Made by a program: the position numbers and the translations under genes. From an uncultured Lachnospiraceae bacterium (lineage in GTDB: Bacteria > Bacillota > Clostridia > Lachnospirales > Lachnospiraceae), in assembly GCA_946558465.1 (NCBI GenBank), contig CAMNTM010000018.1, forward strand, positions 1 to 60,254: DNA of 60,254 bases, written 5' to 3'. Below are positions 1-60,254 of this stretch, piece after piece; positions within the stretch are counted from its first letter, which is position 1; the number at the start of each line of letters is the position of its first letter. The notes under the pieces were generated by a model. That model saw only the letters and a program-made list of their open reading frames with translations. It was not told where the DNA came from and did no database searches.

Positions 1-32
1 CTTTGCTGCTGCCTCACCGGCTCAGCTCAACC

Positions 33-62
33 ATAATATCATCCGTTTCTATATATTGTCAA
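33..62 (-). promoter_or_regulatory. sigma-A promoter firing leftward out of the window
   Basis: On the minus strand there is a perfect -35 TTGACA (57-62) and a -10 TATTAT (33-38) with an 18-base spacer. The transcript would start near position 25 and leave the window at its left edge, so the gene it serves is not visible. No gene is seen between about 63 and 238, which is AT-rich with poly-T runs. Confidence 0.6.
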
Positions 63-238
63 GACCTTTTTTGCCTTTTTTTTACTTTTTTTTGAATTTT
101 TTTTGATGATACTATATTTAGCCTTTTTGCTTTTCATAACACAAGATATGGTTCTCCTGTTCCCTATATTCAGACTACTCTTTCATAATAAATTAAAACA
201 TATATTTACTAAGTCAAATCAACCTTCCTTCAATAGAA

Positions 239-269
239 CAAAAAAATGTCCGAAACGTCTGTTTCGGAC
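239..269 (-). terminator. intrinsic terminator of the tRNA-Ser gene
   Basis: A 9-bp perfect stem (GTCCGAAAC at 248-256 pairing with GTTTCGGAC at 261-269, loop GTCT) is followed on the minus strand by a run of seven U residues. It lies 17 bases beyond the tRNA 3' end, so it ends that transcript. Confidence 0.85.
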
Positions 270-285
270 CGCCAGAATTAACTAA

Positions 286-373
286 CGGAGAAAGAGGGAT
301 TTGAACCCTCGCGCCGGTCACCCGACCTACACCCTTAGCAGGGGCGCCTCTTCAGCCTCTTGAGTATTTCTCC
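286..373 (-). tRNA. tRNA-Ser (anticodon GCU)
   Basis: On the minus strand the acceptor 5' strand GGAGAAA (367-373) pairs with TTTCTCC (287-293), with discriminator G at 286. The anticodon loop reads CT-GCT-AA inside the CCC/GGG end of the anticodon stem, giving anticodon GCU, which reads AGC/AGU. A long variable arm follows, as expected for class II tRNA-Ser, and the T loop reads GGTTCAAATCC. Length is 88 nt without an encoded CCA. It has its own consensus promoter and terminator, so it is a single-gene unit. Confidence 0.95.
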
Positions 374-383
374 AGTAAAGATA

Positions 384-412
384 ATTATAATAGACCAATC
401 TGATATTGTCAA
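384..412 (-). promoter_or_regulatory. consensus sigma-A promoter of tRNA-Ser
   Basis: TTGACA (407-412 on the minus strand), a 17-base spacer and TATAAT (384-389) match the housekeeping consensus at all 12 positions. The expected start lies a few bases upstream of the mature tRNA 5' end at 373, typical of stable-RNA genes. Confidence 0.92.
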
Positions 413-523
413 TCTTTTTTTGTCTTTCTAGTAGAAATAATAAAACCCTCCTGCCATGAACACCGCACTCAAAAGCTGCAAAAATGCCATTATACACTTT
501 ATTCCTTTCTCGGCCCTCTAAAA

Positions 524-580
524 ATAACAAGAGAGGATTATACAATCTGCGCCAAAAACGGGCAGACACCAATCCTCTCT
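524..580 (-). terminator. branched stem-loop after the FliD-like gene, probable terminator
   Basis: AGAGAGGATT and AATCCTCTCT (530-539 and 571-580) form a perfect 10-bp outer stem. An inner stem TCTGC/GCAGA lies inside it. On the minus strand the structure is followed by a U-rich stretch (TTGTTATTTTT). It is about 50 bases beyond the stop of the FliD-like gene, so it most likely terminates that transcript. The inner stem makes it more elaborate than a plain terminator. The rest of 381-629 holds no gene that I can support. Confidence 0.6.
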
Positions 581-629
581 GTTTCTCACCTTAACATATT
601 ACTCTTTGCAGTCATACACAAAATTAAAA

Positions 630-1931
630 CTATATCAGATAATTCAACATCATGCCAACCGCTGAATAATTATTCATTGCATACGCTCCGCTTCTTGAAA
701 ACGAACTGAATGCATTGTACGGATTCGTTATGGATTCCATCTGTGAACTCGCCAAATCACCATCAATCAAAGAACTGGAACGCACATTCATGCCGCTGGA
801 GGCTTTATTAAAGGCTCTGTCAGCAATTCCACCCGGCCCAGAGATAATACTTCTTGTCAGGGACGGATTTTTATCCATATTCTTTTTAAAGGTATCCTTG
901 TCAAATTCCAAAGTAGCATCTTTCTTTACAGTAATGCCCAGCTGTTTCAAAGACTGTTCAGATCCTAAGCCCGCAACAAGATTGCGAAGCTGCTTATCTA
1001 CACCAGTTCCTCTGTCATAATTATCGTTAAGAAGCTTTAACGAAGAATTATAAGACTTTACCAAATCTTCAACAGCACCGGCAACTTTATCAGAATCAAC
1101 ATCTGCTTTAATCGTCGTCTTTCCAACGCCTTTTAATTTAACACCGATTCTGGTAGAGTCCATATAGATATCATTACCGTAAGATTCATGCTGCGTAGTC
1201 TTACCGCTTTTTGTTATAGAATATTTTGAGTTAGCTGCTTCAGTTGCCACAGTATCTGCTCCGGCAGCTGCCCCAAGCTGTCCGCTTACATCAAACGTAT
1301 TGGAAGCGCCTGTGAACTTACCCTCTATCTGCAGGGAAGCAACACCGTCCTTCTGTACAACACTAGCTGATACATTTGTAGAACCTCTGTTAATCTGATC
1401 TGCTGCTTCCTTCAGCATCTGAGCATTCGTCTTGGATGTGCCGTCACTGTTAAGTACGCTTACTTTAACATCTACACTGCCTGCCGCATTACCCACAGTA
1501 AAATTCATATCAGACTCTGCCTTCGCTGAAGCTTTAACTCCTTCACTGACATTCATCTGTGCCTTTGCAACCTGCTCAACATCGATCTGCATCTCCTGTG
1601 CATTTCTAACAGTCAGATTCTCAGTTGCAGTTGCTACAGATGAATTTGAGCTTGTAACAACCATATCATTCATAACTCCGCTCTGATTTGCACTCTTAAG
1701 TGCATTGGCAGAGCCCATTAATTCTGACATACTGCCACTGTAGCTCTTTACAAAATTCATGCTGGAATTTAAAGCTGTATTTCTGTATGCTCTTGATGAT
1801 ATAGACGAAACAGAAGATGCTGCCTGATTCAGTCTGGGATTACTTGCAAGAGCCTGTGTCAGCCGGAAGTTATTAATAGATGACTGATAATTATAATACC
1901 CCATATAGGAATTGATTCCATTGATTGCCAT
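630..1931 (-). CDS. FliD-like filament protein (divergent, short)
   Basis: 433 aa. The C-terminal third resembles the end of FliD: a segment reading QLGITVKKDATLEFDKDTF corresponds to the FliD pattern (ADIGIS...GKLTFDESKF) found in the full-length FliD at 7534-10053. The middle is a Ser/Ala/Asn-rich beta region like flagellar export substrates. The N terminus carries a GYYNYQSSI motif also seen in the HExxH protein at 13676-14473. No signal peptide is visible, so flagellar type III export is inferred. The start follows AAGGAGGAGG and there is a good sigma-28 promoter upstream, so it is a late gene. It may be an alternative cap or a surface-exposed filament accessory. It is about half the length of the other FliD here, and the family call is by motif only. 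Confidence 0.7.
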   Translation of the reverse strand: MAINGINSYMGYYNYQSSINNFRLTQALASNPRLNQAASSVSSISSRAYRNTALNSSMNFVKSYSGSMSELMGSANALKSANQSGVMNDMVVTSSNSSVATATENLTVRNAQEMQIDVEQVAKAQMNVSEGVKASAKAESDMNFTVGNAAGSVDVKVSVLNSDGTSKTNAQMLKEAADQINRGSTNVSASVVQKDGVASLQIEGKFTGASNTFDVSGQLGAAAGADTVATEAANSKYSITKSGKTTQHESYGNDIYMDSTRIGVKLKGVGKTTIKADVDSDKVAGAVEDLVKSYNSSLKLLNDNYDRGTGVDKQLRNLVAGLGSEQSLKQLGITVKKDATLEFDKDTFKKNMDKNPSLTRSIISGPGGIADRAFNKASSGMNVRSSSLIDGDLASSQMESITNPYNAFSSFSRSGAYAMNNYSAVGMMLNYLI

Positions 1932-1978
1932 ATTTCCTCCTCCTTTCTATAGTTCTATTTTGTATTTCTACATATATT

Positions 1979-2005
1979 ATATCGACACCCTGTATCTAAA
2001 TGTTA
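1979..2005 (-). promoter_or_regulatory. sigma-28 promoter of the FliD-like gene
   Basis: Minus strand reads TAAC (2002-2005), 15 bases, then GTCGATAT (1979-1986). The flagellar sigma consensus in Firmicutes is TAAA-N15-GCCGATAT, so 10 of 12 fixed positions match with exact spacing. It sits about 48 bases ahead of the start codon, between this gene and the chemoreceptor stop. Confidence 0.75.
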
Positions 2006-2035
2006 ATACCTTTTACCGCTTAATACACTTTACTT

Positions 2036-3715
2036 CTACCGATTCGGATTTCTTAACTTGAACCGTGCTACAAGAGACTTCAAAAGCTGAGCCTGACTTG
2101 ACAGCTCTTCACTTGCAGCAGCGCTTTCTTCTGCTGTAGCAGAATTTGTTTGTACAACACTTGAAATCTGATCCATACCTGTTGTTACCTGTGAAATCTC
2201 CTCTGCCTGCCTGTCTGCAGCCGTTGTGATTTCATCCACATATGTAACTGCACTCTTTGTACTCTCTACCGTAGCAGAAATAGCCTCTGCTGTACGTCCT
2301 GCAATCTCTGTTCCATTCTCAACGGCCTGAATCGTTCCCTCGATAAGAGCTGTCGTATTACTTGCCGCCTCTGCACTCTTGGATGCAAGATTACGAACCT
2401 CATCAGCTACTACCGCAAATCCTTTGCCTGCCTCGCCTGCACGTGCTGCCTCTACTGCTGCATTCAATGCAAGAATGTTAGTCTGGAATGCAATGTCTTC
2501 TATCGTCTTAATAATCTTTCCAATATCTCCAGACTTCTGGCTGATATCTTCCATAGCCGCGATCATATCGCGCATCTGCTCATTGGATACAGATAACTTG
2601 TCCTGAGCTTCCTCTACCTTTCCGCTTGCTTCCTTAGCGTTGCTTGCCGTATTATTAACTTCTCTGGAAATCTCGTTAATTGTTGCTGCAAGTTCTTCTA
2701 CAGAGCTTGCCTGTTCAGTTGCTCCCTGTGACAATGCCTGGGCACTGGAGGAAACCTGATCGGCGCCATTAGCAACCTGATCAGATGCGTCGTTAATCTG
2801 CCTCATTGTGTCACTCAAATTACGATTCATATGGCGGATAGAATCCAAAAGGGGCTTGAAATCTCCCACATAAGCATCTTCTTTTGCATAAAGATCAAAG
2901 TTACCGCTTGACATCTCATCCAGCAGATAAGACAAATCACGTACTACATCTTCTAATGTCTGACACGTATTCTTTACACAATTTATTAATAAACCAAATT
3001 CATCCTTTGATTCATAAGTCAAAGTCTGAGACATCTCGCCTCTTGCGAGTCCTTCCATCGCTGCTTCCACTTCACGTACCGGTTTTACAATCGTTACTGT
3101 TACCCGCAGGCAGATAATGATTGCCAGTACAACAGCAACTCCAGCCATAACCAAAAGTATAATCAAGCTTAGATTTGTCATCCGAATACTTTCAGCCTGT
3201 GTAGTATTTCGAATATCAAGCGTCTCGTCAATTAAAGTATTAATAATTTTAATTACATTAGCCAATGTCGGCTCACATTCGTCCAAAATAATTCGCGCTG
3301 CGCCCTGCTGATCACCTGCATTCAAAGCCGTCATAACCCTGTCTGCAATACCAAACCACTCTTCTAACGCAGTATTCAGCTCGGATACAACCTTCTCATC
3401 TAAGATATCCATCTCCTGGATCTCTTTCAGTCTCTCACGGATAATTGCAATCTGTTCCGTAACCTCCTGCTCCGTAGCTGGCTCTACCTTTCCACTAATC
3501 ACCATATCACGAACATCTTTTGCCGCTATAAAAGTAGCGATACGACTGGCCTTGACTGCATCATCTGCCGCCACTGCCCCATCCATAAATCCCTTCAGGT
3601 TTGTGTTCGCTTTTTGAAGCTGAAGCACCGAATAAACGGATATTATAACAGTCAACAATAACACAACCCCAAAGCTCACAAATAATTTTGTTCTGATTTT
3701 TAATTTCTTTAACAT
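2036..3715 (-). CDS. methyl-accepting chemotaxis protein (4HB-type sensor)
   Basis: 559 aa transmembrane chemoreceptor. TM1 is at about residues 12-32, a helical extracytoplasmic region follows to about 180 (four-helix-bundle type, ligand unknown), then TM2 (about 185-210), HAMP and a long coiled-coil signalling domain. The hairpin-tip segment ([20 protein letters not shown]) is the invariant CheA/CheW-binding tip. The start at 3715 is chosen because AGAAGGAGAG lies just upstream; an open frame extends further 5' but is Arg/Lys-rich and overlaps the neighbouring gene. It is 23 bases downstream of the 3739-4974 gene and probably cotranscribed with it. Confidence 0.93.
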
Positions 3716-3738
3716 TTTTCTCTCCTTCTGCCTATTCC

Positions 3739-4974
3739 TTATTTTATAGTGCTTTCTATTTCTTCTCTTTCTGTCACCTGGGATATCTCTCCCGGCTCCC
3801 CGGACATGTCTTCCTCTCCCCTCCTCATTAATCCTTTTATTTTTTCTTTTATATCTAAAATCCTGACTTGAATTCGAATCCATGCCTGCTTACACCTGTT
3901 AGCACACACTATTTTCAAAAACCGAAAATCTCGAATCAGCCAGCAAAAGACAAGCAAAAATGGTAATTTGACCAAAATAGGAAAAAGCTGGGACATATAC
4001 TCCTTTTTAGGAAACAGCCATTCCCTTTTTCGTATTGTCCACTCTTTCTCGCGGCTGCGCCAGTAAAAATCCAGCCTCGCTTCTTCATAAGGCAAAAGCG
4101 CTTTATCCAGATGCTTATTTTCCTTCCCGCCTGAAAGAATATACTCTTCAAGCTCCAATGCAAGTCCATATTCCTGTCTTATGCCTTCTCCAAACCAGAG
4201 TGCACCAAGAATTCCAACCTGCCCTATAAATTCCTGCCACTTTGCTCTTTCCAGAAGTTCATTCACCGTCTTCCAGTGAAAGCTTTCCTCCAGCAACTTC
4301 TGGTACTGCCAGAAATCCAGAATATCTCTTATCTTTAATGTACCGGAAGCATAAGCCTCAACTAATCTTCCTGTACGATACAGATACATCTCTTCTCTGG
4401 ATAATATATGTATGTGTCTGTAGTTTTCCATATGCAGATATTTCCTGACTGGCTCAGAAAAATGCCGCTTAACTACTTTATTTTCAATCGGCACCTGATC
4501 ATAAAATACAACCCTGATACCTGGTACTCTTGTATATACAGTTCCATTCCCTAACCGATCTTCTTCCTGCTCATAATCCATATCCCTCATAAATCTATGT
4601 ATACGAGCCAGACTTTTCTTATTCACCAGAATCTCGATTTGACCGATATAGGCCATCTCCGGCTTGACATATAATTCTTCTGTCCGCGTATCTATTAGAA
4701 ACACAGCATCAATCTTATGTCTTTCCAGCTGCCATATAATGACCTCTTCTGCATTTTTATACGATTTACGAAGAAGAAGCTCTTTCTTATAGCTTTGATA
4801 AAACTGAAGCTTGCACTCCTCCGAAATATCCTTTTCTATTCCCAGCATCCCAAGATAGATTATATTGATAACATTATGAAAGTCAGAAGCTTTGGAAATA
4901 TTCTCCCATCCTATATGCCTTCTTGACATCTGGAGCGGCTTTTGATTAATAACAGCCATCAGCAATATCAACAT
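3739..4974 (-). CDS. nucleotidyltransferase-like protein with degenerate active site
   Basis: 411 aa. The pattern around residues 110-145 ([17 protein letters not shown] followed by a helix and a -DYE turn) resembles the uncharacterised nucleotidyltransferase family Pfam PF14907, where the equivalent is PxxRxMxDIDLLV. Here the catalytic D-x-D reads Q-x-E, so activity is doubtful. One hydrophobic segment near residues 335-355 could be a membrane anchor, followed by a basic then acidic tail. The start is uncertain: a strong GGAAGGAGGG (5002-5011) lies 27 bases before this ATG, and between them is a two-codon frame ATG-AAA-TAA (4980-4988). An internal start at the MAVINQ or MSRRH methionine is possible. 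It is probably in an operon with the downstream chemoreceptor. Role unknown. Confidence 0.6.
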
Positions 4975-5040
4975 ATATCTTATTTCATAATTGATGGTTT
5001 TCCCTCCTTCCAGCTATCTGTAAATCATACCTCTAACATA

Positions 5041-5048
5041 ATATCGGA
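5041..5048 (-). promoter_or_regulatory. possible sigma-28 -10 box upstream of the nucleotidyltransferase-like gene
   Basis: The minus strand reads TCCGATAT, one mismatch from GCCGATAT, 67 bases before the start at 4974. I see no convincing TAAA at 15 bases, so this is weak. If real it would put the chemoreceptor pair under flagellar control. Confidence 0.3.
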
Positions 5049-5074
5049 TATTTTATAAAAAAAATAACATTTTT

Positions 5075-5815
5075 CTACGTTTTTCTTTTTATCTCCTGAA
5101 GAACTCTGCGTTCTTCAAAAATATCTGTCGCCTTTAAATTATATATAGAATTCTTTTCATCTGCTACAAGCCGGCCTGAAACCAATGTTATACAGCGTCT
5201 TTTCATAATCGTAACAAGTTCTCTTGCGTGACTGGCAACTACTACCGTAATGCCCTGATAATTTATTTCCGCTAAAAGCTGCATCAAATCCCAGGCCGAA
5301 TCTGGGTCCAGATTCGCTGTAGGTTCATCTGCAATCAATATTTCTGGCTGTACAGAGATTGCTCTCGCCAAAAGTACCCTTGCCTGTTCTCCTCCGGATA
5401 ACTCATCCGGATATGCCTCATACCTTCCTGCGAGTCCGACTAATCCAAGTGCCCTCATAATTGTTGTTTTTATACTGCCGTTTGTTCTGCCTGTCGCAAG
5501 TATCGCAAGCAGAATATTATCATAAACGGAACGGTCCTTAAGAAGCCCTACTACCGATGAAACTATCCCCAGTCTGCGTCGATGTGCCGGTATCCTCTTC
5601 CGCTTCATGGTATCAACTCTTTTCCCTCCGACCGTTATCTCTCCTGACGTCACTTCCTCCTGCTTTATAATCAAATCTAACAGCGTACTTTTACCAGCTC
5701 CGCTTTTGCCTATTATAAATACAAATTCTCCTCTTTCAATTTCAAAAGAAATATCATCTAATACTATATCATTCCGGAATTTTTTTGTCACATGATCAAA
5801 AATAATTTGTGCCAT
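5075..5815 (-). CDS. FtsE-like ABC transporter ATPase, orphan
   Basis: 246 aa cytoplasmic ATP-binding subunit. Walker A GKSGAGKST (about 37-45), signature LSGGEQARVLLARA, Walker B ILIADEPT and the switch histidine in VVVASHAREL are all present. The order and wording (IPAHRRRLGIV...LLKDRSVYDNI) match FtsE/lipoprotein-exporter type ATPases. The Q-loop, normally VFQDF in FtsE, reads VSSVVG, so the Gln is absent. No FtsX-like permease is next to it. It has its own sigma-A promoter. It could act on a permease elsewhere or be a regulatory paralog. Confidence 0.85.
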   Translation of the reverse strand: MAQIIFDHVTKKFRNDIVLDDISFEIERGEFVFIIGKSGAGKSTLLDLIIKQEEVTSGEITVGGKRVDTMKRKRIPAHRRRLGIVSSVVGLLKDRSVYDNILLAILATGRTNGSIKTTIMRALGLVGLAGRYEAYPDELSGGEQARVLLARAISVQPEILIADEPTANLDPDSAWDLMQLLAEINYQGITVVVASHARELVTIMKRRCITLVSGRLVADEKNSIYNLKATDIFEERRVLQEIKRKT

Positions 5816-5863
5816 AACTTCCTACCTTAATTTTTTTCAGCTGCTTCCGATATTTATAATGAT

Positions 5864-5892
5864 ACTATACTGTTTTAGAACAAAGCAGTCAA
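5864..5892 (-). promoter_or_regulatory. sigma-A promoter of the FtsE-like gene
   Basis: TTGACT (5887-5892, minus strand), a 17-base spacer and TATAGT (5864-5869) match 10 of 12 consensus positions. It lies about 50 bases upstream of the start, in the 104-base gap between two divergent genes. Confidence 0.75.
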
Positions 5893-5919
5893 TATAGATT
5901 CTTAAAACAGGGAGAAAAA

Positions 5920-6660
5920 ATGAAAAAGAAATTACTAATCGGAGTGCTCCTCACAGCAATGTTATGGTATGCACCCTTTTCTCAGATAGAGCTCGCCTCC
6001 GGCATTCCAGATGCGTCCGACTCTCAGGAAGCTTCTTCCGGACCCTCCACTGATGCACCGAATGAAGATGAAACGCCGGTTTCCGAGGACGAGATACCGA
6101 TTCAGACTGCTTCAGAAGGTGTTTACAAGCTTACCAGCAGCGTAGGACTTCTAACATACTACAATCAGTCCGACGAGCGGTGGGCAGGAGCTCTTTATGG
6201 GGGCAGAGACAGACTATCCGGCTATGGCTGCGGTCCTACTGTACTGGCTATGCTGGTAACCAGCTTCACAGGTGAAACCTGCCTGCCCTCTGATATGGCA
6301 GAATGGGCGGCTGCAAATAACTATTGGTCAGCAGGCTCCGGAACAAAACATAATTTTATCCCCGAATGCGCCGCTGCCTTCGGCTTCAATGCAAAATCTT
6401 TTCAAAATTATACTACAGAAGGTGTTCTGGCCGAGCTCTCCAGCGGAAATATTTTGGTTGCCTTGATGGGACCGGGGCATTTTACCACCAGCGGACATTT
6501 CATTATTATTGCAGATTACTGGTCCGGCAGTCAAGTACGGGTAGCAGATCCTGCAAGTCTGGACAGAACCCAAACCGCCTGGGACCTGCAGACGATTCTT
6601 GATGAACTTAACTATGGAGCTAATGGAGGCGGTCCCCTGTGGAGTATCTCCCCAAAGTAA
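5920..6660 (+). CDS. secreted C39-like cysteine peptidase (Peptidase_C39_2 type)
   Basis: 246 aa. Residues 1-27 form a signal peptide (KKK, then a hydrophobic stretch ending near LAS). An acidic Ser/Pro linker (28-65) leads to a papain-like fold: YNQSDERWAG (81-90), catalytic Cys in GYGCGPT (Cys104), candidate His193 in SGHFIII and Asp210 in VADP. This order matches the C39-like peptidase family PF13529. It is expected outside the membrane, perhaps acting on peptides or on wall-linked substrates. RBS GGGAG precedes the ATG. It is a single gene between divergent and convergent neighbours and ends at a terminator. Confidence 0.85.
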   Translation: MKKKLLIGVLLTAMLWYAPFSQIELASGIPDASDSQEASSGPSTDAPNEDETPVSEDEIPIQTASEGVYKLTSSVGLLTYYNQSDERWAGALYGGRDRLSGYGCGPTVLAMLVTSFTGETCLPSDMAEWAAANNYWSAGSGTKHNFIPECAAAFGFNAKSFQNYTTEGVLAELSSGNILVALMGPGHFTTSGHFIIIADYWSGSQVRVADPASLDRTQTAWDLQTILDELNYGANGGGPLWSISPK

Positions 6661-6697
6661 AACCTGCGGCACATTATAACCGCAGGTTTTATTTTTA
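6661..6697. terminator. bidirectional terminator between the C39 peptidase and the fliDS operon
   Basis: AACCTGCGG (6661-6669) pairs perfectly with CCGCAGGTT (6680-6688), followed on the plus strand by TTATTTTT. On the minus strand the stem is followed by TTTTAC, so it can also end the convergent fliD-fliS transcript. Confidence 0.85.
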
Positions 6698-6719
6698 ACT
6701 CAATATTTTAATTTTTATC

Positions 6720-7130
6720 CTATGTAGCTGAACGATAATAAGAATCTTTTCCGGCAAGCTTAAGATTAATTGCTTTATCAATACTAATAGCCCGATTTAT
6801 TACCTGGGCTATCTGGCCGCTTAGGTCTATAATTTTCCCCGCCTCAAAGCTTTCCGGCTCATACTTGCTTTCTCCAGAAAGCCAGCTCCTAATCTTTTCT
6901 CTGTCTTCACCAGACGCTGCCTGCAGCAGAAGCCAAATCTCTTGTTTTATTTCTCCTGCCTTTTCCAGCTCATCCTGCCGCATCTTTACAAGAAGCTGAG
7001 CTGCTTCCTGGTCATTCCTTGATAAAGCATCTCCAAGCTCTTTCGTTACGCGTTCTATCTCTACTATATGCATGTAATTACGCTGTAGTCTCTTTAGAAT
7101 CTCCAATAGCAGCTCTTCTCTGTTTTCCAT
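6720..7130 (-). CDS. FliT/FlgN-like flagellar chaperone candidate
   Basis: 136 aa, almost entirely helical with charged heptads (LLLEILKRLQRNYMHIVEIE near the N terminus). Small helical proteins immediately after fliS are typically FliT- or FlgN-type export chaperones that keep cap or hook-associated subunits unfolded. There is no diagnostic catalytic motif, so the assignment rests on size, helicity and position. It starts 12 bases after the fliS stop with a GGAGGAG ribosome site and is the last gene of the fliD operon. Confidence 0.6.
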   Translation of the reverse strand: MENREELLLEILKRLQRNYMHIVEIERVTKELGDALSRNDQEAAQLLVKMRQDELEKAGEIKQEIWLLLQAASGEDREKIRSWLSGESKYEPESFEAGKIIDLSGQIAQVINRAISIDKAINLKLAGKDSYYRSAT

Positions 7131-7142
7131 GTCTCCTCCTGA

Positions 7143-7514
7143 TTATACCGCAGCCGTTTTACTAGCCTCTCTGAACGCATCACGAAGCTCCATAACAAGG
7201 GGTTTCAGCTCCTGAATCACCGCGCTGTTCCTTCCGGCCTGCAGTCTGCTGAGTTCATACATGAAAAACTCGTACATTCTTTTTAATTCATAACTAATCT
7301 CATATTCCATATTCAATGTCTTATCAAGATAATGTACGATATCCTTCGATCTTTGGACCGATTTATCAAACAAATCAAAATCCTTATCATCTAATGCAAG
7401 CTGCGCCCTGGTGAGACGCTTAATCAACTCATCATAGAGAAGAAGAAGCATCTCTCCATGCGTCATAGTATTTACAGACTGCATCTTATACTGCTCATAT
7501 CCGTTTTGATACAT
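7143..7514 (-). CDS. fliS: FliS, flagellin export chaperone
   Basis: 123 aa. The N-terminal YEQYKMQSVNTMTHGEMLLL and the helices ending in YELSRLQAGRN are classic FliS. It binds the C terminus of flagellin in the cytoplasm and delivers it to the export gate. It lies 19 bases downstream of fliD, as in most Firmicutes. Full length for the family. Confidence 0.96.
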   Translation of the reverse strand: MYQNGYEQYKMQSVNTMTHGEMLLLLYDELIKRLTRAQLALDDKDFDLFDKSVQRSKDIVHYLDKTLNMEYEISYELKRMYEFFMYELSRLQAGRNSAVIQELKPLVMELRDAFREASKTAAV

Positions 7515-7533
7515 ACTTTTCCCCTTTTTCGGC

Positions 7534-10053
7534 TTAGTAGCTGCCGCCTATCTGAGCCAGATAGTTACTTTGACTGTTCATTTGTGATATCAACGTCTCT
7601 AAGCTGGTGAACTGCTTAATATAACGGTCTCTCTCAGACTCAAGCCGAACCTGCAGTTTTTTGATTATCTTATCAAGCTCAGCCATCTCTTTATACATAA
7701 AGTTTTCCGTCAGGCTTACCGGAGAGCTCTCACTTCCAGCTTTACGAATCAGGATACCTTTTGTCTCCCAAGAACCCATAGTCTTTACATACTTATCCAT
7801 TACTTTCTGAAGATTTGTAGCAAGTCCATAATTCGTATTCCCATTCGCATCCACAGAACCCTTATCCGTAAATAATTTCTCTACTGCCTCCGGATCCTTT
7901 TCAAGCGCTGCACGGAATTTACTTTCATCAAATGTAAGCTTACCGTTATCTGTATAACTGCTGGAAGTACTGATGCCAATATCTGCAAGCGCCTGTGCAT
8001 TTCCCCCGCTGATGATGAAGCGCAGATCACTGCTCAAGGTCCTCAGATCACTGTCTGCAAAAAGAAGTCCTGATTTCGCTTTCTCTTCGTAAAGCTTTAT
8101 CTCATCCTCTGACAGCTCTTTCTTCTGCTCACTGGTAAGCGGCGTATAATCACGATCTGGTTTCGTTGAAAGCTCTTTATTAACAAGCTCGATAATTGCG
8201 TTGTACTCTTCCACCATAGTTTTAACTGCTTCTACGATAGAATCTGCATTTACGGAAGCGTCAATGCCTACCTCCTCAGAGGCCGGATCAAGTTCCTTTA
8301 CCTTCTCCATTATCGGTTTTCCATTTTCATCAACCATCGGATTTCCGTCTTTGTCGACTGCCTGAGTTGTTCCATCAACCTCTCTGTATCCGAATTCCCC
8401 TTTCACGCTGACTGTAAGTCCATCCACTGTAAATGAGTTAGAACCGCGTGTCAGTTCTACCACCTCGTCGGAACCTGCATATTTTACAGCAACAATTGCA
8501 TCTTGACCTACTGTAGATATATCAGAAGTACCTGCTCCGAAAATAGCATTCACCAGCTCTGCACTGTCACCGGAATTCCCTGTAAAATCAACCCTTCCGC
8601 TTTCACCATCATCCTTTGCAGTGAAGACAAATTTATCTGCCGCTTCCTGATAGCTGACTGTAACACCAGCCTCTGAATCATTGATTTTCTCCATCAAGGT
8701 GTACACCGTGTCTTTATTAGTAACTTCAATATCGACACCGTTAATATTAATCTTGGTTCCCTGTGCCGTTAAAGCAATATTACCCAAATTCAGCCCTGAC
8801 TCCTCAAGCTTTGCATTCAGGTTGAGTCTGTTAGATTCTCCAAACGCTACATTCAACGCACCATTTTTACCCATAAGCTCCGTGCTTCCTGATGAAAGCG
8901 TAAGAGTGGAAGTGTTATCGTCTCCACCGGACGGTTTCACCGTCTTGAAGCTAAGTGCCTTTGCGTCGTTGCCGTCCGCATCCTTTACGTCCTTTAAGTC
9001 AACCTTCACTCTGTCTTTTCCAAAAGCCTTATCCAGCTCCTTCTGAAGAGAACTTTTCAAGTTCTCCATCACATCTACGTTGCCACTTGAATCAGCCTTC
9101 GTCAATTCGCTAACTCCCGGAAGCTTTATATCTACAGATTTTCCATTATAATTGAAGGTCAGCTCCTGGCCTGCAATCTTTTCTGCAAAGGTAACGGTCC
9201 TCATAAGATCACTGACTGCACCGGTACTTTCCAGACCGCCGTCAGCTTCCGTCTTTATCGTGAGTGCGTCATCTTCATTCTTCGGCTCAGCAAATCCCAG
9301 ATAATTTAACGCGTTCCCTCCGGTTATCTGGCATCTATTTGTATCATTTTCTTCCTTTGTGAAAGTAATATATTCATCCCCATTATCACGTACACCTTTG
9401 CCTACCGTGATAATATCAGCAAGAGATTTATTATTTCCGATATCCTCATCCTTCAAAAGCTTATTAATAGAATCTGCAATTTCCTGTGCATTTCCATAGC
9501 TTAATTCATTTCCCGCTTTGTCCTTTGCACTTAAAAAAACAGAATATGTTTTTGAACCATATTGAATTGAAATCTTCTTACCCAAGAGGTTCTCCACCTG
9601 CTTATCGCCTGTATCAATCGCTCCCGTCTCCAAAGCCTTCGTGGATACCTCTGCTTTAGAACTATACTGCGCTTTCTGCGCAAGCTGCTTTACCCCCATA
9701 ATACTAATGGCATTTGATGAGCTTGCCGTACCGGAAACAGATACAAACTTGCTGTTTGCTCCTGTCGTCTTAATATTAGATCTTCCCCATAATACAGAGC
9801 TAAACAGGTTCGTCTTTGAACTCCAGGATGAAGTATATTTATCTGCAAAAGAAACCATCAGATTCGTAATACTCCGAACTGCTGCCTGTTTCCATTCCAG
9901 CTGCTGCTTCTTCTGCTGCTGTTGTGTAATTTTACTGGTAGTACCATAAGTCATACCTTCAATCAGACTATCTCTGTCCATTCCGCTGGCTAGTCCGCCG
10001 TATCCCCTGATATTACTGGTGGTTGAGCCAGTTAATCCGCCTATTGTTGACAT
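7534..10053 (-). CDS. fliD: FliD, flagellar filament cap (hook-associated protein 2)
   Basis: 839 aa, long for the family (usually 450-700). The N-terminal FliD signature RGYGGLASGMDRDSLIEGM is followed by a long Asp/Lys/Gly-rich insertion of repeated beta modules (about 120-560), and the conserved C-terminal helical domain (IGISTSSSYTDNGKLTFDESKF, then MNSQSNYLAQIGGSY at the end). It caps the growing filament and folds flagellin. The ATG at 10053 is preferred because AGAAGGAG sits 8 bases ahead; an in-frame TTG at 10077 is less likely. It heads the fliD-fliS-FliT-like operon and has a GCCGATAA box upstream. Confidence 0.95.
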   Translation of the reverse strand: MSTIGGLTGSTTSNIRGYGGLASGMDRDSLIEGMTYGTTSKITQQQQKKQQLEWKQAAVRSITNLMVSFADKYTSSWSSKTNLFSSVLWGRSNIKTTGANSKFVSVSGTASSSNAISIMGVKQLAQKAQYSSKAEVSTKALETGAIDTGDKQVENLLGKKISIQYGSKTYSVFLSAKDKAGNELSYGNAQEIADSINKLLKDEDIGNNKSLADIITVGKGVRDNGDEYITFTKEENDTNRCQITGGNALNYLGFAEPKNEDDALTIKTEADGGLESTGAVSDLMRTVTFAEKIAGQELTFNYNGKSVDIKLPGVSELTKADSSGNVDVMENLKSSLQKELDKAFGKDRVKVDLKDVKDADGNDAKALSFKTVKPSGGDDNTSTLTLSSGSTELMGKNGALNVAFGESNRLNLNAKLEESGLNLGNIALTAQGTKININGVDIEVTNKDTVYTLMEKINDSEAGVTVSYQEAADKFVFTAKDDGESGRVDFTGNSGDSAELVNAIFGAGTSDISTVGQDAIVAVKYAGSDEVVELTRGSNSFTVDGLTVSVKGEFGYREVDGTTQAVDKDGNPMVDENGKPIMEKVKELDPASEEVGIDASVNADSIVEAVKTMVEEYNAIIELVNKELSTKPDRDYTPLTSEQKKELSEDEIKLYEEKAKSGLLFADSDLRTLSSDLRFIISGGNAQALADIGISTSSSYTDNGKLTFDESKFRAALEKDPEAVEKLFTDKGSVDANGNTNYGLATNLQKVMDKYVKTMGSWETKGILIRKAGSESSPVSLTENFMYKEMAELDKIIKKLQVRLESERDRYIKQFTSLETLISQMNSQSNYLAQIGGSY

Positions 10054-10133
10054 ATCAATCTCTCCTTCTTTACTCAATATTTTACGGCAAAATACACCGC
10101 GTTTTTACAAATTAAAAATTATTCTGTACTTAT

Positions 10134-10141
10134 TTATCGGC
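10134..10141 (-). promoter_or_regulatory. sigma-28 -10 box of the fliD operon
   Basis: The minus strand has an exact GCCGATAA. The -35 region is poor: TATT at 15 bases, or TAAA at only 11 bases. The expected leader is about 75 nt before fliD. It overlaps the divergent upstream region of the ParA-like gene, which has its own TATACT at 10148-10153. Confidence 0.6.
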
Positions 10142-10200
10142 ATATAGTATACTTTAAATAATAGTTAAATCGAGTTTTAATTATGAATGGAGGAATTATT

Positions 10201-10989
10201 TTGGCTACAATTATCGCACTTACCAACCAGAAAGGCGGTGTAGGTAAAACTACCACATCCAGCGCTTTAGCCGCAGGCCTGGTTTCATTTTATAATAAAA
10301 AAGTATTGGCAATTGATTTGGATCCCCAGGGCAGCCTGGGGTTCAGTCTTGGACTTGATATTGAAGACTGCCGCTCAATTCACGATGTACTTACCGGACA
10401 GGCTCTGATTCAAGAAGCGATTCAGGAGACAGATTACTGCGATGTTATCACCTCTAATATTTTACTAAGCAGTGCAGAATTGGAATTCACATCTTCTGAT
10501 AGACAGTTTCTATTGAAAAAAGCACTGCAGCCTGTTGTTTCGAATTACGATTATATCGTAATTGACACCCCGCCGGCCCTGAATATACTTACTGTAAATG
10601 CATACGCCTGTGCAAATCATCTTATTATACCCATGGCGCCCGAGATATTAAGCCTTCTAGGTGTAACTCAGTTAAAAGAAACGATAGATTCTGCTCGCGA
10701 GACTTTAAATCCACAGCTGAATGTATTGGGAATTATCCTTACCAAATTTAACAAACGAACTCTTCTTGCCAGAGAAGTAAAGGAGATGGCCGAAAATGTT
10801 GCCTTACAAATGGGTACCTGTGTGTTCGAAAATCAAATCCGCACCAGTGTTTCTGTTGCAGAGGCCCCTGCCCACGGACTCAGCATATTTGATCATTCTC
10901 CTTCTGCTAAACCGTCAGAGGATTATAAAAACTTTATTCACGAAGTAATAACAATGACTTCGGCTGAAGCATCTCAGGAGGTAAAATAA
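10201..10989 (+). CDS. Soj/ParA-like ATPase
   Basis: 262 aa from a TTG start. The TTG is chosen because GGAGG (10189-10193) sits inside the longer open frame and gives correct spacing to it, and ParA proteins begin just before the P-loop. Deviant Walker A KGGVGKTT with the signature Lys, Walker A' DLDPQGSLGFSLG, and Walker B DYIVIDTPP are intact. It lacks the FlhG (YlxH) N-terminal features, so it is a Soj-type rather than a polar-flagellum-count ATPase. No ParB is adjacent. Two bases after its stop the ComFB-domain gene begins, so the pair is an operon. Its role may be positioning of a chemotaxis or surface complex, which is inference. Confidence 0.9.
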   Translation: MATIIALTNQKGGVGKTTTSSALAAGLVSFYNKKVLAIDLDPQGSLGFSLGLDIEDCRSIHDVLTGQALIQEAIQETDYCDVITSNILLSSAELEFTSSDRQFLLKKALQPVVSNYDYIVIDTPPALNILTVNAYACANHLIIPMAPEILSLLGVTQLKETIDSARETLNPQLNVLGIILTKFNKRTLLAREVKEMAENVALQMGTCVFENQIRTSVSVAEAPAHGLSIFDHSPSAKPSEDYKNFIHEVITMTSAEASQEVK

Positions 10990-10990
10990 A

Positions 10991-11881
10991 ATGGCCAGAA
11001 AAAGCAATAAAACAGCACATGTATTAAACCTTATTGCAGGACATGAAGCACCTGCAGAGAGCACAGAAGAAACTTTGTCTTCAGGGGATTCTCAGACGTC
11101 TACTGTTAAGAAGGCCGCACCGGCTGCCAATACACCGTCACAGACTATTTCCGTAATTGACACTACGGAAGAGGACCCCGTTGCGGATTTGATACAACAG
11201 AACCTAACAAATAAATTTGAAGAAAAAGAAGATGAATCGGCTTCGGAAGCTGCCGCTCATATTAAACCGATACAGACACAAACGGTGAATGAAACAGCTG
11301 TTCAAACAACGGACCATACTGACAAGACTGCTGCTTCGGCACAAACACAGCCTGCTCAAACACAAAGTGCAGAAGAAAGCGCTCCCGTACAGGTACAGTC
11401 TGCTCCGGCTGAAATTATAGAATCTCCGGTACAGACTACAACTGCAGAAATTACTTCTGAACCGATAGAAACCACCCCCGTGGAAATCACACAGGCTTCG
11501 GCACAGAACACAGCAGAAACACCTGTATCTGAAGAACCGACAGAACCGGAGCCTGAGTCATCAATACAGCCCGCACAGGCAGAAAATGCACCCAAACCGG
11601 AGCCTGAGCCTGAACCGGATTTTGTCAGAGTAAATGTAATCGAAGAAGTTGTCAAGGACAAGATTATATATTTCATGCGGCAATTTGATGTATGCACCTG
11701 TGAACGCTGTATACAGGACACTATTGCACTTACATTAAATGGTATTCTGCCCAAATATATTGTCACCACCCCTGCGGCAGTAGCTCCTCTTATGAGCTTC
11801 TATACAAACAGATATATCACCGATGTTACCGTAGAAGCTACAAAAGCATGTATGATAGTAAAAGAAAATCCGAGGCACTAA
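10991..11881 (+). CDS. ComFB-domain protein with long disordered linker
   Basis: 296 aa. Residues 1-18 (MARKSNKTAHVLNLIAGH) form a compact basic segment. Residues 20-205 are low-complexity, rich in Thr, Gln, Glu, Pro and Ala. The C-terminal 85 residues match the ComFB family (PF10719): a helical lead, Cys235, Cys237 and Cys240 in CTCERC, then TIALTLNGILPKYIVT. ComFB-domain proteins in cyanobacteria bind c-di-GMP; that function here is inference. The basic N-terminal tip could dock on the ParA-like partner, as short basic peptides do for ParA ATPases. RBS GGAGGT. Ends at a strong terminator. Confidence 0.85.
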   Translation: MARKSNKTAHVLNLIAGHEAPAESTEETLSSGDSQTSTVKKAAPAANTPSQTISVIDTTEEDPVADLIQQNLTNKFEEKEDESASEAAAHIKPIQTQTVNETAVQTTDHTDKTAASAQTQPAQTQSAEESAPVQVQSAPAEIIESPVQTTTAEITSEPIETTPVEITQASAQNTAETPVSEEPTEPEPESSIQPAQAENAPKPEPEPEPDFVRVNVIEEVVKDKIIYFMRQFDVCTCERCIQDTIALTLNGILPKYIVTTPAAVAPLMSFYTNRYITDVTVEATKACMIVKENPRH

Positions 11882-11903
11882 AATCTTCTAAACCTGCAAA
11901 TTC

Positions 11904-11955
11904 AAAAAAGGGTGCTGTCCAGTAAAATATTTGTATCTGGACAGCACCCTTTTTA
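11904..11955. terminator. bidirectional terminator between the ComFB gene and the chemoreceptor
   Basis: A perfect stem of about 17 bp (core GGGTGCTGTCCAG and CTGGACAGCACCC, 11909-11922 and 11937-11950) is flanked by A-runs on one side and T-runs on the other, so it works in both directions between convergent genes. Confidence 0.92.
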
Positions 11956-11974
11956 TATTTCTACACTCTTATTT

Positions 11975-13621
11975 TTACTTTAGCTTAAACTTCTGTGTCT
12001 GCTCTCTCAAAAGCCGTACCTGCTCAAATAATTCTGTACTGACAGCTGCAGACTCCTGACTGCTTGCTGAATTTGTCTGCACAACTTCAGATATCTGACC
12101 AATACCTTCTGTCACTTGCGCTATAGAAGCCGCCTCACCCTGTATAGCCTGAGCAATCGTACCAATCGTGCCGTTAGACTGCGTGATCAAAGTCATAGTC
12201 TTTTCAAGTGACTCTGAAACTTCTCCTACAATTTGACTGCCCTTCTCTGCTGCATGAACAGAGTTTTCAATCAACTCTTTTGTAGCCTTTGCCGCCTGAT
12301 CAGAACGTGACGCCAGATTCCGCACCTCGCTGGATACAACAGCAAAACCCTTTCCGGCCGAGCCTGCTCTGGCTGCCTCTACAGCTGCATTCAAGGCAAG
12401 AATATTAGTCTGGAACGCAATATTCTCAATTGTAGCAATAATCTTCCCGATCTGATTAGAAGCCTGCGTAATATCAGCCATAGCCGCTACCATCTGCTTC
12501 ATCTGCTCACTGCTCACCGTTACCTGCTCTCCGGTCAAACGCGCATTTTCCTGCGCCTCAGACGCATCCTTGACATTCTTATCCGCATTCTTAGACAGTT
12601 CATCCAGTGTCGCATACAACTCTTCAACCGCACTTGCCTGCTCGGTAGCTCCTTGTGCCAGAGACTGAGCACTGCTTGACAGCTGTTCAGCATGGTTAGA
12701 CACCTGCTGCTCAGCCTTGTTAATGCTTCTGAACGCTCCGGAAATCGTATTTGTAAAGCTATTAACAGATTCCTCAATAGATTTAAAGTCACCGATAAAC
12801 GGCTCAGAAGTACTTACATTGAAGTTCCCCTGTGACAACAAGCCCATAATACGATTAATATCTTTCACATACTTATGAATTAAATTCATAGACTGCTTTA
12901 CTGTATTATTCAAATCTCCAAGCTCGTTATTTACATCATAGTCCAATTCCAATTCAAGCTTTCCTTCTTGAAGAGGACTCGTTTTTTCTGTAATCTGCAG
13001 AATCGGTTTAACAATACGTCCAAGTACATACTGAATCAGACTTGCCATACAGCCCAGTACAAGGACAAAACAAACGCCAGAAATTATCTGCATAACATGA
13101 ATTGTACTCTTCATATCTGCTGCACACAATTCACTCTGTTTCGTTCCACATTCTACAACCTCATCCAAAAGTCCTACTAACGTTACAAGGTTAGACTGAA
13201 TTGTATCTTGATAGTATGCCTGCGCTGCCTCCGGGTTATTCTTAGACAACTCTAAAACATAAGTTGCAGACTCATGCAGCTCTTTATGCAGAGGCTCTAA
13301 CTGCTCCCTTAATGCATTAATATCTTCATTATCTGTCTCTGTTTCACCATAAAGCCATTGTCCAAGCACACAGGTTGTGGGGTCTATACTTCCTGTAAAT
13401 TCTGCTCCTGCATACAGAGAATTGCTCAGTCCTGCGGACCATTTGTAATGTGCTACCTCTGCACTTTGAATCTTCTGCAACAGCGAATTTGCCTCAATAC
13501 TGTTCTGTTGCGTTTCTTTAATACTAAAAATGTTTATGGTAATCAGAATACTATACAGCATCACTGAAATAAGCGCTGCCACTACTCGTATTCCTACCAT
13601 CGTCTTAATGCTCTTTCGCAT
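11975..13621 (-). CDS. methyl-accepting chemotaxis protein with CZB-like sensor
   Basis: 548 aa. TM1 about 10-32, TM2 about 176-198, so residues 33-175 lie outside the membrane. That region contains H58-x2-W61, C84-x2-G-x-W89 and H112-x3-H116, the 3-His/1-Cys pattern of chemoreceptor zinc-binding (CZB, PF13682) domains. HAMP and a standard signalling domain (tip [20 protein letters not shown]) follow. Known CZB domains bind zinc and sense metal or hypochlorous acid; that ability here is inferred. Last gene of the cheV operon, 54 bases after the HExxH gene, ending at a strong terminator. Confidence 0.93.
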
Positions 13622-13675
13622 AAAGGCACTCCCCTCTCTTTAATTTATAAGTGTATTTATATATCTTTTTACTTA

Positions 13676-14473
13676 TTACGCTGCCGCTGAAAACGGAACG
13701 CGCTGCCGTACCGCTTCCTGGTCAGGGCTCACATCCCCCTGGTCTTGTCTTCCTGCAGTCGTCGTCCTTGTAGTTCCTCCGGATACATAAACATCACCGC
13801 ATTCCGGACAAATATCTGTATGTATTGTAACCGACTGACTCACAACAGATCGCTCTTCTCGTTCTGCCTTTGCCTGCTCTCTGACAACATGTTCCATCTC
13901 ATGTCCCCGAACCGCTGCCGCCGCCTGTTCCGGTGCAATTCTGGTCGGCGTTTTATACGAAACACCTGCATCATCGGAACCATCCTGATATTTCCGTCTC
14001 TCACAGGTCTCACACTTTCCCTCTTCCATAGCTTTCTGTGCACCTTCTGCACCCAGCGCTCTATCCTCAGTTTCTGTACTTTCCGGTATTATACTTCTCT
14101 GTACTCCATCCGGATACTGAATACGCATACGTACGGCAAGCTCGGCCGGATCCATCCCTTTGCGCAAAAACGGAATTGTATAACCTACTCCTTTTGCGGC
14201 ATCCGCGCTGATAACGGATACCGGACTCACTGCCTCTACCGGCACATCCGGATTCGCTCCGCGGACTGCTCCTCCAACAACACCAACTCTTCCTGTAGTC
14301 CGGCCTGCCTCTGTCTGCGCAGACTGTCCGGCTCGTGTTTCCTGGGCAGAGTCAGCTGTCTGCACTGCTTGATTATTCCGAGAATGACCTCCATTTCGGG
14401 ATGCCTGCTGTATAGATGCAGAATAGTGATAATAACCTGCATAAGCACCAATCCCTGAAATTCCTCCCAGCAT
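13676..14473 (-). CDS. SprA-related protein with HExxH and two Cys pairs
   Basis: 265 aa. The N terminus has GIGAYAGYYHYSASI, then an Ala/Gln/Gly-rich disordered stretch. The conserved core holds CETC (154-157), KYQDGSDDAGVSYKTPT (161-177) and HEMEH (191-195) in a helix rich in Ala and Arg, then CPEC (222-225). This matches the SprA-related family (PF12118). HExxH is the zinc-metallopeptidase signature, but proteolysis has not been shown to my knowledge, and the Cys pairs could form a second metal site. No signal peptide; shared N-terminal motif with the FliD-like protein suggests flagellar export. RBS GGGAGGTGG. Gene three of the cheV operon. Confidence 0.75.
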   Translation of the reverse strand: MLGGISGIGAYAGYYHYSASIQQASRNGGHSRNNQAVQTADSAQETRAGQSAQTEAGRTTGRVGVVGGAVRGANPDVPVEAVSPVSVISADAAKGVGYTIPFLRKGMDPAELAVRMRIQYPDGVQRSIIPESTETEDRALGAEGAQKAMEEGKCETCERRKYQDGSDDAGVSYKTPTRIAPEQAAAAVRGHEMEHVVREQAKAEREERSVVSQSVTIHTDICPECGDVYVSGGTTRTTTAGRQDQGDVSPDQEAVRQRVPFSAAA

Positions 14474-14519
14474 ACATCCACCTCCCTTTTATTCCTTTAT
14501 ATAAAATAAAAAAATTTAG

Positions 14520-15764
14520 TTATTTTCCTTGCTGCCCTACAACATTTTCCCATATATCGTTTACTTCTTCTACACATTCCATATAGATCTGAGCCATCTC
14601 ATTAGTGTGTAGTCCCAGCTCTTCGGAGATAACCTTAATTTCACTCCACTCCGCTCTCTCATAGCATAAAATCAAATCATACAGTCTTCCTGCTTCCCCC
14701 TCATGGGAAATAAGAGCATTCTTCACTTCCTCCACAATCGGTATCTCTGCAAGAATCTCTTCTATCGTAGCATCAATCATATACTCCAGAGTTGAAAACA
14801 TCCCCAGCAGGTAAGCATCTGAACTGTTAATTGCAAACTTCTTAATCTTCCTTACAAGCGCTGATGCAAAATTAGCACGCATAAAAGAAGTCTTCAACAT
14901 TTCCTCCGAGGAATTTTCCTTCTCATCCTCAAAGCTCAACAAGTATACCCACTGCTTCAGCTGGCTGATTCCGACACGAACCATAGCCTGACGGATAGAA
15001 GTCGTCTCATGATGTACTGCAAAATACGCGGAATTAGCCATCTTAAGAAGTGCATACGTCAAGGAAGCATCACGGGTAACGATTTCCTCTAAAACCTCTA
15101 TGTCCGGCTCATCCTTTGTAATCTCAATAATAAGCTGATATAGATTGCCCTGCATGAACTCCATCTTGCTTGCCTTCGTCGTTGTCGCTGTGGAAATATA
15201 ATTGCCTTCCACATAATCTACCTGAAGCTCCTTTGCATATTCGTAAACTTCCTTTGAATTTACACCCGTTGCAATAAACTCTTTCTGAAATCCATGCGCC
15301 ATCTCCACTACATTTGCAACTGAACGGCGCTGCGTATCATCCATCTTATTAGAAATATCAACTTTAATATAATCTACATATTCCAGCATACTAAAATACT
15401 TTGGAGTAAACTGAAAATCATTGATTGCAAAATGATACCCTTCCTCCCTGTATTTACTAATAAGGATCGTTGCAAGTGAGTGTATTACAATATTATCTTC
15501 TATCTGAATCACAATCTTATCCTTATCAAAAATCTTAGGTGTATTTCTAAACAACAGAGTCGGCGTAAATGTCATAAACGTCTTTCTGTCCTTAAAAATG
15601 CGGTCTGAATTCTCTGACAGGAAAGCCACCATCGCATTCGCTGCCACGCTGTCTGAATTTGGATTATACAGGCTGTCCTTATCTTCCTGAATCATAAGCT
15701 CATATCCAATGACTGCGTCGTTTTTCTGGTTTTTAATTGCCTGCCTGACTACACAGTTCTCCAT
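14520..15764 (-). CDS. EAL-HDOD signalling protein (YuxH/CdgJ type)
   Basis: 414 aa. Residues 1-205 are an EAL-like domain and 205-405 an HDOD domain. The EAL catalytic signature is eroded: YELMIQ replaces the E-A-L start, and the loop reads NDFQFTPKYFSML instead of DDFGTGYSSL, so c-di-GMP hydrolysis is not expected. HDOD is recognisable from DASLTYALLKMANSAYF and the RQAMVRVGISQLKQWVYLL helix. Proteins of this architecture act as non-catalytic regulators of motility in other bacteria. Its ATG abuts the cheV stop (TAAATG), so translation is coupled to cheV. Confidence 0.9.
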   Translation of the reverse strand: MENCVVRQAIKNQKNDAVIGYELMIQEDKDSLYNPNSDSVAANAMVAFLSENSDRIFKDRKTFMTFTPTLLFRNTPKIFDKDKIVIQIEDNIVIHSLATILISKYREEGYHFAINDFQFTPKYFSMLEYVDYIKVDISNKMDDTQRRSVANVVEMAHGFQKEFIATGVNSKEVYEYAKELQVDYVEGNYISTATTTKASKMEFMQGNLYQLIIEITKDEPDIEVLEEIVTRDASLTYALLKMANSAYFAVHHETTSIRQAMVRVGISQLKQWVYLLSFEDEKENSSEEMLKTSFMRANFASALVRKIKKFAINSSDAYLLGMFSTLEYMIDATIEEILAEIPIVEEVKNALISHEGEAGRLYDLILCYERAEWSEIKVISEELGLHTNEMAQIYMECVEEVNDIWENVVGQQGK

Positions 15765-16682
15765 TTACAGCATCCCTCTTTCTTCCAACAATCTGTCCAT
15801 GACCTCAACAAGACGTCCAATCTCAGGTTTTGACAATTGTTCGTCTGCACCCAGCTGTTCGCCCTTAATTTTCATCTCTCTGTTAATCAGAGAAGAGAAA
15901 ATAATAACCGGCATTACACGCATCTTAACATCATCCTTTACAAGCTTAGTCAAGCGGTGTCCGTCCATCTCCGGCATCTCAATATCTGTAATCAGCAGAG
16001 CCGCCTTATCATCAAAATCTGAATCATCTCGAATAGACGACAAGTAATCCCATGCCTCTCTGCCATTGTTAAAGTTCTTTATATTAGCATATCCTGCACG
16101 AATCAGAGAGTCCTTAATCATCTTCGTTAAAAGAATAGAGTCTTCTGCCAATATAATGCTGTGCTCTCGTGCAATTCTGTCACCCAGCCTGTCAATCTCT
16201 TCCACCTGAATGCTGGTCTCCGGTGCAATATCTGCCACAATCTTTTCGAAGTCAAGAATCGTAACCAGATTTTCTCCGCATTGTGCAATACCAGTTGCTA
16301 CGCCGTCGTCTCCGCTTGTCAAAGTCTTATCCGGCTTCTGAATATCTTCCCATGAGATTCTGCTGATTCCAACTACCGTATGTACGCGAAAGGCAATATT
16401 CATCTTATTGAAATTTGTACAGATAAATAAGTCCTTCTCCTCCGTATCTCCTGTCTCTCCTGTCAGATATTTCGGCAGGTTAATTACCGTCAGCAGAATA
16501 TCTCTCGGCTTGAAAATTCCCTCAACTGCCGGATGAGAATGAGGTATTGGCTTCACTTTATCCGCCATCAATATTTCCCGCACTTTTGCTACATTGATTC
16601 CATACAATTCACCGAATATCGTAAACTGCATAATCTCAATTTCATTTGTTCCCGATTCCAATAAAATCTCTGTATCAGCCAT
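15765..16682 (-). CDS. cheV: CheV, CheW-receiver coupling protein
   Basis: 305 aa. Residues about 10-160 are a CheW domain (FTIFGELYGINVAKVREIL), and 170-300 a response-regulator receiver with AEDS at the acidic pocket, the phospho-acceptor Asp in LLITDIEMPEMDG and the conserved Lys near QLSKPEI. CheV links chemoreceptors to CheA and tunes adaptation. The ATG at 16682 is preferred over the GTG at 16688 because AAAGGAG then has 9-base spacing. It heads a four-gene operon with an EAL-HDOD protein, an HExxH protein and a chemoreceptor. Confidence 0.95.
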   Translation of the reverse strand: MADTEILLESGTNEIEIMQFTIFGELYGINVAKVREILMADKVKPIPHSHPAVEGIFKPRDILLTVINLPKYLTGETGDTEEKDLFICTNFNKMNIAFRVHTVVGISRISWEDIQKPDKTLTSGDDGVATGIAQCGENLVTILDFEKIVADIAPETSIQVEEIDRLGDRIAREHSIILAEDSILLTKMIKDSLIRAGYANIKNFNNGREAWDYLSSIRDDSDFDDKAALLITDIEMPEMDGHRLTKLVKDDVKMRVMPVIIFSSLINREMKIKGEQLGADEQLSKPEIGRLVEVMDRLLEERGML

Positions 16683-16714
16683 AACCACTTTCTCCTTTAT
16701 ATTCTATATATATT

Positions 16715-16722
16715 TTATCGAC
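16715..16722 (-). promoter_or_regulatory. sigma-28-like -10 box of the cheV operon
   Basis: The minus strand reads GTCGATAA, one mismatch from GCCGATAA, with TTAA 15 bases upstream (consensus TAAA). It is 33 bases before the cheV ATG. No terminator lies between cheD and this box, so read-through from the fla/che operon is also possible. Confidence 0.6.
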
Positions 16723-16746
16723 ACAATACTTTTTTAATTAAGTCCT

Positions 16747-17226
16747 TTAAAGTATGCGCTCTGGTCTTCCTGCTGACCGGATATACACCTGTCCCGTTGC
16801 CACATCAAGCGACATAGTTCTGGCATAATTTGCTCCCGTATCCTCACTCACAACACGAAGCCCTTCCGCCGTCAGCACTCGCTTTACATTCTGAGCATTA
16901 CGCTCTCCAATGTTTCCGAGTCCCCCCGGACCTTTCATCTCAAACATCTTCGCACCGCCCGCAATTTTACAGACCATTCTTCCCCTCGTGGCACCAAACG
17001 CATACAGCTTGCGAAGGGTTTCCCGAATTCCAGAATCTGCAAATTTAAACACATTTTTATCTGTCTGGTTATTCTCCGGCAGCATAATATGAAGCAGTGC
17101 TCCAAGCTTTATCATCGGATCATAAAAAGCAATACCAATACAGGAACCAAGCGCATATGTAATTAAGGTACCCTCCTGTCTGGCAATCTTCATATCTGCA
17201 ATTCCAACTGATATCTTCTTAGTCAT
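16747..17226 (-). CDS. cheD: CheD, receptor glutamine deamidase
   Basis: 159 aa. The catalytic Cys is in ALGSCIGIAFYDP and the His in GALLHIMLP; the C-terminal half has KIAGGAKMFEMKGPGGLGNIGERN. CheD deamidates receptor glutamines and in Firmicutes is held by CheC. Starts 3 bases after the cheC stop and is the last gene of the fla/che operon. Confidence 0.95.
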   Translation of the reverse strand: MTKKISVGIADMKIARQEGTLITYALGSCIGIAFYDPMIKLGALLHIMLPENNQTDKNVFKFADSGIRETLRKLYAFGATRGRMVCKIAGGAKMFEMKGPGGLGNIGERNAQNVKRVLTAEGLRVVSEDTGANYARTMSLDVATGQVYIRSAGRPERIL

Positions 17227-17229
17227 TGA

Positions 17230-17850
17230 TTACGCAACTCCCAACTTTTTCATAAGAATATTCAATGATTCTACATCTGGCAGAAGAAGCATGCTGCTGT
17301 TTAAAGCCTTATCATTAATTTTAAAATCTCCTGTCACCATCATAATTTTGTCTGAATGCTGCCCCATCATTGCTATAGGCAGACTCATAATACCGCCCAT
17401 CATATTAACGGTAAGCTGAGGAACTGACAGCTCTACATTTACTCCCGTAAGAGAGGATAATGCAGTAATATAGGAGGAAATTACAATATTACCGATCTCA
17501 GTCAAAACAGATGTGTCTATTTCCTCCAGTTCCAAAAGCGGTGCATTTGCTTTTCCGAGCATCCGGAACACAACTTCATCTGAAAAATTCTGGGGTACAA
17601 GAAAGAGCATAATACCTTGAATTTCCCCTGACATTTCTACTAGAACCGCCGCAACCACCTCTTCCGGATCTCCCAGGCGGTCTATTGCCTCATTGAATCC
17701 CAGAATTTCAACCTGCGGAAGTGCCATATTTACCTTTGCATTCAACATGCTTGACAGCGCTGTCGCTGCATTTCCTCCGCCGATACTTCCGATTTCCTTC
17801 AGAATGTCCAGCTCCATCTCATTCATCTCTTCATATTTATTTATCGCCAT
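17230..17850 (-). CDS. cheC: CheC, CheY-P phosphatase
   Basis: 206 aa with the two pseudo-symmetric CheC halves. The first active-site helix reads KEIGSIGGGNAATALSSML, where the usual Asn of E-x2-N is Ser. The second reads TEIGNIVISSYITAL with Glu and Asn intact. CheC dephosphorylates CheY-P slowly and is stimulated by CheD, its downstream neighbour. The altered first site suggests one functional catalytic centre. Starts 11 bases after the FlgG-like gene. Confidence 0.93.
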   Translation of the reverse strand: MAINKYEEMNEMELDILKEIGSIGGGNAATALSSMLNAKVNMALPQVEILGFNEAIDRLGDPEEVVAAVLVEMSGEIQGIMLFLVPQNFSDEVVFRMLGKANAPLLELEEIDTSVLTEIGNIVISSYITALSSLTGVNVELSVPQLTVNMMGGIMSLPIAMMGQHSDKIMMVTGDFKINDKALNSSMLLLPDVESLNILMKKLGVA

Positions 17851-17861
17851 ATGTCACCTCG

Positions 17862-18572
17862 CTATGATCTTAATCCATTAATTGTACCTATAATCTCGTC
17901 TGATGTCTGCACCATCCGGAGTGCTAAAGAATACGCTCTCTGCGCCTCGATTGTACGGGTTATCTCATCCGCAGTATCCACATTAGACATCTCCAATGTA
18001 TGATCCCTCATCTGAGCTCCCGGAAGCAGATACGGCTGACCGTTCTTGGCTACCGGTGTAAATTCATTGTTTCCCACACTCCGCATTCCATCTAGAATAT
18101 CAAAACCAAAGACACCTATTTCTCCGCCCAGCTCCCCATCTGTTACCAGAATCGGATTTCTATTCTGATCCAGCACAAAGTTCCCTGTATCATTCACCAG
18201 ATAAAATTCCGTTCCCCGCTGTGACAAACTGAAGTGTCCGTTTCTTGTATATGTAATCTCTCCGGTAATCGGACTTTGCAGCATAAAAAATCCTTTGTCA
18301 ACAATCGCATAGTCATACTCACCCTGGGTAGGTATATAGGTATGCGGATCGAAATTAGTATCTGTCTTCTCCACAACCACACCGGTTCCTGCCTTCAGCG
18401 GAGTATCTTCTCCCCTGTAATTATTCAAATTATAATACATTAAATCTGAGAACACTGCTGACTTCGTCTTGTAACCATAGTTATTAACATTTGCAAAGTT
18501 ATTTGCAATAACATCGAGCTTCCTCTGCCCCTCCATAGCCCCTCTTGCTGCAGTGTAAAATGATGTATACAT
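17862..18572 (-). CDS. flagellar rod protein, FlgF/FlgG family (FlgG-like)
   Basis: 236 aa. The N-terminal rod signature KLDVIANNFANVNNYGYKT and the C-terminal EMSNVDTADEITRTIEAQRAY with a terminal coiled coil are diagnostic of FlgE/F/G-type axial proteins; the C terminus is closest to FlgG. It probably forms the distal rod. B. subtilis FlhO/FlhP are the functional equivalents. Exported by the flagellar type III system, no cleavable signal. Second of a tandem rod pair following fliA. Confidence 0.88.
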   Translation of the reverse strand: MYTSFYTAARGAMEGQRKLDVIANNFANVNNYGYKTKSAVFSDLMYYNLNNYRGEDTPLKAGTGVVVEKTDTNFDPHTYIPTQGEYDYAIVDKGFFMLQSPITGEITYTRNGHFSLSQRGTEFYLVNDTGNFVLDQNRNPILVTDGELGGEIGVFGFDILDGMRSVGNNEFTPVAKNGQPYLLPGAQMRDHTLEMSNVDTADEITRTIEAQRAYSLALRMVQTSDEIIGTINGLRS

Positions 18573-18611
18573 AAATTAGTCTCCTCCCAAGCTCTTCTAA
18601 TTTTTACTGCT

Positions 18612-19352
18612 TTATACAGAACCAAGTGTTACAATCTTTCCCATCAGCTGATCATATATCCTCAATATCTGAGCGGAACCCTGAAGTGTACGCTGACCGC
18701 TCATCATCCGCGTCATCTGCTCAGCCATCCCTGCATTAGAATATTCTGTATATTGTTGATTCACTTTTGCATTCTGAGCTTCCTGCGGCTGTGCATTCGC
18801 CTGAAATACACCGCCTGTAATCTTAGTTAATTGTCCGTAATCCGCAAAATCTACTATTCGAAGTCTGCCGAAGCTTTCATATCCGTCCTCTGTCGTTATA
18901 TTTCCCTGACTGTCAATTCCAACCTCATCTGTCGGAAGCTGAATCGGACCGTTCGTTCCCATGACACGTCCAATTCCAGGTAAAATGAGGTATCTCTGAT
19001 CGTCTAAGTTAAATGAACCATTCCGTGTATACACAAGTCCATTATCCGTCTGAATCACAAAAAATCCGTTGCCTGTCAGTCCCACATCCAGCGCGCCGCC
19101 CGTTTCCCGGAGACCACCCTCAGAATAGTCCGTTACCCTCTCGGCCGCAGTGTTCATCCAGGAAACCTCTCCTACCTGTGTTTTACCTTCTTGATCATAC
19201 CGATAGATCATCTGCTCCTGAAAGGTACTCTGTATCAAGCGGTCAGCCTTATAACCCGGAGTAGACACGTTTGCTATGTTATTACTGATGATATTCATAT
19301 TCCGATTTTCGGTAATCATATTAGATGCTAAATTATAATACCCCTGAAACAT
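18612..19352 (-). CDS. flagellar rod protein, FlgF/FlgG family (FlgF-like)
   Basis: 246 aa from the ATG at 19352, which follows GGGAGA; an upstream in-frame start would sit in the fliA coding region. NMNIISNNIANVSTPGYKADR at the N terminus is the rod/hook signature, and a beta-rich centre (VYTRNGSFNLDDQRYL) is shared with the next gene. It lacks the usual C-terminal EMSNV motif, having EYSNAGMAEQMTRMM instead, which fits a proximal/FlgF-like rod subunit. Overlaps the end of fliA by 20 bases. Confidence 0.85.
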   Translation of the reverse strand: MFQGYYNLASNMITENRNMNIISNNIANVSTPGYKADRLIQSTFQEQMIYRYDQEGKTQVGEVSWMNTAAERVTDYSEGGLRETGGALDVGLTGNGFFVIQTDNGLVYTRNGSFNLDDQRYLILPGIGRVMGTNGPIQLPTDEVGIDSQGNITTEDGYESFGRLRIVDFADYGQLTKITGGVFQANAQPQEAQNAKVNQQYTEYSNAGMAEQMTRMMSGQRTLQGSAQILRIYDQLMGKIVTLGSV

Positions 19353-20142
19353 TTTTTCTCTCCCTTTCTTCATTAAATTTTTCCATGTGCTTACGTAGTT
19401 TCTTTATCGCATTTGCATGAATCTGCGAGACTCTCGGCTCACTTACCTGAAGTACATCCGCAATCTGTCTCATATTCAGCTCATCTATATAGTACAGAGA
19501 AATTACGAGCTGTTCATTTTCCTTTAATGCATTAATTCCTTCCGCCAGAATCTCTGTCAGCTCTTTCTTTAAAAGCTGAACCTCCGGCTGCTCGTGCACA
19601 TCATTCTGTGACAGCTTCGCACTGACCTCATTTCCCTGTGCCTCAGCGAGTACCATATCCAGCGAAAGAATATTGAAAAGCGCTGCTTTACGCATCGTCT
19701 CATGATATTTTTCCGGTGTAATGTCCAGATATCCGGTTACCTCCTGCACAGATGGATAATACCCAAGTTTATTATATAACGTTGTGACTGCTTCTTCAAT
19801 ATCTCTTGTGTTCTTTCTTGTGCTTCTTGGCACCCAGTCCTGTTTTCTCGCCAGGTCAATAATCATCCCCTTAATCCGCTTTGAAATATAAGTCTCAAAT
19901 TTTACATTTTTATCCACATCAAATTTATCGACTGCGGACATAATGGCTATCACACCTTCGTTAATTATATCGTCAACCTGGACAAAACTAAGATAAATAT
20001 CTCTCATCTGCAGCGCAATACTCTTCACAAGATGGATATAGCGCATGACAATCTCCTGTTTTACTTCCAGGCTGCCCGTCTCTTTATACAATTTTAAAAG
20101 TTCTTCATTTGACTTCTCGTTGTATAATTCCTGTGTTCCCAT
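19333..20142 (-). CDS. fliA: FliA/WhiG-type flagellar sigma factor (sigma-28)
   Basis: 269 aa. Region 2 (VKSIALQMRDIYLSFVQVDDIINEGVIAIMSAVDKFD and the FETYISKRIKGMIIDLAR segment), region 3 and region 4 (MRQIADVLQVSEPRVSQIHANAIKKL) are complete. The WVPRS motif typical of sigma-28 follows region 2. It should drive the fliD, FliD-like and cheV units, all of which have GCCGATAA-like boxes in this window. It sits directly after flhA; flhF and flhG, usually between them, are missing here. No anti-sigma flgM in the window. Confidence 0.95.
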   Translation of the reverse strand: MGTQELYNEKSNEELLKLYKETGSLEVKQEIVMRYIHLVKSIALQMRDIYLSFVQVDDIINEGVIAIMSAVDKFDVDKNVKFETYISKRIKGMIIDLARKQDWVPRSTRKNTRDIEEAVTTLYNKLGYYPSVQEVTGYLDITPEKYHETMRKAALFNILSLDMVLAEAQGNEVSAKLSQNDVHEQPEVQLLKKELTEILAEGINALKENEQLVISLYYIDELNMRQIADVLQVSEPRVSQIHANAIKKLRKHMEKFNEERERKNVSGVL

Positions 20143-20164
20143 ATTGACTGCTCCATAACCCCAG

Positions 20165-22237
20165 CTACATTGTAATATTTCCTATTGCCTGTATCTGAAT
20201 ATTGTTATTTATTTCATTAAAGGAAAGTACATATACATCTGGGAAGAACTGCTCTATCAGATGATAAAAATGTACTCTCACTACCTGGCTGGTCAGCACA
20301 AGCGGCGACTGTCCGAAGTCATGGAATTTCTTCACCTCATCTGAAAGCTGTGTAATGACATTCTGCATTACATCCGGACTAAGTGCAAGATACATTCCAT
20401 GCTCTCCGGCTGTCAGGCTGGTAATAATATTCTTTTCCAAATCTGCATCCAGCGTCACTACCTTCATACTGCCGCCTTCGCAGAATTTTCTTGTAATTGT
20501 ACGCTTTAACGCAACTCGGATATTTTCCGTAATAGTCTCTATATCCTTGACTGTCATGGATGAATCGACGATTGTCTCCATAATAGTCTCCATATCCTTG
20601 ATTGGAATACCCTCCTTTAACAGATTGGTCAAAATCTTCTGGAAGTTTCCATAGGAGATAAGCGGAGGTATCAATTCTTCCACAAGCTCCGGACTCTGCT
20701 TCTTCATGTTTTCGACCAGACGTACAACTTCCTGACGGTTCAAAAGTTCATGCGCATGCTTCTTTACTGTTTCAGATAAATGAGTCAGCATAACAGACAG
20801 CGGATCGATAACCGTATAGCCGTATATTTCTGCCATCTCTTTTTTATCCACGGTAATCCATTTACTAGGTATACCATATGCAGGCTCAATCGTATCAATT
20901 CCATCTAATTCCTTTTCCGGATTAGGCGGCTCCAAAGCCAGATAATAGTCTACCAGAATCTCTCCCTTTGCGACCTCTTCTCCTTTAATCTTAATTACAT
21001 ACTGATTCGTGTTCAGACTGGAACTGTCACGAAGTCTGATAGAAGGGATAACCAATCCCATCTCCTGTGCATACTGTCGTCTGAAGATGACAATTCTATC
21101 AATCATCTTTCCGCCGCTTGCCTCATCCACAAGAGGAATCAGACTGTACCCAAACTCCATCTCTATAGGTTCTACTGTAATCAGCGAATAAACACTATTA
21201 ATATCCTTAAAGTTCTCTTCCTCACTGACCTGTATATCTTCCCCTTCAGCCATTCCCATACCGCCTGCGCCCTGCATCTGCGGTACCTCTGCCATCTCAT
21301 CCATACGACGCAGAAGCTGCCAGCCGCCGAGCATCAGCACCAGCGCGATAACTCCAAGCTGGAACTTAGGCATTCCTGGAACTGCCAGAAGAATTGCCAA
21401 AACACCGCCGGCCATCATAATTGCTCTTGGCTGCGCCTTAAACTGTCTTACTACATCGAAATTCAGACTATCCTCTGCAACTGCACGAGTCACAATCATA
21501 CCAGTCGCAGTTGAAATAAGAAGGGAAGGAATCTGAGATACCAGACCATCACCAACAGTTGCAATGGAGTACACCGACAACACTTCCGTGAACTCCATCC
21601 CCCCCTGTACCATACCGATAATACAGCCGCCCAGGAAATTGACTGCTGTAATAATCAGAGACATAATTGCGTCACCTTTTACAATCTTTGTGGCACCATC
21701 CATAGAACCATAGAAATCGGCCTCCTTTTGTATTTTGTGACGTCTTTCTCTTGCTTCATCTTCTGTAATCAGACCGCTTCCCAGGTCTGCATCAATCGCC
21801 ATCTGTTTACCCGGCATAGCGTCAAGCGTAAATCTTGCCGCTACCTCAGAAACACGCTCTGCACCCTTTGTAATGACAAGGAACTGAACTAATACGATAA
21901 TCAAGAATATGATAAAACCAACAACAACATTTCCCTGAAGTACAAAGTCTCCCATCGACTTGATAACAGCTCCTGCTGTTCCTGAATTACCGAGAATACT
22001 TCTCGTTGAGGAAATATTAATTCCAATACGAAATAATGTTGTAATCAAAAGCAACGATGGAAAAATAGAAAATTCCAACGCTTCTTTAATATTCATACTA
22101 ATCAGAAGTATGATAATTGACACAGAAATATTTAAAATAATCATAACGTCCAAAAAGAACGTACTAAGCGGTATAATCAAAAGCAGTACTATCATAACCA
22201 CTATCAAAGATACCGCGCTATTTAATATTCTTTTCAT
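20165..22237 (-). CDS. flhA: FlhA, flagellar export gate protein
   Basis: 690 aa, normal for the family. The N-terminal half carries about eight transmembrane helices with the FHIPEP-type cytoplasmic loop (KGAERVSEVAARFTLDAMPGKQMAIDADL). The C-terminal half is the soluble export-substrate docking domain. It forms the nonameric proton-driven export gate. Starts 3 bases after the flhB stop and 22 bases before fliA. Confidence 0.97.
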   Translation of the reverse strand: MKRILNSAVSLIVVMIVLLLIIPLSTFFLDVMIILNISVSIIILLISMNIKEALEFSIFPSLLLITTLFRIGINISSTRSILGNSGTAGAVIKSMGDFVLQGNVVVGFIIFLIIVLVQFLVITKGAERVSEVAARFTLDAMPGKQMAIDADLGSGLITEDEARERRHKIQKEADFYGSMDGATKIVKGDAIMSLIITAVNFLGGCIIGMVQGGMEFTEVLSVYSIATVGDGLVSQIPSLLISTATGMIVTRAVAEDSLNFDVVRQFKAQPRAIMMAGGVLAILLAVPGMPKFQLGVIALVLMLGGWQLLRRMDEMAEVPQMQGAGGMGMAEGEDIQVSEEENFKDINSVYSLITVEPIEMEFGYSLIPLVDEASGGKMIDRIVIFRRQYAQEMGLVIPSIRLRDSSSLNTNQYVIKIKGEEVAKGEILVDYYLALEPPNPEKELDGIDTIEPAYGIPSKWITVDKKEMAEIYGYTVIDPLSVMLTHLSETVKKHAHELLNRQEVVRLVENMKKQSPELVEELIPPLISYGNFQKILTNLLKEGIPIKDMETIMETIVDSSMTVKDIETITENIRVALKRTITRKFCEGGSMKVVTLDADLEKNIITSLTAGEHGMYLALSPDVMQNVITQLSDEVKKFHDFGQSPLVLTSQVVRVHFYHLIEQFFPDVYVLSFNEINNNIQIQAIGNITM

Positions 22238-22240
22238 ATC

Positions 22241-23308
22241 TTACACCAACTTTTTATTCATACGGAATACCTTAACAAGAATCTCCGCTACCACTCCATA
22301 ATATTCTGCAGGTATCTCACAATTCAACGGAGTAGAGGCATAGATACCTCTCGCGAGCGGTTTATTCTCAATAATCGTAACCCCGCTCTCCTCTGCAATC
22401 TCTACAATCTTAAGAGCTATCAAATCCTGCCCCTTTGCAATGAGAATCGGAGCGTTGTCATGATTAATCTCATACTTCAGTGCAACGGCAAAATGTGTAG
22501 GGTTTCGAATAATTACATCTGCATCCGGCACTGCCTGCATCATCCTGCTTCTTGCCATACTCTGCTGCAAATTGCGGATTCTGCCCTTAATCTGTGGATT
22601 TCCTTCCGTTTGTTTATATTCTTCTTTGACCTCTTCCTTACTCATCTTAATTCCTTTTTCATAAGACCATCTTTGATAGAAGAAATCAAAACCTGCAATC
22701 GCAGCAAATACCATGCCGATTCTCAGCACAATACTCATAACTTCCTTCAGCGCAAAAACAAAACCATTTGTCGGATTTATATCCATCATCTGCGCAATAG
22801 CTATGATTTCACCTGATAAAATCTGATAGAGTACTACAGCCAGAATAATAATTTTTAAAGCAGCTTTCAACAGCTCTACAAGGTTTTTAGTCGAAAACAG
22901 CCCCTTTATCCCTTTTAAAGGATTCAGTTTCTTAAGACTGAACTTCACCGGCTTCATGGTAAATAGAAACCTTGTCTGAATCCCCGTTGCTAAAACAGCA
23001 ACCGCAATACTAATTAGGCCAAGCGGAAAAATGCATTTAGCAAGAACAACCACCGCTTTCATACCTATCTCCTGAAGAATACTCAGCGACAATTCATCAA
23101 CCTGGCCGACTGACGCTATCAAAGTTGTCATCATATCCCCCAATGATTCACTTATCATTGGGAAAAATATCTGCAGACAATAAAAACATATAAAAAGCGA
23201 AGCGACCACAATTACATCTTTACTCGAAGCAACATTACCTTCTCGTCTTTGCTCTCTTCGCTTTTTAGGCGTGGCTTTTTCGGTTTTTTCAGCTGCTCCT
23301 CCCGGCAA
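22241..23308 (-). CDS. flhB: FlhB, export apparatus and substrate-specificity switch
   Basis: 355 aa. Four transmembrane helices (about 30-55, 88-110, 145-172, 190-210) and the autocleavage motif NPTH at 269-272 within ADVIIRNPTHFAVALKY. Cleavage after Asn switches export from hook to filament substrates, with FliK as partner. The start appears to be TTG with GGAAGTGAG just upstream. Order fliP-fliQ-fliR-flhB-flhA is intact. Confidence 0.96.
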   Translation of the reverse strand: MPGGAAEKTEKATPKKRREQRREGNVASSKDVIVVASLFICFYCLQIFFPMISESLGDMMTTLIASVGQVDELSLSILQEIGMKAVVVLAKCIFPLGLISIAVAVLATGIQTRFLFTMKPVKFSLKKLNPLKGIKGLFSTKNLVELLKAALKIIILAVVLYQILSGEIIAIAQMMDINPTNGFVFALKEVMSIVLRIGMVFAAIAGFDFFYQRWSYEKGIKMSKEEVKEEYKQTEGNPQIKGRIRNLQQSMARSRMMQAVPDADVIIRNPTHFAVALKYEINHDNAPILIAKGQDLIALKIVEIAEESGVTIIENKPLARGIYASTPLNCEIPAEYYGVVAEILVKVFRMNKKLV

Positions 23309-23325
23309 ATGTACTCACTTCCAAT

Positions 23326-24093
23326 CTATAAAAATGTCAGAATTCCCTGGACCGTACTCATCATCTCCGTCATTATCCTGTTTAGATGATCCCCGATAGG
23401 AGAAAACAGAATGACCAAAAGACCCAGCCCGACAATTATTTTCAATTGAATATTTATAATAAATATACTAATCTGCGGCACGACTTTATTCATGATTCCG
23501 ATGCCGACCTGTACTAGAAATTCTGCTGCAAGAATCGGAAGAGAAAGTCTTACTCCCAACTCCACACACTGCAGAAAAATCTCCACCACTCTGCTTCCCA
23601 GACCCGCAGTTATCACAATCCCGCCATAAGGAACAATCTCTGCAGAGGTAAGTAAAATCTTAAGCAGTGCAAGATGACCATCCACCGCAAAAAACATCAG
23701 CATATACCAAGTCTGCAAAAGACTTCCTGTCACTGCAATCTGTGCATTGCTCTGAGGATCATATACTGTGGACATCGTCAGCCCAAGCTGAAAATCTATA
23801 ATATAACCGCCGAAGGTAATGGCGAAAAAAAACAATTCCATGATATAACCGATGACAAAGCCCATCGCAAATTCCTTCATCAAAAGAAATCCAAACTCTA
23901 TCATATTCTCTATCTCAACTGCCGCATCGGACGAGAAGGAATAAACCAGCATTGTCAATACAATAATAAATCCTCCCTTTACAGTCATCGGTATGTTTCT
24001 TCGCCCAAATATCGGATTCAGAAGAATAAATCCTGACATCCGCATCATAATCAAAGAAAACAAGGTTAACTGTGCGACACCATCCAGCATCAT
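23326..24093 (-). CDS. fliR: FliR, flagellar export gate subunit
   Basis: 255 aa, six hydrophobic helices, with the family hallmarks RMSGFILLNPIFGRRNIP near the N terminus and DFQLGLTMSTVYDPQ in the middle. Forms the FliPQR export pore in the membrane inside the MS ring. Sits between fliQ (16-base gap) and flhB. Confidence 0.95.
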   Translation of the reverse strand: MMLDGVAQLTLFSLIMMRMSGFILLNPIFGRRNIPMTVKGGFIIVLTMLVYSFSSDAAVEIENMIEFGFLLMKEFAMGFVIGYIMELFFFAITFGGYIIDFQLGLTMSTVYDPQSNAQIAVTGSLLQTWYMLMFFAVDGHLALLKILLTSAEIVPYGGIVITAGLGSRVVEIFLQCVELGVRLSLPILAAEFLVQVGIGIMNKVVPQISIFIINIQLKIIVGLGLLVILFSPIGDHLNRIMTEMMSTVQGILTFL

Positions 24094-24109
24094 GCCATCA
24101 CTCCCCGCA

Positions 24110-24370
24110 CTATCCCTGTATCATCTGGAATATCCTGATTGTAAAGTCCTGCAGCGACTGAAGCATTGAGCTTCCGGTAAATACAAGAATAATCCCTATT
24201 ACCAAAAGCTTCGGCACAAATGTAATTGTCTGCTCATGTACCTGCGTCGCCGCCTGTATAATTGAAATCAGAATACCCACCAGCATACTGATAACCAAAA
24301 GAGGACCGGCAAGCTGCACGGCCATTACAAATACCTCATACATCAAATCTGTAACTTCTCCGTTTGTCAT
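24110..24370 (-). CDS. fliQ: FliQ, flagellar export gate subunit
   Basis: 86 aa with two transmembrane helices and the conserved LVGILISIIQAATQVHEQTI turn. Part of the FliPQR core complex, 20 bases downstream of fliP. Confidence 0.95.
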   Translation of the reverse strand: MTNGEVTDLMYEVFVMAVQLAGPLLVISMLVGILISIIQAATQVHEQTITFVPKLLVIGIILVFTGSSMLQSLQDFTIRIFQMIQG

Positions 24371-24390
24371 CTACAGGCCTCCTTTCTCCG

Positions 24391-25047
24391 TCATCGAAAA
24401 CTGGTTATAATCGATGAGAATAATAAGTTCCATCCGTCTACAGTTATAAATAAAAGCAGCTTAAACGGCAATGAAATCATCGCCGGAGGAAGCATCATCA
24501 TACCCATAGACATCAAAGTACTTGAAACAACAATATCTATCAACAAAAATGGAATATATAACAAAAATCCTGCAACAAATGCTTTTTTCAATTCACTCGC
24601 CATAAATGCCGGAATCACAACAGTTGTCGGAAGCTCTTCTACATCCTCCACCGCATCTGCGTCTGCCATCTCAGCAAATATCTCCACAGTATCTTTCTCC
24701 GAGTTTCTCAACATAAATCTTTTCAGAGGAAGCTGTGCCTGGCTAAATGCCTCTTCGGTTGTAATCTCTCCATTTTTATATGGTGTATATACATCCGTAT
24801 TAAGCTCTTTAATTACAGGATCCATGATAAACAATGTCAGGAAAATAGCAATCCCTACCAAAACCATGTTAGGCGGTGTCTGCTGTATTCCAAGTGCATT
24901 TCTTAAAAAAGAAAGAATAATGATTGTCCTCATAAATGAGGTCATCATAATCAGAAGAGAGGGCAGAAGTGATATAATTGTTAAAAGCAATAATATATCT
25001 AATGTAGGAACCTGGCTGCCATTAACATTTATCAGTGAGTCGTACAC
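24391..25047 (-). CDS. fliP: FliP, flagellar export gate subunit
   Basis: 218 aa from a GTG that overlaps the fliO stop by one base (TAGTG). Family landmarks are RNALGIQQTPPNMVLVG and LPFKLLLFITVDGWNLL. Four to five membrane helices and a mid extracytoplasmic loop rich in acidic residues. FliP starts assembly of the export gate. No long cleavable signal peptide is seen, as in many Gram-positive FliPs. Confidence 0.95.
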   Translation of the reverse strand: MYDSLINVNGSQVPTLDILLLLTIISLLPSLLIMMTSFMRTIIILSFLRNALGIQQTPPNMVLVGIAIFLTLFIMDPVIKELNTDVYTPYKNGEITTEEAFSQAQLPLKRFMLRNSEKDTVEIFAEMADADAVEDVEELPTTVVIPAFMASELKKAFVAGFLLYIPFLLIDIVVSSTLMSMGMMMLPPAMISLPFKLLLFITVDGWNLLFSSIITSFR

Positions 25048-25397
25048 TAGTCCTTACCTCCTCTTTTGCCCATATCACCTAATTTCTCCATCACTGCTTT
25101 AAAATCCAGGGACTTTGTGCTGCTTCCATATTCATCTGGCGCCAGCGGAAACAACTCATCATCCTCAAGCTCGGACAAAACCTGAATCTGTCCTGCAGTG
25201 ATGCCGACAAGGAAATATTTTCCGCTGACCTGAATAATTGCAATATGTCTGTCCTGCCCCAGCGTAATCTGATCAATCAGACGCATGTAACGAGAACTGC
25301 TGCTCTTCGACAGTCCCTTACCTATATATTTACTTGCTATATAGCTCCCGTAAATAATAAGTATCACGACAATAAAGGTGACAATCACTCTCCACAT
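25047..25397 (-). CDS. fliO: FliO/FliZ-type export-gate assembly protein
   Basis: 116 aa: one N-terminal transmembrane helix (4-20), then a small cytoplasmic domain with the FliO phrase LGQDRHIAIIQVSGKYFLVG. FliO is a chaperone for the FliP ring. Position directly before fliP supports the call. Confidence 0.85.
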   Translation of the reverse strand: MWRVIVTFIVVILIIYGSYIASKYIGKGLSKSSSSRYMRLIDQITLGQDRHIAIIQVSGKYFLVGITAGQIQVLSELEDDELFPLAPDEYGSSTKSLDFKAVMEKLGDMGKRGGKD

Positions 25398-25420
25398 ACA
25401 ATCCTTCCTTATCTAATACA

Positions 25421-26851
25421 CTAGTGTTCCAGTGCAACCAAATTAACCTTCATAATCTCTGTAATTCTAATTCCAAAGTTATCCTCTACTACTACTACAT
25501 CACCCTTTGCTATGCACTGCCCATTTACAAAGAGATCGACCTGTTCGCCTGCAAGCTTATCTAATACAACCAAAGAACCTTTCGTAAAATCAAGAATATC
25601 TTTAACATACTTTTTAGTTCTTCCAATCTCGACAGAAACCTCAAGAGGAACTCCCATGATGAGCTCCATATTTTCTTCCTGCTCACCTTCAAGCACAATA
25701 TCTGTATCCAGCTTCAGATTTGTCTGATTCGGAGATTGTACATGAATCATCTTCGGCTCCGGAGCCTTTTTTCTCTCCTGCATCTGATCCTGCATAGCCT
25801 GCTGCATCGTCTGCATCTGCTGCATCATCTGCTGCATCATCTGCATCTGCATCATGGAGACATCAGCACCTGCCATCGGCATCTGCTGTACTGGCTGTGC
25901 TGTCATCTGCGGTACGGCCTGTGGTGCAGTCATCTGCTGTACCGGCTGTGAAGCTGGTGCGGGCTGTGGTGTCTGCGGTGCTGATACAGGCTGTGCCGCC
26001 TGCGGCGCCGGCTCACTTACCGATACTTCGTCTGCACTCCCTGCCATAAGCTTCTCTATCTCTTCCTGTGAAAGTGTTCCGCCGCCTGACGCTGCCGGCT
26101 CGCTTGCCGCCTGCGGCGCCGGTGCTTCATCTGCTCCGCCTGCCAAAAGCTTCTCTATCTCTTCCTGTGAAAGTGTTCCACCGCCTGACGCTGCCGGCTC
26201 ACTTGCCTCCTGCGGCGCTGGTGCCGCTTCCGCACCTTTGGTAACGTCAATAATCTGATCCTCCGGCAGAAAGCCTCTTACCAAACCTTTCGCAAGCTCC
26301 ATAGGCATAACATTAAAGAACTCACTTTCTAGTTTATCCGCAATCTTAAGCGTAAAACCAACAACAACCTTCGGAAATTCGTCTATAAAATATTTATCAA
26401 TAAATTCCTGCTCATCCTTCACCTCAAACGAAATAGGTGTGGATATATTTACCATTCTTCCCAGGAATTCGGACAGTGCCGTAGAGGACGCCCCCATCAT
26501 CTGATTCATAACCTCGCAGACGGCGCTGATGTTAATTTCATTCAGCTCAAAATCCTCATCAGGCACCTCCATGCCCATAAGCATCTCTACGATTACTTTC
26601 ACATCATGCCTTTTAAGGAGCATGACGTTATCTCCCTCCAAACCAGCAACATAGGTAATTTCCACTCCAACAGCCGGCTCTACCTTGTCCATCTTAAAAT
26701 CTTCTTTGGCTACAACATTTACAACAGGCGTCGTAATGTCTACCCTGGCATTCAGCATTGTGGAAACCGCTGTAGCCGAGGCGCCAAGACTGATATTCAG
26801 TATTTCGCCTATGGCATCTATTTCCAATTTACTAAAGCATTCAGAAACCAT
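25421..26851 (-). CDS. fliY: FliY, switch protein with CheC-type phosphatase and FliN domains
   Basis: 476 aa. Residues 1-200 are a CheC-like phosphatase with both active-site helices intact (GEILNISLGASATAVS and CEVMNQMMGASSTALS). Residues about 395-470 are a SpoA/FliN domain (MGVPLEVSVEIGRTKKYVKDIL). The 190-residue linker is unusual: two copies of a 33-residue repeat (99 bp, about 26019-26216), each with LSQEEIEKLL-AG, plus a Gln/Met/Pro-rich tract. LSQxEIDxLL is the CheY-P-binding peptide normally at the N terminus of FliM/FliY. FliY joins the C-ring and removes phosphate from CheY-P. RBS AAGGAGAG. No separate fliN is present. Confidence 0.93.
   Translation of the reverse strand: MVSECFSKLEIDAIGEILNISLGASATAVSTMLNARVDITTPVVNVVAKEDFKMDKVEPAVGVEITYVAGLEGDNVMLLKRHDVKVIVEMLMGMEVPDEDFELNEINISAVCEVMNQMMGASSTALSEFLGRMVNISTPISFEVKDEQEFIDKYFIDEFPKVVVGFTLKIADKLESEFFNVMPMELAKGLVRGFLPEDQIIDVTKGAEAAPAPQEASEPAASGGGTLSQEEIEKLLAGGADEAPAPQAASEPAASGGGTLSQEEIEKLMAGSADEVSVSEPAPQAAQPVSAPQTPQPAPASQPVQQMTAPQAVPQMTAQPVQQMPMAGADVSMMQMQMMQQMMQQMQTMQQAMQDQMQERKKAPEPKMIHVQSPNQTNLKLDTDIVLEGEQEENMELIMGVPLEVSVEIGRTKKYVKDILDFTKGSLVVLDKLAGEQVDLFVNGQCIAKGDVVVVEDNFGIRITEIMKVNLVALEH
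26019..26216 (-). repeat. two-copy 99-bp in-frame repeat within fliY
   Basis: The segments beginning CTGCCATAAGCTTCTC (26041) and CTGCCAAAAGCTTCTC (26140) are near-identical and exactly 99 bases apart. Each encodes a Ser-Gly-Gly-Gly-Thr hinge, one LSQEEIEKL motif and an Ala/Pro/Glu spacer. Differences are mostly third-position, so the copies have been kept under selection or are moderately old. Confidence 0.85.
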
Positions 26852-26890
26852 AATAAATTTTCTCTCCTTCCAGGGAAATTACCCTAACTT

Positions 26891-27331
26891 CTATTTTCCA
26901 ATCTCCAACGCCTTCTGCGCCATCATTTTCATCGCATTAAATGCTGTAATATTCGCCTCATAGGACCTGGTAGCAGCCATGCCGTCTATCGTCTCCTTTA
27001 CCGGATCTACATTCGGCATCATAACATAACCCTCTTCGTTCGCATCTGGATGATCCGGATCATAGACAGGATTCAAATCTCTCTGATCTTCTATAATCTC
27101 TGTCACCTTAACACCGCCTTTGGAAGCTGTTCTATTTAAAGCACTATTGAATCTCGTACGGAAAGATGTTGTCGGTACTTCCTGGAGTACTACCATCTTC
27201 CTCCGGTAAGGACCTCCGCTCTCCGTCCTTGTTGTCTCTGTATTTAACAGATTCTGAGCCGCAACGTCCAGTCTCTGCCTCTGAGCCGTCAATCCTGACG
27301 CGCTGATATCAAATGAACTTAAAAAAGACAT
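26891..27331 (-). CDS. flgC: FlgC, proximal rod protein, at a displaced position
   Basis: 146 aa. N-terminal FDISASGLTAQRQRLDVAAQNLLNTETTRT and C-terminal PNVDPVKETIDGMAATRSYEANITAFNAMK are standard FlgC. It builds the rod with FlgB and FliE. In most bacteria flgC lies between flgB and fliE; here those two are adjacent at 39.5-40.2 kb with no room for it, and flgC sits 12.5 kb downstream between cheY and fliY in the same operon. Confidence 0.95.
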   Translation of the reverse strand: MSFLSSFDISASGLTAQRQRLDVAAQNLLNTETTRTESGGPYRRKMVVLQEVPTTSFRTRFNSALNRTASKGGVKVTEIIEDQRDLNPVYDPDHPDANEEGYVMMPNVDPVKETIDGMAATRSYEANITAFNAMKMMAQKALEIGK

Positions 27332-27346
27332 AAATATCCCTCCAAA

Positions 27347-27706
27347 CTAGCCCAGGATTTTTTTCACCGTAGACAGGATACGTTCTGGCTTAAAAGGTTT
27401 AACAATAAAATCTTTTGCGCCTGACTTAATAGAATCCATTACCATTGTCTCCTGTCCCATAGCAGAACACATAACAATAGTAGCGTTCGGATCCATCCCT
27501 TTAATCTCCTTCAAGGTCTCCAGTCCATCCTTGTTGGGCATTGTAATATCCATAAATACAAGATCTGGTTTTTCAGCACTATACATCTCGACAGCCTTCG
27601 CGCCGTCCTCTGCTTCTACAAGGTCAGTATACCCTGCCTGCGTCAAAGTAGTCTTCAACATCATCCTCATAAATGCTGCATCATCCACCAACATAATTTT
27701 AGCCAT
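27347..27706 (-). CDS. cheY: CheY, chemotaxis response regulator
   Basis: 119 aa single receiver domain. Acidic pair in MLVDDAAFMR, phospho-acceptor in PDLVFMDITMPNKDG, conserved Thr/Ser and Lys in the IVMCSAMGQ and FIVKPF segments. Phosphorylated by CheA (not in window), it binds FliM/FliY at the switch. It is encoded inside the switch-gene block next to fliM and fliY. Confidence 0.95.
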   Translation of the reverse strand: MAKIMLVDDAAFMRMMLKTTLTQAGYTDLVEAEDGAKAVEMYSAEKPDLVFMDITMPNKDGLETLKEIKGMDPNATIVMCSAMGQETMVMDSIKSGAKDFIVKPFKPERILSTVKKILG

Positions 27707-27778
27707 ATTTCTTTACCTCACTTTTTTATTTTCATTGTAATTTATATACTCAGATAATCCATTTGATTTATCTGGTAA

Positions 27779-28795
27779 TTATACCGCCACATCTTTTTTC
27801 GGTTCCAATATGCGATTTTCGATTTTAACTGCAACATTCTTATTATGTACACCCAGCTGTCCATTGAACCACGGCTGTCCCTCTATATACAGAGAAATCG
27901 GCGAGTTCTGCGGTTTGTTCAAATCAATCACATCTCCAATATGAAGATTATAAACATCATCTAAGTTCAGCTTAGCCACACCAAGCTGAGCCATAACATT
28001 CATCTTAGACTCTTTGATACTTTCCATAATATCATCATAATTATTATGAATTGCCTGGCCTTTATTCGCCAGATGCTTGGTCTTATCTATAATCTCAAAT
28101 ATATTACTTAAAAGGGTTCCTGGAATACAGATATCCAATATCCCCTCGATTTCACCCATCTGAAGCTTCAGCATAACGATAACAACAGTCTCATCTACAC
28201 TGATTCCCTGGAACATACTGGGGTTTTCTTCAATCCGTTCAAAATGTATGTCAAAATCAATATAATTCGCCCACACATCTGATGTAATCGCAACCAGATA
28301 GCGAATAATCTTTGCATACAGCTCCAGTTCAATAGAGGTATACGTGTAAGCTATATCAATAGACAAATCTGTACCCGTTCCACCCAGCATCCTGTCAATC
28401 ATCGCTCCCATAAGTGCAGGAGCAATATGAAATACCATTGGAGGATTATTTACATTATCATGTAAATCTACATTCGCAAGTGTAAGCACATCTGACTCAT
28501 GCAGCGCATTCCCAAATTCATAATACCTCTGTTCCTCAACACCCATGACCTCTACTTCACTTGCGACACGGAACAAACCGTTAATCTGTGATGCCGCAAC
28601 CCTGCAGTAATTATCATAAATGCTTTGGAGCATCTTAAGTTTATCTTTTGTGTATTTCTTTGGACTATAGAAATCATACTTTCTATGTTCCTTCTCAGTC
28701 TTCTTCGGCTCCTCCGGCGCACCTCCCGTGTCACCGCCATTCTGCATCGAATTCAGCAGCGCGTCTATCTGACTTTGCGATAATACATCTGCCAT
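27779..28795 (-). CDS. fliM: FliM, flagellar motor switch protein
   Basis: 338 aa. The N terminus VLSQSQIDALLNSM is the CheY-P-binding peptide; the middle domain is CheC-like but without phosphatase residues; the C-terminal SpoA domain includes DVIDLNKPQNSPISLYIEGQ. Forms the C-ring with FliG and FliY. It follows motB directly; fliL, often found between, is absent. Confidence 0.96.
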   Translation of the reverse strand: MADVLSQSQIDALLNSMQNGGDTGGAPEEPKKTEKEHRKYDFYSPKKYTKDKLKMLQSIYDNYCRVAASQINGLFRVASEVEVMGVEEQRYYEFGNALHESDVLTLANVDLHDNVNNPPMVFHIAPALMGAMIDRMLGGTGTDLSIDIAYTYTSIELELYAKIIRYLVAITSDVWANYIDFDIHFERIEENPSMFQGISVDETVVIVMLKLQMGEIEGILDICIPGTLLSNIFEIIDKTKHLANKGQAIHNNYDDIMESIKESKMNVMAQLGVAKLNLDDVYNLHIGDVIDLNKPQNSPISLYIEGQPWFNGQLGVHNKNVAVKIENRILEPKKDVAV

Positions 28796-28821
28796 CCTAA
28801 ACTCCTACCTTCATTTCTTTA

Positions 28822-29580
28822 TTACCGGTTCATCTGCTCGTAATATTCCTCGAGGCTTTGTTCCACAGAATCGGACTTTGTAATCAATAACTCTACTCTT
28901 CTATTCTTTGCTCTGTTCTCTGCCGTATCAAAAGGTGCAATCGGCCTAAACTGACCATATCCAACGGAAACTATTCTCTCCGGTGAAAGATTTGTCCGAA
29001 CCTGTACATATGCCGCAACTCTCGCTGCTCTCTCCGCTGAAAGAACACGGTCACTCTCCGGCTCATTCTGAACATTCGGATCTGCCTGGGCAGTGTGTCC
29101 CAGCACCTGAATCTCCTTTACAGAATCACTGACACCGGAGACAATTGTAGAAAACTGCCCCAAAATAGACTGGCCGCCTTCTTTAATAATAGAACTGTCG
29201 CCATCAAAAAACACATTATCCTGGAAGGTAATAAATGTATAGCCGTCTCCCTTAAACAGCTCTACCTGCCCCTCCAGCCCTGCTTCTTCAACAGCCTTTT
29301 TCAGGCTTTCAAACAGTTCATCAAATTCATCCATATCCAGCTGATCGGTGTCCACGCCTCCGGGGACTTCATCATTCGCATCTAGATCCGGATTTTCTGC
29401 TATCTGAGAAACCTCTTTCGCATCCGGATTAAAGCTTTTTACTACCTGTATCCACTTTGCCTGATCTACTGTTGAAATAGAGTATAAGAGTACAAAAAAA
29501 CACAATAACAGTGTAACTAAATCACCGTACGTATCCATCCAGTTGGCTCCGCCCTCCGGTGCTTTACCTCTCTTCTTCAT
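28822..29580 (-). CDS. motB: MotB, stator peptidoglycan-anchoring subunit
   Basis: 252 aa. NWMDTYGDLVTLLLCFFVLL contains the ion-binding Asp at the start of the single membrane helix. The OmpA-like domain (about 150-245) has GHTAQADPNVQ and ENRAKNRRVELLI for peptidoglycan binding. Partner of MotA, whose gene ends 3 bases before this start. Confidence 0.96.
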   Translation of the reverse strand: MKKRGKAPEGGANWMDTYGDLVTLLLCFFVLLYSISTVDQAKWIQVVKSFNPDAKEVSQIAENPDLDANDEVPGGVDTDQLDMDEFDELFESLKKAVEEAGLEGQVELFKGDGYTFITFQDNVFFDGDSSIIKEGGQSILGQFSTIVSGVSDSVKEIQVLGHTAQADPNVQNEPESDRVLSAERAARVAAYVQVRTNLSPERIVSVGYGQFRPIAPFDTAENRAKNRRVELLITKSDSVEQSLEEYYEQMNR

Positions 29581-29583
29581 ATC

Positions 29584-30411
29584 CTACCCCTCTTCTTTTC
29601 CCTTCTTACCTTTTTTGCCTGCCGGTGCTGCATCCGGGTCAAGAATCTTCTGGCGGGCCTTCTGAGAAACATATGTAACCAGCTTCTCCTTCAGGAATTT
29701 CGGATTATCTCCTGCCTGAATTGCCAGGATACCCTCTATCATAATCTGCTTATATAACAGTTCTTCTTCATTTCTGATTCTAAGCTTTTTTGCTATCGGT
29801 GAGAAAATCAAATTCGCCAAAATACAGCCATAAAAGGTTGTGATAAGCGCTGTCGCCATCGCCGGACCAATTTCACCTGCACCACCCTCATCCAGATTCA
29901 TGCCCTTCAGCATATTTACCAGTCCGACAAGGGTACCAATCATACCAAACGCCGGAGAATACGCCGATGCCTTTTCATAGATTCCGATACACTCTTCATG
30001 TCTCGCAGCCATAGCATCTACATCATTTTCCAGAAGCGAACGAACCTCTTCCGGTTCGGTTGCATCTACAATCAACATAATTCCCTGCTTAAAGAACAAA
30101 TCGTCAAGCTCATTCGCTTTCTCCTCAAGTGCAAGCAGACCGTTCTTTCTCGCCAGCTGTGCCATCTCTTCAAGCGTATTCACAAGCTCTGCTATATTAT
30201 ACTTATTTCCCTGAAGCAGCATCTTAAAATGACTTAGCATGGTCTTCAGAAGACCAAGCGGGTAACTTGCAATTACCGCTGCAAGTGCACCGCCCACAAC
30301 AATTGCAACAGAGGGACCATCCCAGAAGTTCCCCAATTTCGCAGGACCGATACTGACAAATACAATCAATACCGCTCCTATCACTATACCTAAAATACTA
30401 GTAATATCCAC
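29584..30411 (-). CDS. motA: MotA, stator ion-channel subunit
   Basis: 275 aa with four membrane helices (about 3-22, 30-50, 152-175, 185-208). Contains the ExxG-PALG-like YSPAFGMIGTLVGLVNMLK segment, and a basic C-terminal tail rich in Lys/Gly. Begins at GTG with AGGCGGTGA upstream. Couples ion flow to torque on FliG. Confidence 0.96.
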   Translation of the reverse strand: MDITSILGIVIGAVLIVFVSIGPAKLGNFWDGPSVAIVVGGALAAVIASYPLGLLKTMLSHFKMLLQGNKYNIAELVNTLEEMAQLARKNGLLALEEKANELDDLFFKQGIMLIVDATEPEEVRSLLENDVDAMAARHEECIGIYEKASAYSPAFGMIGTLVGLVNMLKGMNLDEGGAGEIGPAMATALITTFYGCILANLIFSPIAKKLRIRNEEELLYKQIMIEGILAIQAGDNPKFLKEKLVTYVSQKARQKILDPDAAPAGKKGKKGKEEG

Positions 30412-30435
30412 GTTATCTTCACCGCCTAACCTTTT

Positions 30436-30633
30436 TTATCTATCTGTATGATAACAATGAATCTTTCCATTGTATTCAATTGTTTTCTTAATTATTTCTT
30501 CTGCACTCTCTTTTACGATATAAAACTTTCCATTCATCATGATAATCTTTGACTCAGGAATCAGCTCTACCGCCTCAATCTGTGCACAATTCAGCAGAAT
30601 CTGTTGATTATTTAGCTTAGTCAGCACTATCAT
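30436..30633 (-). CDS. flbD: FlbD family protein
   Basis: 65 aa from the ATG at 30633, chosen because GAGGAAGTG precedes it. The phrase MIVLTKLNNQQILLNCAQIEAVELIPESKI belongs to the FlbD family of short flagellar-operon proteins, whose Firmicute members (SwrD type) help power the motor. It lies between flgE and motA, the usual place. Confidence 0.88.
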   Translation of the reverse strand: MIVLTKLNNQQILLNCAQIEAVELIPESKIIMMNGKFYIVKESAEEIIKKTIEYNGKIHCYHTDR

Positions 30634-30724
30634 AACACACTTCCTCACACTTTTCAAACGCAACCGGGATATTACCTAAATATCCCGGTATGCATTTTAT
30701 TTTACATCAATTCTGTTTCAAGAC

Positions 30725-31990
30725 TTATCGTTTCATATTTACAAGCTCCGCAAGCATCTCATCTGTAACTGTGATAATCTTGGAATTCGCCTGGAAACCT
30801 CTCTGACATGTAATCATGTTGGAAAACTCGTTCGCAACATCTACATTCGCCATCTCAAGATATCCACCCATAATCTTTCCGGAAGGTCCTCCATTCGGCT
30901 TCATGGCACCTACATCACCCGCATTGGCTCCCGGCGTGTAGTAGTAACCGCTTGCTTTCTCAAGGCCGTTCGGATTCTCTACTGTAACAAGTGCAATCTG
31001 GCCGATTGCAATCGTACGGTTCTGCTTATCAACACCAATAATCGTTCCGTCTTCGTTAATCTTATAGCTCTGAATCTCATACTGTCTTCCTGTACCCGGA
31101 TCCACCGGAATACGAAGAGCGGATAACTCATCTGCATACTGTGCCTGCGTACCGGCAACACGATCCTTTCCATCAACAGTCGTTGCCCCTGCTCCCAAAA
31201 TACCCTGGACTACAGCTGCATTGGCATCCGGGCCGACCGCATTTCTGGTAACAGTCCAGTTGACCGTCGGGTTAGCTCCATCCTGATAATCACTGAACTC
31301 AACACTATAACCTGCAAGTACTCCCGGAGGAGTTGATGTCGTACTTGTAGCAGCTGAAATCCAATCATTTACCTGATCCTGAAGAGTTGTCTGTTTACTC
31401 TTATAGGAAGTACCGCCAATTGTAATTGTATACTCTCCTGTCGTTGCATCTGGTCCCGTTACTCCTACTGCTATTCCATCTTTTGTATAGGTAGCCTTAG
31501 AAGCCGGAGTCTCCGGAATTCCCGTCCCGTCCACCAATGCATACCCATATACATAGCTTCTCTGGTCATCTACCAGATATCCATTATTATCTACGCGGAA
31601 GATACCTACCCTTGATAAGTATAAGCCTGAATCTGCTACATTCGTAAAGGAACCGTTTACCATATTACCTACCAGGAAGAAGCCTGTACCGTCAATCATA
31701 CAATCTAACGGATTAGAGGAAGGTGACGGTGCACCTGTTCCAAATTCAGTCGTAATAGAGGAAAGCTGAGAACCGTATCCAACCTGGGACGCATTACGTC
31801 CGCCGGCTGCTCCTGCCATTACACTTCCTCCTGAACCGTTTATAGAATTTGCATACATAGAATCCTGGAAATTGTAGCTATAGGATTTGAATCCCCATGT
31901 ATTTACGTTTGCAATATTATTACCGATTACATCCATCTTTGACTGATGGCTCTTAAGTCCAGCAACTGCTGCAACCATTGATCTGACCAT
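30725..31990 (-). CDS. flgE: FlgE, flagellar hook protein
   Basis: 421 aa. N terminus VAAVAGLKSHQSKMDVIGNNIANVNTWGFK is the axial-protein signature; C terminus LEMANVDVANEFSNMITCQRGFQANSKI is typical of FlgE. The central domain carries Thr/Ala/Asp-rich hook surface loops. Polymerises into the hook under FlgD, with length set by FliK, all encoded upstream in the same operon. Confidence 0.95.
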   Translation of the reverse strand: MVRSMVAAVAGLKSHQSKMDVIGNNIANVNTWGFKSYSYNFQDSMYANSINGSGGSVMAGAAGGRNASQVGYGSQLSSITTEFGTGAPSPSSNPLDCMIDGTGFFLVGNMVNGSFTNVADSGLYLSRVGIFRVDNNGYLVDDQRSYVYGYALVDGTGIPETPASKATYTKDGIAVGVTGPDATTGEYTITIGGTSYKSKQTTLQDQVNDWISAATSTTSTPPGVLAGYSVEFSDYQDGANPTVNWTVTRNAVGPDANAAVVQGILGAGATTVDGKDRVAGTQAQYADELSALRIPVDPGTGRQYEIQSYKINEDGTIIGVDKQNRTIAIGQIALVTVENPNGLEKASGYYYTPGANAGDVGAMKPNGGPSGKIMGGYLEMANVDVANEFSNMITCQRGFQANSKIITVTDEMLAELVNMKR

Positions 31991-32031
31991 TTTTCATTAC
32001 TTCCTTTCTTCTTATTTCTTCTGCTGTCATT

Positions 32032-32054
32032 GTATCTGCAAGTCATACAGATAC
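32032..32054. other. small stem-loop upstream of flgE
   Basis: GTATCTG (32032-32038) and CAGATAC (32048-32054) form a perfect 7-bp stem with a 9-base loop in the 87-base gap before flgE, the largest gap in this part of the operon. There is no U-run after it on the minus strand, so it is not a terminator. It may be an RNA processing or stability element. Confidence 0.35.
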
Positions 32055-32077
32055 GAAACCTCCATAAATGGTCCGGC

Positions 32078-32482
32078 TTATATTAAGACAGCACTGTCAA
32101 TATTCGTAAAGATATTTTCTTTCATCTCTGCACCGGACATCGTCGTCACCACGATATTGTTCGGGACATTTACAATGAATGCTCCGCTCTTTCCGATAAC
32201 AACTACATCTCTTGCACCCTTTGCCTGTGCTTTTTCTACCGCCTTATTTAAGTCCTGCATAAGGCTGTCTGTCATCTCAATTCCGCGCTCCTGCACTCTG
32301 AGTGCAGCATGCTTGGAAAACTGAATTGACTGGGGTTTGTTTACTTCTTTTTGAAGAAGCTCTGCAAACTGTACGTTGTTACCTGAGCCCGCCCTTGTCT
32401 GCAAGCCCGCCTGTGCGTGCTTAAGCTTAAGTGCTCCGGCATTCGTAATCTGATTCACATTATTACTATCCATGTTCATCAT
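32078..32482 (-). CDS. flagellar operon protein of the TIGR02530 type
   Basis: 134 aa. The segment IQFSKHAALRVQERGIEM and GARDVVVIGKSGAFIVNVPNN...TTMSG match the conserved but poorly understood flagellar operon protein found between flgD and flgE in Firmicutes. Role unknown; hook assembly is implied by its place. RBS GGAGG. Overall small and soluble. Confidence 0.85.
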   Translation of the reverse strand: MMNMDSNNVNQITNAGALKLKHAQAGLQTRAGSGNNVQFAELLQKEVNKPQSIQFSKHAALRVQERGIEMTDSLMQDLNKAVEKAQAKGARDVVVIGKSGAFIVNVPNNIVVTTMSGAEMKENIFTNIDSAVLI

Positions 32483-32497
32483 TGATGCACCTCCGGC

Positions 32498-33025
32498 TTA
32501 TGCATTCTCCTCTTTCTTTTCTTCCGGAACTTCACCAACAGCCATTACTTGGGACAGCTCATATTTCTTGCCGTTTACATATACAGATGTTGCACCCGTA
32601 AGGTCTACTCCTGTCACGACTCCCTTTATGGTATCTATTTTGGCCTTGCCTTCTTCGTCCTTTACTTCCTTGCCATCCTTGTCTTTAACCGGAACGGCGA
32701 TTGTAACTTCCTTACCGAGAAGACCCGTTGAGTATGTCGTCAAGGTTACTGTTGAAAGATTATTTGTTACTGTTGAAAAATTAGCAATTGCATTGGACAG
32801 CTGTGTCATGGCACTCATAGAAGACATCTGTGTCATCTGATTCATCATCTCGCTGTTGTCCATAGGATTTGTCATATCCTGGTACTGAAGCTGTGCCGCC
32901 ATGAGCTTCCAATAATCATCTGTCGTCATCGTATTGCTTGAGGCTGCGGACGATTGTGTTGCCTTTTCACTGTCATAGATATATTGCGCCGCATTACTCA
33001 TTAGATTTGTTGACTCTACTGGCAT
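32498..33025 (-). CDS. flgD: FlgD, hook-cap scaffolding protein
   Basis: 175 aa. The N-terminal DDYWKLMAAQLQYQDMTNPMDNSEMMNQMTQMS region is the FlgD signature (LxxQLxxQDPxxPxDxxE). The C-terminal half is short compared with proteobacterial FlgD, which carries extra beta domains. It caps the growing hook. Next to fliK and the TIGR02530-type gene. Confidence 0.95.
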   Translation of the reverse strand: MPVESTNLMSNAAQYIYDSEKATQSSAASSNTMTTDDYWKLMAAQLQYQDMTNPMDNSEMMNQMTQMSSMSAMTQLSNAIANFSTVTNNLSTVTLTTYSTGLLGKEVTIAVPVKDKDGKEVKDEEGKAKIDTIKGVVTGVDLTGATSVYVNGKKYELSQVMAVGEVPEEKKEENA

Positions 33026-33057
33026 CTTTTCTAATCTCCTTCTTTCTTTTTACAAGC

Positions 33058-34218
33058 CTAACCTGCCAATCCTAAGCGGAGCTTTTGAAGAAACTGCTCT
33101 GCATCTTCTGCATCCTGAGGCTTTGTATTCCCCTTCTGCTGCTCCTGCTCGTCGTTCTGATTGCTCCTCTGATTCTCATCTCTGGTTTGATTCAGATAAT
33201 CACTTTCCTGCTTATCTACAATAATTGTAGTAGTTTCACCTAAATTTTTCTCAATTACCTGGCCGAGCTCTCCAGCATTCCTTCCCATCATCTCAAAGGT
33301 CCTTTTCTCTGAACACATGATAGAGATCGTTGCCTGCCCTTCCTGATACAGAATCTTTACCGCAATCTTTCCGAGGTTCGCCGGTTCGATATGTATCTCG
33401 AATTCCCGGACTCCTTCAGACATCTTTGCCATAATCTGGTCTGTTACCTTTGCTGGAAGCTCCTCCGGCTCCGGCACCTGCATTCTTACCGGTTCCGGCA
33501 GCTTTGTTTCCTGTACCTCCGGTTTTCCTGAGGTCCCTGCTGTCTGAACCTGTACTGCTTGTTCTGCTCCTCTGCTGTCTGTCTGAGTCATCTCCTGCTT
33601 TTTCTGCCCATCTGTCTTTTTCTGAACTGATACAGCCTCCGCTTTCGGCTCATTCTTAGAAATCTGTACATTCTCTTCTGCCTGTGTCCTCTGAACCGAA
33701 TCTGCCGGGACCTGCACCGCTTCTGCTGTCTGCATCTCTTCTGCTGCATCTGTCTGCACTGTACCTGCTGCTTCAATATTCTCTGTCTGCAGTCCGTTGT
33801 CATCGACTATCTGCATCTCCGGCATTACAACATCTGTTTCCGGCTCTGCCTGAATCATGTCCGGCCGGATGTTCTGACTCATCTGGTATGCTGCCAGTAA
33901 GCCTTCTGCCTGAAGCTTTCTGTCTTTACCTGACTCGTTTTCCAAATCCTTTACTTCTTCAGAATCCTTTACTTCTTCAGAATCCTTTACTTCTTTCGAA
34001 TCTTTTACTTCCTTAGAGTCCTTCGTCCCTTTGGAGTCCTCTGCAGACTCGGTTTTTTTATCCTGCTTTGTATCCTTTGATACTTCTCGGCCGTCATCCT
34101 GCTGCCCCTGAAGAAGCTTTTTAAAATCATCAGTTACTGCCTTCGTCTGGCTAGCTGCTTTGGCTCCTTCTGTAGAACGAACATTTACATCCATCATCTT
34201 TACACTCATCTGAGCCAT
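33058..34218 (-). CDS. fliK: FliK, hook-length control protein
   Basis: 386 aa. A Gln/Glu/Ala-rich disordered N-terminal ruler (1-265) is followed by the conserved FliK/Flg_hook C-terminal domain (about 265-345) with EFEIHIEPANLGKIAVKI. It measures hook length and triggers the FlhB switch. The ruler holds four tandem KDSxEV hexapeptides encoded by 18-bp repeats. Full length for a Firmicute FliK. Confidence 0.92.
   Translation of the reverse strand: MAQMSVKMMDVNVRSTEGAKAASQTKAVTDDFKKLLQGQQDDGREVSKDTKQDKKTESAEDSKGTKDSKEVKDSKEVKDSEEVKDSEEVKDLENESGKDRKLQAEGLLAAYQMSQNIRPDMIQAEPETDVVMPEMQIVDDNGLQTENIEAAGTVQTDAAEEMQTAEAVQVPADSVQRTQAEENVQISKNEPKAEAVSVQKKTDGQKKQEMTQTDSRGAEQAVQVQTAGTSGKPEVQETKLPEPVRMQVPEPEELPAKVTDQIMAKMSEGVREFEIHIEPANLGKIAVKILYQEGQATISIMCSEKRTFEMMGRNAGELGQVIEKNLGETTTIIVDKQESDYLNQTRDENQRSNQNDEQEQQKGNTKPQDAEDAEQFLQKLRLGLAG
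33950..34021 (-). repeat. four tandem 18-bp repeats in fliK
   Basis: Units at 33950-33967, 33968-33985, 33986-34003 and 34004-34021; the first two are identical (TTTACTTCTTCAGAATCC as read on the plus strand) and the others diverge by two to four bases. Each adds six residues (KDSxEV) to the FliK ruler, so copy-number change would alter ruler length in frame. Confidence 0.9.
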
Positions 34219-34269
34219 CTTTATCTCCTCCTTTCTTCATATTATATATAGTAATCTGCAAATGCAGTA

Positions 34270-34722
34270 TTACCCGTGAAGCTTTGCCATTGCATTCTGC
34301 GTGGTCACAAATTCCTCAATAAATTGTTCTTCTTCCTTTTGAACTTCTTTATTGTATTCCTCCTGCTTTCTTTCCTTCAGCTTATCGATAGAAGAGGTTT
34401 CCTTCTTCGCTTCTACTACTTCGTTTCTCTTAGATTCTTCCATCAGCTTAAGTCTTTCAAGCTGTTCGTATTTCTGTCGGATTCTAAGTCCGAGCGAATC
34501 CAAGTAATTTTCATACGTATGTATATCGCTGATTTTTATCCCCTGCAGCTTATTTTTTCTAAATTCGGCTGTACACTCTCTGTGAAGCTGCTCCAGCTCC
34601 TCTATCATACGCTCGCACTCATGGACCTTAGCCAATATCCTTGCATGCTCACTCTTTAAACCGTCTAGTACCTGTTCCTTATAGCTAAGTACGGTGTCTA
34701 ATGGAAAAAAGAATTTTTTCAT
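34270..34722 (-). CDS. fliJ: FliJ, export ATPase stalk protein
   Basis: 150 aa from the ATG at 34722, which overlaps the fliI stop as ATGA. Entirely coiled-coil, FPLDTVLSYKEQVLDGLKSEHARI at the N terminus is the FliJ opening. It inserts into the FliI ring and links it to FlhA. Immediately follows fliI, as in most flagellar operons. Confidence 0.9.
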   Translation of the reverse strand: MKKFFFPLDTVLSYKEQVLDGLKSEHARILAKVHECERMIEELEQLHRECTAEFRKNKLQGIKISDIHTYENYLDSLGLRIRQKYEQLERLKLMEESKRNEVVEAKKETSSIDKLKERKQEEYNKEVQKEEEQFIEEFVTTQNAMAKLHG

Positions 34723-36020
34723 CTCAGTATCCTCTGCATTATCTGTATACATTCTTCCTGCGAGAAGCTCTCGTCTATCTTCTGCATCAAAAATTCATTC
34801 ACCTGATCAATCTTGGATATAGCCCCGTCAAGCTTCGGATTTGTCCCTGCCTTATAAGCACCAATTGAAATCAAATCTTCATTTTTTGAATATATACTTA
34901 AAATATCTCTCAGTTTTGCTGCAAGCGCCCGATGTTCATCTGACACAATATTCGTCATAAGACGGGAAATACTCGCATTTACATCAATTGCCGGAAAATG
35001 ATTTTCATTTGCCAGCTTTCTGGTTAACACAATGTGGCCATCCAAAATACCGCGGACTGTGTCCGCAATCGGCTCATTGGTATCGTCTCCTTCCACCAAC
35101 ACAGTATAAACACCAGTAATTGATCCCCTTTCAAAATTACCGCTGCGTTCCAAAAGCTTTGGAAACTCAGCATATATAGAAGGAGTATATCCTCTTGCAA
35201 CCGGCGGCTCTCCGGTTGCAAGCCCTATCTCGCGCTGCGCCATAGCAAAACGCGTAAGAGAATCCATCATTAACAAAACATCTTTTCCTTGATCCTTAAA
35301 ATACTCCGCTATGGTAGTTGCAACAAGCGGGCATTTCATACGAAGCATGGCAGGCTGATCAGAGGTGGCTACTACTACAACACTTCTTTTAAGTCCCTCT
35401 GGCCCCAAATCCTTCTCAACAAATTCCAGAACCTCACGGCCTCGCTCACCAACCAGTGCAATCACATTAATATCTGCCTTTACATTCTTTGCAATCATAC
35501 CAAGAAGTGTACTCTTACCTACACCGCTTCCAGCAAAGATTCCAATACGCTGTCCTTTACCTATCGTATTCAACCCATCAATCGCCTTTACGCCAAACTC
35601 AAGTGTATCTGTAATCGGCGGTCTTTTGAGCGGATTGATATAAGTATTTTCTACATAATAATATCTTGGCGACGGAAACGGACCTAAATCATCCATCGGC
35701 TTTCCCGTGGCATCTATAATCCGGCCTCTTAAAAACTCTCCAACCGGTATTTTTAAGCGCCGCTTCGTATTTCTGACAAAGCTTCCTGCAGAAACACCGC
35801 TGATATTCTCATAAGCCATCAGCTGCATCCTGTCGCCTCGAAAACCTACTACCTCCACAGGAATCTGCCTGTGCTTTTCCTCATTATAGATCATTGCAAT
35901 ATCGCCGATGCTGGCCCGATTACCGGAAGATTCCATAGCCATCCCGACAACATTTTCTATTTTTCCAATATAGCTTACTGTCTCTGACTTCTGAATCAGT
36001 TCCGGCAGCTTTGAAAACAT
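34719..36020 (-). CDS. fliI: FliI, flagellar type III export ATPase
   Basis: 433 aa. Walker A GIFAGSGVGKSTLLGM, Walker B DVLLMMDSLTRFAMAQREIGLATGEPP and the F1-beta-like fold are clear. It hydrolyses ATP to unload chaperones and prepare export substrates, held by FliH. Order fliH-fliI-fliJ is canonical. Confidence 0.97.
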   Translation of the reverse strand: MFSKLPELIQKSETVSYIGKIENVVGMAMESSGNRASIGDIAMIYNEEKHRQIPVEVVGFRGDRMQLMAYENISGVSAGSFVRNTKRRLKIPVGEFLRGRIIDATGKPMDDLGPFPSPRYYYVENTYINPLKRPPITDTLEFGVKAIDGLNTIGKGQRIGIFAGSGVGKSTLLGMIAKNVKADINVIALVGERGREVLEFVEKDLGPEGLKRSVVVVATSDQPAMLRMKCPLVATTIAEYFKDQGKDVLLMMDSLTRFAMAQREIGLATGEPPVARGYTPSIYAEFPKLLERSGNFERGSITGVYTVLVEGDDTNEPIADTVRGILDGHIVLTRKLANENHFPAIDVNASISRLMTNIVSDEHRALAAKLRDILSIYSKNEDLISIGAYKAGTNPKLDGAISKIDQVNEFLMQKIDESFSQEECIQIMQRILR

Positions 36021-36035
36021 ACCAAATCACCTCGG

Positions 36036-36809
36036 TTATGCTCTGACGTTGTTTAATATATCCTTAATGTTTTCTAACTGTGTACCGACGCTGGCATCAA
36101 TTATCTCATCGGGAAGCTCTATAATACAGGTCCCTTCCTCCCCATTATCCATCGTGATAATCTTAATATTATCCGACAGATGCGACAAAGCCTCTAAAAA
36201 CTCGGTATCTACTTCCATAGATATGCCGGTATCACACTTCGTGACATAAATTTTTGCCCACTGTCTTTTCTTCATCTTATCTGCAGCCGCAATAATCATT
36301 CGTTTCACAATGTCACCGCTGGACTGCAGGCTGGTCTGGATAATCTTCTCGGCTACTGCCAAAGAAATCCTCTTCAAATCATCTATGTACTGCTCCAGGA
36401 CTTTTGTTTTTTCTATTGAGACATCCTCTACAATATCCGAAATATTTTTTTTCAAAACCTGAAGCTCCTGGTCGAGAAGTCTTCTCTGTTCCTCGTATGC
36501 CTCTGTATAACCATCCTTATGGCCGGCTTCATTGCCCTCTTTATAAGCCTCCTCACGCAGAAGCTCTGCCTGTTCACGGGCATCACTGACGATCTGCTCT
36601 GCTTTTTTTCTCGCCTCCGCAAGAATCTCATTTCTAAGCTCAGACAAATCATCTTGTTCCTGCTCTTCTTCCTGTTCCTCTTCCGGCTCCTGTCCGGCTT
36701 CATCCTCTATCTGCTCTTGTTCGTTGATTTTGAAACCCGCAAAGAAATCAAACGGCTTAATGTCCTCTTTTCTTTCGGCTCCCTTTACAATCCTAGGCAA
36801 TGATTTCAT
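36036..36809 (-). CDS. fliH: FliH, negative regulator and anchor of the export ATPase
   Basis: 257 aa. An acidic Glu/Gln-rich stretch (about 30-55) leads into a long coiled coil and a C-terminal globular domain ending LENIKDILNNVRA. Start: ATG at 36809 or GTG at 36818; both lie within the overlap with the end of fliG, and the ribosome site (GAGTGGAAAGG) does not settle it. FliH dimers tether FliI to the C-ring. Confidence 0.9.
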   Translation of the reverse strand: MKSLPRIVKGAERKEDIKPFDFFAGFKINEQEQIEDEAGQEPEEEQEEEQEQDDLSELRNEILAEARKKAEQIVSDAREQAELLREEAYKEGNEAGHKDGYTEAYEEQRRLLDQELQVLKKNISDIVEDVSIEKTKVLEQYIDDLKRISLAVAEKIIQTSLQSSGDIVKRMIIAAADKMKKRQWAKIYVTKCDTGISMEVDTEFLEALSHLSDNIKIITMDNGEEGTCIIELPDEIIDASVGTQLENIKDILNNVRA

Positions 36810-37803
36810 CCTTTCCACTCTTAACTATAATCAATTCTCCAGCCTCTTCGAGTCTTCTGATCACAGCCACGATACGCTGCTGAGCCTCCTCTACATCTCT
36901 TAGACGTACATTAACCGTAACTTCAAGATCGGACCGAATACTTTCAGCCATACGAGTAGATACATTCGCAAATACAAGGTCCTTGATAGAATCATCAGAG
37001 CCTTTAAGTGCGTATACAATGTCTTTAACATCACATTCACGAATAAACCGCTGAATAGATCTGTTGTCCATAGATACAATATCCTCGAATACAAACATCT
37101 TCTTACGGATTGTATCTGCCAATTCCTCATCCTCTTTACTGAGTTCATCAAAGATGTATTTTTCATTAGACCTATCCATATGATTCATTACATCTGCAAT
37201 GTAATCAATACCGCCAAGCTTGGTAAAGCTCTCTGTTGTAAGAATAGAATCGAACTTCTTCTTGAGGGAAGCCTCAACAATTTTAATTCCTTCAGGAGAT
37301 GCACTCTCCATCCTTGCAACTGCCTCCACAACTCGAAGTCTTTTCTCCTTCGGCAGCTCACTAATTACCGTAGCGGCCTGGTCAGGCTCCGCATAGGACA
37401 ATACCAATGCAATTGTCTGTGCTCTTTCATGCTGCAGGAAAGTAACCAAATTTTTCACATTACTCTTGCGCACAAATTCAAACGGACGAATCTTCATGGA
37501 TTTTGACAATTTCTCAAGCAGCGTCTGTGCCGTACTTTCACCAAAAGCCTTTTCCAAAACTGCTCTTGCATACTCCATACCCCCGTCTGTCACTACCTTC
37601 TGTGTCAGACAGGTCTTATAAAATTCATCCAAAACCTCTTCCATCTGTTCCGGAGTAATGTGGCCAAGCTTCGCCACCTCTATCGTCAGCTTCTCAATAT
37701 CACTCTCACTTAAATGTTTATATATCTTTGACGCTTTATCAGCTCCGAGAGAAACAATAACTGCCGCGGCTTTTTGTTCTGATGTCAATTTGTTATTCTC
37801 CAT
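36793..37803 (-). CDS. fliG: FliG, motor switch torque protein
   Basis: 336 aa from the ATG at 37803, preceded by GGAGG with 8-base spacing; an in-frame ATG at 37818 would overlap fliF more. The C-terminal torque domain includes FVFEDIVSMDNRSIQRFIRE and the charged ridge helix VNVRLRDVEEAQQRIV. It bridges the MS ring (FliF) and the stator MotA. Confidence 0.96.
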   Translation of the reverse strand: MENNKLTSEQKAAAVIVSLGADKASKIYKHLSESDIEKLTIEVAKLGHITPEQMEEVLDEFYKTCLTQKVVTDGGMEYARAVLEKAFGESTAQTLLEKLSKSMKIRPFEFVRKSNVKNLVTFLQHERAQTIALVLSYAEPDQAATVISELPKEKRLRVVEAVARMESASPEGIKIVEASLKKKFDSILTTESFTKLGGIDYIADVMNHMDRSNEKYIFDELSKEDEELADTIRKKMFVFEDIVSMDNRSIQRFIRECDVKDIVYALKGSDDSIKDLVFANVSTRMAESIRSDLEVTVNVRLRDVEEAQQRIVAVIRRLEEAGELIIVKSGKDEIIA

Positions 37804-39391
37804 CTCCACTGCCTCCATTCAGCCAGTTTTTAAGCAGCTGCGCAGATATCTCGGAGTTCTGCTCCGCAAACTCCCTGATACTTCTCTTCAGCTCCATTCC
37901 TCTGTCATTCTGCATTTCCTGAAGCTCTGCATTAAGATCCAATGTCGGAACCTCGTCTACTGCTCCTTCCGCAAGCTCTGCTGCTTCTGCAGCCTCCTCT
38001 TCCTCGTCTTTACCCTTCTTACGAATAATCAGCAGGATAATTATCGCAATTAATACTAACAGCAGTACACCCGCTGCAATCAAAGCCCACAGCGGAATCG
38101 TTTCGATCAGCCGTGCAAGACCTGTCTTTTCCTCTCCTTCTCCGTCTGACGTACCATCATTAAACGGAGCACTTACAATCGCAATTTTGTCATTCTGATC
38201 AACCGTCGCTATACCGGCAGCATTTCCAATCAAAGCGCGAAGCTGTCTCTCCTGAAGATTACCGTATCCGTTTCCATTAATTGCTACAGAAACCGTCAAA
38301 TCATCAAGCGCTCCCGGTGTAACCTGACCCTGCTCTTTTATTTGATCCACCAAGTATTCTCTCGAATAGCTCTCACTAAATGAAGAACCATCGGCAAGCT
38401 CGCTGTCTGTATTATACTCATCCGCATCCGCGTTCGTCTCAGCTCCGGCAACCCCGCCGGCTCCGTCTCCGCCGCCGGCTCCGTCACGATATCCTTCCTC
38501 TTTACTGACAATTCCTGTCTTGTCTTCCTCATCTATCTTCTCTGGAGTACTGTAAGAAATCGACTCGCGCATCAGGTTCTGCATGTTAATCTGCGCCCTT
38601 GCTGAAACTCTTACATTATTCTGCCCGTAAATCGGCCCCAGCACCTTCATAACATTATTCGCAATCTGATTTTCTACTACCTGTGCTATCTCTTCTGCAT
38701 CGGAACTGGTCGCAGATGATGAGCCGTTTTCTGCTTCTACCGAAACATCATTGCCATTACCGTCCAGGACAACTACATCTGACAGCTCCATTTCCGGAAC
38801 ACTTTTGGCAACAAGTCTCTGAATACCCATTACCTGTTCCGTTGAAGGAGAACCGCCCCCTTCCATCGTAACAACCACAGACGCACTGGATTTTTTCGTT
38901 TCATCATCCAACGCATATTTACTTTCTTCACCAAGCGCAATTGTTACCTTTGCGTCCTTTACACCGGAAAAACTCCGGATTGTGGCTCCGATACGATCTT
39001 GAAGATCGTACAGCTTATATGTATTCTTATCTGAGTCCGTCGTCAGCATACCGGCGTTATTCTTGAACGTATCATAGGTAAATCCACTCTTCGGATAACC
39101 TTCCTGTACAAGCGCCGCTTTTGTCTGATCCAGTATATCCTTCTTAACCAGAATCTCCGAATCACCATCATATTTGAAATCTATGCCGTCTTCCTGCAGC
39201 TTTTGTGTAATCTGCTGCGCTTCCTCCTGTCCCAGACCGGTAAACAGGCTCTCATAGGGCTGATTATTCAAAATAAGTGCTATTACGATAGCCCCGACAA
39301 TTAATACAGCTACCCCAGCAATAATTATTTTTTTAGTTTTACTGCTTAATTTACCAGCTAGTTCCTTTAACTGTCCAATCTTTTCCTTCAT
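37793..39391 (-). CDS. fliF: FliF, MS-ring protein
   Basis: 532 aa with membrane helices at about 23-42 and 440-465. The ring-building motifs SLFTGLGQEEAQQITQKLQE and EGYPKSGFTYD are conserved, and the C-terminal cytoplasmic tail, rich in Glu/Ala, binds FliG. A Gly/Ala/Asp-rich insert (about 300-335) is presumably a surface loop. First large gene of the basal-body block. Confidence 0.96.
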   Translation of the reverse strand: MKEKIGQLKELAGKLSSKTKKIIIAGVAVLIVGAIVIALILNNQPYESLFTGLGQEEAQQITQKLQEDGIDFKYDGDSEILVKKDILDQTKAALVQEGYPKSGFTYDTFKNNAGMLTTDSDKNTYKLYDLQDRIGATIRSFSGVKDAKVTIALGEESKYALDDETKKSSASVVVTMEGGGSPSTEQVMGIQRLVAKSVPEMELSDVVVLDGNGNDVSVEAENGSSSATSSDAEEIAQVVENQIANNVMKVLGPIYGQNNVRVSARAQINMQNLMRESISYSTPEKIDEEDKTGIVSKEEGYRDGAGGGDGAGGVAGAETNADADEYNTDSELADGSSFSESYSREYLVDQIKEQGQVTPGALDDLTVSVAINGNGYGNLQERQLRALIGNAAGIATVDQNDKIAIVSAPFNDGTSDGEGEEKTGLARLIETIPLWALIAAGVLLLVLIAIIILLIIRKKGKDEEEEAAEAAELAEGAVDEVPTLDLNAELQEMQNDRGMELKRSIREFAEQNSEISAQLLKNWLNGGSGDGE

Positions 39392-39473
39392 TATCCAAAA
39401 CCCACTTATCTATTCTTGATTTTTGTATACTTCTCTACTGCACATTACTGCAGACAACACAAAAAGTATCAGC

Positions 39474-39803
39474 TTATGCACTGATACGCATAATTTCGTT
39501 ATAAGCCTCCAGCGCCTTTGTTCTGAGCGCCACCAGCATATCTACCGCAAGCTGAGCTTCGGATGCCGCGATTTGCACTGAATGTGGGTTTTCAGTCTGT
39601 CCAGTTGCAAGAAGATACTGCTCCTTCGCTTTTGTGTCAGCCGTTGTGATAACATCATTTATAGCATTTTCAAAAATTCCTTTAAAGATGGATACACCAT
39701 CCTGCACACCTGTTGTTTTCTGGCTTGTGCCCGACTGCCCCGACACTTCCGCCAAGCCTGACAGACTCATAGGTTGAATCGGTGTAATAAACATCTCCTC
39801 CAT
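39474..39803 (-). CDS. fliE: FliE, MS-ring to rod adapter
   Basis: 109 aa. The C-terminal helix DMLVALRTKALEAYNEIMRISA with upstream SVQIAASEAQLAV is diagnostic of FliE. Start is not certain: ATG at 39803 (AAAGG 12 bases upstream) or ATG at 39794, where GGAGGAG would be too close. It follows flgB directly, without the usual flgC between them. Confidence 0.9.
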   Translation of the reverse strand: MEEMFITPIQPMSLSGLAEVSGQSGTSQKTTGVQDGVSIFKGIFENAINDVITTADTKAKEQYLLATGQTENPHSVQIAASEAQLAVDMLVALRTKALEAYNEIMRISA

Positions 39804-39845
39804 AATATGTATCAATCCTTTCTGTCCATATTCTTCTATTTATTT

Positions 39846-40238
39846 TTACTGTCCTTTAATCGCTGTCTGAAGTACCTTTATATCGGAAGTCACAGACTGC
39901 AGTAAATAGTTATAATGCAGCCATGTACGAGTCATCTCTGTGTTTTCCACATCCGCATTCACGTTATTCTCGTCAACTCTGGCCGAGTCATCCCGGGTAT
40001 ACACCTTATAATTAGTTCCTGAGATAGCCTCCTTAAAATTAGTACCGCTGTTCTCCTTATCTGCTGCAATCAACCTTTTCCTGAATGTCTCCTCAAAGCT
40101 TACCTGCTTTCTCTTATATCCTGGTGTATCCACATTTGCAAGGTTATTATTAATTGCTTCTTGCTTTTTCCACAGACAGTCCAGAGACTTTTCCGCCATC
40201 GCAATGGTATTTCCAAATAAATTAAAATCGCCAAACAT
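39846..40238 (-). CDS. flgB: FlgB, proximal rod protein
   Basis: 130 aa. The rod signature KKQEAINNNLANVDTPGYKRKQVSFEE is complete and the C terminus ends ENTEMTRTWLHYNYLLQSV. ATG at 40238 follows AGAAGGAG with 11 bases of spacing. First gene of the 23.5-kb fla/che operon. Confidence 0.95.
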   Translation of the reverse strand: MFGDFNLFGNTIAMAEKSLDCLWKKQEAINNNLANVDTPGYKRKQVSFEETFRKRLIAADKENSGTNFKEAISGTNYKVYTRDDSARVDENNVNADVENTEMTRTWLHYNYLLQSVTSDIKVLQTAIKGQ

Positions 40239-40386
40239 GATTACTGCCACTCCTTCTATAAATTAATGTAAATATTATATACATATTTATTTTTAATCTG
40301 TATAACGGTAAATTTAGTTTAAAAATGCTCTGCTATGTCTAAATATGTCATATAAATCTGCCGCCTACAGCACATAAACCAAGAGA

Positions 40387-40427
40387 GTATCATCTTTTAT
40401 GATACATCTAATCCGCTGTAATGACAA
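40387..40427 (-). promoter_or_regulatory. sigma-A promoter of the fla/che operon with overlapping inverted repeat
   Basis: Minus strand: TTGTCA (40422-40427), 17-base spacer, TATCAT (40399-40404), 10 of 12 matches. The -10 is embedded in a perfect 7-bp inverted repeat GTATCAT-N5-ATGATAC (40387-40405), a plausible operator. The transcript would have a leader of about 155 nt before flgB. Remainder of the 40239-40512 gap is AT-rich with no gene. Confidence 0.75.
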
Positions 40428-40512
40428 GCTTTTTGTAACATTTTGTTTGCCAATATTTTCACTATCTGCCTTATCTAGCTAATTCCATTCTTTCTAGTCT
40501 TCTGCATGTTTT

Positions 40513-41280
40513 CTATAAAAAAGCATTATTTTCTTTTTCTTCCTCTGAAACAGACAGGCCAAGTGTATTCATCTTATCCTGAAGCTGAAGCTGCATCTTA
40601 GCCAGAAAATATTGCGTCATCACCTCTGTCAGTTCCATATTATCGGAAATAACATCTACATCCACATTTGAAGTTCCGGCATCAGTCCCTGCTTTATCTG
40701 TCACTGTCTTCCCGGTTGTTAAATCCATTCCCATATATTCCATTATACGCTTAATATAATTCTGTGTTTCCGTAAATGGAGGAACCCCGCCGTATTTGCG
40801 CACATTACCACTTCCGGCATTATATGCCGCCAGTGCAAGCTCAATATCACCGTCATAATCTCTCAGCTTTTCTGCGATATATTTTGCTCCGCCCATAATG
40901 TTACTTCTTGCATCAAACGGGTCATCTACCCCTAATGCTTTTGCTGTAGCCGGCATTAACTGCATCACACCCTGAGCCCCGGCTGATGAAACTGCATCTG
41001 CATTAAAACCGGATTCTGCTTTTCCCATAGCCTTAAGAAGCGCAGCCGGTACATTATATAACTGTGCAGCCTCTTCAAAAATCGAATCCATGCTTACAGG
41101 AACCCCCAGCCTCTGTGAAGTATTCTTGAAGGTATCCGAAAAGCTCTGGCTGGCTGCAGCCTGGCGGCCGGAACTGATCGAGCTGCTCTTTGTGCCGCTT
41201 CCAGATGTATATTGTATCTGCCCCCACAGACCACTCATATAATTATATAAGGTTTCATAAGCACTGTAATTATTCGCCAT
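40513..41280 (-). CDS. flagellum-associated lytic transglycosylase (SLT family)
   Basis: 255 aa. Residues 65-185 form an SLT domain: catalytic Glu89 in KAMGKAESGFN, followed by GAQGVMQLMPATAKALGV and ALAAYNAGSGNVRKYGG. No signal peptide; the N-terminal Ser/Gln-rich stretch resembles flagellar export substrates, and the helical Met/Gln-rich C terminus ends EENNAFL. It likely opens peptidoglycan for rod passage, as FlgJ does in proteobacteria. Transcribed toward flgB but separated by 262 bases and the fla/che promoter. Confidence 0.9.
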   Translation of the reverse strand: MANNYSAYETLYNYMSGLWGQIQYTSGSGTKSSSISSGRQAAASQSFSDTFKNTSQRLGVPVSMDSIFEEAAQLYNVPAALLKAMGKAESGFNADAVSSAGAQGVMQLMPATAKALGVDDPFDARSNIMGGAKYIAEKLRDYDGDIELALAAYNAGSGNVRKYGGVPPFTETQNYIKRIMEYMGMDLTTGKTVTDKAGTDAGTSNVDVDVISDNMELTEVMTQYFLAKMQLQLQDKMNTLGLSVSEEEKENNAFL

Positions 41281-41367
41281 TTTATCTTCATCTCCTGATT
41301 TTTGATATTTAACTGAATGTACTTTGCAGTGTATTATTCCTGCTCATGTACAATGCTGAAAAATATG

Positions 41368-41397
41368 TTTATAATTTATAATCCATCTAAGTGTAAA
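41368..41397 (-). promoter_or_regulatory. candidate sigma-A promoter of the lytic transglycosylase gene
   Basis: TTTACA (41392-41397, minus strand), an 18-base spacer and TATAAA (41368-41373). It leaves a leader of about 85 nt. This and the next promoter are the only signals I can support in the 391-base divergent gap 41281-41671. Confidence 0.5.
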
Positions 41398-41592
41398 ATA
41401 TGCTATCGTAATTATGCCATTTTTTTCAGATGTTGAAAAGCTTTTTTTCGTTTTTTCACAAATTGTTCTAAAATTAATACTATCTTTATCAAATACTTAT
41501 ATACATTACAAAACCAAAACCTGCGAAAATTCAGTTTAGAAAGAACCCCCAGAAAATTCCTACAAAAAATGACAGAAAAATAAGAAACGGAT

Positions 41593-41622
41593 ATTTACAT
41601 TCCTGTAAATCAGGTATAAAAT
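41593..41622 (+). promoter_or_regulatory. sigma-A promoter of the third chemoreceptor with palindrome at -35
   Basis: TTTACA (41594-41599), 17-base spacer, TAAAAT (41617-41622), 10 of 12 matches. The -35 lies in a perfect 7-bp inverted repeat ATTTACA-TTCC-TGTAAAT (41593-41610), which could be an operator. No sigma-28 box is visible here, unlike the other late units. Confidence 0.6.
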
Positions 41623-41671
41623 AGGGGATATACTGTATGTATAATAATAAGGGATATAGGAGGAGATTATC

Positions 41672-43588
41672 GTGTTTAAAAACCTGAAAGTGAGAAGTAA
41701 GCTTTTCTTCTCATATTGTATCATATTGATTTTCTACATCATTGCTATTATAGCATCTTCTATCGGTCTGGGAAGTGTATTCACCGGATTGGAAAATTTT
41801 TATAATGTTCCATATCCAATGGTTGGAGCCGCCCGCGAAACACTAGCCATTACCAGACAGATACAGCTGGATGTTTTCCGGGCAGCCTCCTCAGCAGGAG
41901 ACCCTGCCGCGCTTCAGAATATTATGGCTGAGATTGACAAGGCTTCTGCGACTATGAGCGATGCATTTACAGAACTGGAGGATTCTTTTGAAGGTGATTC
42001 TTCCTTATTACAATCTGTACAGACTGCTCACGAACAGACAAAGACAAAAAGAGCCGAAGCACTGGAATACATTTCAAATGGAGACCTTCAAGGTGCAATT
42101 GAAATCATCAACGGAGAATATGCAGAGGCTGCCAATAATCTTGATACAGTTCTTCAAGAGGTAATCGATACTTCTCAGAAAACTGCCGACGAATACTATA
42201 CAAGCGGACAAAAGACGAAACAAATCTGTACTATTATTTTATATTCACTTGGTATTGTAAGCGTTATACTGACTATTATTCTAGCTATAAGAAATATAAA
42301 AGCAATCACTCATCCGATTGCAGAAATTGAAGATGCCGTAAAAGCGATGGCTAAGGGTGATATGCATTCTAAGGTTACATATCAGTCTAAAGATGAGTTA
42401 GGTGTATTAGCTGAAAATCTCCGATTTGTTTTAAAGACCTTGTCAGAATACATTTCTCATATCTGCAGCAGAATGGATTCTCTCGCGACCGGAGATTTAA
42501 CTGTAGAAATGGATATGGAATATCTGGGAGATTTTGCCTCTATCAGACATTCCGGCAATAAGATTATCGCATCATTAAATGATACACTCGGACAGCTCCA
42601 CGAAGCTTCCTCACAGGTTGCCAGCGGTTCTGACCAGGTATCCAGCGGCGCTCAGGCTCTCAGCCAGGGCGCAACCGAACAGGCAAGCTCTGTTCAAGAA
42701 CTAGTAGCCACCTTAAATGAGCTGTCTAATCAGGTAAACCAGACAGCAAAGAACTCTCGTGATGTCAATGATCTTATCGCAGCGACCGGGGCTGAAGTAA
42801 ACAACAGCAATAACAAAATGAGCGCTATGATGAATGCTATGACAAAGATTAATTCCTCATCAAGCGAGATTGAAAAAATTATTAAAACAATTGAAGACAT
42901 TTCATTCCAGACAAATATTCTGGCACTCAATGCTGCTGTTGAGGCTGCACGCGCCGGAGAAGCCGGTAAGGGCTTTGCAGTTGTTGCCGACGAGGTAAGA
43001 AGTCTTGCTTCAAAGAGTGCTGCTGCCGCAAAAGATACTACAGAGTTAATCAAGAATTCTCTCGTTGCAGTAAGTGAAGGCAATCAGCTTGCAGAGGAAA
43101 CTCAAAGCTCCTTAATAAAGGTCGTAGAGAGTGCACAGCAGATAGAATCCAATATGCAGAAGATTACGGAAGCTTCCGATATGCAGGCAGAAGGCATTCA
43201 ACAGGTTACTTTAGGTATTGACCAGATTTCCTCTGTTATCCAGACCAATTCTGCTACAGCAGAACAAAGTGCCGCTGCCAGCGAGGAACTCTTCAGTCAG
43301 TCCAATCTGCTTAACAATCTGGTAGAACGTTTCCATCTGAAAGGTTCTTCCACTCCGATGGCCAGTACGATAGACCCGATTCCGGCGTCAACCTCAACAC
43401 CGGAGCCTGCACCGGTAAGCACGCCTGATCCGGAACCATATATACCGGTATCTGCAGAATTTACTTCAGAACCTGCGCCGGTATATAACGATTACGAGCC
43501 AGTATCTGCACCGGCTCCAAAACCAGCTGCCTCACATAAGGCGCCTGCTTCTTATTCAAAGTTTACAAATAATATGGATAAGTATTAG
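41672..43588 (+). CDS. methyl-accepting chemotaxis protein with Pro-rich C-terminal tail
   Basis: 638 aa from a GTG with GGAGGAG nearby. TM1 about 12-35, helical extracytoplasmic sensor (4HB type) to about 185, TM2 about 188-208, HAMP, and a full signalling domain (tip [20 protein letters not shown]). After the signalling coiled coil come about 80 residues rich in Pro, Ser, Thr and Glu ending FTNNMDKY. The tail resembles the flexible tethers that present a CheR/CheB pentapeptide, but the ending has no clear NWETF-like sequence. Single gene with its own promoter and terminator. Confidence 0.93.
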
Positions 43589-43615
43589 AATAATCATCTC
43601 GATAAAATATAGAGC

Positions 43616-43653
43616 AAAAAAAAGTGGTTCATTATTTTGAACCACTTTTTTTG
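43616..43653 (+). terminator. terminator of the third chemoreceptor gene
   Basis: GTGGTTCA (43625-43632) pairs with TGAACCAC (43639-43646), extended by an A-run before and a T-run after (TTTTTTT). It may also stop the leftward glycan operon. Confidence 0.88.
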
Positions 43654-43717
43654 TGGTAAGATGATATTATATTGGAAAAATATCTGGATTCTGAAATAGG
43701 GACAGGGCAAGCACAAG

Positions 43718-43755
43718 CTGGGGACGGGGTAAAACGAGTTTTACCCCGTCCCCAG
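43718..43755. repeat. REP-like perfect hairpin at the end of the glycan island
   Basis: A 17-bp perfect stem with a 4-base loop (CGAG): CTGGGGACGGGG-TAAAA against TTTTA-CCCCGTCCCCAG. It starts 8 bases after the stop of the 43763 gene and has no U-run on either strand, so it is not a normal terminator. GGGGACGG-type palindromes preceded by a GGGACAGG motif (here 43699-43706) resemble REP elements mobilised by IS200-like REP-associated tyrosine transposases. No transposase is in the window. Confidence 0.65.
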
Positions 43756-43762
43756 ACTGCTG

Positions 43763-44533
43763 TTACGCTTTCCAGGGCGCTTCCCCAGAAAACCACAGCT
43801 TTTCCAGGTACTCCTTATCCCTCAGTGTATCCATCGGCGACCAGAAGCCTTTATGTCGATACGCGGTCATCTCCTCCTTCTCTGCCAGCAGCTCGAAGGG
43901 CCTCCCTTCCAGCATATCACACCCGTCTCCAAGATATTCGAAGATATCCGGCGTAAATACTCCATATCCCGCATTTACCCATGACTGGTCCGATCGGGCC
44001 TTTTCCTTGAAGTTTAGAATACACTCGGAAGCTTCATCTATCTTCACCGCACCAAAACGCCCGTCCGGCTTTGTTACGGTTATTGTTGCTGTCCTTCCGT
44101 TCCTTCGGTGGCATTCTATCAGCTCCGGGATATTTACATTGGAAACTCCGTCTCCATAGGTAAATAAGAATTCCTCGTCCTTTACATATTCCTGAATCTT
44201 AAGAATTCTTCCTGCTGTCAGTGTATTGAGTCCTGTATTTATCAAGGTCACCTTCCACGGCTCTATCCTGCTTTTTATGACCTCTTTTTCTCCGCTTTCC
44301 AGATCAATGCTTACGTCCGAATATCTGGAGTAATAATCCACGAAATACTGCTTTATCATATATCCCTTATATCCACAGCACAGTACAAATTCATGAAATC
44401 CGAAGCGGGAGTACCACTTCATGATATGCCACAGGATCGGCCGTCCCCCTATCTCCACCATAGGCTTCGGGCGGAACTGGGATTCCTCTCCGATTCTGGT
44501 CCCTTTTCCGCCTACTAAGATTACTACTTTCAT
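43763..44533 (-). CDS. rfbF: glucose-1-phosphate cytidylyltransferase (RfbF type)
   Basis: 256 aa. The nucleotide-binding signature VGGKGTRIGEE, then RPKPMVEIGGRPILWHIMK, and the metal Asp in FTYGDGVSNV are intact. It makes CDP-glucose from CTP and glucose 1-phosphate, the entry to CDP-3,6-dideoxyhexoses. The next enzyme (CDP-glucose 4,6-dehydratase) is not in the window unless it is outside the right edge. Last gene of the glycan island, starting about 4 bases after its paralog. GC content is higher than in the neighbouring methyltransferase genes. Confidence 0.92.
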   Translation of the reverse strand: MKVVILVGGKGTRIGEESQFRPKPMVEIGGRPILWHIMKWYSRFGFHEFVLCCGYKGYMIKQYFVDYYSRYSDVSIDLESGEKEVIKSRIEPWKVTLINTGLNTLTAGRILKIQEYVKDEEFLFTYGDGVSNVNIPELIECHRRNGRTATITVTKPDGRFGAVKIDEASECILNFKEKARSDQSWVNAGYGVFTPDIFEYLGDGCDMLEGRPFELLAEKEEMTAYRHKGFWSPMDTLRDKEYLEKLWFSGEAPWKA

Positions 44534-44537
44534 ATGT

Positions 44538-45326
44538 TCACCATACCTTCCAGGGTGCATTTCCCGTCTGCCACAGCTCCTCTAAGAACAGCTTGTCCCT
44601 CATGGTTTCTACCGGCATCCAGAAGCCTTCATGCTTATAGGTAGCTACCCGTCTTGTCCTTCTGAGACGGTTGATCGTGGTCGTCTCAAAGCTTTCCTGT
44701 GAAGCCAGATAGGTGAAGATCTCTCTGCTTAACACCATATGGCAGGTATTTACCCAGGCATCAGCCGCATAATTGTTCTGCAGCACGATGTCGGAGGCAA
44801 GGTTGCCGTCGGCGTCCAGATTGAGGATGGCATTGCGCCCGGCGGGACGTGCCACAGCCATCGTCACAAGATGAGGACTCTCATGATAGGCCGATAAGAG
44901 ATGGTTAATATTCAAATCGGTAATACAGTCCCCGTAGCAGACGATAAAGGCATCGTCGTCTATGTACTTCTGAATTTTTCGGATACGTTCGCCGGTAGTG
45001 GAATTAAGGCCGGTATCCACGACTGTAACCTTCCAGGGTTCGCTCACCTTATTATGGATCATAATATCATTTTTCTGCAGGTCTACGGTGATATCGGAGC
45101 TGTAGATGTAATAGTCAAGGAAGTATTCCTTGACAAGCTCGGCCCGGTAGCCGGTGCATATGATGAAATCATTAAAGCCGAAGCTGGAATAGGACTTCAT
45201 GATATGCCACAGGATCGGACGGTCCCCGATCTTTACCATCGGTTTTGGCATTTTATCGTTTTCTTCACTTATGTTGCTGGGCATGCCGCCAGCGAGGATG
45301 ATTACTTTCATAGAGTTTGTATTCAT
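44538..45326 (-). CDS. second cytidylyltransferase paralog with altered signature
   Basis: 262 aa, alignable with the RfbF gene downstream over its whole length (KPMVKIGDRPILWHIMK, EPWKVTVVDTGLNSTTGERI, EGFWMPVETMRDKLFLEELW). The catalytic signature GGxGTRIxEE is replaced by GGMPSNISEE, so the Gly-Thr-Arg that contacts the nucleotide phosphates is lost; the later GDG is GDC. It may be a pseudoenzyme or use another donor. Its ATG overlaps the stop of the preceding FkbM gene (ATGA), so it is translated. Possible start also at residue 6. Confidence 0.8.
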   Translation of the reverse strand: MNTNSMKVIILAGGMPSNISEENDKMPKPMVKIGDRPILWHIMKSYSSFGFNDFIICTGYRAELVKEYFLDYYIYSSDITVDLQKNDIMIHNKVSEPWKVTVVDTGLNSTTGERIRKIQKYIDDDAFIVCYGDCITDLNINHLLSAYHESPHLVTMAVARPAGRNAILNLDADGNLASDIVLQNNYAADAWVNTCHMVLSREIFTYLASQESFETTTINRLRRTRRVATYKHEGFWMPVETMRDKLFLEELWQTGNAPWKVW

Positions 45327-46492
45327 AATTTGGGGCTCCCTTTACGATTTTCATTTTCTACTACATACGCATACAGGATTGTGTCGTATGTAAAGGTAGT
45401 ATAATGCCGGATTTTAAATTTGTATTCTGGTACTAATTCTAAAATATACTGAGGTAGCGTAATAATATCTTCTGACCTATGATAAAGACATATAGCTAAT
45501 CTGGGCTTATACTTCTTAATTGTATTCTGAGCCCCTTTCAATGCCTCTTTTTCAGAGCCTTCAATATCCATTTTTATATAAGTGGCCTCATTACCGCCTA
45601 ATATATTATCCAATGAAACAACCTTAACCTCGTCTATTCCGGTATCCTTTACATGAGAACCTGTTCCGTCATCTCCTCCTCTTGTAATGTACAAGGTTTT
45701 ATTTTCACTCCAGAGTCCAGCGTCTATCAGTTCAATATCTCTGATTTTTTTCTTTAAAATATTATCGGATAATTTTTCAAAATTGAATTTATCAGGTTCA
45801 AGGCTGTATATTTTTTTGTAGGAAGGACACCATGCTGCAAATTCCTCTGCTGTCTCACCGCAGAACGCACCTGCATCAATAAAAACCTCATTCTTTTTAG
45901 GTTTGAAAATTTCATCTTCAAAATAAGGAGTTCCCCAATAAGATAACAAGCAGTTACGTTCATACTCGTAAATGAGTTGCTGAGATATATTCAATCCGGA
46001 AAGCTGCTGCTTTATTTCTGTATGATACTTATACGTTGCAATAATAACAATTGAACGTGCATACTTTTTCTCCAGCATATCTACAGAAATCACCGGACAG
46101 CCCTCGATAAATGTGCCACTCATTTCCGAGGAGTTATCACAAAAAGCTTTTGGTTCAAATCCAATTCTGCGCATCCAATATAGAATCTCTTTTCCAATAT
46201 CACCTGCCCCGAAAATGATAATATTCCCATCAGATTTCGGAAGCTTCTTTAAAAGAAAGCTGTATAAATCACATAGCTCATACAGGCGGAACATAGCCTG
46301 TGCTTCTTCACTTTTTTTAATAATCTCTCTTTGATATTTCCGTGCTGCTCCGCCCATCATGTCATAAATATACCTAATATCATCTGTCAAAGAATAAAGC
46401 AGCCTGTAAATATATATTTTTTTTGATTCTTCGTCCTCTAATTTGTCTATAATTCTGCGTATTACTTTTAAATCATCTTCACTAATCTTCAT
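45323..46492 (-). CDS. FkbM-family methyltransferase with N-terminal Rossmann-like module
   Basis: 389 aa. Residues 1-85 helical, about 90-185 a Rossmann-like module (IIIFGAGDIGKEIL ... FCDNSSEMSGTFIEGCPVISV), then an FkbM SAM-methyltransferase (about 195-380): VFIDAGAFCGETAEEF motif I, SLEPD, YIKMDIEGSEKEAL, and the AICLYHRSEDIITLP tail. FkbM enzymes O-methylate sugars and other hydroxyls. RBS CAGGAGAA. Part of the leftward glycan operon with overlap to the next gene. Confidence 0.88.
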   Translation of the reverse strand: MKISEDDLKVIRRIIDKLEDEESKKIYIYRLLYSLTDDIRYIYDMMGGAARKYQREIIKKSEEAQAMFRLYELCDLYSFLLKKLPKSDGNIIIFGAGDIGKEILYWMRRIGFEPKAFCDNSSEMSGTFIEGCPVISVDMLEKKYARSIVIIATYKYHTEIKQQLSGLNISQQLIYEYERNCLLSYWGTPYFEDEIFKPKKNEVFIDAGAFCGETAEEFAAWCPSYKKIYSLEPDKFNFEKLSDNILKKKIRDIELIDAGLWSENKTLYITRGGDDGTGSHVKDTGIDEVKVVSLDNILGGNEATYIKMDIEGSEKEALKGAQNTIKKYKPRLAICLYHRSEDIITLPQYILELVPEYKFKIRHYTTFTYDTILYAYVVENENRKGSPKL

Positions 46493-46528
46493 ACTGATTC
46501 TCCTGTACTGCTCTCCATACTTACAAAC

Positions 46529-47776
46529 TTATTTATTTACATATGCATACAGCTTTCCGTACGCTTTCTCTATTATGTAATTGGGATTTGCCTGTTTGAT
46601 CATAAATGATAATAAGGCGGGATCTTCCGGGTAATGATAGGTACAAATCGCAAGCTTAGGTGCAAATTTTTGCAGAACTTCTTTTGCTCCTGCTAAAAGC
46701 AGCCTTTCCGCCCCTTCAATATCTGCCTTGATAAAATCAAGTTTTGAAATATGATTCATCTCTACAAATTGATCCAACGTTATCGCTTCTATCTCTTCTG
46801 TTTCAGAACTGCCATTTACATTCATAATAGAGGCCGCCCCTGGATTTGAATTGTAATTTGTCACATTTATTTTACTTTTTCCACATGAATCGCTGAGCGC
46901 ATACGGCTCAATCATAATATTATCGTATAGATCTGCAGTTCGTTCCAATATCTTCCTTGTTTCCTTAACAGGCTCAAATGCATATACTCTTCCCCGCTTT
47001 GCTCTGCCTGCAGCAATAGCCGAAAACAGGCCATAATTTGCGCCAATATCAAAAACGACATCTTCCTCTTTGACAACTACCGCACCAAAATTATATGGCC
47101 CCTCAATATATTCAATATGTTCCATCTCCTCATCTATAACATCCATAAAAATATCAGAGCTTTCATATATAAATAGACTGGGATTTTTCATAAACAACTG
47201 ATAATCCAACTTTACTCCACGATATTCAAATATACGCTGTTCAATACCTGATACTAGTGCTGTAGTAAGAATTTCCAGAACATTAACTCTATAACTATTT
47301 TTAAATAATCTTTGACAGATATTTAATAAATTCTCTGCATTCTTTTTATATGTTTCCAGTGAAATCCCTTTCTTTTCTGCCTGCAAAAGCAGCATATTCA
47401 AAGAAAGACCTTCACACATATCAGGAATACTTATAATTCCACTCGAAATTATTCTGTCATACACAATAATCTTTTCCGGTTCGATACCCAGATTAAGCAG
47501 CTGATTTTTTATTTCATACCGGCTTCCTGCCAAAACAGCAACGTAATCAAACCCATAATCTCTGAAGTTTTCTGGTATATCTATACACACATTATCATAT
47601 GGAACATATACTTTACTTCCATCCACATATTGATATCCTTTTTTTACCAGGCCTCCTGCCTTACTTTTATCATTGTCAAAGAAAACACTGACATTAACAT
47701 CATCTTTCAATTCCCGCGCTGCAAATGCAATACAGCGTCCGCTGCCTCCAAACACTGCTATATTTATACTCTTCAT
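46529..47776 (-). CDS. FkbM-family methyltransferase with N-terminal Rossmann-like module
   Basis: 415 aa from the ATG at 47776 (GGAGG 8 bases upstream). Residues 1-110 form a Rossmann-like module (INIAVFGGSGRCIAFAAREL ... FFDNDKSKAGGL). An alpha-helical linker follows, then FkbM methyltransferase (about 235-410): VFDIGANYGLFSAIAAG, AFEPV, FIKADIEGAERLLLAGA, AICTYHYPEDPALL. Distinct in sequence from the other FkbM proteins here. Likely methylates a glycan or glycosylated flagellin; target unknown. Confidence 0.88.
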   Translation of the reverse strand: MKSINIAVFGGSGRCIAFAARELKDDVNVSVFFDNDKSKAGGLVKKGYQYVDGSKVYVPYDNVCIDIPENFRDYGFDYVAVLAGSRYEIKNQLLNLGIEPEKIIVYDRIISSGIISIPDMCEGLSLNMLLLQAEKKGISLETYKKNAENLLNICQRLFKNSYRVNVLEILTTALVSGIEQRIFEYRGVKLDYQLFMKNPSLFIYESSDIFMDVIDEEMEHIEYIEGPYNFGAVVVKEEDVVFDIGANYGLFSAIAAGRAKRGRVYAFEPVKETRKILERTADLYDNIMIEPYALSDSCGKSKINVTNYNSNPGAASIMNVNGSSETEEIEAITLDQFVEMNHISKLDFIKADIEGAERLLLAGAKEVLQKFAPKLAICTYHYPEDPALLSFMIKQANPNYIIEKAYGKLYAYVNK

Positions 47777-47795
47777 ATGACTTTCCTCCATGTCC

Positions 47796-49058
47796 CTACC
47801 AATTGATTTTTACAATGGCCTCCCTCTTAATACCAGATTCCAAGAGCTGTTCAGATATTATATCTATAATTTCCTGCCAGTGGCATATAACATAGACACT
47901 ATTGAAAGTACTATCTTCTTTTAATTTCTCATTTAGATTTTGAACATTATAGCCATGTTCAAATACAGATTTTACATTGTGATTGCTTCTGCTCGCATTA
48001 TTGTCCAAAAATCCAGAAATCTTGATCCGCTCCCTTTTCCATTTTTCCGCCAATAGGATATTATCCTGGCATGCGGGCAGTATATACACATTCTCGGATT
48101 CCCTTAACTTTTTAAACAGGCTTGTTCTGTATTTAGTCAGATAAGCATAGACATTTTCAGCTCCCCGAAGTACAGAAAGATAATTTTGGGGAATCCTGCA
48201 GCAGGCTGCCGATATTTCACCTATCATTTGTTTCCACTCCTGCTCAAATAAAAATCCTCGAATACACTGAGCCAACCATTGTTCAAACCATTGTTTCAAA
48301 AATTTTGTTTCTTTTTCCTGCTGCATCCAGTCGCTTAAAATATAAAAGCGTTCTTTAAAATACCGCTGCATTTTCCATCTGTCAGAATCCGCATTTTCTT
48401 TCAATGACTCAGTCGTATCTATGCGATAGTTATAGAATATCTTAGGATAATAATACACATTACATGCTGTTTGAAATAATCTCATAGTAAATATACTGTC
48501 CTCGCCATATAACAAATCTGGAAATGCAATATGATTTTCTAAAATTAAGTCTCTTCGAACAAAATAGCGCCAGGCAGACATAGGAAGCTGTGTATTCCAA
48601 TATGTATTCTCCAATATCTTTCTCATCGTCTGAAATCCTTCGACTGCTATGCCAGCCGGCTTTTTTACAGTTAATGCCTTCCCTTCTAAAATTTGCTGAT
48701 AGTCTACCAACAACAAATCTATATTTTGATTGTCCTTTAAAATGTTAATTATATTTTCTAATTCTTTTGTTACAATAAAGTCATCGGAATCCAAGAAATA
48801 TAAATATCTCCCATTAGCATGTCTTATCCCTTCATTACGGCTGACGGCCGGACCTTCCTGTTTGCTGTGTGATAAAATTTGTACATAAGGATATAATTCT
48901 GCATATTCTTTACATATATCTGGCCCTGAATCACAAGAAGCATCATCAATCAGTATCAATTCAAAATTCTGGCTCTTTGAATTAAAAATACTGTCCAGAC
49001 ATTCCTTTAGATATGCTTCTCTATTATAAAAAGGAAGGATAATTGACAACTGTTTCAT
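47796..49058 (-). CDS. family-2 glycosyltransferase with C-terminal Rossmann-like module
   Basis: 420 aa. GT-A fold at 1-230: SIILPFYNREAYLKECLDSI, LIDDASCDSGPDI and the DxD-type LYFLDSDDFIV. The last 95 residues (NVYILPACQDNILLAEKW ... GFLDNNASRSNHN) look like the same Rossmann-like module seen in its neighbours. The AT-rich composition matches the adjacent FkbM genes. Donor and acceptor are unknown. Confidence 0.88.
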   Translation of the reverse strand: MKQLSIILPFYNREAYLKECLDSIFNSKSQNFELILIDDASCDSGPDICKEYAELYPYVQILSHSKQEGPAVSRNEGIRHANGRYLYFLDSDDFIVTKELENIINILKDNQNIDLLLVDYQQILEGKALTVKKPAGIAVEGFQTMRKILENTYWNTQLPMSAWRYFVRRDLILENHIAFPDLLYGEDSIFTMRLFQTACNVYYYPKIFYNYRIDTTESLKENADSDRWKMQRYFKERFYILSDWMQQEKETKFLKQWFEQWLAQCIRGFLFEQEWKQMIGEISAACCRIPQNYLSVLRGAENVYAYLTKYRTSLFKKLRESENVYILPACQDNILLAEKWKRERIKISGFLDNNASRSNHNVKSVFEHGYNVQNLNEKLKEDSTFNSVYVICHWQEIIDIISEQLLESGIKREAIVKINW

Positions 49059-49079
49059 TTTAATTTAATCCTTTCCCTT

Positions 49080-51398
49080 TTATAATCCGGATATTTTTTC
49101 AAACAGCAGTGAAGCATCATATACGTTATATACTTCATATTTTGATGCATCTAATGTCTGTCCTCCGTAAGAATCTGTCCCTTCCTTATAGCATTTCTTC
49201 TGGCGTATGCCTGCAAGCTTTTCCTCATCTATCTTGCGGGGAGTGAGCGCTTTATGATAAATATTCTCGTCAAACCATTTCAGGAATTCTTCCCCATGCA
49301 GAGAGGCCGTATATCGGAAATAGTGGACCTTCTTATCAAACAGCGGGTCCCGGATATCCATCTGGCAGAACACGTCCAAAAACCATTTTCGAAAATCAAA
49401 GTGTTCTAAATCCGACTCCGCAATTATGCCCCGCGCAATCATGCGCAGGATACAATTATAAAGAGAGCTTTTATCTGTTGTCACTTCCGGCATCATACGC
49501 TCGTAGACAGAGGCACAATAGCCGCCGATATTCGCCGTCTTCTTTAAGTCGTTTAGAAACTCTGCCTCATCCTCTTTCAGCTCATACACCATATTGGCTT
49601 TTGCTCCCATCGAGCCGCCGGACATGCCTGCTATCGTTAATGGATAACGGATATTCAATATCTTTTCGTTAATTGCTGCATTTACTACTCCCATATATAT
49701 ATCCTGACATATTCCGTCAAAAAGGCGGCCGGTTTTTGCTAAAATCTTCTTCAGATAGTCTCTCCTGCAGCCGGAATTCAAGTAGAGATTCGGCAGAAGA
49801 TACATCTGGTCGCTGTTATTGAAGATAGAACCGAAATAAAACTGCCGGGTAAAATATTCCGGGCCGAAGCTTCCTTTCTGATAGCCTCTGGGAATGACAA
49901 ACTGATGCTGCTGTCCCCCGTTAAATCCGGGCCATGCGTAGAAGCCCCGCTCCCATTGGATCACATCCTCATCCGGATAGGTCTTTCTTAACTCCTCCAG
50001 CACCTCAAGTGTCCAGGGGAGAAGCGCATCATCTGAGCCTAAAGACAGGAGAAATTCTCCTTTCGCATGAAGGAAGGCAAATTCGAAGCTCCGGGAGAGA
50101 TTATATTCTCTTGGAGTTCTGTAATATTTAATTCTGGAATCATCAAGCTCCTTGTAGAGCTGGTATACTTCTGTGTTTCCCGGAGTGGAATTATCACTTA
50201 AGATAATTTCGTAATTTCCCTGATAACGCTGATTTAAACAGGACATAAGCGTATAGCGCAGGGTGCCTGCGGAATTTCTGGCAGGAATAATAATAGAATA
50301 ACTGCATTCTGCCGGCTGCGCTAAGAGCTTCGCGGCATCGGTATCGTGTACCTGGCTGATATAGCTTAGGTAGTTACCTGCCCAGCCGAAAGCCATCTGA
50401 GATTCCAGCGGAGGAGAAACAAAGCCATAGAGCCGCTCCAGATTTTTCTTTAATATGGGCTGCCGGCACAGGTTATCCATTAGTGTACCGCTTGTAAGTA
50501 TAACTGTAGTCTGCTGCTCCAGGTCATTTTGGAGGATATGATTCAGAAGATATTCCCTATTATCCCCTAAGTCCTCTCCTTTACATGTAACAGCTGCCGG
50601 ATAGATGGTATATATTCGTTCTGAAACTTCCACAGCGTCCATGCTGGCGACTACAGTATCTTCGATATTTATAATGTGGTCTACTTCAAATACAATGGGG
50701 GCTTTGATGTAATAAACCTTTTTTGAGAATTCCTGAAGAATATAACATGTAATCTTTTCATCCAAGCCGTCAGAAGCTTCATCTTCCACAAGAACAAAAG
50801 AAGCTTCTGATTTTTCTGTCAGACGCTCTGATAAAAAATCGTGATTAGAGAACTGCTCAAACCATTCATGTTCAATCGAAACAGACATACTTTTCAATCG
50901 TATATAACATGAAATCATATAATACATTATTTGATTTTGAGAAATAAAATATAAATCAAGTAATTGTTTCACGTTATATTCTGAAACAGGATTTTCTAAA
51001 AATTCAGTCTCCATTTTCCTTAAGTGTTGTTTTATTTCCTCAAACCACTTTTCATCTTTTTCCGTCTTAGTCTCGCAGCTGCTTAAAAAAAGAAACCGAT
51101 GTCTTTGTCTATCCAAATCATCATGATAACTACCAACTAATCTCATATAAAGCTCTGTCAATTCCGACATTCCTGGATATTCATATAAACACCAGCTTTT
51201 TTCAGTCAGACATTTAATTGCTGGCCCGGCCATTCGAGTTGATTTCCATATATATTTTGCTTTAGCTATATACCAGTTTAGCCTTATAGGCTTTATCTTA
51301 TATAGACTTTCAAGTCGCTCAAGTACGTCATTTATATTACCATTTTCTAAAAGTTCTAAACTTTGTTTCACTTTCAAGTTGTATTGATGTTCCGTCAT
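49080..51398 (-). CDS. large glycosyltransferase with helical N-terminal domain and GT2 domain
   Basis: 772 aa from the ATG at 51398 (GAGGG 7 bases upstream). Residues 1-360 are mainly helical with TPR-like character early on; 365-570 a GT2 catalytic domain: SYSIIIPARNSAGTLRYTLM, EIILSDNSTPG and LSLGSDDALL; 570-772 a C-terminal helical extension. Base composition shifts sharply at about 50.82-50.88 kb (residue about 180): 53 percent GC was counted at 49561-49620 and 22 percent at 50881-50940. This suggests a recombinant gene whose N terminus was exchanged. Function beyond glycosyl transfer unknown. Confidence 0.85.
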   Translation of the reverse strand: MTEHQYNLKVKQSLELLENGNINDVLERLESLYKIKPIRLNWYIAKAKYIWKSTRMAGPAIKCLTEKSWCLYEYPGMSELTELYMRLVGSYHDDLDRQRHRFLFLSSCETKTEKDEKWFEEIKQHLRKMETEFLENPVSEYNVKQLLDLYFISQNQIMYYMISCYIRLKSMSVSIEHEWFEQFSNHDFLSERLTEKSEASFVLVEDEASDGLDEKITCYILQEFSKKVYYIKAPIVFEVDHIINIEDTVVASMDAVEVSERIYTIYPAAVTCKGEDLGDNREYLLNHILQNDLEQQTTVILTSGTLMDNLCRQPILKKNLERLYGFVSPPLESQMAFGWAGNYLSYISQVHDTDAAKLLAQPAECSYSIIIPARNSAGTLRYTLMSCLNQRYQGNYEIILSDNSTPGNTEVYQLYKELDDSRIKYYRTPREYNLSRSFEFAFLHAKGEFLLSLGSDDALLPWTLEVLEELRKTYPDEDVIQWERGFYAWPGFNGGQQHQFVIPRGYQKGSFGPEYFTRQFYFGSIFNNSDQMYLLPNLYLNSGCRRDYLKKILAKTGRLFDGICQDIYMGVVNAAINEKILNIRYPLTIAGMSGGSMGAKANMVYELKEDEAEFLNDLKKTANIGGYCASVYERMMPEVTTDKSSLYNCILRMIARGIIAESDLEHFDFRKWFLDVFCQMDIRDPLFDKKVHYFRYTASLHGEEFLKWFDENIYHKALTPRKIDEEKLAGIRQKKCYKEGTDSYGGQTLDASKYEVYNVYDASLLFEKISGL

Positions 51399-51455
51399 TA
51401 ACACACCCTCTTTTCGAATATTACCATTATTCTAAATTTTAAATAATATTAAAAT

Positions 51456-52496
51456 CTAGAGTAATATTGACCCTTCTGGAAGTTCATAAGATACTTTCCG
51501 AACCAAAATGGAATTATCAAGCAATAATTTTTCCTCCAATTTTACTGCACTATCGCTTGTTACTATCTGGAATAGATAACGGAATAATTCTGTTTTCTCA
51601 ATATTTTCGTTAAAAACTTTTGATAAATTCAAGTATTTCATGGCAATATCAAATTTATCTGCCCTAATCATTTTCATAGCATAGCGTAAACACATATTTC
51701 CTAATTTTTGAATTGCTTCTGGCAGCCTTTCCTTTGGAAGTGTATATCCATACTGTGATGTTACTTTTGCTATTTTATGTATAATTTGATAATGCTCCAT
51801 AACAGCTGTCATATTATTTTCTGATTCCGCTGTTTCATTTTCACTATGAGTTCTGTATTGCATTAAAGGCTGCTTTAAATATGCAATATCACCAACACAC
51901 GACATTAAAGCATTATAATACCAGTCATTAGCCACTTGGAAAGTACATATCCATTCTTTAACCAATTCTATAGAGGAAACTCTCATTACGCGCTGACCTG
52001 GAATAGCAATTCCCGATTTCATAAATACTGCAGCCTGTTGTTCCCCGGAAATAATTCCGGAAGATTTATAAAACGGTGCAGAAACTGCTATTTTTCCCTG
52101 TGCATCTATCTCATCTCGATGTGTCATTACCATACTGACTTGTGGATATTCTTCTAATATTGAGATAGTCTTTTCCAAATAAGTTGGATAAAGAATGTCA
52201 TCACTTGCTAAAATTAAACGATATTGTCCTCTACTTTCTAAAGCACAAAGTTCTGAATTTCTATCACTCCCAAAATTATATGGGTTTTTCCTGATAACAA
52301 ATGAAATATTCTGTTGTGTAAATTTTTTTTTGTATTTTTCTGCTATTTCATAAGATTCATCTGTTGATGCATTATCACGAAATATCACTTCAAAATCGTG
52401 ATATGTCTGATCTAAGATACTTTCTAAACATGCTGGAAGAAATTTCGCGTAATTATAATTAGGAATACAAATACTGACTGCCGGTATTTTAAAAAT
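51456..52496 (-). CDS. family-2 glycosyltransferase, apparent AUU start
   Basis: 346 aa if begun at ATT 52496. No ATG, GTG or TTG exists in frame before GTG 52388, which would remove the first GT2 strand. Upstream in-frame sequence encodes FKIPAVSICIPNYNYAKFLP, colinear with the paralog at 52514-53563, and an upstream stop (TGA, 52503-52505) fixes the limit. GAGG sits 9 bases before this ATT. Later motifs include VIFRDNASTDESYEI and LILASDDILYP. The ATT may be a rare AUU initiator, or an ATG may have mutated and the gene is now poorly translated. A nine-A run lies at 52323-52331. Confidence 0.72.
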   Translation of the reverse strand: MFKIPAVSICIPNYNYAKFLPACLESILDQTYHDFEVIFRDNASTDESYEIAEKYKKKFTQQNISFVIRKNPYNFGSDRNSELCALESRGQYRLILASDDILYPTYLEKTISILEEYPQVSMVMTHRDEIDAQGKIAVSAPFYKSSGIISGEQQAAVFMKSGIAIPGQRVMRVSSIELVKEWICTFQVANDWYYNALMSCVGDIAYLKQPLMQYRTHSENETAESENNMTAVMEHYQIIHKIAKVTSQYGYTLPKERLPEAIQKLGNMCLRYAMKMIRADKFDIAMKYLNLSKVFNENIEKTELFRYLFQIVTSDSAVKLEEKLLLDNSILVRKVSYELPEGSILL

Positions 52497-52513
52497 AACA
52501 ATTCACCTCTTTT

Positions 52514-53563
52514 TTATTCAAACTCTTTTATTTGCACGCTGTCTTCCGGAGGGTCGTAAGACGTGCTTCTCACATATACTCCACTTGTTTTAAGCCTCTT
52601 TACTGCTTCATCTGGGTTTGGATCCTGAAGACATTTAACCAATTGTAAATATTGATTATCCGATTCCATTTCATTATGATATATTGTTGATAATTTCAAG
52701 TAATTTTGCGCTACCGAATAGTGTTTGTTAATAATCATTTTTCTGGCATAGCGCAGACTCATATACCCTAATTTTTTTATAGCGTCATTATATCTTTGCT
52801 GAGGCTTTATCATGCCAAATGAATCTGCTAAAATTCTAAATGCATTTATCATATTATAGTGCTCAAATATTCCCGTTAAATTTAACTCCGAATTTGAAGT
52901 TTCATTGTCTTCATGTATTCGATAATTAATCAAAGCCCTTTTAATATAGACAACATCACTTATACATGCCATCATAAAATTATCATACCAGTCTCCTGCA
53001 ACCTGAAAACGCAGAAGTTTAAATCTTAACATATTCAAATATGAAATTTTGCGGAATAATATCTGCGAAGATACTGCAATTCCAGCCATCATATATACAG
53101 CTGCCTGATCCTCTCCTTTTATAAAACAACTTTGATTATAAAAAGGAACTGTCTGTTTTTTAATTCCTTTATTATCTACCTCGTTACGATGTGCCATAAC
53201 ACATCCTGCTGAAGGATATTTTTCCAATGCCTGAACCATTATTTCTATTGCATCAGGCTCTAGACTATCATCAGAAGAAAGCCAGATAAAATACTCACCC
53301 TCTGATCTATGAAAACATTTTTCTGTATTTCCTCCACTTCCAATATTTCTCTTATTCTGTGAAATATCACACCATATCTTCCGCTCCAAAAATTTTTTTC
53401 GATATTCCGCTATTATGTCATATGAATTATCTGATGACCGATTATCACAAATAATAACCTCAAAATTATCATAGGTCTGCGATAAAACACTCTCAAGACA
53501 TTCTGGTAAAAATCGTCCATAATTATAATTGGGAACTAAAACACTAACTAATGGTTTTCTCAT
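52514..53563 (-). CDS. family-2 glycosyltransferase
   Basis: 349 aa from the ATG at 53563, whose GGAGGT is 5 bases upstream and which overlaps the FkbM stop as ATGA. GT2 domain: VSVLVPNYNYGRFLPECLESV, VIICDNRSSDNSYDI and IWLSSDDSLEP. The C-terminal 200 residues are helical. It is a full-length paralog of the 51456-52496 gene with matching C-terminal blocks (QVAGDWYDN versus QVANDWYYN), so the two arose by tandem duplication and probably add related sugars. Confidence 0.9.
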   Translation of the reverse strand: MRKPLVSVLVPNYNYGRFLPECLESVLSQTYDNFEVIICDNRSSDNSYDIIAEYRKKFLERKIWCDISQNKRNIGSGGNTEKCFHRSEGEYFIWLSSDDSLEPDAIEIMVQALEKYPSAGCVMAHRNEVDNKGIKKQTVPFYNQSCFIKGEDQAAVYMMAGIAVSSQILFRKISYLNMLRFKLLRFQVAGDWYDNFMMACISDVVYIKRALINYRIHEDNETSNSELNLTGIFEHYNMINAFRILADSFGMIKPQQRYNDAIKKLGYMSLRYARKMIINKHYSVAQNYLKLSTIYHNEMESDNQYLQLVKCLQDPNPDEAVKRLKTSGVYVRSTSYDPPEDSVQIKEFE

Positions 53564-54663
53564 AATTGACCTCCAATATATGCATAACAATCTGTATCCC
53601 AGACTGTTGGAGCGTGATGTCGAAGACATATTTTATACTCTGGCACCATTTCCTTTATCAGTCTTGGTACTTCCCACAAATCGGATAAATAATGATATAC
53701 ACTGATACATAACTTGGGTCGTTGTTCTATAATAGTTTCTCTTGCGCCATTCAGCGCTTTTATTTCAAATGTTTCAACATCCATTTTAATAAAGGTTACT
53801 TTCTTGCCATTTAAAGCCTTGTCTATCGTTGTTATATGTTCTGTATGCTTTGCTTTTCCCTGAATATAGCCATACTCTAACTCCGATGTTTCATCAGATA
53901 CACCAGCATTAATTAACATAATTTTTTCGCGGTCATATTTATCTGCTGTTTCTTCTAATTCCTTGAAAATATCTGAATCCAGTTCAAACGAATAAATCCC
54001 GCCAAACTTACCGTCTGTTACCTTTAAAAATTTATCAATAGAATCTCCCTTATACGCTCCTGCATCCACTAGATATTCACTATCTCCCATTTGGAAAACA
54101 TCTGTTTCAAAATATTCTCCCGGAGTTTTTATTTCATTAAAAATTTTTTCGGCAAGTGGTGGTGCAATCCTATTGCAGACAGCCTCAACATAAATTTCTT
54201 TTGACTTGTCATCCTCAAATAAATCAATAGTGCTCACAATCTTATTTCTATTATTTTCAAACCATTCATCACTATAGTGTATATCATATACATTAAGTGC
54301 ATACCAATCCATTGGATAGCATTCAATCCCCATATCCGTTAACTGCTTATATACAGGACGCCACTCTCCAATCATGATTAATACTGCAATATCCTCCATC
54401 TGAGCAATTTCCTCCGGAGAAAGACATTTTCTTCCTTTAAAAAGCTTTCCCCATCGTTCTGGATTATTGTCCCCGACATATTCAAATCTCCGCATATGCT
54501 CAGGTGTTGCACAATCTTCGAAAAATTCACCTGTACCAAATACACATACATTTTTATGAGAATATAACGTTTTTCTTATTTCTAAAGCTCGCTCATGTGT
54601 CTTATAGTGTGTTTGAATTGCATAATCTACCGCTTTATGCAATCTTTCTTTTCTACTATTCAT
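53560..54663 (-). CDS. FkbM-family methyltransferase with N-terminal Rossmann-like module
   Basis: 367 aa from the ATG at 54663 (AAGGAG upstream), overlapping the previous stop by 8 bases. N-terminal module (about 35-125): VCVFGTGEFFEDC ... VGDNNPERWGKLFKGRKCLSPEE, the closest match to the C-terminal module of the radical SAM protein at 58728. FkbM domain: EYLVDAGAYKGDSIDKF, SFELD, FIKMDVETFEIKALNGA, CISVYHYLSDLWEVP. Motif II has MDVETFE rather than MDIEGSE. Confidence 0.88.
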   Translation of the reverse strand: MNSRKERLHKAVDYAIQTHYKTHERALEIRKTLYSHKNVCVFGTGEFFEDCATPEHMRRFEYVGDNNPERWGKLFKGRKCLSPEEIAQMEDIAVLIMIGEWRPVYKQLTDMGIECYPMDWYALNVYDIHYSDEWFENNRNKIVSTIDLFEDDKSKEIYVEAVCNRIAPPLAEKIFNEIKTPGEYFETDVFQMGDSEYLVDAGAYKGDSIDKFLKVTDGKFGGIYSFELDSDIFKELEETADKYDREKIMLINAGVSDETSELEYGYIQGKAKHTEHITTIDKALNGKKVTFIKMDVETFEIKALNGARETIIEQRPKLCISVYHYLSDLWEVPRLIKEMVPEYKICLRHHAPTVWDTDCYAYIGGQL

Positions 54664-56011
54664 CTTTGTTCTCCTTTTCCCAAACTCTATCTTCATATGT
54701 TTTTCTATCATATGCATCTATTTTTCCTTGTAACGCAGACGGTGCATTTCCAGGGACTCCTTCACAATAACCACATGTATAATAAAATGGTTTATCTACA
54801 AATTCTCTAAAACGTTGTCTTTTTTCTTCCAGGTTTATATTCTGAGTCAAGTCAAAATAATCTTCTCGGAAATCTGCAACTCCTGTGGCATATAAAGCAA
54901 CACCCTTATCGCATACATGAACCTTCCCATCCCTTACCTGGAGATTTCTTGGAGGCATCGAACAGCCTTGTTTTCTTTTAGTCATATACTCTATATCATC
55001 ACTTACTTTATAAAGACCGGAAGGAATGATCCAGGTTGGCAAATGCCTTGATTCCGTATACGCTATTCCATATGATTTTACTAATTCTATATTTTTTTCA
55101 TATATTTCTAGCTGTTGTTGGCTGGCAACATGTTGATATGCTCCAAAGGCAATAATAACCCTCTTATCTTCTATTCCTTCCAATTGCTGTGGTTTGATAG
55201 GGTATAGACCATTTGTCGGAAATGATATAAACCCGAAATTTTCATGTTCTGCAAATTTATTTACAATTCTGGATATATCTGGATGCATAAATGTTTCTCC
55301 ACCCATTACACTGATTGTGCCAACCGAATCTATCATCTCTAACCATAAATCAATATCTCGGCAGATAGCTTCTGTAGAAATATTTACCCTTGCTTTTGAA
55401 GGATAATTATTAATGAATTGTACACAATGTGTACAGTTCAAATTACAAAGAGAATTAAGTATAAAACAGTTGTATGTAAGATCTATTCTTTCCCCGGGCT
55501 TTTCAACTTTCGTTTTACATTTTGTTATTGTCTGGAATCTTTGGCAAATAACAGATCTGCATTCTCCCTTCATCCAACATACACCTGCTGCCGGTGTATC
55601 CCCCTTACAATATGGGCAGAGAATTCCACTGTATAAAATATCACCACGTATTACATGTTCATATTTATTTTGCCTTAAGTCTATTAATAGGGAACGCATA
55701 ATAACATGATTCGGTATGCTATATATAATAAGAGTATTGTTTCTATCATACTCCTCAGAAAAAGGAGCTTCTATTTTCCGTCCGCCTATCGGACCTATTT
55801 CCTTATACCTTAGATCCCAATATACAAGATTGGAAATTTTATGTTGTTCAAGAAATCTGCCAATCGCCTGTCCAAGCCCTGCTGAGCCCCAAATAATTAC
55901 TGTCTGAAAGCTTTTTATATAAGCAATTACTCCCTGCGTTTCTACCTTTTCTCCAGATTCGCACTGTGTATAGAATTCTTCCAAGTTGAATGTACTTTGT
56001 TCTTTTAACAT
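54656..56011 (-). CDS. radical SAM enzyme with N-terminal Rossmann-like module
   Basis: 451 aa. Residues about 33-125 form a Rossmann-like module (VIIWGSAGLGQAIGRFL). A cysteine-rich segment (CPYC 132-135, then Cys145, 151, 156, 165) precedes the radical SAM core with CNLNCTHC (Cys189, 193, 196) and GGE-type MGGETFMHP. Further Cys near the C terminus (GCSMPP, HVCDKG, TCGYCEG) suggest SPASM-like auxiliary clusters. A sugar epimerase or dehydratase, or a peptide modifier, are possible; substrate unknown. RBS is upstream of 56011 but weak. Confidence 0.85.
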   Translation of the reverse strand: MLKEQSTFNLEEFYTQCESGEKVETQGVIAYIKSFQTVIIWGSAGLGQAIGRFLEQHKISNLVYWDLRYKEIGPIGGRKIEAPFSEEYDRNNTLIIYSIPNHVIMRSLLIDLRQNKYEHVIRGDILYSGILCPYCKGDTPAAGVCWMKGECRSVICQRFQTITKCKTKVEKPGERIDLTYNCFILNSLCNLNCTHCVQFINNYPSKARVNISTEAICRDIDLWLEMIDSVGTISVMGGETFMHPDISRIVNKFAEHENFGFISFPTNGLYPIKPQQLEGIEDKRVIIAFGAYQHVASQQQLEIYEKNIELVKSYGIAYTESRHLPTWIIPSGLYKVSDDIEYMTKRKQGCSMPPRNLQVRDGKVHVCDKGVALYATGVADFREDYFDLTQNINLEEKRQRFREFVDKPFYYTCGYCEGVPGNAPSALQGKIDAYDRKTYEDRVWEKENKDE

Positions 56012-56089
56012 ATTAACTATCCTTTCTTATATCCATTTCTCCCATGATTAATATATCCATTATTATTCTGATACCTTTATGATTTTTGT

Positions 56090-57541
56090 TTAAAAACCAT
56101 CTAAATGATTAAATAATTTCACTGATTCTGAGAGTGGCAATTCTAACGAATTATTTAATTTATCTAAAAAGAAAAATTCTTTCCCGTCTCTAAATCCATA
56201 TCTTTCAGTTAACAAATTACCTATTGCCGCTCCAGCTCCCTCATAATAATGATTTGCTGTAATAATAATTACCAACTCATTTTTGCTAATTTTCTCTATA
56301 CAATCTGTACTTTCGATTATAAAATCACTTACACGGTTTGCATTCCAATCCTTTACTCCCTTAAAACATTCGTTTGTCTTTTTCCCTATTTTATTACAGT
56401 CACTGTCTACAATTGTGAAATTCTTACACTTCAAAATATATCTAAAATATCGTCGTAACGCCCATTGTGCTTTATCACCGGCTCCCCAAAAGACTAAATG
56501 CATGTTTTCAAATTTATGATTTACTACTTCCTCAAATATTGTATGTTCTCTTAAAGTATTATTCATTTCTATTTTTTTCTGAAAATCACTAATATATGAA
56601 GCCTTCATTCCATCATAGTAAACAGCTGGTTTCGTGTTTTCATAAAAATTACTTAGAGTACATATAGAATTCCATTTATTATACGTTTCACTAATTTTCT
56701 GAACCGCCAAATTAATCGTATACTCTTTCAACCATTCAATATCTATTGGTTCTGGCTGCCAGTTAATAGCACCAAATTCGCTTAGTTTATAAGGTTTAAT
56801 AATACGATCCAAACCTGAAAATCTATTATCATATAGATCGCCATTATGACAAATATGTGCTAACACAACCGGAATCCCCATTGCTATACAAGGAAGTGCA
56901 ACATGTAATCTTTTGGTTACAACCAATGTCGCTTCTTTTTTAAGCTTTTGAAATATATCATCTAAAATAGCCTTTGCTTCATGTCCGTTTTCTTCTTTGT
57001 ATCCTTGATACTTCATTTCCCGGGTTGGAGGCTCAATAATTTCACTATTTTCTAATAATTCTTTAGGTATATAATCAACTAACTCTTCCGGCGGATCATA
57101 TAAAAAAACTTTTTCTGTTGATGGTATCTCCTCTCTTTTTTCATAGCAAATACTCATGCAACCACTCATATATGCATTTAACCCATTACGCCGCATCAAA
57201 TTCATAGTTGAAAGGTCCCTGCAGCCAAAAGGCCCCCAGTTTCTATGTGCTTTATAAACCTCTTCAATCAAGGATTCATCTACACAATGAAATCCTAAAT
57301 ATACCGGAATAATTTTTGATGGCCACGGAAATAAGTGTATTGTTCTTACAGTTGAGAAAAAACCAGCCATAGGCAAAACAACATAATCTCCATCATATTC
57401 TGTTATTTTATTTCTTTCAATTTCAACGATATCATTTTTATCAATATGCATTCTTTTATACGCTTGACGTATTCCCTCTAACTGCGCGTAATCCCCTAAA
57501 TTCATTCCCCTACTTGAATATTTTAATATTCCAAATTTCAT
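56090..57541 (-). CDS. polysaccharide pyruvyltransferase with C-terminal Rossmann-like module
   Basis: 483 aa from the ATG at 57541 (GGAG 9 bases upstream, overlap avoided). PS_pyruv_trans domain (PF04230): NLGDYAQLEGI, GPFGCRDLSTMNLMRRNGL and VTKRLHVALPCIAMGIPVVL. It would transfer a ketal pyruvate from phosphoenolpyruvate to a sugar. The C-terminal 130 residues (LVFWGAGDKAQWALRRYF ... IVDSDCNKIGKKTN) are the recurring module. Acidic pyruvyl-sugars are typical of surface polysaccharides. Confidence 0.88.
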   Translation of the reverse strand: MKFGILKYSSRGMNLGDYAQLEGIRQAYKRMHIDKNDIVEIERNKITEYDGDYVVLPMAGFFSTVRTIHLFPWPSKIIPVYLGFHCVDESLIEEVYKAHRNWGPFGCRDLSTMNLMRRNGLNAYMSGCMSICYEKREEIPSTEKVFLYDPPEELVDYIPKELLENSEIIEPPTREMKYQGYKEENGHEAKAILDDIFQKLKKEATLVVTKRLHVALPCIAMGIPVVLAHICHNGDLYDNRFSGLDRIIKPYKLSEFGAINWQPEPIDIEWLKEYTINLAVQKISETYNKWNSICTLSNFYENTKPAVYYDGMKASYISDFQKKIEMNNTLREHTIFEEVVNHKFENMHLVFWGAGDKAQWALRRYFRYILKCKNFTIVDSDCNKIGKKTNECFKGVKDWNANRVSDFIIESTDCIEKISKNELVIIITANHYYEGAGAAIGNLLTERYGFRDGKEFFFLDKLNNSLELPLSESVKLFNHLDGF

Positions 57542-57545
57542 TTCA

Positions 57546-58706
57546 TCAAACTCCATTCCATCTTAAACAATCTTCTATCCATTCCTCCAGGCACATTGGG
57601 ATTCTTCTTAATGTATAATTTCGATTTACTCCTATACGAATATAGTCCTGTTTAAATTGAAGATTTAAAGCCTGTTTAACACAGCCGTATATGAAGATTT
57701 CTGCCCCATCCAGAAATCTTCCAATTCTATCATATTCTATAATTTCGATCCCTAAATGCTTCAAAATACGTCGTCCTTTTTCACAAATTACCTCTTCTAT
57801 AGGATGATAAGGATCATAAAATAATTGTTTTTGTTGATAGTGCTCAAGTATATAATCAGAAATTATTATGTCGCATTTATTTTCCCTCTTCTTTAATTTT
57901 TGTATAGCCTGATTAAATGTTTTGACAACAACTTCTTTTTCATATACTATTTCATTCTCTATTTTATCTTTAATTATTTCTGCGTTCAGACCATTCCATA
58001 TCGTATTTATATTTACATCAAGAAACCCTATGTTTATTATTGCATTTTTCCTTCCTTGATAATTTTCCCTGTATCCAAGCGCATCTTCCGTAAAGTGTTT
58101 TAGAAAACCTTTATGATTTTCTATACCCCCCCCCACACATTCTATTTGTGGAAAATACAAGTTCGTTCCATATAAATTAGGTATAACAATCTTCAAACAG
58201 TTTTTTGACGCTCCCGCCTTTAATTCTTCTATCGAATGATATCCGCCTTTATTCCAAATATCCTGCCCAATTAACAGACTGCAATGCACCAAATCATTTC
58301 CATTGGGATATTCTCCATTCGAAACAAAAAACCTTTTTATATAATATTCACCCGCAAATTTAGGATTAGAATTTAAATATTTTTCTAATATTTCCATATG
58401 ACAATTTCCGTATAATATAGCGAGCTTTTTTCCAATTCTTTCGCTAAACGAATAATTCACATATTCTTTTAAACCTATTTCTTCCAGTCTTTTTGCCATT
58501 TCATTACGATGCGGCACTGCCCCTGCTATAACAACGAAGTATTCTTTAAGTTTTTCATTTATTTCTGATATATCATAAACTGGAAGTCCGTGAAAAGTTC
58601 TGTTATATTCCCTATCAATACAGAAAATTATTTCAAAATCATTTTTCCAACGCCAATAAAATTTTTCCCCTTCTAGGCCAATTCCATATAAAACGATCTT
58701 ATCCAT
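57546..58706 (-). CDS. WcbI-family polysaccharide biosynthesis protein with N-terminal Rossmann-like module
   Basis: 386 aa. Residues 1-90 are the recurring module (IVLYGIGLEGEKFYW ... FCIDREYNRTFHGLPV). Residues 95-370 resemble WcbI/putative acetyltransferase proteins: LAILYGNCHMEILEKYL with GNC at 100-102. A nine-G homopolymer lies in the coding strand at 58126-58134, encoding VGGGI at about residue 191; the frame is open here, so the gene is ON. The gap to the ribosome site GGAG is long (15 bases), so the start may be elsewhere. Confidence 0.78.
   Translation of the reverse strand: MDKIVLYGIGLEGEKFYWRWKNDFEIIFCIDREYNRTFHGLPVYDISEINEKLKEYFVVIAGAVPHRNEMAKRLEEIGLKEYVNYSFSERIGKKLAILYGNCHMEILEKYLNSNPKFAGEYYIKRFFVSNGEYPNGNDLVHCSLLIGQDIWNKGGYHSIEELKAGASKNCLKIVIPNLYGTNLYFPQIECVGGGIENHKGFLKHFTEDALGYRENYQGRKNAIINIGFLDVNINTIWNGLNAEIIKDKIENEIVYEKEVVVKTFNQAIQKLKKRENKCDIIISDYILEHYQQKQLFYDPYHPIEEVICEKGRRILKHLGIEIIEYDRIGRFLDGAEIFIYGCVKQALNLQFKQDYIRIGVNRNYTLRRIPMCLEEWIEDCLRWNGV
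58126..58134 (-). repeat. nine-base G tract in coding sequence (possible contingency locus)
   Basis: Nine consecutive C on the plus strand, so G9 in the coding strand, about half way through the WcbI-family gene. G tracts of eight or more in surface-structure genes are prone to slipped-strand mispairing. A one-base change would frameshift the gene. Confidence 0.8.
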
Positions 58707-58727
58707 AATACGGTAGATGAACTCCTT

Positions 58728-60011
58728 TTATTTAGTCATACTTTTCTTTTTAACCTTTTGTAATACTCTGCACTTCTTATCTATCTCACCGATTAAAATA
58801 CAATTATTTATACCCATATTGTTAAGTTGAGAAATAATACTGTCCCCATTTTTTACAAACAAAACAACTAATAAATTCTGATACTTTCCAAGTTCAGATG
58901 GTTTCACACACTCTATTCCATTAAAGTGTGTTCCGTACAATTCAGGATTGTTATCAGAAAATACCGTCACTTCTAGTCCTTCATGCCAATATTCTTGATA
59001 AAAATGATCTCTCCAAAGCTTTCCAATTCCAAACACGCATACATTCTCTGCTGCTACAAACCGCTGAAGCAAATCATTCATATCATCAGAAAAATTCTGT
59101 TCTTTTTTTCCTAAGCGTATATCAGAAATTATTTTTTTGAGTTGCATCGCTGGTAAATCTTCTACTTTAACGGCGTCGCCACACGTTCTGCACAAAATAT
59201 CTATAGTATCATCTGTTAACCCATTTTTAAATTTCTTATATTCTTCACCTTCGCAAATTTCTAACCAAGATTGAGTAATGAGATTCCCCAAAACATGTTT
59301 CATTCCATAATCCTGGCAACATAACACTAAACTTCCATCTGGAAACATAACAGGCGCCCATCCGCCAACTTGGGCTTCTGAGCCATGATAGCATGCAATC
59401 CTGCCATTTTTATATGTTGACATTTTCTCAAAGCCTTCTAAATTCCCGGCTCTATTTCCCAATGCAATTCCAGCATATTTTTCTTTATCAATAATATCCT
59501 GGATTAATGAATTAACATTTCCATGGCAGGAATAATAATCTATATCAATTGTTTTATTGACAGATTCCAGAAGTTTACGATATTCTCCAGTAATTTCGAA
59601 TTTTGAATGACCTTCCTCGTCTGGTATATGTAAAACAAAGCTGTCAAACTTTATAGTTTTTATTTTGTTGAAGTCTTCCATTGTCATTCCTACAAGCGTT
59701 GTTAACAATGAAATTTTATAGCCCTTTTCATAGGCATAGCAAATCATATCGGCACATCTTTCATTGAGGAAAGGTTCTGACATTCCACAAAAAGAAATAG
59801 TCGCTCCTGCCTGTACTTTATCAAGTGCGATTTTAAAATCTTCAAAGCTTAATTTATTTTTCCTATCTTTTCTTTCACTATAATATCTATTCAACAATAG
59901 TTTCTGTGGGCAATATATACAATCCACCTTACATCCTATTGTTAATGATAATTCTAAAGCATGTAATTTTTCTGCTTTCACTTGCTCTTTCACCTCTATT
60001 TTTTTAAGCAT
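58728..60011 (-). CDS. radical SAM/SPASM enzyme with C-terminal Rossmann-like module
   Basis: 427 aa. Radical SAM core with CKVDCIYC (Cys27, 31, 34) and a GMSEPFLN GGE-equivalent strand. A SPASM-like region follows: PDGSLVLCCQDYGMKHVLGNL and CRTCGDAV. The last 110 residues form the recurring module (VCVFGIGKLWRDHF ... FSDNNPELYGTHFNGIECVKPSE). The start lacks a strong ribosome site (AAAGAAAAT). Substrate unknown; sugar or peptide modification are both plausible given the neighbours. Confidence 0.87.
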   Translation of the reverse strand: MLKKIEVKEQVKAEKLHALELSLTIGCKVDCIYCPQKLLLNRYYSERKDRKNKLSFEDFKIALDKVQAGATISFCGMSEPFLNERCADMICYAYEKGYKISLLTTLVGMTMEDFNKIKTIKFDSFVLHIPDEEGHSKFEITGEYRKLLESVNKTIDIDYYSCHGNVNSLIQDIIDKEKYAGIALGNRAGNLEGFEKMSTYKNGRIACYHGSEAQVGGWAPVMFPDGSLVLCCQDYGMKHVLGNLITQSWLEICEGEEYKKFKNGLTDDTIDILCRTCGDAVKVEDLPAMQLKKIISDIRLGKKEQNFSDDMNDLLQRFVAAENVCVFGIGKLWRDHFYQEYWHEGLEVTVFSDNNPELYGTHFNGIECVKPSELGKYQNLLVVLFVKNGDSIISQLNNMGINNCILIGEIDKKCRVLQKVKKKSMTK

Positions 60012-60058
60012 TTATTTTCTTTAATTCGGATTACTATAAAAATTTTTATATATTGTAA
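60012..60058 (-). promoter_or_regulatory. weak candidate promoter ahead of the radical SAM operon
   Basis: In the 48-base gap the minus strand has TTTACA followed after 15-17 bases by TATAGT or TAGTAA. Such AT-rich gaps often give chance matches, so read-through from the epimerase gene is equally possible. Confidence 0.25.
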
Positions 60059-60059
60059 A

Positions 60060-60254
60060 TTATAGCCTCCGAATCCCGTCCTCAAAGGCAGTCTCACACC
60101 GAAAACCCAGCCCCGCAAGCCTCTCTGTATCCGGCTCCAGCCAGAACGTCCGCCTCTCGTCCGTCTTCCTTGCTCCGAACCAAAGCTTCCCTCCCGGCCT
60201 TATGATGTCCCGCTCCGTCTCCAGGAACTCCTTAAGCTTCCTAATGTCCCCGCT
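60060..60254 (-). CDS. 3' end of a nucleotide-sugar epimerase/dehydratase (partial)
   Basis: The last 64 codons and a TAA stop at 60060-60062; the start lies outside the window. The read ends with LEPDTERLAGLGFRCETAFEDGIRRL, the pattern seen at the C terminus of NAD-dependent epimerase/dehydratases (LGWxPxxSFEEGIRRT). The GC content is about 59 percent over 60061-60240 (106 of 180 counted), against about one third in the next gene. So this gene is compositionally distinct from the AT-rich glycan genes. Confidence 0.75.
   Translation of the reverse strand, partial: SGDIRKLKEFLETERDIIRPGGKLWFGARKTDERRTFWLEPDTERLAGLGFRCETAFEDGIRRL

Follow-up and report, generated by a model that had tools for sequence, protein, structure and literature searches.

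Eight proteins encoded at positions 45323-60011 of the window (the whole stretch of 60,254 nucleotides that was analysed) each carry one Rossmann-like block of about 90 residues, and no other ORF of the window matches it. The evidence for common ancestry of these modules is strong for four of them (A, G, J and K) and reaches the superfamily level for the other four (B, C, H and I). We give about an even chance to the reading that the block is a homologous Rossmann-like domain of the PglD_N/VioB/3nkl/Rex/CAC2185 kind, added on to glycan enzymes, which would hold the nucleotide of a sugar-nucleotide. The superfamily is already known, as is the architecture of module plus FkbM, which is present in 2py6. 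The ORF and motif positions of all eight blocks are the same as those given in the initial annotation, which had spoken of eight different enzymes; there are indeed eight proteins with the block, but Pfam distinguishes only five enzyme kinds among them, namely FkbM (three), radical SAM (two), GT2, pyruvyltransferase and WcbI (one each). The modules and the neighbouring genes without a module are:

45959-46240, minus strand: module A, residues 85-178, N-terminal part of an FkbM-family methyltransferase (ORF 45323-46492)
47456-47779, minus strand: module B, residues 5-112, N-terminal part of an FkbM-family methyltransferase (ORF 46529-47791)
47802-48113, minus strand: module C, residues 316-419, C-terminal part of a GT2 glycosyltransferase (ORF 47796-49058)
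54298-54567, minus strand: module G, residues 51-140, N-terminal part of an FkbM-family methyltransferase (ORF 53560-54717)
55640-55918, minus strand: module H, residues 32-124, N-terminal part of a radical SAM protein (ORF 54656-56011)
56177-56524, minus strand: module I, residues 345-460, with a long insert, C-terminal part of a polysaccharide pyruvyltransferase (ORF 56090-57556)
58449-58706, minus strand: module J, residues 1-86, N-terminal part of a WcbI-family protein (ORF 57546-58706)
58782-59060, minus strand: module K, residues 318-410, C-terminal part of a radical SAM/SPASM protein (ORF 58728-60011)
43763..45326, minus strand: two nucleotidyltransferase genes (Pfam NTP_transferase), without a match to the module profile
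49080..53629, minus strand: three GT2 genes (Pfam GT2; 774, 310 and 371 residues), without a module match at E below 1

The module profile thus finds nothing in five of the 13 island genes, the two nucleotidyltransferases and the three GT2 enzymes. The nucleotidyltransferase pair may be of the glucose-1-phosphate cytidylyltransferase (RfbF-like) type.

A search with an independent profile, that is, a module profile built without sequences of the window's own genome, recovered all eight segments. Four were found strongly (A, 7.7e-24; K, 3.8e-15; G, 6.7e-13; J, 1.5e-12) and four weakly (B, C, H and I, with E from 3e-7 to 3e-3; B, 2.9e-7; C, 7.3e-6; H, 1.1e-4). Rex and generic Rossmann proteins score in the same range as the latter four, among them, in the window's genome, a Rex-like protein of 213 residues (9.8e-7), proteins of 664 and 353 residues (4.3e-6 and 0.0018) and a ketopantoate reductase according to Pfam (0.0022), and B, C, H and I are therefore linked to the family at the superfamily level only. 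Two of the weaker copies are strengthened by relatives, H by its C20 paralogue (L006; 2.1e-7 by the independent profile) and I by a homologue in L129 (9.9e-6). In hhalign comparisons, read as probabilities because E-values against a single template are not calibrated, the eight modules reached 94.8-99.5% (A 99.5%, B 97.3%, C 96.2%, G 98.5%, H 95.3%, or 97.0% with the paralogue, J 98.4%, K 98.4%), while none of the nine domains used as controls, all other than Rex-like, exceeded 2%. The Pfam family PglD_N (PF17836; cutoff 23.4 bits) scores 24.0 bits on the segment of A, 23.5 in a six-frame search and 20.9 on the whole protein, and 18.8 bits on J; for the remaining six proteins no PglD_N match appeared even when E values up to 1 were admitted. 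Among 73 modules, Pfam matches at E up to 0.1 were to PglD_N (13), C2185-like_N and CoA_binding (11 each), and Methyltransf_14 and 2-Hacid_dh_C (9 each). The modules match several Pfam names, an outcome that the initial annotation had named as speaking against one module if the families were unrelated, but all five are of the Rossmann type.

AlphaFold2 models of A and I, the strongest and the weakest copy, have the same topology rather than different folds, with the element order strand-helix-strand-strand-helix-strand-helix-strand; B, C, G, H, J and K are assigned by profile only. The model of the full-length A protein has a mean pLDDT of 89.1, and the model of segment I, whose alignment included other modules, has the family fold with 2g6t as its nearest structure. 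The earlier description of one Rossmann-like, possibly PglD-like module agrees with the single topology of the two models and with PglD/VioB, Rex, 3nkl and 2g6t being among the best relatives. An Asp after strand 2 is found in all eight window modules, the first Gly in seven and GxG in five; the Gly loop is missing from module C, which does keep the DN. Over 312 modules (Neff 289), the first Gly is conserved in 94%, the second Gly in 86% and the strand-2 Asp in 91%, and the Asp is also kept in standalone copies. The residue that follows this Asp is variable and most often Asn, an Asp-Asp pair being found in none of the eight window modules and in eight of the 312. The retained Gly loop and strand-2 Asp make the shared ligand binding suggested by the initial annotation plausible.

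The nearest solved relatives are the PglD/VioB-type acetyltransferases, which bind UDP-sugars, 3nkl, the NADH-binding Rex, CAC2185 (2g6t) and the FkbM protein 2py6. By analogy with PglD-type acetyltransferases, the domain may hold a sugar-nucleotide, or a nucleotide-linked glycan, by its nucleotide moiety, and the bound substrate would be presented to, or sensed for, the catalytic domain of the same chain. In the UDP-binder Pcryo_0637, Asp40 contacts the ribose and the next residue is Asp (PMC8040287). The strand-2 Asp of the modules would contact the ribose in the same way as Asp40, and the residue after it, most often Asn here and Asp in Pcryo_0637 and PglD, would read the base. Since PglD and Pcryo_0637 use an Asp-Asp pair for ribose and uracil, and the modules mostly have Asn at the second position, a base other than uracil, or a different base contact, is expected. 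If sugar-nucleotide binding is true, the residue that reads the base could be used to predict the activated sugars of an island.

In PglD, VioB and Pcryo_0637 the domain is fused to a left-handed beta-helix acetyltransferase, whereas the partners in the window are other enzymes, and Pfam found no Hexapep domain in the eight proteins. A structure released in 2007, PDB 2py6, shows an FkbM methyltransferase from Methylobacillus flagellatus that already has the module at its N-terminus, and both of its domains align with protein A along one chain; however, it represents a single enzyme kind compared to the five in the window. Its module is beyond sequence comparison with that of A (1.2 bits) and is absent from the PDB lists of the profile, and a structure comparison (VIA) of full-length A returned mostly methyltransferases, with little on the module beyond 2py6. 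The CAC2185-type protein (2g6t, Pfam C2185-like_N), titled "uncharacterized" in the PDB, has another C-terminal part, presumably DUF1919. Methyltransf_14 (PF08484), from dTDP-sugar C-methyltransferases such as 4rv9, is matched by 9 of 73 modules and by 4 of 54 C-terminal fusions (best 1.9e-15), is not listed by Pfam for the eight window proteins, and 4rv9 itself is weak in the PDB search of the module profile (0.08). This domain is tied to one methyltransferase type, of which it forms the C-terminal domain. The Rossmann-like domains of 3nkl and WbaP are presumably parts of membrane-bound dehydratases and phosphoglycosyltransferases, in contrast to the tailoring and transfer enzymes that are the module's partners here.

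Beyond the window, the module profile found 312 modules in 304 ORFs, in 87 of 101 scanned loci, L069 being excluded from the counts since its contig and that of L050 are equally long (93544); the related loci are the best 80 of 496 and were gathered with an alignment of FkbM plus module, which biases them to FkbM. In a survey of Lachnospiraceae the module was found in 67 of 200 genomes, with at most 25 candidates scored per genome, so that per-genome counts are lower bounds. The proteins that carry it fall into 58 sequence clusters and about twenty enzyme families by Pfam, and the partners with a Pfam name are mostly glycan enzymes. The partner sets comprised 46 (A3) and 25 (A4) proteins and, from L064-L148, 100 of 161 N-type (A7) and all 54 C-type fusions (A8), the omitted N-type proteins being mostly the FkbM set A6. 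Titles and abstract openings of the papers listed in literature searches gave no description of repeated fusion of the module to glycan enzymes. Many proteins of gut-bacterial glycan islands have an unannotated end domain, and one profile now finds it.

The initial annotation further proposed that the module holds the enzymes of the island together or delivers a common donor, and neither an island-specific dock nor a common donor is supported. Same-island modules with different partners score 3.89 bits against each other versus 3.81 ± 0.31 bits for permuted labels, 195 of 500 permutations being equal to or above the observed value (276 of 304 proteins, with a partner part of at least 200 residues in total). 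Modules resemble those on the same enzyme family elsewhere and not those of their own island. This outcome weakens the island-specific part of the proposal and leaves room for a universal docking surface. The partner families use different donors, namely SAM, nucleotide-sugars and PEP, which makes a common donor unlikely. The window modules are 9-27% identical in pairs, which is the level of random module pairs (19.3 ± 5.3%) and rules out that they are recent duplicates within the island. The sole hint of within-island transfer comes from K, which among all modules is nearest to its neighbour G (44.9 bits).

That several unrelated Rossmann-like domains merely look alike is very improbable: B, C, H and I do match the family profile no better than Rex or generic Rossmann proteins, and different members match different Pfam families, but the hhalign separation from the nine controls holds for all eight modules and segment I folds like the family, even if its alignment contained other modules. 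An inert structural remnant, which no longer binds a ligand and serves for stability or as a linker, would fit the low pairwise identity, the missing Gly loop of C, the presence of GxG in only five of the window modules and the variable residue after the strand-2 Asp; the conservation of the first Gly and of the Asp over the 312 modules, in standalone copies as well for the Asp, makes it quite improbable. Only slightly better placed, and still improbable, is a sensor of NAD(H) or another adenine nucleotide, which would tune glycan enzymes to the redox state as in Rex. Rex is an NADH sensor that resembles the module in sequence profile and fold; it has an N-terminal winged-helix DNA-binding domain, and Pfam found none in the eight window proteins. 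Against the sensor reading, the sugar-nucleotide-binding relatives Pcryo_0637 and VioB are about equally close. Furthermore, the named partners are mostly glycan enzymes, and methyltransferases, glycosyltransferases and a pyruvyltransferase have no common redox logic.

The module could also serve assembly, as a self-pairing and perhaps nucleotide-gated domain that brings island enzymes into complexes, with enzyme-free, membrane-anchored copies as hubs, which we consider rather unlikely. Seven proteins carry two or three modules each, and 16 of the 312 modules are standalone; six of these 16 ORFs (L055, the first of L072, L080, L090, L093 and L134) are cut by an end of the retrieved locus sequence. 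Among the ten others, L099 and L141 may, as judged by eye, be pieces of broken FkbM genes. In 12 loci of relatives, picked for matching an apparently membrane-anchored family, an N-terminal hydrophobic stretch (Kyte-Doolittle at least 1.2) is found in 15 of 16 module ORFs shorter than 200 residues; of the 61 ORFs with a fused module 3 have one, and of the 125 ORFs without a module 17. Fused modules accompany these copies in all 12 loci (61 of 161 ORFs of at least 200 residues), and on four of the enzyme-free copies with the hydrophobic stretch Pfam gave no name over the cutoff. Docking keeps some probability because such copies without a catalytic domain, some with the hydrophobic stretch, exist in relatives, and they offer a way to test whether islands act as assembled complexes. 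Against assembly stand the five island genes without a module, the permutation result and the conserved Gly/Asp pocket, which mere docking does not need; in addition, the apparently membrane-anchored family gave no match in the window's genome, which has a soluble module copy of 107 residues in a second island. A more specific version is less likely still: enzyme-free copies in Lachnospiraceae glycan islands, up to two per island and several anchored in the membrane by an N-terminal helix, would act as hubs on which those methyltransferases, glycosyltransferases and radical SAM enzymes of the same island that bear a module gather as an assembly line under the control of a sugar-nucleotide switch, and the hub of the window's genome would be the soluble copy of the second island.

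The eight module-bearing proteins of the window (C18, a full contig of 60254 bases in a genome of 3.1 Mb in 34 contigs) are encoded in a single glycan island; bases 1-43000 hold mostly flagellar and chemotaxis genes.

43763-60011, minus strand, glycan island of 13 genes

By Pfam, the island comprises two nucleotidyltransferases, three FkbM, four GT2, two radical SAM, one pyruvyltransferase and one WcbI protein. The module is carried by FkbM (A, B, G), GT2 (C), radical SAM (H, K), pyruvyltransferase (I) and WcbI (J) proteins. The initial annotation's claim of one common block is borne out both by a profile from other genomes and by profile-profile comparison. The eight segments can be aligned as a single block with one invariant Asp. 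A family profile seeded from the window and trained on other genomes only, with 56 modules at first and 304 later, recovered 8/8 window segments at both sizes, with no further match within the window. With the 304-module profile, A, K, G and J clearly belong to the family (E 7.7e-24 to 1.5e-12). B (2.9e-7), C (7.3e-6), H (1.1e-4) and I (2.6e-3) score in a range that they share with a Rex-like protein of the genome (9.8e-7), proteins of 664 aa (4.3e-6) and 353 aa (1.8e-3), and a ketopantoate reductase identified by Pfam (2.2e-3). In profile-profile comparison all eight reached 94.8-99.5%, compared to 0.1-2.0% for nine control domains of the window, a set without any Rex-like protein. Together, these scores confirm the block for each of the eight proteins, with close kinship for A, K, G and J and superfamily-level kinship for B, C, H and I.

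The module was found in 87 of 101 scanned loci, namely the window, the second glycan island of its genome (L006, on contig C20), 15 stretches (one from the window's genome) and 84 loci from two further scans. The resulting 312 modules in 304 ORFs are N-terminal (209), C-terminal (73), internal (14) or alone (16). Seven proteins contain two or three modules each, such as three in a row (L107:4122-6152), one at each end (L070:7971-9470) or a tandem pair (L049:6358-8034). Pfam partners in the same ORF are FkbM, radical SAM, GT2, GT4, Gly_transf_sug, Caps_synth, TylF, GT-D, MptE-like, LicD, Glyphos_transf, TupA ATP-grasp, WbsX, RgpF, PIG-L, class I methyltransferases, aldo-keto reductase, GNAT, WcbI and pyruvyltransferase. 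Among the matches listed, record titles place loci combining FkbM and module in many groups, including Lachnospiraceae, Treponema, Selenomonas, Bacillus, Fibrobacterales, Lentisphaerae, Chloroflexota, Nitrospirae, Isosphaeraceae, Verrucomicrobia, Saccharibacteria, Microcystis and Bacteroidales. At E 1e-10 the module occurs in 67/200 genomes of the window's family. Clear modules in the window's own genome number eight on C18, four on C20 and one on C25, those on C18 and C20 lying inside glycan islands.

Pfam matching of 73 modules, eight of them from the window, at E up to 0.1 gave PglD_N (13), C2185-like_N (11), CoA_binding (11), Methyltransf_14 (9) and 2-Hacid_dh_C (9). Across the whole window genome, PglD_N exceeds its cutoff at module A only, by 0.1 bit. 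The PDB relatives found with the module profile are 3nkl, Rex, 2g6t and VioB, along with generic NAD(P) enzymes (7xdu, 1.4e-6; 3fbt, 2.7e-6; STEAP4, 1.4e-5). The block is a widespread Rossmann-like add-on domain of a known kind; no description of its repeated fusion was found in the literature searched, whose coverage left out most subscription journals.

In the 312 modules (Neff 289), the first Gly is conserved in 94%, the second in 86%, and the third position is Gly in 54% or Ala in 16%. The Asp after strand 2 is present in 91% and is followed by Asn (42%), Ser (16%) or Arg (12%). Across N-terminal, C-terminal, internal and alone modules, this Asp is found in 88-94% and GxG in 69-83%; the window modules have Asp in 8/8, GxG in 5/8 and Asp-Asn in 5/8. 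In PglD-type enzymes an Asp at the ribose is followed by an Asp at the uracil (PMC8040287). From our reading of the alignments, the module Asp would correspond to the ribose Asp. At the same place VioB aligns with Asp-Asn, as in five of the eight window modules, and its substrate is dTDP-linked. The module may have retained a nucleotide-binding site with a different base recognition. A sugar-nucleotide role is an evenly balanced proposition. Since the two adjoining nucleotidyltransferases of the island look like cytidylyltransferases, CDP- or dTDP-sugars would be our first guess at a ligand.

The initial annotation proposed, as one possibility, that the module docks the island enzymes to one another. 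Module similarity was compared for 276 fused modules in 58 single-linkage partner clusters, from loci picked largely via FkbM. Modules of the same cluster share a mean of 9.0 bits across loci and 24.0 within one locus (59 pairs), those of different clusters 3.2 and 3.89 bits, respectively. Shuffling the locus labels inside each cluster gives 3.81 +/- 0.31 for comparison with the latter value, and 195/500 shuffles are at least as high. The nearest neighbour belongs to the same cluster in a different locus for 171/276 modules or the same locus for 18/276, and to a different cluster in a different locus for 78/276 or the same locus for 8/276 (none, 1/276). Similarity thus follows the cluster and not the island, which favours a role inside each enzyme and argues against a dock specific to one island. 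The shuffle test is blind to a dock common to all islands, and island-wide docking is an unsupported candidate role.

The docking idea is not dismissed, because copies without an enzyme exist, and they make the strongest case for an assembly role. In the second island, a 107-aa protein consisting of the module alone is flanked by a GT2 and by a further protein with the module. Six of the 16 standalone ORFs extend past the edge of the scanned stretch; among the other ten, judged by eye, five have an N-terminal hydrophobic stretch and two are possible pieces of broken FkbM genes. In related bacteria, proteins of 155-169 aa form a family in which a hydrophobic N-terminal stretch and a conserved linker precede the module; Tyr-Gly after strand 1 and the Asp are invariant in this family (20/20). 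Enzyme-free copies of 155-169 aa with a hydrophobic N-terminus, at most two per locus, are:

L049:1875-2339
L049:8051-8527
L051:1111-1602
L105:2356-2859
L112:352-825
L169-L176, L178, L181, L182, L185, L196 and L197, 15 more ORFs

The alignment of this family is matched in 27/200 family genomes, fused forms such as WbsX glycosyltransferases included, with no match in the window's genome; Pfam gave no name above cutoff for four tested enzyme-free copies. In 12 loci picked for a match to this family, a choice that favours the result, a hydropathy of 1.2 within the first 45 residues is reached by 15/16 module ORFs below 200 aa, compared to 3/61 fused and 17/125 module-free ORFs; for 1.6 the counts are 9/16, 0/61 and 11/125. 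Hydropathy thus suggests an N-terminal membrane helix in the short proteins. Fused modules are present in 12/12 of these loci (61/161 ORFs of 200 aa or more).

By a simple hydropathy count, ORFs in window 43763-60011 and L199-L210 have at most two stretches each, so no polytopic membrane protein, and hence no flippase or polymerase, is evident there; the same count gives 4-7 for four of the window's flagellar export genes. At 60076-60254 the contig breaks off within a minus-strand open frame. The tail of this frame resembles that of NAD-dependent sugar-nucleotide epimerases, which makes it probable that the island, or its genes for sugar-nucleotides, continue beyond the contig. The window's 774-aa GT2 protein (49080-51404) has about 360 N-terminal residues without family assignment. 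The second island (L006 3716-13227; G000:C20:48715-58226) opens with a nucleotidyltransferase gene pair that by eye is nearly identical to the window's and with a GT2 gene, the C-terminal two thirds of which look identical to the 774-aa protein; the genes upstream are different. From the sequences, this looks like a recent exchange between the C18 and C20 islands.
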